Shown here piece by piece: positions 1 to 40,426 of a DNA stretch of 40,426 nucleotides (position 1 is its first letter; each line of letters starts with the position of its first letter). The stretch lies in contig JANSYF010000031.1 of the NCBI GenBank assembly GCA_024742575.1, positions 1 to 40,426 of the forward strand, in the 5' to 3' direction. A program made the translations under genes and the position numbers. Origin of the DNA: Paracoccaceae bacterium (GTDB lineage: Bacteria > Pseudomonadota > Alphaproteobacteria > Rhodobacterales > Rhodobacteraceae). The notes below the pieces were generated by a model. The model was not told the origin of the DNA, did no database searches, and was given only the letters and a program-made list of their open reading frames with translations.

Positions 1-259
1 ACAAACAACAAGACCAGTGCGCCCTAAACTTACCGGCGCGCCCGCCCTCATATACCCCTGAATTATCCGCCTCGTCTGCGCCAGTCTCTCAACCATCCGC
101 CCCGTCTAACGTCCCAACATGCACCTCAGCGCCGCCGGTGAAGCGCTATTTAGATACCAGTGCAGGACTCCGCAAGCCCTTTTTTTGGTTCTCGTGGATT
201 TTTTTGGTAATCCCTATTTGATGCTGATTTTATGGGCGTACGATCATCGGGTCCAACCG
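1..259. other. No gene recognised
   Basis: This left-edge stretch holds only short open frames without a recognisable domain or a convincing ribosome-binding site. It lies downstream of the leftward MarR gene and may contain that gene's transcript end, but no clear hairpin with a T-run was found. Confidence 0.4.
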
Positions 260-679
260 TCAAACCCCAAGGGCTTTGGCCGCCATTGTCATGAAAAGCT
301 GTCGCTCATCCTTTGATAAGCCCTTCAATATGTCGTCCTGCACAACTTCGACGACCGGAAGGATACGTTGGTAGGCGCGCTGCCCTTCTGAGGTAAGTGA
401 AATCACCCGCGCGCGCCGATCGCGGTCACTGACCACTCGCGCGACATAGCCTTTTTGAATCAGCCTTTCGATGACCCCACCAATGGTTGCCCGATCATAC
501 GCGATCTTAGCGGCAATGCTGGCCTGATCGAGACCGGGCATGGCACGAATCGCATCGAGCGCTGCGAATTGTACCGGCGTCAGGTCGATCCCGACTTCTT
601 GCATGCGAGAAGCGAAGACCTGAGTCGACATTTGGTTAAGGCGCCGGATCACGTGACCAGGCATGTTATGGATTTCCAA
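260..679 (-). CDS. MarR-family transcriptional regulator, MobR-like
   Basis: This is a winged-helix MarR regulator of 139 aa, a normal length for the family. The recognition region (GLDQASIAAKIAYDRATIGG) is followed by the typical wing, with the DRDRRARVISLT motif. The TTG at 679 is chosen as start because AAAAGGGGGTGG lies just upstream, and it gives MLEIHNMPGHVIRRLNQ, the usual MarR first helix. A longer frame reaching 826 would run through the palindromic promoter region and is unlikely. It is divergent from a mobA-type 3-hydroxybenzoate hydroxylase. In Comamonas testosteroni the MarR repressor MobR controls mobA, so the same role is inferred here, probably with the aromatic acid or a relative as inducer. 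Assignment to MarR is firm; MobR orthology is inference from context. Confidence 0.85.
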   Translation of the reverse strand: MEIHNMPGHVIRRLNQMSTQVFASRMQEVGIDLTPVQFAALDAIRAMPGLDQASIAAKIAYDRATIGGVIERLIQKGYVARVVSDRDRRARVISLTSEGQRAYQRILPVVEVVQDDILKGLSKDERQLFMTMAAKALGV

Positions 680-741
680 TAGCCACCCCCTTTTAAACTC
701 TTGCGGCAACAGTCTTCGATCTGACCCGACCAAGGCAAGAT

Positions 742-759
742 AAATATGTATACTTATTT
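742..759. promoter_or_regulatory. Palindromic candidate MarR operator 1
   Basis: The 18-bp site AAATATGTATACTTATTT is a palindrome apart from one t/t mismatch pair flanking the GTATAC centre. It lies between the divergent marR and mobA genes. MarR dimers typically bind 16-20 bp palindromes in such regions, so this is a likely operator controlling one or both genes. Confidence 0.5.
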
Positions 760-779
760 GTTTCACTGTGTAATTAATA

Positions 780-791
780 AGTATAGATACT
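780..791. promoter_or_regulatory. Palindromic candidate MarR operator 2
   Basis: AGTATAGATACT has perfect 5-bp arms around AG and shares the GTATA core with the site at 742-759. It lies about 35 bp upstream of the mobA start, in a position that could overlap its promoter. Confidence 0.45.
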
Positions 792-824
792 AATTTCCAA
801 AATGCACTCCGCGGGGACCGAACC

Positions 825-2744
825 ATGCAGTATTATCTTGACGGCTTCAGACCAGGTGATCCGGATGTCAAAGCCCCTGCCCTGAACCGCGTTGCACCAA
901 ACAGTTTTCCAGAAAAGGTCGACGTGCTGATCGCGGGATGCGGACCTGCGGGATTGTGTCTGGCGGCACAACTCGCCGGGTTTCCCGAGATTTCGACCAT
1001 GATTGTTGAGCCAAAAGCTGGACCGATGGAAAAGGGACAAGCCGATGGCGTCAGCGTCCGCTCTATGGAGATGTTTCAAGCATTTGGCTTTGCGGACAAG
1101 ATCAAACGCGAGGCCTATTGGGTGAATCAAACCGCATTCTGGCGACCGAACGCCAACAATCCAGACCATATCCAACGTATTGGGATCACGCAGGATGTGC
1201 CCGACGATCAATCGGAGATGCCGCATACGATCCTCAACCAAGCACGGATCCACCAGTTGTTCCTTGATGTGATGCAACACGCGCCAACCCGGCTGGAACC
1301 GCATTACGGCATGCGGGTGCGCGATCTTACAGTCGACACAGCCACCGACGACCACCCTGTCACAGTCATTCTGGAACATGTGGCGGAGGATGGAACTGCG
1401 GGCGAGACAACCACGGTACGCGCCAATTACGTGGTGGGCTGTGACGGCGCGCGCAGTACGGTGCGCCGCGCGATCGGGGGTCATCTGCAAGGAGACGCCG
1501 CACATCAGGCCTGGGGCGTGATGGACATACTGGCGAATTCGGATTTTCCCGATCTGCGCCGGAAATGCCTGATCCAATCCACGCGTGAAGGCAATATTCT
1601 GATCATCCCTCGCGAGGGCGGATACCTGTTTCGCATGTATGTGGAGCTGGACAAGCTGAACCCGGAGGAACGGGTTTCAAGCCGGAATCTTGCTGCCGAA
1701 GACATTATTAACGCGGCAAACAGGATTATGCGGCCCTACAGCATCGACGTCAAAGAAGTTGTCTGGTGGTCGGTTTACGAGATTGGGCATCGACTTACCG
1801 ACAAATTCGACGATGTCCCGCCCGAAGAAATCGCCACTCGTACGCCGCGTGTCTTCACCGCAGGAGATGCTTGCCACACCCACAGCCCGAAGGCTGGACA
1901 GGGAATGAACGTGTCGATGGGCGACACGTTTAATCTTGGTTGGAAGCTTGCACATGTTCTTAAAGGGCTGGCCGGTCCACACCTGCTGCACAGCTATTCC
2001 GCCGAACGGCATCTGGAGGCGAAGCGGCTGGTCGAGACTGATCATACCTGGGCACGGATCATGAGCGCCCCGCCGGGTCAGTCGGAATTGGACGGCAGCG
2101 AAATGCCACGGTTCCAGAAGCAGTTTATCGAGAACCTGGAATTCACGGGTGGACTGGCTGTGAAATATGAACCGTCTCTGCTCACTTCGGCTGCGGCACG
2201 GCAAGAGCTTGCTCTTGGGCAAATCGTAGGCAAACGGTTTCATTCCGCCCCCGTGATCCGGCTGGCAGATGCCAAACCTATGCACCTTGGACATGTTGCC
2301 CAAGCGGATGGTCGCTGGCGCATCTATGCGTTTGCGGGGCTAGGCGACACGGGCTTGCCCGGCGGGCCGATTCAGGCGTTGTGCGACTTTCTAGAGACCC
2401 ATACCGCATCACCCGTTTTACAAACACGGCACGCGGGTGGTGATATAGACGCCGTGATTGATGTGCGCGCAGTCTTTCAACAGGACTTCACGTCTTTACG
2501 GTTTGACGGCATGCCGGAACTCTTGCGTCCTGCAAAGGGTCTTTACGGTTTGCACGATTTCGAAAAGGTGTTCTGCGTCGATCACAAGACCGGACAGGAC
2601 ATTTATGATTTGCGCGGTATCGATCGAAAGGGCGGTTGCATGGTTGTCGTCCGCCCCGATCAATACGTAGGTCACATCCTACCCTTGTCGGCGACAGATG
2701 AATTGGTCGCATTTTTTGACGGCGTTTTCGTGCCAGCAGGTTAA
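825..2744 (+). CDS. mobA: 3-hydroxybenzoate 4-monooxygenase (FAD, NADPH)
   Basis: This flavoprotein aromatic hydroxylase is 639 aa, the length I recall for Comamonas testosteroni MobA, and the sequence reads collinearly with that enzyme from the first residues (MQYYLDGFRPGDP) to the end (VVVRPDQYVGHILPL). It shows the FAD Rossmann motif GCGPAGL near residue 39, the GCDGARSTVRR (DG) motif near 208, and the second FAD motif GDACHTHSPKAGQGMN near 347. A C-terminal thioredoxin-like domain follows, as in phenol hydroxylase relatives. The expected reaction converts 3-hydroxybenzoate to protocatechuate in the cytoplasm, feeding the beta-ketoadipate pathway. A related phenol 2-monooxygenase activity cannot be excluded. 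It is transcribed divergently from the MarR gene, with palindromes between them. No other aromatic-degradation gene is nearby. Confidence 0.88.
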   Translation: MQYYLDGFRPGDPDVKAPALNRVAPNSFPEKVDVLIAGCGPAGLCLAAQLAGFPEISTMIVEPKAGPMEKGQADGVSVRSMEMFQAFGFADKIKREAYWVNQTAFWRPNANNPDHIQRIGITQDVPDDQSEMPHTILNQARIHQLFLDVMQHAPTRLEPHYGMRVRDLTVDTATDDHPVTVILEHVAEDGTAGETTTVRANYVVGCDGARSTVRRAIGGHLQGDAAHQAWGVMDILANSDFPDLRRKCLIQSTREGNILIIPREGGYLFRMYVELDKLNPEERVSSRNLAAEDIINAANRIMRPYSIDVKEVVWWSVYEIGHRLTDKFDDVPPEEIATRTPRVFTAGDACHTHSPKAGQGMNVSMGDTFNLGWKLAHVLKGLAGPHLLHSYSAERHLEAKRLVETDHTWARIMSAPPGQSELDGSEMPRFQKQFIENLEFTGGLAVKYEPSLLTSAAARQELALGQIVGKRFHSAPVIRLADAKPMHLGHVAQADGRWRIYAFAGLGDTGLPGGPIQALCDFLETHTASPVLQTRHAGGDIDAVIDVRAVFQQDFTSLRFDGMPELLRPAKGLYGLHDFEKVFCVDHKTGQDIYDLRGIDRKGGCMVVVRPDQYVGHILPLSATDELVAFFDGVFVPAG

Positions 2745-2776
2745 GCGACCAAAAGGGGCGGTCCTTATCCCTGCGG

Positions 2777-4222
2777 TCAGTCTTTTCGCCGCTTGATCGT
2801 GATGATGCATTTGGAATGGCGTGGATGTAGCGCGGGCAGATCCCGTCCGAGCACATCTACAGACCCGACATGCCGCAGAACTCCGGTTGTTTCGACTTCC
2901 CCGTCAACGACCGATCGCCGTTTACCGTAACCGCTTGCAACGCAACGGATGACGTCGCCATTGGTCGCTTGGAACCGGGGGGCGTTGTGTTGCGGCTGCC
3001 GCCCGATTTGTTTTGTTACCACTTGACTGCCAATCGCAGGTGCTTGCACCTGAGGTTTGTGTTTCGTGGTGGCCCCTTGGCTCGTTGATAGCGTTGGCAC
3101 CAAGTGTGGTCTGGGTTTGGGCCGAAGCACCGAAACCAAAGTCGTGTTGGGCGTCGGCACTTGCCCCTGAGAAACTTGTGTCGGCGTCTTTTGTGGAATG
3201 GGCTGTGGCACCGCTACCGCTATGGACTGTGGAGTCGGTTGCGGTACCAACTGGGGGATCGGCCTTGGAGTTGTCTGATGCGGCCTGACGGGCACTGTAA
3301 CCATCGCGGGATTTGGAATGGTGTTCGTCACTGTCCCTGTGGTCGTCGTCGGATTCGTGAAGGGTATGATGACCGGAACCACTGATGGGCGTTGCCCCGG
3401 AACTGCCGTCGGAACTTGCCCAGGCGTGACACCCGGAACCTGACCCGGCACAGTCGTCGGAACCTGGCCCGGTGTCACAACTGCCGTCGGAACTTGCCCA
3501 GGCGTAGCAACCGGAACCTGACCCGGAACTGCCGTCGGCACTTGGCCCGGTGTCAGAACTGCCGTCGGGACTTGCCCAGGCGTGGCAACCGGAACCTGAC
3601 CCGGAACTGCCGTCGGCACTTGGCCCGGTGTCACAACTGCCGTCGGAACTTGCCCAGGCGTGGCAACCGGAACCTGACCCGGAACTGCCGTCGGAACCTG
3701 GCCCGGTGTCAGAACTGCCGTCGGCACTTGCCCAGGCGTGGCAACCGGAACCTGACCCGGAACTGCCGTCGGCACTTGGCCCGGTGTCACAACTGCCGTC
3801 GGAACTTGCCCAGGCGTAGCAACCGGAACCTGACCCGGAACTGCCGTCGGAACCTGGCTTGGCGTTGCTGTCGGGACCATGACTGGAACAAGTGTCGGCG
3901 TGCTACCAGCCGATGACCCGCCGGGTTGACCTTGTGGTAATGGAAGCGGGTTTGTTCCTGTCCCTGTATCAATCGGAAGTGGGGTTACTACGACGGGGTT
4001 GGGCTGCGTCCCGGAACCGGTGGATCCTATTTGGTTAACCGTCGGCTCACTTCCGCCACCAGTTTGTGGCACGCTCCCCCCAACTTGAGGAGAACCACCA
4101 CATTCTGGCGCGCGATGCGGGTTTCCGACGCCAATGCACCATCCCAATTGGTTTCCATTGGCAAAGAGCGGACCAGAAAGCGAAACGAGAACAGCGGTTG
4201 TGAGTCCAAGGCTTCGGCGCAT
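2777..4222 (-). CDS. Secreted PGQVP-repeat protein, possible TPS partner
   Basis: No named family was recognised for this 481-aa protein. An N-terminal signal peptide (MRRSLGLTTAVLVSLSGPLFA) is followed by a short Gly/Cys region and a Pro/Thr/Val-rich low-complexity middle. That middle contains about 19 PGQVP-type units, and a compact C-terminal segment of about 60 aa contains two Cys and Gly-rich motifs (RCVASGYGKRR, LRHVGSVDVLGRDLPA). The ATG at 4222 is chosen; a GTG at 4234 would overlap the upstream stop. The gene starts 5 nt after the TpsB-type transporter stop, so the two are very likely translationally coupled. It is therefore a candidate secreted substrate. A classic TpsA haemagglutination domain is not visible, so the pairing is inference. 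The repeats suggest a flexible extracellular stalk. Confidence 0.7.
   Translation of the reverse strand: MRRSLGLTTAVLVSLSGPLFANGNQLGWCIGVGNPHRAPECGGSPQVGGSVPQTGGGSEPTVNQIGSTGSGTQPNPVVVTPLPIDTGTGTNPLPLPQGQPGGSSAGSTPTLVPVMVPTATPSQVPTAVPGQVPVATPGQVPTAVVTPGQVPTAVPGQVPVATPGQVPTAVLTPGQVPTAVPGQVPVATPGQVPTAVVTPGQVPTAVPGQVPVATPGQVPTAVLTPGQVPTAVPGQVPVATPGQVPTAVVTPGQVPTTVPGQVPGVTPGQVPTAVPGQRPSVVPVIIPFTNPTTTTGTVTNTIPNPAMVTVPVRPHQTTPRPIPQLVPQPTPQSIAVAVPQPIPQKTPTQVSQGQVPTPNTTLVSVLRPKPRPHLVPTLSTSQGATTKHKPQVQAPAIGSQVVTKQIGRQPQHNAPRFQATNGDVIRCVASGYGKRRSVVDGEVETTGVLRHVGSVDVLGRDLPALHPRHSKCIITIKRRKD
3389..3862 (-). repeat. In-frame 78-bp tandem repeats (PGQVP units)
   Basis: The array encodes PGQVPTAV / PGQVPVAT / PGQVPTAVVT modules, giving a 26-residue (78-bp) period. 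The last module alternates VVT and VLT, so there is a 156-bp higher-order period. Units are nearly identical at the DNA level, which suggests recent slippage or unequal recombination. The unit count probably varies between strains. Confidence 0.85.
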
Positions 4223-4227
4223 AGAGG

Positions 4228-5751
4228 TCACCACGACTTTGACAGATTTAGGTAAAACGCAGGATCGCCCGCCTTGGTACTTGGACCGTCCTGAAGCGGG
4301 GCGGCAACGTAAGAGCGCGCGAAGAACCCATTGGTGAATTCTGCATCTATTCCAAGACCTATGGACGAGAGGGTCGCATCGTCGATTTCATGTGCGCGAG
4401 GATCGTTGTTCCAAACTTGACCATAATCGAAAAAGCCAAACGGGCGGAGCCTATTGATATGTTCGCTATTTGGGAAAAGATCGCGGCTTAGTTCCAGACT
4501 GGCGGAATAGCCACTGTCACCTTGAGCCTCGGCAAAAACGTAGCCACGCTCGGCATCAATTCCACCAAGGTAGAATTCTTCTATGCTGGGCAACTGATCC
4601 TGCGAGTGTTGTCCCCATACCTCGGCACGCAATGTTGATTCCGGTCCGAACAGACCAATTGGATGCTCGTATCCCAAACCGAACCGCACGTAGGAGAACG
4701 TCTCATCCCCGTTTTCGATCCCTTGAGGCATCTCGCGTTGTTCGCCGAAGGACAGATTCAGAGCATATTCAAATGCCCCGCCACTCCCCAGCGCTTTGCC
4801 ATAAATCCAGCTTGCGGAAACAATATCTACTTCACTATCAAATTTCTGATCTGCGACATCTACTTCGGATGCCGATTGGCGTAGTTCAAATAAACCATAA
4901 CCGTAAGTGTCGATATTGCGCACAAGGGGAAAACCAAGGGCAAGGATCGCGGTCCGCCCGAGAAGTTCGGTTTCCTGAAGAGCGCCCTGCGCATCGCGGT
5001 AGGCGCCGATATTGCCAAGATATGCCTCACCATACAGTCCACTCCCACCCAGCGGCATACGGTACGCAACCGCCCCCCAGACGGATGTGTCATCACGATC
5101 GAGTTCCGTTGTGGCCGAGAGATTAAAACGAAGGAGGTCGCCCGCAGTAAGCGCGCTGAGATAGCTCTGCGAAAAGGACAAGCGAACAGCTTCCCCAAAT
5201 TCTCTTGAAGGGTGATCAAGGGACAAGCTTCCGAAATCTCGGTCCAACTCGTCCGCAATGATCCGTAGACGCGCATGTGCCGCGCCGGGTGGATAGTCGA
5301 ATTCGGCCGTCGCTGTGATCGAGCCAATATCTTCGACCAACATGATCGCGCGCTCGAGGTCTTTTTGTTGCAAGCCGCGCTTGGCCAACAGCGGCCGCGT
5401 GTAGGCTTCAATCAAGCGAAAATGGTCTTCGTCGACACCCTCGATGAAAATATCGCCCACTTCGCCTTCGTCTACGACCAGAGTGAGTCCGTCCGCAGCC
5501 AAGAAAACTTCGGCCAGAACGTAGCCGTCCTCAAGGTAAATTGTCTCGATAGACTGCGCGAGACCTTGCGGCGATATAAAACCGGTCTGCTGCTGAGTCA
5601 GTAGCGTCGCGAAGCTTAGCAGTTCTGATGGCTCGTAATGGGAAACCCCAAGCAGTGTATAGGTCGCAGTCGTCTCTTGTGCTTCAGCAGCAAAGCTGAG
5701 GGCCGACATCGCGGCGGCGAATGGAAACAAAATTTCATTTCGGACGTCCAT
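4228..5751 (-). CDS. TpsB/ShlB/FhaC-family outer-membrane secretion protein
   Basis: This 507-aa Omp85-superfamily transporter belongs to the two-partner secretion type. A signal peptide ends near AEAQE. POTRA-like sequence follows (LAQSIETIYLEDGYVLAEV, then DLERAIMLVEDI), and then a beta-barrel. The family's conserved tip-loop motif appears as YLGGIDAERGYVF, which retains RGY. The late barrel motif is FGFFDYGQVW, and the protein ends in an aromatic residue as expected for BAM insertion. It is somewhat shorter than FhaC. It would translocate a secreted partner across the outer membrane. The next gene, 5 nt downstream, encodes a signal-peptide-bearing repeat protein that is the obvious candidate. 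No good Shine-Dalgarno is seen at the ATG, so the start is less sure than the family. Confidence 0.85.
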   Translation of the reverse strand: MDVRNEILFPFAAAMSALSFAAEAQETTATYTLLGVSHYEPSELLSFATLLTQQQTGFISPQGLAQSIETIYLEDGYVLAEVFLAADGLTLVVDEGEVGDIFIEGVDEDHFRLIEAYTRPLLAKRGLQQKDLERAIMLVEDIGSITATAEFDYPPGAAHARLRIIADELDRDFGSLSLDHPSREFGEAVRLSFSQSYLSALTAGDLLRFNLSATTELDRDDTSVWGAVAYRMPLGGSGLYGEAYLGNIGAYRDAQGALQETELLGRTAILALGFPLVRNIDTYGYGLFELRQSASEVDVADQKFDSEVDIVSASWIYGKALGSGGAFEYALNLSFGEQREMPQGIENGDETFSYVRFGLGYEHPIGLFGPESTLRAEVWGQHSQDQLPSIEEFYLGGIDAERGYVFAEAQGDSGYSASLELSRDLFPNSEHINRLRPFGFFDYGQVWNNDPRAHEIDDATLSSIGLGIDAEFTNGFFARSYVAAPLQDGPSTKAGDPAFYLNLSKSW

Positions 5752-6025
5752 AACTCAACTAAAAGAAGAAGGCCAAATGGTGTCAATGCGCTCCTATAAC
5801 GAAAGATCAAAAAGAGCAGCCGTCGACGCTTTGTCCACACACATGAATATTCGTTTTCGATGAAAGCTTCACCGAGTTGCAGATCCTGCGTGGCATTTCC
5901 CTTCGTGTTGGTTGCGAGCAAGACCGTTCGCACGAGGTGCAGGTTGCGATTCCAAACTCGCGAATGTGCTGTCCCTAAAACCTGACCTTCGATAAGCTGT
6001 TTCGCATTGAAGAAGGGGTCCACAC

Positions 6026-7318
6026 ATGGAATTCGTCGCAAAAGCAACTGCAATCGTTGGTGGTACTCTCGCCTTCCTGCGTCGACTGGGGTCACCGGAC
6101 ACGCAAGCTTTTGGCGCTCATCCTGAAATTCCCGAGGCGCGCAAACAAGGGATTATGACCCTGAAGATGCCAGTTGCCGAAGGGTGGAAGAACGGACGAT
6201 TGCCGATCTGCGCCCCCGGGCTCAAAGTCAATGCCTTTGCATCCGGCCTGGATCACCCGCGCTGGATCGAAGTGCTGCCGAACGGGGATGTTCTTGTGGC
6301 GGAGTCGAAAGAGCAAGCCGGCCCGCCAAAAACGCTGATGGACCACGCGGCACAGGCGACGATGCGACGGGTCAAAGCAATCGGGAAAAGCGCCAACCGC
6401 GTCACCCTTTGGCGCGACGCCGACAAGGACGGGACTGCCGAAATCCGCGAAGTGTTCGTGGAAAACCAAAACCAGCCCTTCGGCATGGCCCTTGTGGGAA
6501 ACCGCTTCTATCTCGGAAATACGGACGGCATTCGCGTGTTTGATTACACCTCTGGCGATACGGCGCTGACAGGCGAAGGCGAAAAGCTGGTAACGTTCAA
6601 ACCACATGGCCACTGGACCCGCAGCCTGCTTGTTTCGCCCGATGGCACGAAGATCTATGCTGGCGTCGGATCGCTTTCGAATATCGGCGATGCCGGTATG
6701 GACCTGGAAGAGGGCCGCGCCGCTATCTGGGAACTGGATGTTGCAACTGGCAATGCCCGCATCTTTGCCTCGGGCCTGCGCAATGCCGTTGGCATGGCAT
6801 GGGAGCCGGAGACAGGAAAGCTTTGGACCGTCGTGAACGAACGGGATGGTCTTGGGGATGAAACTCCGCCCGACTATCTGACCTCGGTTCAGGAGGGCGG
6901 TTTTTACGGGTGGCCCTATTGCTATTGGGGCAAGACGGTGGACGACCGCGTTCCGCAGGACCCAAAAATGGTGGCACAAGCGATCACCCCAGATTTCGCG
7001 CTTGGAGGGCATACGGCGTCGCTTGGCCTGTGCTGGATGCCAGACGGCACACTGCCAGGTTTCGGCGCGGGCATGGTGATCGGCCAACACGGATCTTGGA
7101 ACCGTTCCAAACTCAGCGGATATAAACTGATCTTCGTGCCGTTCCAGAACGGCGCACCAAGCGGTCCCGCACGAGACATTCTCTCGGGGTTCCTGTCGGA
7201 AGACGAGAAGCTGGCCTATGGCCGTCCCGTTGGTGTGACCATCGGAGCGGACGGAAAGTCGCTTTTGATGGCCGATGACGTGGGTGACATCATCTGGCGC
7301 GTTACAGCTGCGGATTGA
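6026..7318 (+). CDS. PQQ-dependent sugar/L-sorbosone dehydrogenase-like protein
   Basis: This six-bladed beta-propeller protein is 430 aa. Family motifs run through it: SGLDHPRWIEVLPNGDVLVAES (about 73-94), PHGHWTRSLLVSPDGTKIYAGVGS, SGLRNAVGMAWEPETGKLW, YGWPYCYWG and GQHGSWNRS, then PVGVTIGADGKSLLMADD near the end. Members oxidise sugars or aldoses with PQQ in the periplasm and pass electrons to the respiratory chain. The actual substrate here is unknown. The N-terminus has a weak hydrophobic segment (ATAIVGGTLAF) followed by RR, which is not a convincing signal peptide, and the Shine-Dalgarno (GAAGAAGGGG) is 7-8 nt away. The start could therefore be displaced. No PQQ biosynthesis gene is visible in the window. 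Confidence 0.8.
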   Translation: MEFVAKATAIVGGTLAFLRRLGSPDTQAFGAHPEIPEARKQGIMTLKMPVAEGWKNGRLPICAPGLKVNAFASGLDHPRWIEVLPNGDVLVAESKEQAGPPKTLMDHAAQATMRRVKAIGKSANRVTLWRDADKDGTAEIREVFVENQNQPFGMALVGNRFYLGNTDGIRVFDYTSGDTALTGEGEKLVTFKPHGHWTRSLLVSPDGTKIYAGVGSLSNIGDAGMDLEEGRAAIWELDVATGNARIFASGLRNAVGMAWEPETGKLWTVVNERDGLGDETPPDYLTSVQEGGFYGWPYCYWGKTVDDRVPQDPKMVAQAITPDFALGGHTASLGLCWMPDGTLPGFGAGMVIGQHGSWNRSKLSGYKLIFVPFQNGAPSGPARDILSGFLSEDEKLAYGRPVGVTIGADGKSLLMADDVGDIIWRVTAAD

Positions 7319-7357
7319 CGTAAGAAAACAAACAGAACTCCAAAAAAACCGATCCGC

Positions 7358-7372
7358 ATACCAGTTTGGTAT
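7358..7372. promoter_or_regulatory. Orphan inverted repeat ATACCA-N3-TGGTAT
   Basis: A 6-bp inverted repeat with a 3-nt spacer lies downstream of the sugar dehydrogenase and upstream of the decayed GcvT fragment and BKACE gene. The half-sites resemble operators of GntR-type regulators. It may be the remaining promoter or operator of the BKACE-aminotransferase genes or of the degraded gene. No cognate regulator is adjacent. Confidence 0.3.
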
Positions 7373-7558
7373 ATGGTGGCGGGCTGGGATGAACATTGCC
7401 CATACCACTGTCCAAGGTCACACAGCCCATGATCTATCCGAGGTAGGTGACAAACGCTTTGCCCCTGTGTTCGACCCGGTCGAAATCTGATGGCGCGGGT
7501 TTCTGAAATGCTTGGCACGCATCAAGAGATTGCTTAACCCGGTCGCCAGCATTGCACT

Positions 7559-7756
7559 GTGTGCGATTTGCGTTGCCTACCGATTGAGGCGGCCTATCGC
7601 ATACCGGGCGCGCATGTGGGAAAAGTCTATGGCTGGGAGCGCCCGTTGTATTTCTCCAAGGAAGTTGAACCAATGATGACCATCCCCAAGCCAGACTGGT
7701 TTGACACTGTCGCCGCAGAAGTACGCGCCGCTCGCAGCGCAAGTGTCGACAGCTGA
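7559..7756 (+). pseudogene. Fragment of GcvT-type dimethylglycine/sarcosine dehydrogenase
   Basis: The frame reads LPIEAAYRIPGAHVGKVYGW, then ERPLYF, then PDWFDTVAAEVRAAR. This matches the stretch of FAD-dependent GcvT-domain oxidoreductases (dimethylglycine or sarcosine dehydrogenase family) with the form GxxxGWERPxWFxPxGVEP followed by xWFDxVxxExxAxREAV. The FAD domain upstream and the rest of the folate-binding domain downstream are missing. The frame stops right before the BKACE start at 7760. It is a relic of an intact one-carbon/betaine-type demethylase gene, removed by deletion. Family recognition rests on a short but characteristic motif. Confidence 0.55.
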
Positions 7757-7759
7757 TCC

Positions 7760-8548
7760 ATGGCACGCCCGTTTATAATGGTGGCGCCGAACGGCGCGCG
7801 GTTGGGAAAGACGGATCATTCTGCCTTGCCTCTGACTATCGACGAGATTGCTCAGACCGCCATGGCCTGTCACCACGCTGGAGCGGACGCGCTTCACCTG
7901 CATGTTCGCGACCGCAACGGCGATCACTCGCTCGACCCGGGGCTCTATCGGGAAGCGCTTGCACAGTTGCTGAAAGACGTTCCGGACATGCCGGTGCAGA
8001 TCACAACAGAAGCAGTGGGCCTATTCTCAGTCGAGGAACAGTTCGCCTGCCTGTCAGGCGTGCAGCCGCAATGGGCAAGTGTGTCCATCCGCGAAATGTC
8101 CCGCGATGTGGATGTGGCGCGGCGGCTGTATGCGTTCGCCAAGGAGGCCGGAACACGGCTTCAACACATCCTGTATGATACCGCAGACGCCGCGCTTTTG
8201 ACGCAGTGGCAAAGCAACGGTATCGTGCAGCCAGATCAAAACGAGGTCATTCTTGTGCTGGGCCGATACGCCGATGGACTGCCAAGCGATCCGGGCGCCA
8301 TTCATGCGTTTCACGCAGCCCTTCCAAAAGGCACGGCGTGGATGATCTGTGCCTTCGGTCCGTCCGAGCACGCGTGCCTGATAGAAGCTGCGCGTCGCGG
8401 TGGTGATCTGCGTGTCGGGTTCGAAAACAGCCGCACGGCGGCCGATGACAGCGAGTGGACCGACAATGCGGCATCCGTTGCAGCATTAGTCGCAGCCCTT
8501 GCACATCATGACACGACGCGCGCCCACCCACCCATCAAGGAGACATAG
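7760..8548 (+). CDS. BKACE-family beta-keto acid cleavage enzyme (DUF849)
   Basis: This is a 262-aa member of the beta-keto acid cleavage enzyme family, related to Kce (3-keto-5-aminohexanoate cleavage). The family converts a beta-keto acid plus acetyl-CoA to acetoacetate plus a new acyl-CoA, using zinc in a TIM barrel. It shows the N-terminal strand VAPNGARLGKTDH, the zinc-binding HLHVRD motif (about residues 46-51) and the late GFENS segment, which corresponds to the conserved G-E-[DN] near the active site. It is about 40 aa shorter than the second BKACE in the window. No Shine-Dalgarno is evident, fitting a 5' region rearranged by loss of the preceding gene. Its stop lies 2 nt before a class III aminotransferase, which probably supplies the beta-keto substrate. 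Confidence 0.85.
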   Translation: MARPFIMVAPNGARLGKTDHSALPLTIDEIAQTAMACHHAGADALHLHVRDRNGDHSLDPGLYREALAQLLKDVPDMPVQITTEAVGLFSVEEQFACLSGVQPQWASVSIREMSRDVDVARRLYAFAKEAGTRLQHILYDTADAALLTQWQSNGIVQPDQNEVILVLGRYADGLPSDPGAIHAFHAALPKGTAWMICAFGPSEHACLIEAARRGGDLRVGFENSRTAADDSEWTDNAASVAALVAALAHHDTTRAHPPIKET

Positions 8549-8550
8549 CG

Positions 8551-9876
8551 ATGCCCCACGTCTTTCCCCGACATTGTCACAGCACGCTTCCCACAGCCGT
8601 CTCTGGTGACGGGTGTTACTTGATTGACGCGGACGGCAAACACTACTTCGACGGTTCTGGCGGGGCGGCTGTGTCTTGTCTTGGTCATTCCAACGCGCGG
8701 GTTGTGCAAGCCATCAAGGATCAGGTCGATCAACTGGCTTTTGCGCATACCGGCTTCTTCACCACCGACCCGGCGGAAGAGTTGGCGTCTATGCTGATCG
8801 CCGAGGCCCCGGGCGATCTGGACCGCGTCTATTTCGTCTCGGGCGGATCTGAAGCGGTTGAGGCCGCCATTAAGCTCGCGCGCCAATTCCATATCGAAAA
8901 CGGCGAACCCCAACGTCGTCACCTGATTGCGCGTCGGCAAAGCTATCACGGCAATACTCTGGGCGCGCTGGCTGCGGGCGGGAACGCTTGGCGGCGTGAA
9001 CAATTTGCGCCACTGCTGATTGACGTGAGCCATATCGGCCCATGCTACGAATATGCGGAGCGCGCCGAAGATGAGAGCTTGGAGGAGTATGGGCAGCGTG
9101 CGGCGCAGGAACTGGAAGACGAGATCCTTCGTCGTGGCCCCGATCAGGTCATGGCATTTCTAGCCGAACCTGTCGTTGGTGCGACCCTTGGCGCAGTGCC
9201 AGCGGTTGATGGCTACTTTACGCGCATCCGCGAGATCTGCGATCGCTATGGGGTCTTGTTGATCCTTGACGAAGTCATGTGCGGCATGGGTCGGACTGGG
9301 CACCTTTTCGCCTGCGATGCTGACGGCATTACCCCTGATATTCTATGCATCGCGAAAGGACTTGGGGCCGGTTATCAGCCGATCGGCGCAATGCTCTGCA
9401 CCGGGGCGATTTACGACGCTATCGCCAACGGCACAGGGTTCTTCCAACACGGACACACATATCTGAGCCACCCGGTTGCAGCCGCCGCAGGACGAGCGGT
9501 TTTGCAGGAAATACAAGATCACGGCCTTGTCCAGCGCGTGCGTGACTTGGGCAAGACGTTCGAGGCCGCTTTGAAAGAACGCTTCGCCCAACACCCGTAT
9601 GTCGGCGATATTCGCGGGCGTGGGCTGTTCTGGGGGCTAGAGTTCGTGACCAACCGCGATACCCGCACGCCCTTTGACCCGCAAAACGGTTATGCCGGGC
9701 AGCTCAAGAAAGCTGCGTTCCAAGAAGGCCTGATCTGCTATCCAATGGCCGGGACACGCGATGGTCGACACGGCGATCATGTCCTTCTGGCCCCGCCGTT
9801 CATCATGGCCGACAGCCAAGTCGAAGAAGTCGCATCAAAGCTGGAACGCGCTATGCAGGCTGTTTTCCCGGCGTAA
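8551..9876 (+). CDS. Class III PLP-dependent aminotransferase
   Basis: This 441-aa fold-type I omega-amino-acid:pyruvate/2-oxoglutarate aminotransferase starts at an ATG preceded by AAGGAGACATAGCG, a strong ribosome site inside the BKACE 3' end. Motifs are [18 protein letters not shown] (PLP phosphate binding), YHGNTLGAL, AEPVVGA, LILDEVMCGMGRTG (Asp240 contacts the pyridine nitrogen) and DILCIAKGLGAG with Lys269 as the Schiff-base lysine. It is translationally coupled to the BKACE gene. The pair probably deaminates a beta-amino acid or diamine-derived acid to a beta-keto acid that BKACE then cleaves. The exact substrate cannot be read from sequence. A paralogous pair lies at about 20.2-22.5 kb on the other strand. 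Confidence 0.88.
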   Translation: MPHVFPRHCHSTLPTAVSGDGCYLIDADGKHYFDGSGGAAVSCLGHSNARVVQAIKDQVDQLAFAHTGFFTTDPAEELASMLIAEAPGDLDRVYFVSGGSEAVEAAIKLARQFHIENGEPQRRHLIARRQSYHGNTLGALAAGGNAWRREQFAPLLIDVSHIGPCYEYAERAEDESLEEYGQRAAQELEDEILRRGPDQVMAFLAEPVVGATLGAVPAVDGYFTRIREICDRYGVLLILDEVMCGMGRTGHLFACDADGITPDILCIAKGLGAGYQPIGAMLCTGAIYDAIANGTGFFQHGHTYLSHPVAAAAGRAVLQEIQDHGLVQRVRDLGKTFEAALKERFAQHPYVGDIRGRGLFWGLEFVTNRDTRTPFDPQNGYAGQLKKAAFQEGLICYPMAGTRDGRHGDHVLLAPPFIMADSQVEEVASKLERAMQAVFPA

Positions 9877-9913
9877 GTCAAATAGTGCCATCGAGGATGG
9901 TCTTCCCGGTCGA

Positions 9914-10318
9914 ATGTGATTGGTCTGATGCAGAACTAGTAACCATTCCATGCGCTTATGGATCGGCGGAGGATATGTTACATTGAACGATCGTTGGGCG
10001 CCAAGACCTTGTTCTGGTGACTGGCGCGTCCGGTGGCGTGAGTTCGGCGACGATCCAACTGGCCAAGCGGCGGGGCGCGACGTGTATTTGAATGACATCA
10101 AGCTGATTGGCTGTACCGGCTGGGATGAACCTGTTTTCCCAAATATGATTTTGCACATTGAACGCCGCGAAATTCGCCCCCTTCTGGCCAAAACCCTTCC
10201 GCCCAAGGACATCGCCTTGGCTCAGGCCGTGTTCCTGAAGAAACAGCACTTCGGGAACTTTGAGCTTATTGCACCAGCCCCCAAGGCTGATCGGTTCTTA
10301 GGCGCATCTGCGACCTAA
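9914..10318 (+). pseudogene. Decayed zinc-binding (MDR) alcohol dehydrogenase fragment
   Basis: One frame reads DAELVTIPCAYGSAEDMLH, hits a stop at about 9984, and continues with DLVLVTGASGGVSSATIQLA, the cofactor-binding loop of medium-chain dehydrogenases, before a second stop at about 10090. Another frame then gives the C-terminus: LIGCTGWDEPVFPNM, IERREIRPLLAKTLPP and HFGNFELIAPAP. About 100 residues between the two parts are deleted, and the catalytic domain upstream is absent. It is a relic of a quinone-oxidoreductase/MDR-type gene, separated from the aminotransferase by about 40 bp. Confidence 0.7.
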
Positions 10319-10375
10319 TGCTCCGGTTCGATACGGCAGTAAATTCTGGGTTTTGCCGCGTCAAAAGTCAGCGGT

Positions 10376-10405
10376 AAAATATGCGCAAGGCCCGCCCCGG
10401 CGCAT
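10376..10405 (-). terminator. Candidate terminator of the peptide ABC operon
   Basis: On the minus strand ATGCGC and GCGCAT form a 6-bp stem over a GC-rich loop and are followed by ATTTTAC. It lies about 70 nt beyond the stop of the last ATPase gene. The stem is short and the T-run weak. Confidence 0.35.
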
Positions 10406-10472
10406 GTGTCTTGTCAGTGTAGATTTTTCACGTCTGCGCACCGAGCAAAGTGACAGTTCTCGGCTGTACCGA

Positions 10473-11432
10473 CTAAGCCGAATTCGGATGAAAACAGGCG
10501 ACACGTGACTTGTCGCCTTGTGCCGCAAGCCGCGGCGTTTCCGCCCTGCATCTTTCGGTCACCTTTGGACACCGCGCAGCAAAGGCACACCCGGCTGGCG
10601 GGTTCAGTGGATCCGGCAGTTCGGTGCCTTCCGCCTCGGGCGCAGTCAGTGGACGTCCAACCACAGGGGCGCTTTCGGCCAGCAATTTTGTGTAGGGATG
10701 CTTCGGCGCGGCAAAGATTTCTTCCGCCGGTCCGACTTCAACGACCGATCCGAAATATAGAACCGCAATCCGGTCACTCACAGCTTCAACCACAGCAAGG
10801 TCGTGACTGATGAACAAATAGGTCAGATCGAAGACGCGACGCAGATCCGCCAGCAGGTTCAATACCTGCGCTTGCACTGACACGTCGAGCGCCGAGACCG
10901 GCTCATCAAGGATCAGAATGCGCGCATTAGCAGCCAGCGCGCGGGCAATCCCGATCCGCTGCGCCTGACCGCCAGAAAATTCATGGGGATACCGATCAAG
11001 AAATTCCTCGCGCAGGTTCACGCTGTCGAAAATCTCGGAAATGCGCGTTCGCCTTTCGGCGGCGGGCATGTTGTGCAGGCGCTTCAAGGGTGCTTCCATG
11101 ATCTGGCGGATGGTTTTGCGCGGGTTTAGCGATGAGATCGGGTCTTGAAAAACGTACTGAATACGCTTGCCAAAGGCCGCCGGATCGGCGGTGTCAAGTG
11201 CGGCACCCTCGATCTCAATACTTCCCGTCGTGGGTTCCAACAATCCGACCAACATCCGCGCGAGCGTTGATTTTCCGCAACCAGACTCGCCCACAATCCC
11301 AAGCGTCTCGCCCTGCTTCACAGTGAGCGTCAGCGGGTGCACCGCCTTCACCGACCCCGTGGGATTACCGAAAAGCGAGCGGCCTACGGGAAAGGTCTTG
11401 GAAAGATCGGTAAGCTTCAGCGCTTCGGTCAT
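10473..11432 (-). CDS. Peptide/opine ABC transporter ATP-binding protein (DppF/OppF type)
   Basis: This 319-aa ABC ATPase has Walker A GESGCGKST, Q-loop FQDP, signature FSGGQAQR, Walker B ILILDEPVSALD and switch-region ISHDL. It also has the oligopeptide-type C-terminal extension with its cysteine cluster (CAFAARCPKVTERCRAETP), which in this subfamily can hold an Fe-S cluster. The start at 11432 overlaps the previous stop by 4 nt (ATGA), so it is translationally coupled. It would energise uptake together with the fused permease-ATPase upstream. Substrate class (di/oligopeptides, opines or related amines) cannot be resolved from the ATPase. Confidence 0.92.
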   Translation of the reverse strand: MTEALKLTDLSKTFPVGRSLFGNPTGSVKAVHPLTLTVKQGETLGIVGESGCGKSTLARMLVGLLEPTTGSIEIEGAALDTADPAAFGKRIQYVFQDPISSLNPRKTIRQIMEAPLKRLHNMPAAERRTRISEIFDSVNLREEFLDRYPHEFSGGQAQRIGIARALAANARILILDEPVSALDVSVQAQVLNLLADLRRVFDLTYLFISHDLAVVEAVSDRIAVLYFGSVVEVGPAEEIFAAPKHPYTKLLAESAPVVGRPLTAPEAEGTELPDPLNPPAGCAFAARCPKVTERCRAETPRLAAQGDKSRVACFHPNSA

Positions 11433-13309
11433 TCTGGTGCCTCCCGCTTGTCCACCGGATACAGGCAGCGCACCGCTCGGCCACAGTGCTGGACAAGCGC
11501 AATCTCTGCCGCACGACAATCAGTCTGGACGCGGTCACAGCGGTCAGCAAAGGCGCAGCCTTCAGGCAACTTGTCAACCGCGGGCGGCAGGCCGGGAATG
11601 GCCTCGAGACGCCGTTTCCCGCCGCCAAGTTCCGGGACGCAAGCCATCAGGCGTGCGGTATAGGGGTGGCGTGGCGCAACAAGGATGTCAGTCTTGGTTC
11701 CTTCTTCTACAATCCGGCCCGCATACATCACCGCGACGCGGTCACACAGTTGGGCAACAACGCCGAAATCGTGCGTGATGAAGACAATCGCCAAACCCCG
11801 CGAGCGGCGCAGTTCGTCAAGGATCGTTAGAATCTGCGCTTGAACGGTGACGTCCAGCGCGGTCGTCGGTTCATCGGCGATAATGATGTCGGGGTCGTTT
11901 GCCAGCGCCATAGCGATCCCGACACGCTGGCGCATCCCGCCTGACATCTCGTGCGGATAGTCGGTTATGCGTTGCTCAGCATTCGGAATGCGGACGGCTT
12001 TCAACAGCTCAACGGCCTTCGCGCGGCCCTCGGCCTTGCCGATTGGACGGTGGGCGCGGATTGCCTCGATCAACTGATCGCCAACACGGTAAAGCGGGTG
12101 CAACGTGGCGAGCGGATCCTGAAAGATATAGGCAACGTTGCGTCCCCGCATATCGCGAAGGCGGCGGTAAGGCGCGCCGATCAGGTTTTCGCTGTCATAG
12201 TAAGCAGCGCCCCCTGTGACGACACCCGGTGGCGAGGCTACTAGTCCCATGATCGAAAGCGCCGTCACCGATTTGCCGGAGCCACTTTCCCCGATTATGC
12301 CAAGGCATTCGCCTTTCTCTACATGCAGGTCTACGCCGCCGACGGCCCGGTAGATGCGATCCTTGACATGGAACTGGGTCTCCAGCCCCTTTACCTCAAG
12401 CAGGCCCACGCCAGTGGCTGGGGGTGGCAGGTCTGCGCGGTCGACCCGCGTTGCCGCCATGGGACGGGACAGGGCACCAGATTTGAGCCGCGGATCGAGC
12501 GCGTCGCGCACGCCGTCGCCCAAAAGGTTGATCGACATGACGATGATCAGGATCATCGCACCCGGGACTATTGAGGTATGGGGGTTTGTGATCAACGCCG
12601 ACCGCGCTTCGCCCAACATTGAGCCCAGATCGGCTTGCGGTGGTTGGCTGCCGAGTCCGAGGAACGACAGGCCAGCGGTTTCAAGGATCATCCAGCCGAT
12701 GGTTGTGGACATGGCGATGACAATGACCGGGATCACGTTGGGCAGGATCTCGGACAGGATAATCTGCGTGTTCGACAAACCGGCGAGGCGGGCCGCGTCA
12801 ACAAACTCTTTGTTGGCGATGCCCACAGTGACACCACGGATGTTGCGAGCAAAGAACGGCACGTTCACGACTGCCACCGCGATCAACGCGTTGAACAAGC
12901 CGGGGCCAAGAGCCGCGACAATGGCCAGCGCCAGCAGGATGTAGGGAAACGCCATAAGCATGTCGACACCGCGCATGATGATGTTGTCGGTGCGTCCACC
13001 GAAATATCCGGCGATAATCCCGATAGCCGCGCCGATGGTGGCAGCTACGATGGCAGCGGCAAACCCAACCGCCAACGACAATCGCGTGCCCCACATCAGG
13101 CGCGACAGCAAATCCCGGCCCAGATGGTCTGTGCCCAAGGGGGCGCCTTCGGAAAAGATGGGGTGAAACCGGTTCGAGGTGTTCGTCACATCCGGATCGG
13201 CCAGTGGCAAGATCGGTGTCGCGATCGCCAGTAGGACAACGATCAGCAGCACGATCCCACCTGCAAGCGCCAGACGGTTGCGCGCAAGGAGAAGGAAAAA
13301 GGTCTTCAT
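11429..13309 (-). CDS. Fused ABC permease-ATPase (DppC-DppD type)
   Basis: Two subunits that are usually separate occur in one 626-aa chain. Residues 1-280 are a DppC-like permease: [16 protein letters not shown] entry segment, EAA loop [20 protein letters not shown] at about 169-188, and several membrane spans. After a short linker (about 281-300, Pro/Ala-rich) comes a DppD-like ATPase with Walker A GESGSGKS at 340-347, signature MSGGMRQR, Walker [13 protein letters not shown] and the C-terminal cysteine cluster. The start overlaps the upstream permease stop by 4 nt. Such fusions are known in this transporter family. The frame is continuous, so it is not a sequencing artefact visible here. 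Confidence 0.9.
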
Positions 13310-14253
13310 GTCTTGATGCGGGGATCAAGCAGGCTTTGCGCCACGTCCACCGCGATGTTGAACATGACATAGCAGGCCGCAACGAAGACGACACCGCCCT
13401 GCACTAGCAGGATGTCGCGCTTGAGAATGGCGTCGACCAGCATTCGGCCAACACCGGGCCACTGAAAGACGATCTCGATATAAACGGCACCTGACAGAAC
13501 AAAGCCTGCCTGTATGCCGAGAACGGGAAGAATCGAAACCATGGCCGCCTTAAGTGCGTGCCGCCAGATCACGCCGCGCTCGTGCACGCCTTTGGCACGC
13601 GCCGTGCGGATAAAGTCCTGTCGAAGGACTTCCAGCATGGCCGAACGCGACAGGCGTGCGATGACGCCCGTCGCCACAACAGCAAGGGCTGTCGCCGGCA
13701 TGGCAAGGTGGGAAAGCAATACGCCTATAGTGCGATCTCCATAGATCGGCCACATCCCCGACACCGGGAACCACCGGAGGTTCACTGCAAAGAAAAGGAT
13801 CATCATCATCCCCAAAAAGAAGGATGGGATGGAGATGCCCAGCAAAACGACGAACGTGATGACCTTGTCCGCCGCCCCGTACTGGTTTGCCGCCGAAACG
13901 ACACCCGCGACGACTCCCAGAAACGAACAGAGTACGAAAGCCGTACCCGCCAGAACCAGCGTACCATTGAAGCGCTCCAACACTTCATCGAGAACGGGTC
14001 GGTTGAGGGCGAAAGACGTACCAAAATCTCCGGTCAGCATATTTCCGAGCCAGATGATGTATTGTTGAAAAAGTGGCTTATCGAGGCCTAGATCACGGTT
14101 AAGCTTTTCAACGTTCTCTGGCGTAGCATAGCTGCCAAGTATCGCAGTGGCCGGGTCTCCTGGGATCATCGCCATGATGAGAAAGACAATGATGGTAATC
14201 CCTAGCAGAACCGGGATTGCCGAAACGAGCCGTTTGAGGATGTATCCAGTCAA
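13306..14253 (-). CDS. Peptide/opine ABC transporter permease (DppB type)
   Basis: This 315-aa inner-membrane permease starts TGYILKRLVSAIPVLLG, the standard DppB/OppB first span, and shows PGDPATAILG, DFGTSFALNRPV and the EAA loop FIRTARAKGVHERGVIWRHALKAA. TTG at 14253 is chosen because it follows GCGGGGGCGCC and gives the normal family N-terminus. Upstream residues of the open frame are not family-like. It pairs with the fused permease-ATPase, whose start codon overlaps its stop. It is separated from the SBP gene by a hairpin. Confidence 0.9.
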   Translation of the reverse strand: MTGYILKRLVSAIPVLLGITIIVFLIMAMIPGDPATAILGSYATPENVEKLNRDLGLDKPLFQQYIIWLGNMLTGDFGTSFALNRPVLDEVLERFNGTLVLAGTAFVLCSFLGVVAGVVSAANQYGAADKVITFVVLLGISIPSFFLGMMMILFFAVNLRWFPVSGMWPIYGDRTIGVLLSHLAMPATALAVVATGVIARLSRSAMLEVLRQDFIRTARAKGVHERGVIWRHALKAAMVSILPVLGIQAGFVLSGAVYIEIVFQWPGVGRMLVDAILKRDILLVQGGVVFVAACYVMFNIAVDVAQSLLDPRIKT

Positions 14254-14279
14254 AGGCGCCCCCGCGGCGTTGCGTGATC

Positions 14280-14309
14280 GGCAAGGCGGGCCCAAAGACT
14301 CGCCTTGCC
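14280..14309 (-). promoter_or_regulatory. Intra-operon stem-loop after the SBP gene
   Basis: GGCAAGGCG and CGCCTTGCC form a 9-bp perfect stem over a 12-nt loop, between the SBP stop (14318) and the permease start (14253). There is no T-run. Such hairpins protect the SBP mRNA from 3' decay or cause partial termination, so that binding protein exceeds membrane subunits. A similar hairpin occurs at 24636-24665 in the second importer. Confidence 0.6.
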
Positions 14310-14317
14310 CCAGTGGA

Positions 14318-15895
14318 TCAGTTCTTCACGACTTCGTCGAGCAACAGGAAGAACGAGGGTTGCAGCGCAAAGTTCTCGACCTTGTCCGAGGTGACCGCGT
14401 TCTGCTTCCAGTTGGCCACAAAGACCCAAGGCGCATCTTCCTGCACGATGACCTGCATTTCCTTATAGAGGCGCGCACGTTCATCTTGATCGGTGGCGAC
14501 GCGTGCCGCTTCGAGAAGCGCGTCAACTTCGGGGTTGGAATAGTAGCCCGAGTTAAAACCACCCTGATCCGGCCATGCCTCTGTACGAAGAGCTAGGAAG
14601 GGAAGCGTATCCGGATCATTTGTCATCCACGCCATTTCGGCTATGTCGGCTTTGCCCTCAAGGCCAGGGTTCACTTCACCCAGGAACGTGTTCCACTCAT
14701 AGGTCTCAATCGTCACGTCAAAGCCCACGGCTTCCAGATCGGCTTGAATTGCCGTGCCCATCGCAATCGGATCGAGCATCCCAGACCCACCTTCGGTGAC
14801 AAAGAAGGTCAGTTGAGCGCCCTCTGCCCCGGCTTCCGCGATCAGCGCGCGCGCCTTTTCTGGATCGTAGGGGTAAGGTTCAAGATCGGGATTGTAGGCC
14901 CATGCGAATGCAGGGGGCGTTGGCCCAGCGGCGACCGCGGCAGTGCCTTCCAATACATCGTTGACCAGCGCTTCCTTGTTCACCGCGAAGTTGGCGGCCT
15001 GCCGCACGCGAACGTCGGCGAACGGACCTTCCTTTGCGTTCAGGATCAGGAACCAGACATGCGGCCCGGCCTGTTCATGCACCGTGTAAGCATCGCCTTG
15101 AAATTCGCTTAATGCGACGGGGGGAACCTCGACCATCAGGTCAATGCCACCAGCCAGCATTTCAGCGGTGCGGGTGTTGGCATCGGTGATCGGACGGAAC
15201 ACAACGGCCTGAAGCTTGGGTGCGCCATCCCAGTAGTCAGGGTTTGCCTCGATCACGACAGCTTCGTTCGAACGCCATTCCCCAAAAGTGAAGGGCCCCG
15301 TACCGGACGGATTCCGTCCAAAGTCCGCACCGTGCTGTTCGACCGCAGCGGGTGATACGATCAGACCGGTTGGATAAGCCAAGTTCGACAGAAACGGCGC
15401 ATAAGGCCCGTTCAGGGTGAAGCGCACGGTCAAGTCATCGACAACCTCGGTCGATTCCACCGAAGAGAAAAAGAAGGCCAGCGGGAAAGGACCCGTGTCG
15501 TGATAGGGGTGTTCCTCGTTCAGCATCCGATCAAAGTTGAATTTTACCGCTTCGGCATTGAAGGCCGATCCGTCGTGGAATGTGATGCCATCACGCAGCT
15601 TGAAAGTATAAACGGTTCCGTCTTCACTGATTTCCCAACTTTCCGCCAGCGCAGGTTCGACTTCAAGTGTGCCGTCCTTGTAGCGCACCAGACCGTCATA
15701 GACGTTCATCAAGATGCGGAAATCGTTCACCGCAGTAACGGCGGCCGGGTCCAGCGCCTTGGGCTCGGCAATCTGGCCGACGATCAAAACGCCGGGCGGG
15801 GTTTGTGCCTGAGCGCCGGCAAATGCGCCAAAGGTCAAGGCAAGCGCGGTGCCGGTGGCCATGAGGCTCCGGCGGGTAACGTGAAAGAGCGACAT
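14318..15895 (-). CDS. Peptide/opine ABC transporter substrate-binding protein
   Basis: This 525-aa family-5 extracellular solute-binding protein has a 30-residue signal peptide with a twin arginine (VTRRSLMATGTALAL) ending at AQA/QT, so Tat export is possible. It carries the SBP_bac_5 signature region (ESWEISEDGTVYTFKLRDGITFHDG in parts), ENPSGTGPF-type motif FGRNPSGTGPF and EANPDYWDG. It captures ligand in the periplasm for the permeases encoded downstream. It is the first gene of a leftward operon. The 100-bp region to the divergent DUF1028 gene contains two copies of the TTTATCATGATAAA-like operator, so GntR control is likely. Confidence 0.92.
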   Translation of the reverse strand: MSLFHVTRRSLMATGTALALTFGAFAGAQAQTPPGVLIVGQIAEPKALDPAAVTAVNDFRILMNVYDGLVRYKDGTLEVEPALAESWEISEDGTVYTFKLRDGITFHDGSAFNAEAVKFNFDRMLNEEHPYHDTGPFPLAFFFSSVESTEVVDDLTVRFTLNGPYAPFLSNLAYPTGLIVSPAAVEQHGADFGRNPSGTGPFTFGEWRSNEAVVIEANPDYWDGAPKLQAVVFRPITDANTRTAEMLAGGIDLMVEVPPVALSEFQGDAYTVHEQAGPHVWFLILNAKEGPFADVRVRQAANFAVNKEALVNDVLEGTAAVAAGPTPPAFAWAYNPDLEPYPYDPEKARALIAEAGAEGAQLTFFVTEGGSGMLDPIAMGTAIQADLEAVGFDVTIETYEWNTFLGEVNPGLEGKADIAEMAWMTNDPDTLPFLALRTEAWPDQGGFNSGYYSNPEVDALLEAARVATDQDERARLYKEMQVIVQEDAPWVFVANWKQNAVTSDKVENFALQPSFFLLLDEVVKN

Positions 15896-15925
15896 GACTT
15901 CTTCCTCTCCTATTGGTCTGCTTTT

Positions 15926-15943
15926 AATTTATCATGATAAATT
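15926..15943. promoter_or_regulatory. GntR operator copy 1 (perfect 18-bp palindrome)
   Basis: AATTTATCATGATAAATT is a perfect palindrome 30 bp upstream of the SBP start and 55 bp upstream of the DUF1028 start. Its core recurs upstream of gntR (17490-17505), so it is a strong candidate binding site for that regulator. Confidence 0.75.
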
Positions 15944-15953
15944 GCATGAGGCC

Positions 15954-15971
15954 AAATTTTCATGATAAATT
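15954..15971. promoter_or_regulatory. GntR operator copy 2 (imperfect)
   Basis: AAATTTTCATGATAAATT keeps the right half-site of copy 1 exactly and has a degenerate left half. The centres of the two sites are 28 bp apart, close to three helical turns minus a few bases. Confidence 0.55.
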
Positions 15972-15998
15972 CAAGTCTAAGACTTGGTGGAGGCCGCG

Positions 15999-16670
15999 AT
16001 GACAATTTCGATTCTCGCATTCGACGAAAAAACAGGCACTTACGGTGGCGCGGCAACCACGGGCAGTCTCTGCGTTGGGGGTTGGGTGCTTCGCGGCGAT
16101 GCCGAATCAGGGCTCTCAGCATCCCAAGGATCGCTTCCCAGCACTCTTTGGGGCCATGATGTGCTTGCACGGATGCGTTCAGGCGAGACGGCAGAAGCAG
16201 CGGTTCAGAATGTGGTCAATGTCGACGCTGGCCGAGAAGAGCGGCAATTGGCAGCGCTTGATCCGACGGGAGGCACCGGGGCCTTTACCGGGGCCAACAG
16301 TATCCAAAGCGCTGGCGTGCGCCAAGCACCGGGCGTTGTTGTTGCTGGCAACCTATTGACGTCCGAAGCCGTGCTGGATGCCTGTCTCAACGGCTTTCTG
16401 ACACAGACGGGCGCACTGGATCTGCGCCTGCTCAAAGCCCTAGAATGTGCGGCAGACGCCGGAGGTGACAGTCGCGGGCTATTGTCTGCAGCCGTACTAG
16501 TTGTGAACGCGGCGCGCCCACCACTCAGCTTACGAATCGACTATTCCGAGGCACCGCTTGACGCGCTCGCTGCACTTCACCACCGCGCCACAACCGGCCT
16601 TTACGCTGATTGGGCAAACCACGTACCGACGCTGTCCGACCCCGAACGGGCAATCCCGTTCACCGCATGA
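15999..16670 (+). CDS. DUF1028 family protein (putative Ntn-hydrolase)
   Basis: This 223-aa protein starts MTISILAFDEKTGTYGGAAT and continues GGWVLRGDAESGLSASQGS, then AAVQNVVNVDAGREERQLA and GVRQAPGVVVAGNLL, typical of DUF1028. The start at 15999 follows GGTGGAGG at optimal spacing. I recall that DUF1028 belongs to the Ntn-hydrolase clan; Thr2 would then be the catalytic nucleophile after Met removal. The protein therefore probably hydrolyses an amide or peptide bond, but the reaction is not established. It is divergent from a peptide-type importer and convergent with gntR, its stop touching the gntR stop, which suggests it acts on the imported ligand. Confidence 0.85.
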   Translation: MTISILAFDEKTGTYGGAATTGSLCVGGWVLRGDAESGLSASQGSLPSTLWGHDVLARMRSGETAEAAVQNVVNVDAGREERQLAALDPTGGTGAFTGANSIQSAGVRQAPGVVVAGNLLTSEAVLDACLNGFLTQTGALDLRLLKALECAADAGGDSRGLLSAAVLVVNAARPPLSLRIDYSEAPLDALAALHHRATTGLYADWANHVPTLSDPERAIPFTA

Positions 16671-17438
16671 TTATTCGGCGATGAAGCGCTTCATGACTTC
16701 GGCTTCTTGCGTTTCCATTTGATCCCGGGCCATTTCCATATGGTTACGCATGGTAAGGCGCGCACTGTCGGCGTCCCCCCGTCGCAACGCTGAAATAAGG
16801 TCAACCTGGTGCTGGCGGCCTGTGCGCCAGAGCGTATGGTTGGGCGTTGCATAGAGCCGCTTGTAGACCGTCAGATCCGTCAAGATTTGGGCCATGAAGC
16901 CAATGAAAAAACCAAGCAGCGCATTGCTACCGAAATCCGACAAGCGGGCGTGGAACCTGAGGGACGCAACATGCTGACGACGTTCTTCCTCTGCATCAGC
17001 GGCAGGATGGGCATAGTCCTCCATGATGTCCGCAAGCTCTGCGAGTTGCTTCGCGGACAAGCGCCCGGCAAGACTGGCCGCCAGTTCGGGTTCAAGGGCG
17101 ATCCGGACTTGGTAGATGTCGTCGATTGTCACATCACGGAAGTAGAAGTAATTCGCCAGTAGTGCCGCGGCCCGGTCGCGCGTCACCGCGCCAACAAAGC
17201 TGCCGCCGCCCGGGCCAGTCTTGGTTTCTACCAACCCCTGTGCCTGCAAAAGACGCATCGCCTCGCGGATGGTGCCTTTGGACATTCCGAAGCGCTCAAT
17301 CAGCTCAGCCTCTCCGGGAAGTCGGTCGCCTGGTTGCAGTCCCCGTTCCACAACCCAATCCTTGATCTCTTCCGCAACGCGCAAGGGACGCGACCGCCGG
17401 GATCGGGTTTTGTTTTCATTGGATGCGCTGCCGGACAT
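16671..17438 (-). CDS. GntR-family regulator (FadR/FCD type)
   Basis: This 255-aa repressor has an N-terminal winged helix (PLRVAEEIKDWVVERGLQPG, DRLPGEAELIERFGMSKGTI, REAMRLLQAQGLVETKTGPG) and a C-terminal FCD-type ligand domain. That domain shows DIYQVRIALEPELAASLAG and metal-ligand-like histidines in SLRFHARL and HQVDLISALRRGD. ATG at 17438 (MSGSASNENK) is preferred: a longer frame to 17582 would place the operator palindrome inside the gene and add a non-family N-terminus. The palindrome at 17490-17505 lies 52 bp upstream, consistent with autorepression. The same site precedes the peptide importer and DUF1028 genes. The effector is probably the imported compound or a metabolite. Confidence 0.88.
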   Translation of the reverse strand: MSGSASNENKTRSRRSRPLRVAEEIKDWVVERGLQPGDRLPGEAELIERFGMSKGTIREAMRLLQAQGLVETKTGPGGGSFVGAVTRDRAAALLANYFYFRDVTIDDIYQVRIALEPELAASLAGRLSAKQLAELADIMEDYAHPAADAEEERRQHVASLRFHARLSDFGSNALLGFFIGFMAQILTDLTVYKRLYATPNHTLWRTGRQHQVDLISALRRGDADSARLTMRNHMEMARDQMETQEAEVMKRFIAE

Positions 17439-17489
17439 ATTCTTATTCTCGATCTGGGCCAAAATCGCGATGTGCTCGAGAAGAAACCC

Positions 17490-17505
17490 ATTTATCATGA
17501 TAAAT
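17490..17505. promoter_or_regulatory. GntR operator copy 3 (autoregulatory)
   Basis: ATTTATCATGATAAAT is a perfect 16-bp palindrome identical to the core of the 15926 site, upstream of gntR and about 130 bp from the divergent EamA gene, which may also be controlled. Confidence 0.7.
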
Positions 17506-17635
17506 ACAAGTTCAATGTGACACACAAAGGGGGCCACAAGGCTCCACAGCAGTCCATGCCAATGTCGCATATAGGTGATCAAAGCCCGAACCGGGACGCT
17601 ACCCTATCAGGAAACACTTCTTTGACTGGCCAAAC

Positions 17636-18553
17636 ATGACGTCTATATCGCCTCATTCGTCCAGATCGGATGCCCAAAAACACGGCGTCTTCTTTGTTTT
17701 TGCGGCTGGCGTTTTGTGGTCAACTGTCGGACTGGGCATACGTCTGATCGAAGATGCCGTCGTGTGGCAGATACTGCTATATCGATCGATCAGCATGTCG
17801 CTGTTCCTCTACGTGCTCATTCGAGTTCGGTCGGGCGAAAGCCCTTTTGTTCAGATACGTCGCATTGGTGCTCCAGCCGTCATCGCTGGGCTTGCGCTGG
17901 TCGCGGCCTATTCCGGCGGGATCTACGCGATTCAAAACACCTCGGTCGCGAACGCCATGCTGCTTTTTGCGACGGCACCTTTCATGGCGGCGGTGCTAGG
18001 TTGGGTCGTGTTGCGAGAACCCGTCCGCACTGCGACTTGGGTGGCAACGGCGGTGGCAATTGGCGGAATCGCAATTATGGTTGCCGACAAGTCAGGAAGC
18101 GTGGTTCTAAAGGGCAGTCTTGCTGCGCTAGGGTCTGCATTCGGGTTCGCCGTCTTCACCGTGGCGCTGCGATGGGGACGCACGGGTGAAATGCTTCCAG
18201 CGGTTTTTCTGTCAGGTCTCTTGGCGATCGCTATAACAATGGCGATTTGTCTTGCTCTCGGGCTCTCTGTCTTTCTAAGCCTAAATGACGGCGGCATTGC
18301 CACGGGTATGGGGGTATTCCAGGTCGGCGCAGGTCTGATCCTTTACACACTGGGTTCACGCAGCCTCCCCGCAGCAGAGCTTGCATTGTTATCATTGGCC
18401 GAAGTTCTGCTCGGCCCGCTTTGGGTCTGGCTGTTTCTTGGGGAAACCGCGAGTATTTACACATTGATCGGAGGCGCAATTCTGCTTGCGGCCATCGCCG
18501 GCAATGCGCTGTCAGGCAAACGACGAAAACCACCACCGATCATTGCCCCTTAG
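17636..18553 (+). CDS. EamA/DMT-family transporter
   Basis: This 305-aa inner-membrane protein has about ten hydrophobic spans in two EamA repeats, the first roughly 18-140 (GVFFVFAAGVLWSTVGLGIR; VANAMLLFATAPFMAAVLGW) and the second 155-290 (LAALGSAFGFAVFTVALRWG; AELALLSLAEVLLGPLWVW). It ends in a basic tail. Members export or import amino acids, metabolites or drugs. The substrate is unknown. It is divergent from gntR with a GntR-type palindrome in between, so it may belong to the same regulon as the peptide importer. The Shine-Dalgarno is weak. Confidence 0.85.
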   Translation: MTSISPHSSRSDAQKHGVFFVFAAGVLWSTVGLGIRLIEDAVVWQILLYRSISMSLFLYVLIRVRSGESPFVQIRRIGAPAVIAGLALVAAYSGGIYAIQNTSVANAMLLFATAPFMAAVLGWVVLREPVRTATWVATAVAIGGIAIMVADKSGSVVLKGSLAALGSAFGFAVFTVALRWGRTGEMLPAVFLSGLLAIAITMAICLALGLSVFLSLNDGGIATGMGVFQVGAGLILYTLGSRSLPAAELALLSLAEVLLGPLWVWLFLGETASIYTLIGGAILLAAIAGNALSGKRRKPPPIIAP

Positions 18554-18688
18554 TATCGGGACCCGTGTTCTACTTGAGCATAAAGCTGAACATTGCCTCC
18601 GGGCCGATGGCGGCACAGGACAAAGAACGTCTAAGTGCAGTATCTTAGTGTTAACTCCACAAGGCGCATGGCAAATGGTGGCTTTGCT

Positions 18689-19714
18689 TCACGTACGGCC
18701 GTTTACTCCAGCCAGAACCGCAGAAAGATTGGAGCCGAGCGCATCGGAAAGATATCCTCCTTCCTGAATAAGGACGAGAGGAATACCCGCATACGCGAGC
18801 CGAGCACCAATGCGCCTGAAACCGGCTTCGGTGATGGCAAGTCCTTTGAACGGATCATCAATCGATGCGTCCAACCCAAGGGCAACGACAATACAGTCCG
18901 CCCCAAACGCATGAACGCGACGCATCGCGATATCTAGCGTCTTGAGATAGGCATCGTCCCCCGTCCCACGCGGTAGGGGAAGGTTGATATTGGATCCCAA
19001 TCCATCGCCCTCACCGCGTTCATGAGAATGCCCCCAGAAGAATGGGTAGAACCTTGCAGGATCGGCGTGGATCGAGACCGTAAGGATATCGCTGCGGTGA
19101 TAGAAAATGCCTTGTGTTCCGTTTCCGTGGTGCACGTCAACATCAAGGATCGCCGGTCGAAACCCTTTGGTTCGCAGGCGTTCAGCGGCAATTGCGGAAT
19201 TGTTCAGAAAGCAGAACCCGCCAGCAAGGTCGGCAAAAGCGTGATGTCCCGGTGGCCGAGATAATGCGTAAACGCCGGTTTCTCCGCCGGTCACCAGATC
19301 GGCTGCGGTAATTGCGGTCTGCGCAGACCAATAGGCCGATTCCCAAGTGTGCTCGGAAATCGGACATGCAGTATCCGCTTGGTGAAATCCTGCTTGCCCG
19401 ATTGCAGATTTCGGATAACTATCAGTGCGATTTGCTGGATGGATGTTCGGGATGACCTCGGGTGCTGCACCTTCGATCCGGCGCCAGCGGGCATGTATCG
19501 TCTCAAGGAAAGTCAAGTATTCCGCGCTGTGGACAGCAGCGATGGGTCCCAGTCCGGCATCGAAAGGCGGTCCGAAATTATAGCCGGATTGTTCCGCTGC
19601 AGATCTAAGCACATCGATCCGTGCGGGCTGTTCTGGACTACGAGACACCACGCCGTTCGCCATGAAATTCTGCGGGTCGTGCTTGCGCTGCCGATCGTCC
19701 AGTATCGCCTTCAT
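18689..19714 (-). CDS. Acetylpolyamine amidohydrolase-like deacetylase (HDAC family)
   Basis: This 341-aa arginase/deacetylase-fold enzyme has the same length I recall for the Mycoplana ramosa acetylpolyamine amidohydrolase. Catalytic features are visible: RPPGHH with His157/His158, the zinc ligands Asp193 and His195 in DVDVHHGNG, Asp282 in GLDASIDDP, and the transition-state Tyr321 in EGGYLSDAL. It would remove acetyl groups from acetylated amines (acetylputrescine, acetylspermidine or similar). It is the last gene of the leftward importer/aminotransferase/BKACE operon, and its start overlaps the GNAT stop by 4 nt. This context points to an N-acetylated amine or amino acid as substrate, but that specificity is inference. 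Confidence 0.88.
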   Translation of the reverse strand: MKAILDDRQRKHDPQNFMANGVVSRSPEQPARIDVLRSAAEQSGYNFGPPFDAGLGPIAAVHSAEYLTFLETIHARWRRIEGAAPEVIPNIHPANRTDSYPKSAIGQAGFHQADTACPISEHTWESAYWSAQTAITAADLVTGGETGVYALSRPPGHHAFADLAGGFCFLNNSAIAAERLRTKGFRPAILDVDVHHGNGTQGIFYHRSDILTVSIHADPARFYPFFWGHSHERGEGDGLGSNINLPLPRGTGDDAYLKTLDIAMRRVHAFGADCIVVALGLDASIDDPFKGLAITEAGFRRIGARLAYAGIPLVLIQEGGYLSDALGSNLSAVLAGVNGRT

Positions 19715-20193
19715 TTTTGTCCTCGTATATTTTGAAACGCCTGCCCGGTTAGAACCATAGTGGTTTCCGCTTCAACCGGTTCAAATCCAAGTGCGTTGTA
19801 AAGAGCACGGGCGCGTGTGTTGTCGGGATAAACCGCAAGGCGCATGAAACACGCCCCCCAAAGATCGGCTGCCGTTTCAGCCGCATTCTGCAAAAGCGCC
19901 GGGCCCAAACCATTGCCGCGTTCGACGCTGTCGACCCAGAGGTCGGACACGTACATACCAGCCCCCCCGCGAACGGTCGAAAAGACGGGTGAGAAAAGAA
20001 CGACACCACTTGGGCCAATAGGGCCATCTGCGATCTGCGCCCATGCCGCTTGGGGTGCACAGAAGAGCGCCTTTTCCAACGCGTCCATGTTTGCGCGATA
20101 TGCGTCACCAAGGTGATGGGATAGCGCCTTAAGAGCCTGTTCCAAAGACGCTAAATCGCCATCTACCGCGGGCCTGATCTTGTGCGTTTGCAT
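19711..20193 (-). CDS. GNAT-family N-acetyltransferase
   Basis: This 160-aa single-domain acetyl-CoA-dependent acetyltransferase shows the beta4/alpha3 core with the pyrophosphate loop around VDSVERGNGLGPALLQNAAE (about 100-119) and the C-terminal ARALYNALGFEPVE motif. An N-terminal RPAVDGDLASLEQALKALSH segment is typical of amine or polyamine acetyltransferases of this family. It is encoded 3 nt after the BKACE gene and overlaps the deacetylase gene. An acetylase and a deacetylase in one operon could acetylate an intermediate for protection and later free it, or act on different compounds. Substrate unknown. Confidence 0.85.
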   Translation of the reverse strand: MQTHKIRPAVDGDLASLEQALKALSHHLGDAYRANMDALEKALFCAPQAAWAQIADGPIGPSGVVLFSPVFSTVRGGAGMYVSDLWVDSVERGNGLGPALLQNAAETAADLWGACFMRLAVYPDNTRARALYNALGFEPVEAETTMVLTGQAFQNIRGQK

Positions 20194-20196
20194 CGG

Positions 20197-21123
20197 TCAG
20201 ATCGCTGTTTGGTCCGCCCCTTTGAGGCCAAGCATCGCGCGGGCCTCGTCAGGGGTGGCTGGGTGGCGGCCCATGTCTTCGACAATCCGACGGATCTTTA
20301 TAACCTGATCGGCATTGCGTTCAGCAAGCTTGCCTTTCGAAATCATCAGGCTGTCTTCTAGACCGACGCGCACATGTCCACCCATCGCAGCCGCCATCGT
20401 CGCAAATGGGACCTGGTGACGACCTGCGGCAAGGACAGAGAACGCGAAATCCTGCCCGAATAGCTTGTCCGCGATACGTTTCATGTGACTGAGGTTCTCA
20501 GGGTCCGGGCCGATACCGCCCAGAACACCAAACACAAACTGTATGAAAAACGGTGGTTCAACGAGCCCCCGATCCGCAAAATGGCGAAGCATATAGAGGT
20601 GCCCGACATCGTAGCATTCGAATTCGAACCGTGCGCCACGGTCCGTCCCGAGATCCCGCAGGATTGTTGCGATATCACGCGGAGTGTTTTTGAAGACAAG
20701 GTCGTCGGTGCCTTCAAGAAACGGCTTTTCCCAAGCGTACTTCCATTCTGCAATGCGCTCTGCTGCCGGATAAAGTGCAAAGTTCATTGTGCCCATATTG
20801 AGCGAACACATCTCGGGTTCGGCGGCCATTGGCGCGGCAAGCCGGTCTTCAAGCGCCATAACTGCACTACCGCCCGTAGAGATGTTTATCACGGCGTCCG
20901 ACGCCCGCTTGATCTGCGGTAGAAAGGCCATGAAATGCGCCGGCGAAGCTGAAGGCTGCCCAGTTTCCGGATCGCGTGCATGCAGATGCAGGATGGCGGC
21001 ACCTGCTTGAGAGGCGTCGATGGCGTGTTGGCTTATCTCGTCAGCCGTGATGGGCAGATAAGGGGACATGGACGGGGTATGGATTGAGCCCGTGATCGCG
21101 CAAGAGATGATGATCTTTGACAT
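20197..21123 (-). CDS. BKACE-family beta-keto acid cleavage enzyme (second copy)
   Basis: This is a 308-aa, full-length BKACE. Motifs: IISCAITGSIHTPSMSPYLP with the family ITGS/HTP start, AILHLHARDPETGQPS with the zinc-binding HLHARD, INISTGGSAVM, MCSLNMGTMNF, FVFGVLGGIGPDPENL and VRVGLEDSL. The start at 21123 is chosen because the family begins at this methionine; the longer frame to 21249 overlaps the aminotransferase gene. The reaction would be beta-keto acid plus acetyl-CoA to acetoacetate plus acyl-CoA. It lies 11 nt downstream of a class III aminotransferase in the importer operon. It is clearly divergent from the 7760 paralogue in length and sequence, so the two probably act on different keto acids. 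Confidence 0.92.
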   Translation of the reverse strand: MSKIIISCAITGSIHTPSMSPYLPITADEISQHAIDASQAGAAILHLHARDPETGQPSASPAHFMAFLPQIKRASDAVINISTGGSAVMALEDRLAAPMAAEPEMCSLNMGTMNFALYPAAERIAEWKYAWEKPFLEGTDDLVFKNTPRDIATILRDLGTDRGARFEFECYDVGHLYMLRHFADRGLVEPPFFIQFVFGVLGGIGPDPENLSHMKRIADKLFGQDFAFSVLAAGRHQVPFATMAAAMGGHVRVGLEDSLMISKGKLAERNADQVIKIRRIVEDMGRHPATPDEARAMLGLKGADQTAI

Positions 21124-21134
21124 GGCCCGGCCTT

Positions 21135-22487
21135 TCACACGGTTTCTTTGGAGACTGGTGCGATCTCTTCGGCGTATCGTGATAGCGCGTTGTCCAGCAG
21201 GTGCATGATCTCGTCGATCTGGGGTGCCGTGACGATGAGCGGAGGGCAAATCAGGAAATGATCGCCCTCATGCCCCCCGCGCGTGCGCCGGGAATAGATG
21301 ATGAGACCTAGCTCATAAGCGATCTCAACAAGGCGAGAATGCGCGTCCCACTTTTTCGGGAGGGGTTGCATGGTTTCGCGATCGGCAACTAGTTCGAACG
21401 CCAAGAGCAAGCCCTTGCCACGTACGTCGCCGATGAACGGATAACGGTCCATGAGGCGGTTCAGTTTGGCCTTGAGCACGTCCCCCATTCGGGCGGCGTT
21501 TTCTATCAGGTTTTGTTCTTCCAACTCTTCAAGCACCGCCAGACCGGCCGAACAGGCCAACGGATTGCCGGCGTAGGTGAACCCATGCTGAAAACCGCCG
21601 GCATCTAGCACCGGATCGACCAAGCGCGCACCCGCAACAATTGCCCCCAAGGGCGCGTAGCCCGCGCCGAAACCCTTGGACAGAGCCACGATGTCGGGCG
21701 TGATACCCCAATGCTCTGCCGCGAGAAATTTACCAGTACGGCCCGCGCCCGACATGACCTCATCGTAGATCAACAGCACACCGTAAGCATCGCAGATCTC
21801 GCGGATGCGGGTATAGTAGCTGTCAGGCGCAACCAGTGCGCCCGTCGACGCGCCGCCGATGGGTTCCATCAAAAAGGCAAGAACAGTTTCGGGACCAGCC
21901 GCCTTAATTTCCTCACGCAGAAGTTCCGCGTATCGTATCCCGCGCTCTTCTTCACTCAATGAGTCGCGATCAAGGTAGGTCGTGGGTGTCGCGATTTTGG
22001 GCATGCCTTCCATCATAGGCGCGAAGGGTTCGCGAAGCGGATCATACCCAGTAAGGTCCAGTGCACCAAAGGTGCAGCCGTGATAAGACGGAAACCGTGA
22101 AATGACCTTGTGCCGGGTTCCTTGCCCCGTGGCGAGGGCGTATTGGCGCGCCAGCTTTACCGCGCTCTCAACGGCCTCGGACCCTCCGGACACAAAGAAC
22201 ACACGGTCCAGCCCGTCAGGCGTCATCGCGACTGTCTTGGCGGCAAGGTCTTCGGACGGGTGGGTTCTGAAATGCAGGCGATACCCAAAGGTCGCCTTGT
22301 CCATCTGCGCTTTCATCTTCGCCAAAACGCGTGGGTTCGAATGCCCTATGTTCGACACCATGGCCCCCGAGGAGGCATCTATATAGCGCTTGCCGCTTTC
22401 ATCGAAGAGATAGACCCCTTCGCCTCGATCCAAAAAGGGCCTTGGGTTGCGTGTCTGGTAAAACAGATAGGACTGGGTGTCCGTCAT
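21135..22487 (-). CDS. Class III PLP-dependent aminotransferase (second copy)
   Basis: This 450-aa fold-type I enzyme has [20 protein letters not shown] (about 97-116), [36 protein letters not shown] with Asp242, and [12 protein letters not shown] with the PLP lysine at 271. The family includes beta-alanine, omega-amino acid and diamine aminotransferases, acting in the cytoplasm. Its start overlaps the ABC ATPase stop by 4 nt and it is followed after 11 nt by a BKACE. The arrangement importer - aminotransferase - BKACE implies conversion of an imported beta-amino acid or diamine product into a beta-keto acid. Confidence 0.9.
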
Positions 22488-23254
22488 TTTGCACCTTCCA
22501 GATGCTTGCGCAGAAATGCGCGGGTGCGGTCTTTTTCGGGGTTCTTGAACACCACTTCGGGGGGACCCTCTTCGACAACGACGCCTTGATCCATAAACAG
22601 GACGCGGTCGCAGACCGAAGCGGCGAAATCCATCTCGTGGGTGACGATGATCATGGTCATATGCTCTTCAGCGAGCTTTTTCATGACCTGATTCACCTCG
22701 TCTACCAATTCCGGATCAAGAGCGGATGTCGCCTCGTCAAACAGCATCAGCTTTGGTTCCATCGCCAAGGCGCGGGCGATCGCAACGCGCTGTTTCTGCC
22801 CGCCTGATAGCTGTGAGGGGTAATAGTCAATCCGTTCGAGCATCCCAACCTTGTCCAGCTGCTCATTTGCTAGCGCATCCGCCTGTTGGTTGGACAAACC
22901 CTTTAGCATTTTGGGTGCCATCGTGACATTTTCACGGGCAGTCATATGCGGGAACAGATTGAAATGCTGAAAAACCATTCCAATCTTCTGGCGCATCTCG
23001 TTGATGTGTTTTTCGTACTGACGGAACGGCAAGGACTTGTTCACTTGGACACCGTCCAGCCAGACCTCGCCCCGCGTGAGTGGGTCCAGATCGTTGATCG
23101 CGCGCAGTAAGGTGGACTTGCCAGAACCGGAGGGCCCGATGATGGCAACGATCTGCCCGCGTTCCACGGTCAGGCTGATGTCTTTCAGCACCTCCAAAGT
23201 GCCAAAGGATTTCTGCGCGTGGCGGACTTGGACGAAGTTCGAGTGATCTGTCAT
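22484..23254 (-). CDS. Polar amino acid ABC transporter ATP-binding protein
   Basis: This 256-aa GlnQ/HisP-type ATPase has Walker [14 protein letters not shown]-loop [11 protein letters not shown], signature [16 protein letters not shown], Walker [15 protein letters not shown] and H-loop VTHEM. An extra stretch of about 10 residues between LDGVQVN and RQKIGMV ([14 protein letters not shown]) is seen in some subfamily members. It is a cytoplasmic subunit of the importer whose permeases and SBP are encoded just upstream. Its stop overlaps the aminotransferase start. Confidence 0.93.
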
Positions 23255-23269
23255 TGGCGGCCTCCGGGC

Positions 23270-23926
23270 TCAGCGCGAAAGTGCAATGCGGCGCTCGATC
23301 TTGCGCTGCACCCACTCCATGCCAAGGTTGATGACGTAATAGAACGCAGCCGCGAGAATGTAGAATTCGAACGGCCGATAGGATGCGCCGATAGCGCGCT
23401 GTGCCGACAGCGTTAATTCGCTGACACCAATGACCGACACAAGCGCGCTGTCCTTAAGCAAGGCAATCATGTTGTTGCCGATCGGCGGGATCACAGCGCG
23501 CACGGCTTGTGGCACTATAACCTTTCGCAGTGCTTGACCACGGCTAAGACCTACCGTGCGTGCCGCCTCCATCTGGCCTTTATCGACGGACAGGATCGCT
23601 GTCTGGATCAGTTCGGAATTGTAGACGGCGAAGTGCAGGCCAAGCCCGATCACACCTGCAACAAAGGCTGGCAGATCGACACCAATCTGCACCAAACCAA
23701 AATAGATCAGGAACAGCTGCAAAAGCAGCGGAGTGCCCATGAATATCCATTCGAACAAACGAAAAGGGAGCCTGATCACCGCAGGCGCATAGAGAGCGAT
23801 CACGGCAAAAAAGATGCCGCCAAAAAAACTGAGCAACGCAGCAGCGACTGTTATTGCAATCGTCCAGAGACAACCAAGCAGAATGATGTCGATATATTTG
23901 GGGATGACCGTAAAATCGAGACCCAT
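23270..23926 (-). CDS. Polar amino acid ABC transporter permease
   Basis: This 218-aa HisM/GlnP-type permease has the EAA motif DKGQMEAARTVGLSRGQALRK near residues 114-132, followed by the conserved VIVPQAVRAVIPPIGNN. About five membrane spans are seen. It pairs with the permease 12 nt upstream and probably forms a heterodimer, as both are retained. Confidence 0.92.
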   Translation of the reverse strand: MGLDFTVIPKYIDIILLGCLWTIAITVAAALLSFFGGIFFAVIALYAPAVIRLPFRLFEWIFMGTPLLLQLFLIYFGLVQIGVDLPAFVAGVIGLGLHFAVYNSELIQTAILSVDKGQMEAARTVGLSRGQALRKVIVPQAVRAVIPPIGNNMIALLKDSALVSVIGVSELTLSAQRAIGASYRPFEFYILAAAFYYVINLGMEWVQRKIERRIALSR

Positions 23927-23938
23927 GACGCCGTCCCC

Positions 23939-24586
23939 TCAGTTGATCTGCACTCGGCGGTCAAGCCATGCCACAGCTCGTCCGGTTACATAGATGATGA
24001 TCATGTAAAGAATCCCGGCGAGCAGGAACATCTCGAACGGTTTGTAGGTCGACCCGATGTAGCGCTGCGCGGTGTAGGTCAGTTCAACCACAGAGATCGC
24101 AGCGACCAACGCGGTGGCTTTGATCAACATGTTCAGATTCACCCCCAAGGGCCGCACCATAAGCCGAGCGGCTTGAGGTAAAATGATCTTATGCATCGCC
24201 TGCCAACGGCTCAGACCAAGTGTCCGTGCCGCCTCTTTCTGCCCCTTGTCGATAGAGATAATGGCACCGCGGATCGTTTCCGTCATATACGCACCGGCAT
24301 TGATACCAAGACCGATCACACCAGCCTGGAAGGCATCCAGTTGGATACCAATCTGGGGGCCGCCAAAATAAAGAATGAAGAGTTGGATCAGAGCGGGCGT
24401 TCCACGAAAGACGCTGACATAAGCAGCCCCGACAAAGCGCGCGACGGCAAACCGGGACAGGCGAGCGGCCGCGCCCAGTGCCCCGCAAGCGAGGCCCAAA
24501 AACGCTGTGAGAACCGACAAAAGAATTGTGATCCCCGCGGCCTCGATGAAAAACGGATAGACCCTGAGCATCAGGTCAAAATCCAT
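23939..24586 (-). CDS. Polar amino acid ABC transporter permease
   Basis: This 215-aa inner-membrane subunit has the EAA loop DKGQKEAARTLGLSRWQAMHK followed by IILPQAARLMVRPLGVN, and FRGTPALIQLFILYFG earlier, all standard for the HisMQ family. ATG at 24586 follows AAGGAAAACCTGAC, so the longer frame to 24619 is not used. It is separated from the SBP gene by 180 nt containing a hairpin. It is a sister of the next permease. Confidence 0.92.
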   Translation of the reverse strand: MDFDLMLRVYPFFIEAAGITILLSVLTAFLGLACGALGAAARLSRFAVARFVGAAYVSVFRGTPALIQLFILYFGGPQIGIQLDAFQAGVIGLGINAGAYMTETIRGAIISIDKGQKEAARTLGLSRWQAMHKIILPQAARLMVRPLGVNLNMLIKATALVAAISVVELTYTAQRYIGSTYKPFEMFLLAGILYMIIIYVTGRAVAWLDRRVQIN

Positions 24587-24635
24587 GTCAGGTTTTCCTT
24601 GCTGATGTGGTGCGCCCAAATGCGCTGCTACTGCG

Positions 24636-24665
24636 GAACACCCGGCACCACGGCACCGGATGTTC
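24636..24665 (-). promoter_or_regulatory. Intra-operon stem-loop after the SBP gene
   Basis: GAACATCCGG and CCGGGTGTTC (minus strand) make a 10-bp stem with one G-T pair over a 10-nt loop, between the SBP stop and the first permease. No T-run follows on this strand. It is a likely mRNA-stabilising or partial-termination element giving SBP excess. Confidence 0.55.
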
Positions 24666-24765
24666 TTTTAACGTCAAAGCCGCTTAGGCGTTATGCACTG
24701 GCAATTCGCCCAGCGCTTCAAACCGTCATGACCCTGACAAGAGAGGTAGAAACCCGCGAAAGATC

Positions 24766-25542
24766 TTAGCGGATATCCGCGCCAATCCACTCTTCAGCGA
24801 GTTCGAGATAGGTTCCGTCTTCCATCATGGCATCTAACGCCGCCTGCATGGCTGCCGCCAGTTCAGGATTGCCTTCGCGGATTGCGATGCCAGCGCCAAA
24901 AGGTTCGGTCGTCGGGTCGGCAAACATCTCAAATTCCTGACCTTTTTCGCCCATGGCGAGAATCGCAGCGATTGAGTCGTTGACGATCGCATCGACGCGG
25001 CCATTCTCAAGCTCCAGCAGCAACTCTGGCAAGCCTTTGTAGGTGTTGATGTCGTAGCCCTTTTCACGCGCCCAACCTTCGTGGGTTTCGCCAAGGGTCA
25101 GACCGACTTTGACACCTTCGAGATCCTCAAGACTGGCAATGCCCGAACCCGGTTGCGTAAAAATTGCGCGTTTGTCGGAATAATAGGGGCCCACGAAGTC
25201 TACGACCTCGTCCCGCTCCTCGGTGATCGTCATCGAACCGACAATTGCGTCGTACTTATTGGCCAGCAGCCCGCCGATGATTCCGTCCCACGCGGTCGTC
25301 ACGATCTCGACTTCAAGACCCATGCGCTTGGCGATCTCGGCGCCCACCGCCGGGTCAAAACCCACCACTTCGTTTTGATCATTAACAAAGTTGAAAGGAG
25401 GGTAAGCACCGGACATCGCGATGCGGATAACACCTTTTTCCTTAAGTGTTTCAAGCTCTTCAGCAGCTGCCATGTGAATACCCATGGCAGCAAGGCCTGT
25501 GGCAAGAACAGCGGATTTTAGAAACGTGCGGCGAAGTTTCAT
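24766..25542 (-). CDS. Polar amino acid ABC transporter substrate-binding protein
   Basis: This 258-aa family-3 SBP has a signal peptide containing a twin-arginine motif (LRRTFLKSAVLATGLAAMG), so Tat export is plausible. Mature domain motifs: IRIAMSGAYPPFNFVNDQNE, VGFDPAVGAEIAKRMG, WDGIIGGLLANKYDAIVGSM and GVKVGLTLGETHEGWAR. ATG at 25542 follows GGAGATAAGA, which decides the start over the upstream in-frame codons. It is the first gene of an eight-gene leftward operon and is divergent from a LysR regulator. The ligand is unknown. The ligand-pocket arginine typical of alpha-amino-acid binders cannot be assigned with certainty by eye. Confidence 0.92.
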   Translation of the reverse strand: MKLRRTFLKSAVLATGLAAMGIHMAAAEELETLKEKGVIRIAMSGAYPPFNFVNDQNEVVGFDPAVGAEIAKRMGLEVEIVTTAWDGIIGGLLANKYDAIVGSMTITEERDEVVDFVGPYYSDKRAIFTQPGSGIASLEDLEGVKVGLTLGETHEGWAREKGYDINTYKGLPELLLELENGRVDAIVNDSIAAILAMGEKGQEFEMFADPTTEPFGAGIAIREGNPELAAAMQAALDAMMEDGTYLELAEEWIGADIR

Positions 25543-25649
25543 TCTTATCTCCATGTTGGTTATCTCGTGCCCGGATTTTCTCGGGTCATCGTTAGCGGAT
25601 TGAACCACTTGTAAAAATTCTTGCATGTGCGTGTATATCGCGCAAATAG

Positions 25650-25669
25650 ATATTGGTCATTCTCAATAT
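25650..25669. promoter_or_regulatory. Candidate LysR operator ATATTG-N8-CAATAT
   Basis: A 6+6 bp inverted repeat with an 8-nt spacer contains the LysR-type ATTG-N8-CAAT pattern (T-N11-A class). It lies 11 bp before lysR and about 110 bp before the SBP gene, as expected for autoregulation and divergent control. Confidence 0.6.
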
Positions 25670-25680
25670 AGATTTAATTT

Positions 25681-26676
25681 ATGAAGCCCCCCAATCGAAA
25701 CCGTTTTCCCTGGAACCTTGACTGGAACCTGTTGCGCACTTTTATGGTTGTCGTCGAGCAAAGAGGCATATCTAAAGCTGCGGCGTATCTGGGATTGAAA
25801 CAACCAACTGTCTCGGCTGCCCTGAAACGTTTGGAATCGGCTGTCGGCAAACAACTTATTGTGCGCAAACCTAACGAATTCACAGTCACGCGCCCCGGGC
25901 AAGCATTATACACAGAATGCACGACGATCTTTGGCGCTGTCTCTCAGCTTCCTGCAGTCCTAGAAGAAGATGTCGCCGATCTTCGTGGTCACTTGTCAAT
26001 CGCGCTCACAAGCTCTGTCATTTCGCCCCATTTCGACGATATACTCCATCGCTTCGCGGTTGCGCACCCGAACGTCACCTACGCCTTCGAGGTGCATGAA
26101 AGCGAAGATGTCGAATCTCAAGTCGCGCTGAACAGGTCCAGTTTCGGGATTTGCTTGTTGTCACGGTTCCCCAAAAATTTGAACCATGTTGTCCTTTATC
26201 GCGAATATTTTGGACTGTATTGCGGGCCTCGTCACCCGCTGTTTCAGGTCGAAACAATTTCGCCAAAGGACTTGGAAGGCGAACCTTTCGTTGCCTTCCA
26301 GACCGAAGCGCTAGGTGGTCCGCTGGAAGACATATCAAAGCTGCGCACCCAGCTGAAACTATCACCACACTGGCGTGGCGTTTCGTCTAGCCTTAATGAA
26401 ATTCGTCGCATGATTATGACGAATATCGGAATTGGAGCGCTTCCCGTCCATGTTGCGCAGCAAGATGTTGTCGCCGGGCACATCAGGCAACTTCCACCTT
26501 ATGAAAACCTGCCTTTGATCAACATTTTCTTGATCAGCAATCCCGCACGCAGATTTACCGAAGCTGAAACAGCCTTCCTTGAAGCGCTTTCCGAGGAACT
26601 GGCCGAAGTTGGCATCGAACAGCGCACCTACGGACTGCTGACTTCCTTAAACAAGCCTCATGTTCTCGGCGATTGA
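25681..26676 (+). CDS. LysR-family transcriptional regulator
   Basis: This 331-aa LysR-type regulator has its helix-turn-helix at residues about 16-75 (WNLLRTFMVVVEQRGISKAA, YLGLKQPTVSAALKRLESAV), followed by a linker helix and a periplasmic-binding-like effector domain with LRGHLSIALTSSVIS and a late TNIGIGALPVHVAQ. It is divergent from the importer-aminotransferase-BKACE-GNAT-deacetylase operon and is probably its activator, responding to the imported compound or a catabolic intermediate. An inverted repeat of LysR type overlaps its promoter. The 20-odd residue C-terminal tail after the domain is longer than usual. Confidence 0.9.
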   Translation: MKPPNRNRFPWNLDWNLLRTFMVVVEQRGISKAAAYLGLKQPTVSAALKRLESAVGKQLIVRKPNEFTVTRPGQALYTECTTIFGAVSQLPAVLEEDVADLRGHLSIALTSSVISPHFDDILHRFAVAHPNVTYAFEVHESEDVESQVALNRSSFGICLLSRFPKNLNHVVLYREYFGLYCGPRHPLFQVETISPKDLEGEPFVAFQTEALGGPLEDISKLRTQLKLSPHWRGVSSSLNEIRRMIMTNIGIGALPVHVAQQDVVAGHIRQLPPYENLPLINIFLISNPARRFTEAETAFLEALSEELAEVGIEQRTYGLLTSLNKPHVLGD

Positions 26677-26801
26677 TGATTCAACCTAAACGCAACGCCT
26701 TGGAACTGTTCACAGATTGGCGCTTCGGCATCGCTACGCATGTGCCAAATCGACTTTGCCCGCCCGCAAGATGGGCGAATTCCCGGAAAACATAAGGTCA
26801 T
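26677..26801. other. Intergenic DNA left of the element junction
   Basis: This is chromosomal DNA between lysR and the tRNA fragment. A small inverted repeat (CGCCC and GGGCG around 26760-26777) is present but lacks a T-run, so it is not called a terminator. No gene is seen. Confidence 0.4.
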
Positions 26802-26850
26802 TGGCGATCCCTGAAGGACTCGAACCCTCAACCTGCTGATTAGAAGTCTG
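26802..26850 (-). other. 3' fragment of tRNA-Arg(TCT), attachment site
   Basis: The minus strand reads anticodon loop CTTCTAA (anticodon TCT), variable region, T-arm GAGGG-TTCGAGT-CCTTC, acceptor strand AGGGATC, discriminator G and CCA. The matching 5' acceptor strand GATCCCT and the D-arm are absent; unrelated sequence leading to the integrase replaces them. This is the pattern left when an element integrates in the 3' half of a tRNA gene, so the copy here is an att remnant and the complete tRNA should sit at the other end. No second copy is seen in the window. Confidence 0.75.
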
Positions 26851-26989
26851 TCGGTGCGACGTTTCTCATACCCACACAAAACTTCAAGATACCCATTTTA
26901 CTTATATTATTGAGCATCTTTGCTACTTCCATACCACATAGAGTTTCGCGTAGTATCTGGTGATGTGAAAGCTACGTGAAAGCTGGAAG

Positions 26990-28189
26990 ATGACAAAGCT
27001 CAAACTCACCAAACGGTCTGTCGAAGCGCTGCAGCCGCAAGAGAAAACCTTTACAGTCCGCGACACTGACCTCAGTGGCTTCAGCATCCGGGTAAATGCA
27101 AATGGAAAGCGTGCGTTCTATTACAGGTATCGTGTTGGTGGTGGTCGCGGAGCGCCCATTCGCGAACCAAAGATCGGTGACTTTGGGCAGGTAACTGTCG
27201 ATCAAGCACGGAACATCGCTCAAGACTGGGCCGCTGCAGTTCGTACCGGCGGTGACCCGATGGCAATACGACACCAAGAGCGCAGCGCACCAAAAATGGA
27301 CACCCTCTTCGATCGCTATTTGGCAGAGCACGCGCGCAAACGTAAAAAGCCATCCAGCCTTCGCAACGATATTCGCATGATCGAAAAGTGCCTGAGGCCA
27401 CATTTCGGGGCAATGCGTGTCAAAGACGTATCGCGCCAAAAAATTCGAAGCTATCACTCAAGCCTTGAAGCAACACCGTATGAAGCGAACAGGCAGCTTG
27501 CCCTGCTATCAAAGATTTTCACCTTTGCGGCAGATGAACTTGAGTGGATCAACCAGGGTGACCACCCCGCAAAGGGTGTAAAACGCTTTCAGGAAACCAA
27601 ACGCCGACGTTACTTGTCGGAAGCCGAACTGGCGCAACTCGGTGAAGCCCTACGCAAGGCGGAAACGGGAGAGCTCCAGAAATCGATATCCGTCTATGCA
27701 GTTGCAATGATCCGCATGTTGGTCCTGACCGGCGCACGCCATGGTGAGATACTGAAGCTGCGCTGGGACGAAGTAAACTTCGAGCGGAGCTGCTTGGAGC
27801 TCAGAGACTCCAAAACGGGCGCAAAGGAAGTCTTTCTGCCTCCAGCGGCCAAGCAGTTGTTGGCCAATGTACCCCGACAGCCCGGCAACCCCTATGTCAT
27901 CGCGGGCGCCAAAGAGGGCCAGCACCTGGTCAACATCAAAGACCCATGGGCAGTAATCCGCACGGCCGCAAGCCTTCCTGATGTCCGTATACACGACCTG
28001 CGGCACACCTTTGCCAGCCTTGGGGCACGTGCGGGCATGTCTCTACCATTGATTGGTGCGCTGCTCGGGCACCGCTCCACTCAAACTACAGCACGCTACG
28101 CCCACCTCTCTGACGACCCACTCCGTGCCGCGGTTGAAACGATTGGACTGGGGATAACAAGCGTATTTGGAACAACGAAAAATGGCTAA
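26990..28189 (+). CDS. Tyrosine-type site-specific integrase
   Basis: This 399-aa integrase has an N-terminal arm-binding domain of the DUF4102 kind (FTVRDTDLSGFSIRVNANGK) and a core-binding SAM-like domain around 100-190. The C-terminal catalytic domain shows Arg250 (LTGARHGEIL), His335-x-x-Arg338 (IHDLRHTF), His361 (GHRSTQTTARY) and nucleophile Tyr370. All catalytic residues are present, so it is probably active. It lies 140 bp from the tRNA-Arg fragment and reads away from it, as is typical for tRNA-targeting elements. The next gene starts inside its last codons. Confidence 0.93.
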   Translation: MTKLKLTKRSVEALQPQEKTFTVRDTDLSGFSIRVNANGKRAFYYRYRVGGGRGAPIREPKIGDFGQVTVDQARNIAQDWAAAVRTGGDPMAIRHQERSAPKMDTLFDRYLAEHARKRKKPSSLRNDIRMIEKCLRPHFGAMRVKDVSRQKIRSYHSSLEATPYEANRQLALLSKIFTFAADELEWINQGDHPAKGVKRFQETKRRRYLSEAELAQLGEALRKAETGELQKSISVYAVAMIRMLVLTGARHGEILKLRWDEVNFERSCLELRDSKTGAKEVFLPPAAKQLLANVPRQPGNPYVIAGAKEGQHLVNIKDPWAVIRTAASLPDVRIHDLRHTFASLGARAGMSLPLIGALLGHRSTQTTARYAHLSDDPLRAAVETIGLGITSVFGTTKNG

Positions 28190-28895
28190 ATCTCCTCGTC
28201 GATTAGCAGTAATGGGAAACCCCGATGCTCAGCGCTACTGGCGCGTTGAAGACTTGCATTGGGACGAGATTGAACGACGAACGAATCTACAGTTCTCACC
28301 CGAAGATCGAGAAGAGATTTTTCAGTGCACATTTGTCGCAGAAGGCGAACGATGTGTTTCAATTGATGACGTCGCCAGAGCGAAAGACGTCGAGAGCTAT
28401 GCGCAAGCGCTGAAGGCACATGCGGAAGCGCTCGCCGAACTTGCTGGCCCCTACGCGCACAATGCGGGCACCTTTTTGGGAGATGAATCTGAAGCACAGT
28501 TCCAAGCACTATCTCTTGCGATAAGAGACCCCGAATTTGACCTTGGGCAAACCCTGCGGCAGATAACAAAAGCTTCTGAAAAGCTTGTGACCGGCCTTGA
28601 GACAATCGACTTTCAAGGCTTCAAAACAGAACGCAAAGCTGAAGTAATCGAGTTGGCCTACTTCATCGCGGAGGCCCGGCAGGGGGCAACGCCCACACCA
28701 GCACGTGCGAATTTGGGTTACCTCAAAGATCCTACCGTGTTCGAATACCATCGCTGGGGGCTCCATTTGAGCGAGGAGAGCCGGCAGTTCGCTGCGTTTG
28801 TGTCGGCGATACTCACGCGCAAGGTGAGTTGTGAACAGCTACAACACGCGCTTACAGCAGCCAAAGAAATGGGCTTGATCAATAGGCCAGAATAA
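28182..28895 (+). CDS. Hypothetical protein of the integrative element
   Basis: No family was recognised for this 237-aa soluble protein without signal or membrane segment. The N-terminal 40 residues contain NPDAQRYWRVEDLHWDEIER, and the middle is rich in Ala/Glu helices (VESYAQALKAHAEALAELAG). The ATG at 28182 overlaps the integrase stop by 8 nt, so the two are coupled. Its gene ends inside a strong AT-rich stem-loop. It may be an accessory factor of excision or control; this is guesswork from position. Confidence 0.7.
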   Translation: MAKSPRRLAVMGNPDAQRYWRVEDLHWDEIERRTNLQFSPEDREEIFQCTFVAEGERCVSIDDVARAKDVESYAQALKAHAEALAELAGPYAHNAGTFLGDESEAQFQALSLAIRDPEFDLGQTLRQITKASEKLVTGLETIDFQGFKTERKAEVIELAYFIAEARQGATPTPARANLGYLKDPTVFEYHRWGLHLSEESRQFAAFVSAILTRKVSCEQLQHALTAAKEMGLINRPE

Positions 28896-28920
28896 AAACA
28901 TCGGAATGTGTTTTTATTCT
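28889..28920 (+). terminator. AT-rich stem-loop with T-run, candidate terminator
   Basis: AGAATAAAAACA and TGTTTTTATTCT form a perfect 12-bp stem over an 8-nt loop, overlapping the stop codon of the preceding gene. The descending arm is T-rich and followed by TGTTT. It could end the integrase transcript in either direction. The stem has few G-C pairs, so its strength is uncertain. Confidence 0.5.
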
Positions 28921-28970
28921 TGTTTACAGCGGGCTCACTAAACCTTCGGCACAAACCCCTTCAGAAGCCA

Positions 28971-28985
28971 CCAGAATCGTTCTGG
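28971..28985. promoter_or_regulatory. Small palindrome CCAGAA-TCG-TTCTGG
   Basis: A 6+6 bp perfect inverted repeat lies 25 bp upstream of the HTH gene, a possible operator for that DNA-binding protein or a small hairpin. Confidence 0.3.
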
Positions 28986-29009
28986 GGCAACCTGAAGAAA
29001 GGGTGTCGC

Positions 29010-29336
29010 GTGAGAAACCGTGCCTCCGAAGAACATAAAACTGCTGATGTGCAAAATCCAAGCAGCGAACAGAAAACTCAGCCGTCCATTTTGCTTAGCC
29101 GCGATCAGATCGAGGCTGACTACAATATCTCCCGTCGCTGGCTGGAACTGGCAGCGCTGACGGGCGACGGCCCCACATTCATTAAAATTGGCGCCAGAAC
29201 CGTCCGCTATCGCCGGGAAGAGCTGGAACGTTGGCTTTCTGAGCGCGAAGTGCGCAGCACATCAGAAACGCCATATACGTCCAACACCTCTAATGCATAC
29301 AATTCCAAACTCACAGCAGCGGAGGATAAGGCATGA
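29010..29336 (+). CDS. AlpA/excisionase-like helix-turn-helix protein
   Basis: This 108-aa protein has an MerR/AlpA-type HTH in its middle: LLSRDQIEADYNISRRWLEL, then GDGPTFIKIGARTVRYRREE and LERWLSER, the classic pattern of AlpA, Xis and plasmid helper proteins. GTG at 29010 follows GAAAGGGTGTC, and the upstream residues of the open frame run through noncoding-like sequence, so this start is preferred. It probably controls integrase excision or the primase gene, whose ATG overlaps its stop by 4 nt. Confidence 0.8.
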   Translation: MRNRASEEHKTADVQNPSSEQKTQPSILLSRDQIEADYNISRRWLELAALTGDGPTFIKIGARTVRYRREELERWLSEREVRSTSETPYTSNTSNAYNSKLTAAEDKA

Positions 29337-31804
29337 TAACCAACCAGATCACTCCATCACCCGACCGCGATCAAGCTCAGCGTTTCTTGGACACTCTTGA
29401 GCCAAACGGCAAATTCACCTTTCAGACTTTCGACGACGATGCCGATCGACACGACTCATCTCTGGCAAGAGTGCTGCATGGCACACTTGACCAGCATTTC
29501 GACGAACTCGTTCGTTTGCAGCAACGCGGGGCCGGCGTCTTTGTCACAATTAACAAAACCGATGGGAAAGGCCGCAAACGCGAAAACATTGTCGGAGTGC
29601 GAGCGCTCTTCATCGACCTCGATGGCGCTGACCTCGCTCCAGTACGTGCTTGGTTAGACCCAGACATGATATGCGAGACGTCACCAGGCCGCTGGCACTG
29701 CTACTGGTTAATGTCTGATACCCCACTGAACAAATTCAAGGCTGCACAGACCTATCTGAGTAAAGCCTTTGATGCAGACCAGTCGGTCAACGACCACCCT
29801 CGCGTCATGCGTGTACCAGGATTTTTTCACCAAAAGAAAAACCGCCAGAAGGGGGTGACCGGTGGACCGTTCATGGTCTCTCTCGAGGCTTCAAAAACCC
29901 CGGGCGGACCTCATCAATACACAGAGTTCGCAGCGCGACTCAAAGCAGACTTTCCACAAGTAAAGGCAAGCGCGGCCGCAAGGCGTCAAGGCACGAAGGA
30001 TCCAGTTCAAAGTACCGCCAAAAAAGCTGAAGTGCGCGAGGCACTGCAATACATCGACCCTGACGCCCTAGCCTACGACGATTGGATCAAGGTTCTGTTT
30101 GCCCTCCACTCCCAATTTGGCTCTGAGGGCGACAAGATAGCAGACGAATGGAGCGCACAGGGGACCAAGCATCGCAAAGACGACATATCGCGACGGTGGA
30201 ATAAATTTAAGAGCAACGGATCGGTCACAATCAAAACGCTGTTTGCCTTGGCAAAACAGCATGGCTGCGACCTGAAAGCGCTCAGAGACAAATATCGAAA
30301 GGGCCGCTCGCTGGCCGAACTCAAGAGCGCTGCCACCGCCCTCAAACCAGATGACATCGAAAAAACCGAGGATATCCTGCGGGAAGCGAGCCGGCTGTCG
30401 CCGATCGAACAGGAGCACGTCTTGGCCGCTCTCAAAGAAGCAACAAATACATCTTTGGGAGCTTTGCGAAAACAAATGGCACTCGATCCTGAGGGCGACG
30501 GAGAGCCTGATGATTTGGAGCTGGCTCGAGCTGTTCTCGACACGATTGGCAACGACAATATTCTTTCAACGGCGAAAGGCATATGGCTTTGGCAAGAGCG
30601 CGGGCTTTGGACCAATGAAGAGGACCGACATCTCAAGAAACTTGTGATTGACGTGCTCGAAGATCAGAATGTTTCGGTTTCCGCTGCCAAGGTTGCAAGC
30701 GTCACCGAAGTCTTGCGTAACAACATTTATCGTTCGGATCATCTGTTCAATGTTGGCGATCCAGAGGCGGTCAATTGCCTTAACGGCACCGTGAAGCTGA
30801 AGGGTGCCGACTGGCTCGCCCCTAGAACTTGGACCTGCGAACCACACGATAAGTCCGAGTATCGAACAACCCAGATACCGGTTGAATTTGACCCGGACGC
30901 GGATGCGCCACGGTTCAAACGCTTCCTCGATGAAGTTTTTGAACCCGACGATGACCGTACTGAAAAGATCGACGCGCTTCTGCAATTGATCGGATACACG
31001 CTCATGAGCCATGCGCGCCATGAAAAGTTCGTAATGCTCATCGGTGAAGGTGCAAACGGCAAGTCCGTCTTGCTAGACATCATTGAGCAGCTCTGCGGTA
31101 ATCCGAACGTGTCAGGCGTTCAGCCTTCCAATTTCGATCGCACATTCCAACGGGCACATCTCGACATGAAGCTCGCGAATATCGTGACCGAGCTTAGGCA
31201 GGGGGAGATCATTGCCGACGCGGAATTGAAGGCCATAACGTCCGGCGAACCCAGCACCGTTGAGCACAAGCATCAAAAGCCGTTCGTGATGCGACCCTAT
31301 TGTACCTGCTGGTTTGGCACGAATCACATGCCTGCCACTCGGGACTTCTCAGCCGCCTTATTCCGCCGGGCATCAGTCTTCCAGTTTAATCGGGTTTTTT
31401 CGGAAGACAGCCAGGACAAGATGCTCAAGTATGACCTCAGACGAGAGCTGCCAGGCATCCTGAACCTCGCGCTGAAGCATTACGCTGAGGCTCTTGTGTT
31501 CGGCTTCAGCGAGCCGCCCTCCTCACTGCAGGCAAAGGCCGAATGGCGCTTAGAAGCGGATCAAGTCGCCCAGTTCCTGGAAGACGCTTGCGAGCGTGAC
31601 CCGACACGCAAAACCAAAAGCTCTCACCTCTTCCAAGCATACCAACGCTGGGCCAACGACCAAGGGATCAAACGGACCGTCAATCAGAAAAATTTCTCTG
31701 ACCGTTTGATCCGCCTGGGAGTCGAGCGAGACCGGAAGCGCGATGCGCGTTATTTCCAGAAAATCTACCTTAAGGAGATACTGAGCTCGGATTTTGACTT
31801 CTGA
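29333..31804 (+). CDS. P4-type primase-helicase (AEP primase + SF3 helicase)
   Basis: This 823-aa replication protein has several domains. Residues 1-200 resemble RepB-type archaeo-eukaryotic primase: the metal motif IDLDG at 94-98, SPGRWHCYW with His122, and RVMRVPGFFHQK. Residues about 225-310 form a PriCT-2 domain (ALAYDDWIKVLFALHSQFG). A D5_N region precedes an SF3 helicase with Walker A GEGANGKS at 571-578, Walker B region near 608-625 (NIVTELRQGE) and sensor FGTNHMP near 660. It would prime and unwind DNA for autonomous replication of the excised element. Its start overlaps the HTH gene. Downstream lies a long inverted repeat that might be the origin. Confidence 0.92.
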   Translation: MITNQITPSPDRDQAQRFLDTLEPNGKFTFQTFDDDADRHDSSLARVLHGTLDQHFDELVRLQQRGAGVFVTINKTDGKGRKRENIVGVRALFIDLDGADLAPVRAWLDPDMICETSPGRWHCYWLMSDTPLNKFKAAQTYLSKAFDADQSVNDHPRVMRVPGFFHQKKNRQKGVTGGPFMVSLEASKTPGGPHQYTEFAARLKADFPQVKASAAARRQGTKDPVQSTAKKAEVREALQYIDPDALAYDDWIKVLFALHSQFGSEGDKIADEWSAQGTKHRKDDISRRWNKFKSNGSVTIKTLFALAKQHGCDLKALRDKYRKGRSLAELKSAATALKPDDIEKTEDILREASRLSPIEQEHVLAALKEATNTSLGALRKQMALDPEGDGEPDDLELARAVLDTIGNDNILSTAKGIWLWQERGLWTNEEDRHLKKLVIDVLEDQNVSVSAAKVASVTEVLRNNIYRSDHLFNVGDPEAVNCLNGTVKLKGADWLAPRTWTCEPHDKSEYRTTQIPVEFDPDADAPRFKRFLDEVFEPDDDRTEKIDALLQLIGYTLMSHARHEKFVMLIGEGANGKSVLLDIIEQLCGNPNVSGVQPSNFDRTFQRAHLDMKLANIVTELRQGEIIADAELKAITSGEPSTVEHKHQKPFVMRPYCTCWFGTNHMPATRDFSAALFRRASVFQFNRVFSEDSQDKMLKYDLRRELPGILNLALKHYAEALVFGFSEPPSSLQAKAEWRLEADQVAQFLEDACERDPTRKTKSSHLFQAYQRWANDQGIKRTVNQKNFSDRLIRLGVERDRKRDARYFQKIYLKEILSSDFDF

Positions 31805-31813
31805 CGCGAAGCT

Positions 31814-31933
31814 GTGTCGCGTGTGTAGGGTTATCCCGACATATGGGAACTCTCAAAAAAAGAAAAAACTAAGAACTGATTTTTCTTTTTTCTGAGAGTG
31901 GGAGTATGTAGAGAAACCCTACACACGCGACAC
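31814..31933. repeat. 120-nt imperfect inverted repeat, possible origin or bidirectional terminator
   Basis: The arms begin with 19 bp of perfect complement (GTGTCGCGTGTGTAGGGTT and its partner 31915-31933), continue imperfectly, and pair again over about 20 bp (TCTCAAAAAAAGAAAAAAC with two mismatches) around a 10-nt centre near 31871-31880. It fills almost all of the gap between the convergent primase-helicase and HGGxSTG genes. It could be a replication origin or a two-way terminator. The sequence alone does not decide. Confidence 0.8.
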
Positions 31934-31938
31934 GCTCT

Positions 31939-32295
31939 TCACGGCCAGTCATCACGCCAATCTCGATCCAGCCAGCCCTGACTGATTGCCAGCGCCTCCA
32001 GATCACATAACTCTGCCCGGATGCGCCTCCCCTCAGCAGCCCGACGTTTCGCTTCAGCTCGCTCTTGCTTTGTCAGTCGTCCATGTTTGGTATGAAGCGC
32101 CGCAATCTTAGCCCGCCCCGCCTCTGTGCGGGGCCCGGTGCTTCTTCCTCCATGCAGAGGGCACCTTGCTCTACCCGACACAGCAGCGCGCCTGCAGGGC
32201 GTACCAGCGCGGGTTTTTGCGCCACAACGCTGACCCGGCCAGTCTGGACCGAAGCGTGTTTTTGCTCCGATCTGATTGCCTATTTCGAAGCGCAT
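31939..32295 (-). CDS. HGGxSTG-motif phage/element protein
   Basis: This is a 118-aa basic protein. RCGAKTRAGTPCRRAAVSGR (a CGAxTRxGxPC motif) and CPLHGGRSTGPRTEAGRAKI carry the Cys/His residues and the HGGxSTG signature found in many small phage and island proteins. A basic helix follows (LTKQERAEAKRRAAEGRRI). Two Cys in CGAKTRAGTPC plus Cys-Pro-Leu-His suggest a small zinc knuckle, so DNA binding is plausible. ATG at 32295 follows GGGGGGATGTG; a GTG 3 nt earlier is the alternative. It is convergent with the primase gene. Confidence 0.75.
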   Translation of the reverse strand: MRFEIGNQIGAKTRFGPDWPGQRCGAKTRAGTPCRRAAVSGRARCPLHGGRSTGPRTEAGRAKIAALHTKHGRLTKQERAEAKRRAAEGRRIRAELCDLEALAISQGWLDRDWRDDWP

Positions 32296-32455
32296 CACAT
32301 CCCCCCATTCATAGAGTGTTATACAGTAACATTATAATGCTCCATAAAACAGTGGGCAATGCAAGAGTTATCACCAATCTATTTGGTCCATGGTAACGCG
32401 AAGCCGACGCCAATTTTATGGTTGAGCGGAACCGTAGCTGTCCTGTAATTCTGAC

Positions 32456-33091
32456 ATACGCATCCGTGAACGGGTCGAAGAGATGGGGCAATTCTACGCC
32501 ATCCGTTTGCCCACCAACAAAGTCTTGCGCGAGACGATCGCGCATCGGCTGACGCGCCCTATGGGGCAGCCGTCGCTGACCAGGGTCAAGCGGTTCTTCG
32601 AGAACTTCGAGTATCAGGCGGCGTCCTGGGACAAGCCGCGCCGGGTGATCGCCAAGATCGAATGGCACCCTGGCGAGCTGTTCCCCAAAGTCGGCTTCAT
32701 CGTCACCAACCTGCCGATGGAACCAGACTGGGTGGTGCGCTTCTACAACCAGCGCGGCACCGCCGAGCAGCACATCAAGATGGAAGGCAAATACGCCTTC
32801 CATTGGACGCGGCTGTCATGCCGGAAGTTCCGCGACAACGAGGTGCGGCTGCAATTGCACGCACTGGCCTACAACCTGGCAACCTTCCTGCGCTGTATCG
32901 AACTGCCCGAAGAAATGGCCCAATGGTCGCTGACCAGCCTGCAACTCAAGCTGATCAAGATTGGTGCCCGCGTCATCCGTCATGCCCGCGCCATTACCTT
33001 CCAACTGGCAGAGGTGGCCGTCACCGGCCCGATGGTGCGCGCCATCCTCGCCGCCATCCGCCGATTGCGAGCGCCACCGCTGTGCGCATGA
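32456..33091 (+). pseudogene. IS1380-family transposase, C-terminal remnant
   Basis: About 210 residues of the transposase C-terminus are intact: GQFYAIRLPTNKVLRETIAH, ASWDKPRRVIAKIEWHPGEL, GFIVTNLPMEPDWVVRFYNQ, RGTAEQHIKMEGK, and RLQLHALAYNLATFLRC. The catalytic E of the DDE triad is likely within the RGTAEQ motif, but the N-terminal half with both Asp residues is missing. The frame runs open from about 32456 with no ribosome site. It is a dead element fragment abutting the right side of the integrative element. Confidence 0.85.
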
Positions 33092-33328
33092 TCGCGATCC
33101 ACGCTCAAACTGAACGAAAGTGACAGGACAGGTCTGTCCGCTGCGCTGAAAAACACCGCCGCCAAGCTACAACGCGAGCGCTTCGCGGCCTCATCCGCCC
33201 AACTCCACCCGTCTGCGCGACCACACACGCCGCTCGGGGTGGAAAAAGCTTGTTCAGAGGGCAGATTCAGGCAACTTTGACATCGGACGGCAGGCCACTT
33301 GGGGAATGTCGGTGTGGGAGGATAGAAC
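33092..33328. other. Noncoding tail of the IS1380 remnant
   Basis: This 237-nt stretch between the transposase stop and the lipoprotein gene presumably contains the IS right end. No inverted-repeat partner is available because the left end is lost, so the exact IS limit cannot be set. No gene is seen. Confidence 0.4.
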
Positions 33329-34000
33329 GTGCGTGCTCGCTATCAAGTTTCACTGATTTCGTTCCTAGTTGCAGCTGGATGTCAGACGACAGACGAAGGA
33401 TACAGCCCAGAGTATGCCGTCACTGGTGAGATCACTGCAGAGGATGTTTATGAAGTAAACAGTCAGAGTTCGCAGGAAAAAAACCTGACCTTATCTGAGA
33501 TTGCTTGCATCACAGAGGCCAACGTTGATTTTACGCCAAGTCAAAAGTCTCGACTAGATAATCAAGAGATGGAGAATTTGCTGTCTGGCAATACAATTTT
33601 GTCAGCGGATGCTCACGGTGTTTTCGCCATTTATTACCAGCCGGGAGGTAAGACGATTGGGTGGATGCCAAAGAAGATATCTTTGGGTAAGCAAGATTGG
33701 ACCGTGGGCCGAGCAGCTTACCGTCAAGGCTATTATTGCCGGACATTCGAGGAATGGGGGGGACAGGAAGAGAAGTGCTGGGAAGTGCACGAAGGACCGA
33801 ATCGACTGGACCGGAAATCTTTTTACTTTGTATGTCCAGATGGTTCTATTGCTGGTGATCAGCACGTAGTACTGCCAGGCAACGCTCTGGGGATGGAGTA
33901 CAGCGGTCGGGGCTACAAAACGGGCGGCACCTTGACACAAAGTGAAGACAAAACGAGTTATTATGTAGAAAAGTACTTTGGAAATTATACTAGAAAGTAG
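33329..34000 (+). CDS. Putative lipoprotein of unknown function
   Basis: This 223-aa protein starts with GTG at 33329, preceded by GGGAGG 7 nt upstream. A short lipoprotein signal (MRARYQVSLISFLVAAGC) puts the acylated cysteine at residue 18. The body has a weak resemblance to DUF995-type lipocalin-like domains (LLSGNTI...GVFAIYYQPGGKTIGW...KQDWTV...YYCRTFEEW...KCWEV); this is only a pattern impression. Four Cys in the mature part suggest disulphides. AT-richer codon use than the neighbouring catabolic genes fits acquired cargo among IS fragments. Function unknown. Confidence 0.75.
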   Translation: MRARYQVSLISFLVAAGCQTTDEGYSPEYAVTGEITAEDVYEVNSQSSQEKNLTLSEIACITEANVDFTPSQKSRLDNQEMENLLSGNTILSADAHGVFAIYYQPGGKTIGWMPKKISLGKQDWTVGRAAYRQGYYCRTFEEWGGQEEKCWEVHEGPNRLDRKSFYFVCPDGSIAGDQHVVLPGNALGMEYSGRGYKTGGTLTQSEDKTSYYVEKYFGNYTRK

Positions 34001-34089
34001 GCCTCGATTTATGTTCTTAGTGCTATCGCCAAAGAAAAAGTCTGCCTATTGAGACCGAAACACATTCGATACAACCAATTCACCAGTGA

Positions 34090-34989
34090 CTATCTTATGA
34101 AGCCGATTGCCTTGCCGAGGCTGGCTTTGTAGACCTGATTAACTCTTCCGGTCAGGCTTTGAGTTTTCGTTTTGCACTCGGATAAGAACCGATTGAGCAC
34201 CGGCTCTATGCCATTTGTGCTATTGGTGCCTGCGTATGACCAGCGCCCCCGTCCGTCGACTGCGATCGTGCAGTTGCCGTAAGATGTTTCGTTGCGCTGC
34301 CTCGCCGCTTGTTTGAAAAGCCAGCTGTGTCCAGCAGCGCTGTAAGAGATTATTTGAGCGCTACGCAGGCGACCCTTGGACTTCATATCGGTGCACAGCG
34401 TCGCGGGGGCCACTTGGTCCAGCTCACCCAAAAACAGGAGCTTTTTCACCTTGTCAGAAGATTTGCCAACAAATTGAAGGCGACAAGCTGGGTAGAATGC
34501 CACAACTTTTGATATTTTGATATTTGGAAATTGGCTGTTGATAGATGAATGGCTTGCGTGCATTGCCTCTGCAGCGCCCCCAGAAGCACCAACTATGATA
34601 ACCTCTTTAGGCTGCAGGCCTTGGTTTTGTGATGCAGAAACGGCGGAAAAAATATTCAATGTCCGCGTGGCGGCATCGACTTTGGTTGAGGGATCAAGGA
34701 ACAAATAGGAGAAACCATTGCCCAGGTTTTTTTGTATAGTTTTAAACGCAGACTTGTACTTAGAAGCACCACTCCAGCCCGGAGCGAATACGATCAAAGG
34801 ACTAGAGGGATCAGTGGCTGGAGCAAGCTTGGCGGTTTCTTTGTAGGGGCTTTGTTGCCACTTTCCGCTGACAATTGGCTGGAAATCGCCAATATCGAAG
34901 TTTGTATAGCGAAGCGTCCCCGCATCCGCGGCACCAACACTGCCGGCAGTTATTATAGCGCCAATTGCAAGTATGTTTATGAAGCTCAT
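34090..34989 (-). CDS. Exported alpha/beta hydrolase
   Basis: This 299-aa protein has a signal peptide (MSFINILAIGAIITAGSVGA ending ADA/GT). The fold is recognisable from SPLIVFAPGWSGAS (oxyanion strand), VIIVGASGGAAEA with nucleophile Ser136, FLGELDQVAP with Asp191, and SAAGHSW with His221 as likely triad. It probably acts as a periplasmic or secreted esterase/hydrolase; the substrate is not evident. ATG at 34989 is selected so that the signal peptide is N-terminal; the longer frame to 35043 adds a charged leader. It is cargo between IS fragments, convergent with the lipoprotein gene. Confidence 0.75.
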   Translation of the reverse strand: MSFINILAIGAIITAGSVGAADAGTLRYTNFDIGDFQPIVSGKWQQSPYKETAKLAPATDPSSPLIVFAPGWSGASKYKSAFKTIQKNLGNGFSYLFLDPSTKVDAATRTLNIFSAVSASQNQGLQPKEVIIVGASGGAAEAMHASHSSINSQFPNIKISKVVAFYPACRLQFVGKSSDKVKKLLFLGELDQVAPATLCTDMKSKGRLRSAQIISYSAAGHSWLFKQAARQRNETSYGNCTIAVDGRGRWSYAGTNSTNGIEPVLNRFLSECKTKTQSLTGRVNQVYKASLGKAIGFIR

Positions 34990-35118
34990 GCTATTCCCAA
35001 TCCCATTCTTGTCAAGGCTGTCGAGTTTTCCGGCGTTATACAATATATCAAAAGTGTGAAATTATTACACGTTGGTGAGTGGTCAGTGTACCTTAGTTAA
35101 GGCGATTTTACGTAGGTG

Positions 35119-35549
35119 TCACAGAAATTCCACCGCCTCGCTCAGCTGCTCCGCGTTCACGTCGATGTATCGTTGCGTGGTCGAGATATGGCTATGCCCC
35201 GCCAAAGCTGCCAGTAAGCGCACACCCACGCCCTTGTTGGCCAATCTGGTGATGTATGTGCGATGACCTGAATGGCTGGACGCGTCTTTCAAGCCCACGG
35301 CTTTGTAGATGTCCAAAAACAGCTGGCACATTGTGTTTGCTGAGAAATGCCCGCCCTTCTGGCTCTCAAACAAGGGCCGATTGGGATCGCTCAAGTTCAA
35401 GCCCGCCGCATATTCCGCCAATGCCCTGCGCAAGCGCTGATTGAGGTACACAGTCCGTGTTGCGCCGCCCTTGCTTTGTTCGGCACTGAGCGTGAACTGT
35501 GTGCGTGCGTTGCCCTCGTCATCAAATACATCCCCACGTGTAAGAGAGG
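35119..35549 (-). pseudogene. Tyrosine recombinase C-terminal remnant cut by IS3
   Basis: The open frame reads from the IS3 boundary: LTRGDVFDDEGNARTQFTLS, then EQSKGGATRTVYLNQRLRRA, then HSGHRTYITRLANKG and GHSHISTTQRYIDVN, the phage-integrase C-terminal domain with the His-x-x-Arg-like motif and the terminal Tyr. The N-terminal part with the first catalytic Arg is absent. The fragment ends exactly where the IS3-family element begins, so the element replaced or separated the rest. The 110 aa from the first ATG could still be translated but would be inactive. Confidence 0.8.
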
Positions 35550-35604
35550 TGGTCCTAGATTTTAGACCAGTTTGCAGCCTTGTTAAGATGGATCAGGGTT
35601 TCAT

Positions 35605-36435
35605 TTAGGCTGCCAATCTCATTGGTTCAGTTTTGCTGACATAGGCCTCATCGGGGGTCAATATGCCGTGGGTCGAATGTGGGCGCTCAGAGTTGTAGTA
35701 GGTCAGCCATTTGCCGATCCCAGCCCGCATTTCAGAACCCGTCTCGAAAGCGTTCAGGTAAACGCATTCGTACTTCAGCGACCGCCATAGGCGTTCAATC
35801 ATACGATTGTCACGCCACGCGCCTTTGCCATCCATGCTGATCTTGATCTTTGCATCCGTCAACACGTCGATCCAAGCGCCACTGGTAAATTGGCTGCCTT
35901 GGTCCGTATTAAATATCTCTGGCTTACCGTGCTTTGCCAGTGCCTCTTTCAAGGCTTCAACGCAGAAGCCCGCGTCCATGCTGTTAGACAAACGCCAGGC
36001 AAGGACTTTGCGACTGTACCAATCCATGATTGCCACCAAATACAGAAAGCCACGCCGCATTGGGATGTAGGTAATGTCGGCACACCAAACTTGGTTCGGG
36101 CGATCGATCACGGCTTTCCTGAGCAAATACGGCCAGATCTTATGCTGGGGATGTTTTTTGCTCGTGTTGGGTTCCTGATAGATCGGGACCAAACGCATGA
36201 GCCGCATTAGGCGGCGCACGCGATGCCGACCGCATTTGTGGTTGTTGCGCTGCATGCAGCGCACCATTTGGCGTGACCCGTACCATGGCGTTTCGAGGAA
36301 TTGCTTATCAATGATTTCCATGAACCGTAGGTTCTCAGCGCTTTCGCCCTTCGGTTCATAGTATAAGTGGGATCGGGTCAGCGTCAGCAGCTTGCATTGA
36401 CGGCGGACACGCAGCTTGTGGTCCTTGCTCACCAT
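35605..36435 (-). CDS. IS3-family transposase OrfB (DDE integrase domain)
   Basis: This 276-aa rve-type catalytic part has the DDE residues in VWCADITYIP, FNTDQGSQFTS and NRMIERLWRSLKYE, and a HTH_21-like start (LTLTRSHLYYEPKGE; GSRQMVRCMQRNNHKCGRHR). It is made as an OrfAB fusion by -1 frameshifting. The A6 run at 36435-36440 allows orfA ...TRGKK to continue as MVSKDHK. Its frame relative to orfA and the short overlap agree with this. It appears intact. Confidence 0.9.
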   Translation of the reverse strand: MVSKDHKLRVRRQCKLLTLTRSHLYYEPKGESAENLRFMEIIDKQFLETPWYGSRQMVRCMQRNNHKCGRHRVRRLMRLMRLVPIYQEPNTSKKHPQHKIWPYLLRKAVIDRPNQVWCADITYIPMRRGFLYLVAIMDWYSRKVLAWRLSNSMDAGFCVEALKEALAKHGKPEIFNTDQGSQFTSGAWIDVLTDAKIKISMDGKGAWRDNRMIERLWRSLKYECVYLNAFETGSEMRAGIGKWLTYYNSERPHSTHGILTPDEAYVSKTEPMRLAA

Positions 36436-36737
36436 TTTTTGCCTCGCGTCCCGAGCAGTTGCTGCGAGGCATCGGCCAAAAAATCCCGCTCTACCACCAA
36501 CTGGCCGATCTTTGCATGCAGCTTGTCGACGTCCGCAATGCTCACCTGTTCTGGGGCTACACCTCGACGCGCAAAGGCCGTCGCCATGTTCTCTATCGCC
36601 GCCCGTTTCCAAGTGCCGATCTGGGTCGGGTGAACGCCATATTTCTTGGACAGCTCCGCCATCGACATCTCCTCGCGGATGGCTTCTAGCGCTACCTTGG
36701 CTTTAAAATCGGGCGAATGATTTTTTCGTTTCGTCAT
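36429..36737 (-). CDS. IS3-family transposase OrfA
   Basis: This 102-aa protein has an HTH_8 domain (DFKAKVALEAIREEMSMAEL, SKKYGVHPTQIGTWKRAAIE) and a leucine-zipper-like C-terminal helix (VDKLHAKIGQLVVERDFLAD) used for dimerisation. The terminal GKKW lies on the A6 slippery stretch leading into OrfB. Intact. Confidence 0.9.
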   Translation of the reverse strand: MTKRKNHSPDFKAKVALEAIREEMSMAELSKKYGVHPTQIGTWKRAAIENMATAFARRGVAPEQVSIADVDKLHAKIGQLVVERDFLADASQQLLGTRGKKW

Positions 36738-36798
36738 TTCGGATCATCTCTTTCACAAGTTGATCCACCTTAACTACTAGTCCGAAATTCCGCGACCA

Positions 36799-36909
36799 CC
36801 TCTGGTCGCGCAGGGTCGTCGAAGTAGGCACCAACACCCGCCGCCAGATCATCGGACTGATACAGAGAAGGCGAACTTTCAGCTGATAGATTTGCCCCAA
36901 TGCTTCCAT
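36799..36909 (-). pseudogene. pRiA4b ORF-3-like protein, N-terminal remnant
   Basis: The first 35-40 codons read MEALGQIYQLKVRLLCISPM, IWRRVLVPTSTTLRDQ. This is the hallmark start of plasmid pRiA4b ORF-3 family / IS1096 passenger (TnpR) proteins, which have IYQLKVxLxxISPPIWRRxLVP. The frame is cut at the IS3 right end. The open frame continues 60 bp into the IS only by chance. The rest of the gene is not present in the window. Confidence 0.65.
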
Positions 36910-36952
36910 GTTATGACACTGCCATCAACCCCCGCCACCGGCAACTGCCCCG

Positions 36953-37012
36953 CACTTTGCGGTACTCTCCCATATCGAAGAGCTGATGCCCTGGAACTGG
37001 ACGGCTGAATAA
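36953..37012 (+). pseudogene. Possible IS66-type transposase C-terminal tail
   Basis: One frame ends HFAVLSHIEELMPWNWTAE and a stop. The motif I[DE]ELLPWNW at the extreme C-terminus is typical of IS66 TnpC transposases. pRiA4b-like passengers and IS66 relics are common plasmid-derived neighbours. The evidence is a short motif only. Confidence 0.35.
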
Positions 37013-37276
37013 GTCAACGCCAGTCAGACCGGACGGATACGGCAAACCGGGGGTAGGTTGTGAAGTAATCATGCCTATATCTTGCCGCCTTCACAGCCAC
37101 CAAATGGGCGCACAGCGCTCATCGCCACCACGAAGGCGACCACAGAGCTCAAATTGAGGGGAAATAGGGGGCGTCAGGGCCTTGTGATACGATCCTGCCC
37201 CCTACCGGAATCTACCCCGTTTGGGGAATGTCGGAAAAAAAATTGTTGCACTTCGGGCGGCAACCACAAAAGAGTT
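37013..37276. other. Noncoding IS-derived spacer
   Basis: No gene was recognised between the IS66-like tail and the phosphoesterase gene. It contains the stem-loop described at 37165-37204; otherwise nothing identifiable. Confidence 0.4.
37165..37204 (-). terminator. Stem-loop downstream of the phosphoesterase gene
   Basis: TAGGGGGC and GCCCCCTA form a perfect 8-bp GC-rich stem, extended inward by CCTG/CAGG with a small bulge. On the minus strand it is followed by TTTCCCC. It lies 73 nt beyond the phosphoesterase stop, so it is a plausible terminator although the T-run is short. Confidence 0.45.
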
Positions 37277-38335
37277 TTACTCTTCGGTAAACCCGGGGCG
37301 GTTCAGGTTGCAACGGGCCGTGCCTTCGTCCAAAGACTTTTTTTTGACCGCATCAAAATATGTCCAAGAGTAGTCTTGATCTCGAAGCTCTAGCTTCAAA
37401 AGCCCCGTCTTTTTGAAGACCGCAATTTCTGTTTGAGGTTTCTGTTGTGATGCATCTGTGATGCGGCCACCTGTCCCCACGGTAAAAGCTACCGTGCCTC
37501 CTTCTGCAGCCGGCTCACCATATTCGTTCAGTGGTTTAGTGCGTTCATAAAAATGGTTGTGACCATTCAGAACTAGTGTCGTTCCCGCTTGTTGGAGCTG
37601 TTTGAACAGCTCCACCGCATGCTCACGACCGCCCCTGTCTTTGAGCGAATAGGCTGGGCGATGAAAAAACGCCAATACACATCTATCAGGATGCTTGCGT
37701 AGCTGTTGGTCAAGCCATTTTCCCTGATCTGAGCCAAGGCTTGCGTCGACTTCACTATTGAGCGACAGGATCAGCCAGTTATGCAGTGTGATCGCATACC
37801 ATCCGTTTCGGTCTGGTCCGGCTTGGATGCCGAAATAGTCAAAGTATCCAAATGCAGCAGGTGACCCATACTCATGGTTGCCTGGTGTAGGCAAAATGCG
37901 AGTTTTCACCTGTCCCCATGTGGGTTCAAAGCAGTGTTCGTATTCTATTGGCGTGCCTCTACCATACACCGTATCGCCCAGTGCGAGGATAGGAGCATTC
38001 GGCCACACCTGCGCCAGCGCCAGTGTCTCATTTGCGAGTGCTGTCTCATATTCGAAGGCAGTCGGTCGACCAAAGAGGTTCATCGTTCCTGGTAACGCTT
38101 TCGAAAGGCTTGGTTGCGCTTCACAAGACGCGATGTCACCCGCTGCCAGCAGTACAACGGTTTCCTCTGACGCCATCAGGGTAGATGCGATCTCTTGTGG
38201 TGTTGGGCCTGCTGGAGGATTGAAAAACACTCTGGCTTGGGAGGACGCATAAACTAAGAACTGACTTTCAATCAATGCAATAGCAGCGGTCAACGCAGCG
38301 ATTGCGCCGAATGCTTTCAATATTTTCCTGATCAT
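37277..38335 (-). CDS. Exported/anchored metallophosphoesterase
   Basis: This 352-aa calcineurin-like phosphoesterase has an N-terminal hydrophobic segment (ILKAFGAIAALTAAIALIES) that serves as signal anchor or signal peptide. Metal-binding motifs in order are AAGDIAS (Asp67), ALGDTVYGRG (Asp121), GNHEY (Asn153-His154), FFHRPAYS and NGHNHFYER, the full five-block set of purple-acid-phosphatase/alkaline-phosphatase-like enzymes. It would act as a periplasmic phosphomonoesterase or related enzyme. It sits alone between an IS graveyard and an IS5-type insertion. It appears intact. Confidence 0.85.
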   Translation of the reverse strand: MIRKILKAFGAIAALTAAIALIESQFLVYASSQARVFFNPPAGPTPQEIASTLMASEETVVLLAAGDIASCEAQPSLSKALPGTMNLFGRPTAFEYETALANETLALAQVWPNAPILALGDTVYGRGTPIEYEHCFEPTWGQVKTRILPTPGNHEYGSPAAFGYFDYFGIQAGPDRNGWYAITLHNWLILSLNSEVDASLGSDQGKWLDQQLRKHPDRCVLAFFHRPAYSLKDRGGREHAVELFKQLQQAGTTLVLNGHNHFYERTKPLNEYGEPAAEGGTVAFTVGTGGRITDASQQKPQTEIAVFKKTGLLKLELRDQDYSWTYFDAVKKKSLDEGTARCNLNRPGFTEE

Positions 38336-38503
38336 GAATAGTCTTCCCCCGTTGAGTGGTCCGAGTTGATTGTTAGTCCATTGCGGGCAACTGGTCCATT
38401 GATACGAGGCTCAATCAACTTTGCCATGGCCCGGTTCTAGGGTCAGGATGCATTGATTTCCGCCACGGTGCGTGATTCACGGCTCCGAAAATGGAGCGGC
38501 GAC

Positions 38504-38851
38504 ATGAGCAATCTATACTGGCTGAGCGAGACGCAGATGGCCAAGCTGAAACCCTTTTTCCCGAAGTCCCACGGCAAGCCTCGTGTAGACGACAGGCGGG
38601 TGATGAGCGGCATAATATTCATTAACCGCAATGGCTTAAGATGGCGAGATGCACCTGCGGAGTATGGGCCTCACAAGACCCTTTATAGCCGATGGAAGCG
38701 GTGGAGCGAGAAAGGCATCTTCGCCCGGATGCTTCTGGAACTGGCCGATCAGGGCGGCGGAACTGACACGCTGATGATCGATGCAACACATCTGAAGACG
38801 CACCGCAAAGCCTCAAGCCTGGGGCTGAAAAAAGGGGGCGCGGCCGCCTGA
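38504..38851 (+). CDS. IS5-family transposase, first frame
   Basis: This is the 115-aa N-terminal half: YWLSETQMAKLKPFFPKSHG, HGKPRVDDRRVMSGIIFINR, then RWRDAPAEYGPHKTLYSRWK, and LMIDATHLKTHRKA containing the first catalytic Asp. The start at 38504 is the family start (MSNLYWLSE). Frame 0 stops at 38851 after GLKKGGAAA. A -1 slip on AAAAAAG (38828-38834) would give the full transposase. Confidence 0.88.
   Translation: MSNLYWLSETQMAKLKPFFPKSHGKPRVDDRRVMSGIIFINRNGLRWRDAPAEYGPHKTLYSRWKRWSEKGIFARMLLELADQGGGTDTLMIDATHLKTHRKASSLGLKKGGAAA
38828..38834 (+). promoter_or_regulatory. Programmed -1 frameshift site (AAAAAAG)
   Basis: The A6G run lies just before the end of the first IS5 frame, and the second frame is -1 relative to it. 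GC-rich sequence follows directly. This is the usual frameshift arrangement for IS427-type transposases. Confidence 0.65.
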
Positions 38852-38871
38852 TCGGGCGCACCAAGGGCGAG

Positions 38872-39261
38872 ATGAACTCGAAACTGCACGCGGTAACAGA
38901 CGCGGCTAGCCGCCCGCTGCGGATGTTTCTGACGGCCGGCCAGCGGAGCGATTACATCGGCGCGCGGGCACTGCCGGACGGCCTTCCTCCCGCCGAACAC
39001 ATGCTGGCGGACCGAGGATACGATGCGGACTGGTATCGCGAAGCCCTTGAAGACAAGGGGATCACGCCGTGCATCCCTTCCCGAAAGAACCGTAAGGTGC
39101 CGATCCCGCATGACGAAGCCCGATACCGCAAGCGCCAAAAGATCGAAAACAGCTTCGCCCGGCTCAAGGACTGGCGGCGCGTCGCAACACGCTACGACAG
39201 GTGCCCCAAAGTCTTCCTGTCGGCATGCGCATTGGCTGCCGTCGTCATGTTCTGGTTATGA
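38872..39261 (+). CDS. IS5-family transposase, second frame
   Basis: This is the C-terminal catalytic half, read in the -1 frame: after the slip the chain continues GRLIGRTKGEMNSKLHAVTD. It then has AEHMLADRGYDADWYRE with the second Asp and KRQKIENSFARLKDWRRV with the catalytic Glu. The ATG at 38872 is probably not used as an independent start; the segment is produced as a frameshift fusion with the first frame. Confidence 0.85.
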   Translation: MNSKLHAVTDAASRPLRMFLTAGQRSDYIGARALPDGLPPAEHMLADRGYDADWYREALEDKGITPCIPSRKNRKVPIPHDEARYRKRQKIENSFARLKDWRRVATRYDRCPKVFLSACALAAVVMFWL

Positions 39262-39271
39262 ATCCTGACCC

Positions 39272-39555
39272 TACGGCGCGGGGCCGCGTCGAGCCACGGG
39301 CAGTTCTTCCTGGCCACCGTGAATCAGGTCCCTTACATTCTGGGCTGGTTGTTCATGACAGGCGCAGGTCAGAAAATCTATGAACAACACGCTGACACCG
39401 AGCGTTACAGCCACAACTGCTGCAGTTTGTAAAAGGTGATTACTTTTGTCTCCTGGCAAGATGGTTTATTGGCGGTGGTTCCGCGCAACGTCATCTGGAA
39501 CAGACAAACAATCGAGGTGCCCTTTATTATGTTGCGTAAGATTGCTGAGTTGTCT
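39272..39555. other. Intergenic region right of the IS5 element
   Basis: No convincing gene. A plus-strand frame (GQFFLATVNQVPYILGWLFM then TGAGQKIYEQHADTERYSHN, about 39299-39432) and an overlapping minus-strand frame with one hydrophobic segment both look partly coding. Neither has a start or known domain. One may be the tail of a gene broken by the IS5 insertion. Confidence 0.35.
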
Positions 39556-40056
39556 TCAGACGTCTTCGTGGGCCGACACATCAAGGAACTCATCCATGAA
39601 TACCGACATTAGCTCGGTCCGGGAGCGCACCCCGATCTTGCGGAAGACTGAAGAAATCTGCGTTTTGACGGTGCCCTCTACAGTTTGGCGTATCGCAGCG
39701 ATATCGGCGGTGGCTAGTCCTTTCAGAATGAACAGCGTAACCTCCCGTTCCGCAGCTGTGAGACCCCATTCGGCAAAGCGGCGCTCGATCAGCTCTTCGA
39801 GGCTACCACGGAGCAGAACAATTTTCTCTTTATGACTGTTGGCAGTCTTACGTAGCAGTAGATTGTAACGCCAGAGCATCAACGCACCATAGCCCAACCC
39901 AATGGCAGCAAGGATCTCAAAACCAAGGTGCAGCGTATGCTCAAAGGAGTAGGGCCTTCGCTCAATCATGTGTGTGTACAGATCAGCAACAGCATCAAAT
40001 GTGAAAAACGTCATGCATGACAGCATGATAGCAAGGGCAAGGCTCAATCCACGCAT
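39556..40056 (-). CDS. Membrane-anchored LuxR-type HTH regulator
   Basis: This 166-aa protein has two hydrophobic spans near the N-terminus (LSLALAIMLSCMTFFTF; HLGFEILAAIGLGYGALML), a short linker and a C-terminal LuxR/GerE HTH (EWGLTAAEREVTLFILKGLA, DIAAIRQTVEGTVKTQISSV, FRKIGVRSRTELMSVF). There is no receiver or autoinducer domain. The start follows AAGGAG 7 nt upstream. A membrane-bound single-domain regulator like this probably senses an envelope or redox cue. A palindrome 57 bp upstream may be its operator. It is divergent from an acidic-protein gene at the window end. Confidence 0.85.
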   Translation of the reverse strand: MRGLSLALAIMLSCMTFFTFDAVADLYTHMIERRPYSFEHTLHLGFEILAAIGLGYGALMLWRYNLLLRKTANSHKEKIVLLRGSLEELIERRFAEWGLTAAEREVTLFILKGLATADIAAIRQTVEGTVKTQISSVFRKIGVRSRTELMSVFMDEFLDVSAHEDV

Positions 40057-40112
40057 CTGTTTGCTCCTTTGTTTATTACTTTAATCATACGTTGAGCGGG
40101 CTGTTTTGGGCA

Positions 40113-40128
40113 TATACCTAAAGGTATA
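40113..40128. promoter_or_regulatory. Palindrome TATACCT-AA-AGGTATA
   Basis: A 7+7 bp perfect inverted repeat with a 2-nt spacer lies in the divergent region between the LuxR-type regulator (start 40056) and the Asp-rich protein gene (start 40261). The dyad size fits LuxR/NarL-type HTH dimers. Confidence 0.55.
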
Positions 40129-40260
40129 GAAGCTGCCTAAAAGGCTCATGTATCCCATTCGACAGATAGTCAACGGTCAAGATTAAGCAGAATATTTGCG
40201 GCAGCAAGCCGTCCAAGCCAGCACACGGCACTGGGACCTCATATTTTGAAAGAGAAACCG

Positions 40261-40426
40261 ATGAGCTTCTTGAATTTTTTCAGCCACGACGACGATGACC
40301 ATTCGTTCGATGATGATCATTACGGTGATGATGACCGACACGACAACGATGACATTCAGGACGCCTACCAGTTCACTATCACTGATGGTGCCGTAACCGC
40401 GGTTTTCGAGATCGAAAATGGCCGTG
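40261..40426 (+). CDS. Asp/His-rich protein, 5' end only
   Basis: The gene runs off the window; 55 codons are visible. ATG at 40261 follows GAAAGAG. After MSFLNFFS comes a stretch with many Asp and several His (DDDDHSFDDDHYGDDDRHDN), then DIQDAYQFTITDGAVTAVFE, which looks like the start of a structured beta domain. The acidic/His run may bind calcium or another cation. No family recognised. It is transcribed divergently from the LuxR-type regulator, with a palindrome between, so it may be its target. Confidence 0.65.
   Translation, partial: MSFLNFFSHDDDDHSFDDDHYGDDDRHDNDDIQDAYQFTITDGAVTAVFEIENGR

Follow-up and report, generated by a model that had tools for sequence, protein, structure and literature searches.

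A conserved importer-aminotransferase-BKACE-GNAT-deacetylase operon in Alphaproteobacteria as a candidate for beta-lysine breakdown

Introduction

The breakdown of beta-lysine is known mainly from old enzyme work. The aerobic L-beta-lysine pathway of Barker, reportedly from a Pseudomonas strain, is said to involve a beta-lysine acetyltransferase and an N6-acetyl-beta-lysine transaminase (EC 2.6.1.65), with later steps of 3-keto-6-acetamidohexanoate cleavage with acetyl-CoA and a 4-acetamidobutyryl-CoA deacetylase (EC 3.5.1.51); we know of no sequence tied to these enzymes. A lysine-derived beta-keto acid is also cleaved by a BKACE in lysine fermentation, where Kce, a member of another BKACE group (G2) than the enzyme described here, takes 3-keto-5-aminohexanoate. 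A related gene set is the kamA-ablB-yodQRST operon of Bacillus. In excerpts of PMC6522883, L-beta-lysine was produced in vitro by B. subtilis KamA, and YodT is described as uncharacterised.

Results

Organisation of the operon

A check of the open reading frames in the window, the whole 40,426-nt stretch of DNA that was analysed, found eight stop-free genes on the minus strand, forming an operon at complement 18689-25626 (Table 1). The family assignment of every gene exceeded its Pfam cut-off, and the eight tightly packed same-strand genes of the initial annotation were confirmed. Several 4-nt overlaps had also been reported; they exist at two junctions only (ATPase/AT3 and GNAT/DAC), and gaps of 11 nt and 3 nt separate AT3 from BKACE and BKACE from GNAT. 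A later in-frame ATG gives the solute-binding protein (SBP) gene an alternative start at 25542, the one taken in the initial annotation. The first start codon of permease 1 is TTG, and the real start of that gene may be further inside. The divergent LysR gene probably regulates the operon; its counterparts in the relative loci L105-L107 are 74-80% identical and in the equivalent place.

Table 1. Features of the operon and its flank.
Feature	Position	Strand	Basis
SBP_bac_3 solute-binding protein, polar amino acid (PAAT) ABC importer	24766-25626	-	PF00497
ABC permease 1, PAAT type	23939-24619	-	PF00528 and TIGR01726 above cut-off
ABC permease 2, PAAT type	23270-23926	-	PF00528 and TIGR01726 above cut-off
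Importer ABC ATPase	22484-23254	-	PF00005
AT3, Aminotran_3, class III aminotransferase; proposed N6-acetyl-beta-lysine transaminase	21135-22487	-	PF00202
BKACE; proposed 6-acetamido-3-oxohexanoate cleavage enzyme	20197-21123	-	PF05853 and NF053538 above cut-off
GNAT; proposed omega-N-acetyltransferase of beta-lysine	19711-20193	-	PF00583
DAC, Hist_deacetyl, HDAC-fold, APAH-like; proposed 4-acetamidobutyryl-CoA / 4-acetamidobutyrate deacetylase	18689-19714	-	PF00850
LysR regulator, divergent; probable operon regulator	25681-26676	+	PF00126/PF03466
Divergent intergenic region, 138 nt if the SBP starts at 25542; presumed shared promoter/operator	25543-25680	.	Position only

Conservation in relatives

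Eighty named loci were fetched by DAC similarity, which skews the sample to near relatives, and 75 of them had enough upstream sequence to be informative. The AT3-BKACE-DAC module was kept, with its gene order, in 63 of these 75, so the proposal in the initial annotation was not refuted on neighbourhood conservation, one of the checks for which it had called. The GNAT gene was also present in 48 of the 63 module loci; in the other 15 the BKACE-DAC gap is 22-144 nt, too small for a GNAT. The module loci span eight named families of Alphaproteobacteria, with four loci lacking a family label. In a more even sample, 398 genomes of the phylum were screened for DAC matches, and a BKACE was found in the fetched locus for 12 of 16 matches above 570 bits (own genome counted) and for 2 of the 14 weaker matches fetched. 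Among the plasmid matches opened, the module was found in three of five picked via the BKACE search and in one of seven picked via the DAC search. Recurrence of the gene set, which is seen in marine bacteria, exceeds chance and supports a conserved catabolic unit.

Importer and aminotransferase

The nearest NCBIfam models to the SBP were the Lys/Arg/Orn and cystine SBPs, both under cut-off, and its counterparts are 55-87% identical in relatives with the same importer type. The best models for the ATPase, GlnQ and EhuA, each scored under their own cut-offs. An ectoine uptake (Ehu) importer was considered and rejected, all four components being under cut-off (bits/cut-off: EhuA 311/345, EhuC 148/197, EhuD 137/205, EhuB 87/191). 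The importer of the window operon is of the amino-acid type, and 42 of the 63 module clusters have a polyamine-type importer; the occurrence of both types with the module suits a molecule that is both an amino acid and a polyamine.

AT3 is 39% identical to B. subtilis YodT. A tree placed it in a clade of 22 rows that also holds the YodT proteins of B. subtilis and Cytobacillus (support 99/97), separate from the 13 other class III rows included. The NF005375 model is passed by YodT (786 bits) and not by AT3 (431 bits, cut-off 535). Neighbours of yodT in Bacillus encode a peptidase, the subunits of a CoA-transferase and AblB, whose annotation is putative beta-lysine N-acetyltransferase; a lysine 2,3-aminomutase follows the yodT set in Cytobacillus, and the B. 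subtilis record has a kamA-like stretch with no gene listed. The Bacillus operon (L211, L212) resembles the module in this aminotransferase clade and in combining a GNAT, a deacylase and a beta-keto acid step. In contrast to the module, it includes lysine 2,3-aminomutase, has no adjoining importer gene, and carries a CoA-transferase in place of BKACE and an M20 peptidase in place of the HDAC-fold enzyme; CoA-transferase A/B and M20 peptidase are both absent from the window operon. The GNATs are unrelated: AblB/YodP gave no meaningful BLAST match to the window GNAT, and no AblB model was among the six NCBIfam hits of the latter. A search for lysine 2,3-aminomutase gave no tblastn match in loci L105-L184, and in the window's genome (87% complete) nothing matched TIGR00238, so beta-lysine would need to be imported. 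KamA/ATP-grasp clusters were seen in L185 and L186.

BKACE and acetyltransferase

The BKACE scored 356 bits with PF05853 and 501 bits with NF053538 (cut-off 430), and stayed below the cut-off of the Kce-type model NF052387 (240 against 382 bits). The catalytic residues His45, His47, Tyr170, Arg251, Glu255 and Asp256 (numbered without the initial Met) are invariant in 15 of 15 sequences. In sequence the enzyme is closest to those for uncharged substrates. BKACE15 of Paracoccus denitrificans (PDB 8RIO/8RIP/9HNF) gave a nearly full-length 365-bit match with the same catalytic motifs. Its substrates, according to excerpts of PMC11961710, are beta-ketohexanoate, 3,5-dioxohexanoate and similar uncharged acids, as well as malonate semialdehyde; unlike the gene studied here, its genetic context in those excerpts suggests aromatic degradation, with no aminotransferase-GNAT-deacetylase operon. 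This breadth, as far as the excerpts describe it, would accommodate the same chemistry on another beta-amino acid, such as beta-ornithine, 3-aminobutanoate or beta-alanine, with acetylation outside the main route. We regard this as unlikely, since the GNAT-DAC pair would be left idle if the compound had only one amine.

A GNAT profile (A3) built from 29 sequences and run against solved sequences (E 0.01) gave 151 matches, many of the best 60 listed being other GNATs. Among the matches listed, thialysine acetyltransferase was the best (8.5e-26), followed by 2fe7, of unknown substrate, and diamine acetyltransferase 2, with NATA1 ornithine N5-acetyltransferase lower. At the family level, the window GNAT appears to resemble acetyltransferases of lysine-like omega-amines.

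Deacetylase

The best solved relatives of DAC are acetylpolyamine amidohydrolases (APAH). The enzyme of Mycoplana ramosa (PDB 3Q9B) belongs to the same family and has the same metal ligands and the same catalytic tyrosine. Across the module loci, 63 of 63 keep six metal and catalytic positions of DAC unchanged. In contrast to APAH, the positions aligned with Glu17 and Glu106, which we take to be polyamine-recognition residues, are never acidic, and that of Glu117 is Ala or Ser in all 63. In APAH, Glu117 forms a salt bridge to the cationic amine (PMC5454378, in part), and excerpts of PMC11532494 give a PIS motif as typical of bacterial polyamine deacetylases; this motif is absent from the window DAC. 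Uncharged residues at these positions are common to many DAC relatives outside the module, so they argue against acetylpolyamine and do not single out a substrate.

An acetylated diamine was one option of the initial annotation. Use of such a compound or of an acetylated polyamine, with DAC acting on acetylputrescine or similar and AT3 as a diamine transaminase, would agree with the solved relatives and with the frequent polyamine-type importers, but the replaced glutamate and the missing motif count against it, BKACE would be left without a beta-keto acid, and the window importer is of the amino-acid type. We consider it highly improbable.

Variant clusters and downstream genes

In two relatives (L221, L223) a LysR gene, an importer 71-85% identical to that of the window, AT3 (75-78%) and GNAT (34-47%) are followed by 3-oxoacid CoA-transferase A/B and a deacylase of the ArgE/DapE family. 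At E 1e-60, their genomes (94% and 100% complete) yielded neither a close BKACE nor a close DAC. These clusters are intermediate towards the Bacillus operon, having the importer, AT3 and this GNAT, yet a CoA-transferase and an ArgE/DapE-family deacylase. In a third relative (L220), AT3, GNAT and CoA-transferase genes accompany a polyamine-type importer, there is no M20 peptidase, and a close BKACE lies elsewhere in the genome. The CoA-transferases and deacylases of the relatives belong to the families of the Bacillus ones, but no orthology was apparent in small trees.

BKACE is missing from the AT3-GNAT-DAC clusters L113, L126, L148 (= L013 = L224), L240 and L241, and no CoA-transferase was seen near them. 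A close BKACE lies elsewhere in the L240 and L241 genomes, and none was found at E 1e-60 in the genome of L224. Downstream of DAC, a D-arginine-dehydrogenase-like (DauA-like) gene occurs in 28 of 63 module loci (29 at a looser limit), DgcA/DgcN-like genes in seven, and a racemase with an M20 hydrolase in five. The DauA-like protein is clearly related to D-arginine dehydrogenase (284 bits) and keeps a glutamate at the position aligned with Glu87 of that enzyme.

These downstream genes could point to an alpha-diamino acid such as lysine or ornithine, with both enantiomers used, as the substrate. GNAT would acetylate the omega-amine, AT3 would deaminate the L enantiomer and the DauA-like enzyme the D enantiomer to give an omega-acetamido-2-oxo acid, DAC would free the amine later, and BKACE would serve a later or side step. 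Alpha-amino acids are what the racemase and the DgcA/DgcN-like gene products act on, the GNAT is similar to acetyltransferases of thialysine and ornithine, and some clusters lack BKACE, one of them in a genome where no close BKACE was found. We nevertheless find this reading doubtful. 2-Oxo acids are not BKACE substrates, yet BKACE adjoins AT3 in 63 of 75 informative loci; 3-oxoacid CoA-transferase pairs accompany AT3 and GNAT in the three relatives above; and the window operon has none of the D-amino-acid genes.

Discussion

We propose, with a probability of about 0.6, that the operon serves the uptake and breakdown of beta-lysine (3,6-diaminohexanoate) or of an omega-amino beta-amino acid very similar to it. 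Gene content, conservation, families, key residues and enzyme-pair exchange were observed, and from them we infer all substrates and the sequence of the reactions. The importer would bring in the diamino acid and GNAT would acetylate its omega-amine, masking the charge and keeping the later 6-amino-3-keto acid from cyclising. AT3 would transaminate the beta-amine to give 6-acetamido-3-oxohexanoate, and BKACE would convert this uncharged beta-keto acid and acetyl-CoA to acetoacetate and 4-acetamidobutanoyl-CoA. DAC would remove the acetyl mask and, with the thioester hydrolysed by DAC or another enzyme, 4-aminobutyrate would result, entering central metabolism with acetoacetate. Several observations count against this reading. 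Models for GabT, succinate-semialdehyde dehydrogenase and acetoacetyl-CoA synthetase were not passed in the window's 87% complete genome, in which lysine 2,3-aminomutase was not found either. Many relatives have downstream genes for D- or alpha-amino acids, for which beta-lysine chemistry has no use, and GNAT or BKACE is missing from some clusters.

The order in the initial annotation was different: N6-acetyl-beta-lysine would be imported and deacetylated by DAC, and AT3 and BKACE would act on free-amine compounds. N-acetyl-beta-lysine is a known compatible solute in the part of the literature covered, and the 15 clusters without GNAT may be able to use a ready-acetylated substrate. Nevertheless, this order is probably wrong and its full reading very unlikely: an omega-amine-type acetyltransferase in 48 of 63 clusters would be pointless if the acetyl group must go first, and 6-amino-3-oxohexanoate is expected on chemical grounds to cyclise. 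The relation of BKACE to uncharged-substrate enzymes, the omega-amine-like GNAT and the DAC without Glu117 fit better with acetylation first and deacetylation last. N-acetyl-beta-lysine, the compound guessed in the initial annotation, still stands as a chemically sound intermediate, in line with the conserved importer, YodT-group transaminase, BKACE and acetyl chemistry, but probably not the imported starting compound. The statement that no standard pathway has this gene set was half right, since the Bacillus kamA operon is an analogous set and the four proposed catalytic steps match the Barker pathway, each with one module gene of the right enzyme class.

If the proposed beta-lysine reading is right, candidate genes would be at hand for four enzyme steps known for decades without sequences (including EC 2.6.1.65 and EC 3.5.1.51), some BKACEs and some bacterial deacetylases of the HDAC fold would each, as a subgroup, gain a metabolic role, and marine bacteria would use a diamino acid seldom counted among their nutrients. 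Because BKACE and DAC are naturally swapped for a CoA-transferase and a different deacylase, the proposed steps are open to direct tests. More tentatively, the genes could form an exchangeable, modular cassette that is widespread in marine Alphaproteobacteria, holds candidate Barker-pathway genes and handles beta-lysine, free or bound to D-amino acids. Seawater would then contain an unrecognised beta-lysine-containing nutrient, which could be the osmolyte N-acetyl-beta-lysine or small peptides from KamA/ATP-grasp clusters such as those of L185 and L186, and an enzyme of the histone-deacetylase fold would act in metabolism by deacetylating a CoA thioester.

Genomic setting of the operon

The operon encodes an SBP, two permeases and an ATPase, followed by a class III aminotransferase (AT3), a BKACE, a GNAT acetyltransferase and an HDAC-fold deacetylase (DAC). 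The initial annotation described eight same-strand genes forming an operon, which was confirmed, since all eight are intact. It also mentioned several 4-nt overlaps; such overlaps exist, at two junctions. An integrase and a primase/D5-like protein make the right flank resemble an integrated element. The carrier genome, a 3.49-Mb draft that is 87% complete, contains five matches to the BKACE family, of which the window accounts for two; the second BKACE-aminotransferase pair of the window is possibly a second beta-amino-acid unit. Elsewhere in this genome (locus L003/L219, G000:C116) another BKACE gene directly adjoins a 3-oxoacid CoA-transferase gene.

Features of the window and of other fetched loci
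Sequence	Coordinates	Strand	Feature
Window	25626-18689	-	Eight-gene operon
Window	starts 25681		LysR gene, divergent from the operon
Window	26990-31804	+	Just past LysR: phage-type integrase and primase/D5-like protein
Window	2777-5751	-	ORF rich in PGQVPTAV-type repeats, adjoining an ORF resembling a two-partner secretion outer-membrane transporter (by eye)
Window	7760-9876	+	Second, divergent BKACE-family gene, then immediately a YodT-group class III aminotransferase gene
Window	10473-15895 (-), 15984-18553		Near the second pair: peptide-type ABC importer, DUF1028 gene, GntR regulator, EamA transporter
L200 (G000:C80), window's genome	6790-9290		Another DAC-like gene (44%), from which a further class III aminotransferase gene diverges
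L185	915-4427		Lysine 2,3-aminomutase gene adjoining two ATP-grasp-like genes (ligases by eye)
L186	4525-10061		As in L185

Conservation of the module

When 248 family genomes were searched with the GNAT, 29 best loci were obtained, not counting that of the window. BKACE and DAC adjoined GNAT in 21 of them, and AT3 and GNAT occurred with CoA-transferase subunits in three; the remainder had AT3-GNAT-DAC (1), GNAT-DAC (1), AT3-GNAT (1) or neither (2). A DAC-alignment scan of named genomes provided the best 80 of 581 confirmed loci, a set skewed to close relatives of the window DAC; for 75 of these, the sequence upstream of DAC reached 3.5 kb or more. Conservation of the neighbourhood, one of the checks proposed initially, was borne out in this set: AT3 and BKACE were both present in 63 of the 75 loci (hereafter module loci), and GNAT in 48 of the 63. 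Within these best 80 of 581, median identities to the window were 75% for BKACE, 70% for DAC and 64% for AT3 (63 loci), and 43% for GNAT (48 loci); the module loci belonged to Paracoccaceae (24), Roseobacteraceae (22), Stappiaceae (6), Rhizobiaceae (3) and four other families (one each), with four unlabelled. The unnamed and named genome sets share at least three loci (L011 = L162, L013 = L148, L017 = L157), and their counts are not additive.

An even sample of the phylum (398 genomes) had a DAC match at E 1e-60 in 89 genomes. BKACE was found in the fetched locus for 12 of 16 matches above 570 bits, own genome included, and for 2 of 14 weaker matches fetched. Of the other four strong matches, a wider look at L240, L241 and L243 still showed no BKACE nearby, and L242 is truncated by the end of its contig. 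Plasmid-borne modules were found in Parasedimentitalea (without GNAT), Shinella, Phyllobacterium and Pararhizobium records; the module was absent from the opened Azospirillum and Roseovarius plasmid BKACE matches, and from six of seven opened plasmid DAC matches. No description of the module was found among the open-licence papers listed.

The aminotransferase and the exchange of enzyme pairs

AT3 and B. subtilis YodT share 39% identity. In a tree of 35 class III sequences, taken from those at hand, a single group (99/97) united two YodT proteins with 19 AT3s of the module and with the second aminotransferase of the window; outside it fell 13 other class III aminotransferases, several on long branches. 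The best NCBIfam model of each of AT3 and YodT is the second-best of the other, AT3 being below the cut-off for both. YodT is encoded in a cluster together with AblB, a peptidase and the subunits of a CoA-transferase; the lysine 2,3-aminomutase (KamA) gene comes next in Cytobacillus, and the B. subtilis record has a kamA-like stretch in two pieces with no gene listed. L-beta-lysine was made in vitro by B. subtilis KamA (PMC6522883).

Two loci, L221 and L223, contain LysR, the polar amino acid (PAAT) importer, AT3 and a window-type GNAT; 3' of the GNAT come both subunits (A and B) of a 3-oxoacid CoA-transferase and a deacylase of the ArgE/DapE family. Searched at E 1e-60, the whole genomes (94% and 100% complete) showed neither a close BKACE nor a close DAC. 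By enzyme family, the enzyme set of these two loci matches the Bacillus lysine 2,3-aminomutase operon; small trees did not show orthology of the CoA-transferase and M20 proteins with their Bacillus counterparts. Locus L220 combines a polyamine-type importer, AT3, GNAT and CoA-transferase; its genome also encodes a BKACE, outside this locus, and a DAC that is more distant. The replacement of one beta-keto-acid enzyme by another, unrelated one next to the same AT3 is an argument for a beta-keto acid as the AT3 product. A strict exchange rule is weakened by L224 (the same locus as L148), which has AT3-GNAT-DAC with no close BKACE in the genome and no CoA-transferase in the locus stretch examined.

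Acetyltransferase, BKACE and deacetylase

The GNAT protein, ACETYLTRANSFERASE, matched curated NCBIfam models weakly and had no meaningful BLAST match to YodP/AblB. The best solved matches of a 29-sequence GNAT profile include thialysine acetyltransferase, 2fe7, diamine acetyltransferases 1 and 2, NATA1 ornithine N5-acetyltransferase and several GNATs without a named substrate; for those with a name, the acetyl acceptor is a diamine or the omega-amine of a lysine-like amino acid.

The window BKACE scored over the NF053538 cut-off; its nearest matches are 3e02, 3e49 and BKACE15. The confirmed substrates of BKACE15 are uncharged beta-keto acids (PMC11961710), and group G1 is tabulated as hydrophobic plus non-charged polar in PMC4922564. 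From its nearness to BKACE15, we infer that the window BKACE belongs with G1. A carnitine-type (charged) BKACE was rejected, since NF053538 was passed and BKACE15 is the closest characterised BKACE; lysine fermentation was rejected because the Kce model was below its cut-off.

All six metal/catalytic positions checked in DAC are kept in the 63 module loci (best 80 of 581). In APAH (acetylpolyamine amidohydrolase), Glu117 forms a salt bridge to the cationic amine of the substrate (PMC5454378). The aligned DAC position, 116, carries Ala in 50 module loci and Ser in the other 13; position 17 is Phe in all 63 and position 105 is acidic in none (best 80 of 581). These non-acidic positions speak against an acetylpolyamine habit but name no substrate, because they are also common to many DAC relatives outside the module. 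Acetylpolyamine use was rejected on the residue at the Glu117 position, the lack of a PIS motif in the window DAC, the amino-acid type of the window's importer and the absence of a beta-keto acid for BKACE to act on.

A putative beta-lysine route

In the simplest pathway, beta-lysine would be acetylated, transaminated, cleaved and deacetylated. Barker's pathway reportedly consists of these same steps; open-literature searches found no paper using its intermediate names in this context. The initial interpretation, import of an N-acetyl-beta-amino acid or acetylated diamine followed by deacetylation, transamination and cleavage, is supported in part, with the order probably changed to acetylation first and deacetylation last. 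A 3-oxoacid CoA-transferase present in the window's genome could activate acetoacetate. Ectoine use was rejected, as importer equivalogs were all below cut-off and BKACE has no role there.

Among the best 80 of 581, 42 of the 63 module loci have a polyamine-type importer, 12 a PAAT importer like that of the window and 3 one of branched-chain/urea type; none was seen in 6. GNAT is genuinely absent from 15 of the 63, because the BKACE-DAC gap there is 22-144 nt. Directly 3' of DAC, the same place is taken by three alternative D-amino-acid gene sets (L105-L184, best 80 of 581): a DauA-like dehydrogenase gene in 28 of 63, with RidA alongside in 19; DgcA/DgcN-like genes in 7; and a racemase and M20 hydrolase in 5, all without GNAT. 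The DauA-like protein of L108 scored 284 bits against D-arginine dehydrogenase. None of these genes was found in the window operon or its nearest relatives (L105-L107, of which L106 is from Jannaschia seohaensis and L107 from Marivita geojedonensis), within the sequence covered (L105 stops soon past DAC). An alpha-diamino acid as substrate would account better for the D-amino-acid genes, but it leaves no task for BKACE or the CoA-transferase, and we consider it improbable.

TIGR00238 matched 27 of 248 family genomes, most strongly G162 and G072 (loci L185 and L186). These KamA neighbourhoods lack the module, so KamA was rejected as proof of its role; they look like clusters for synthesis of a beta-lysine-containing small molecule. 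In one L186 protein, two GNAT-like parts (recognised by eye) enclose an HDAC part that shares 44% identity with DAC. The module was also absent from KamA loci of Deinococcus, Thioflavicoccus and Bradyrhizobium.

The D-amino-acid genes, the clusters without BKACE, the GabT, SSADH and acetoacetyl-CoA synthetase models not passed in the window's genome, and KamA not found there with TIGR00238, do not fit the beta-lysine pathway. With a probability of about 0.6, and with all substrates inferred, the operon would encode a gene-level variant of the biochemically known beta-lysine pathway, its steps in an order other than the one first suggested.
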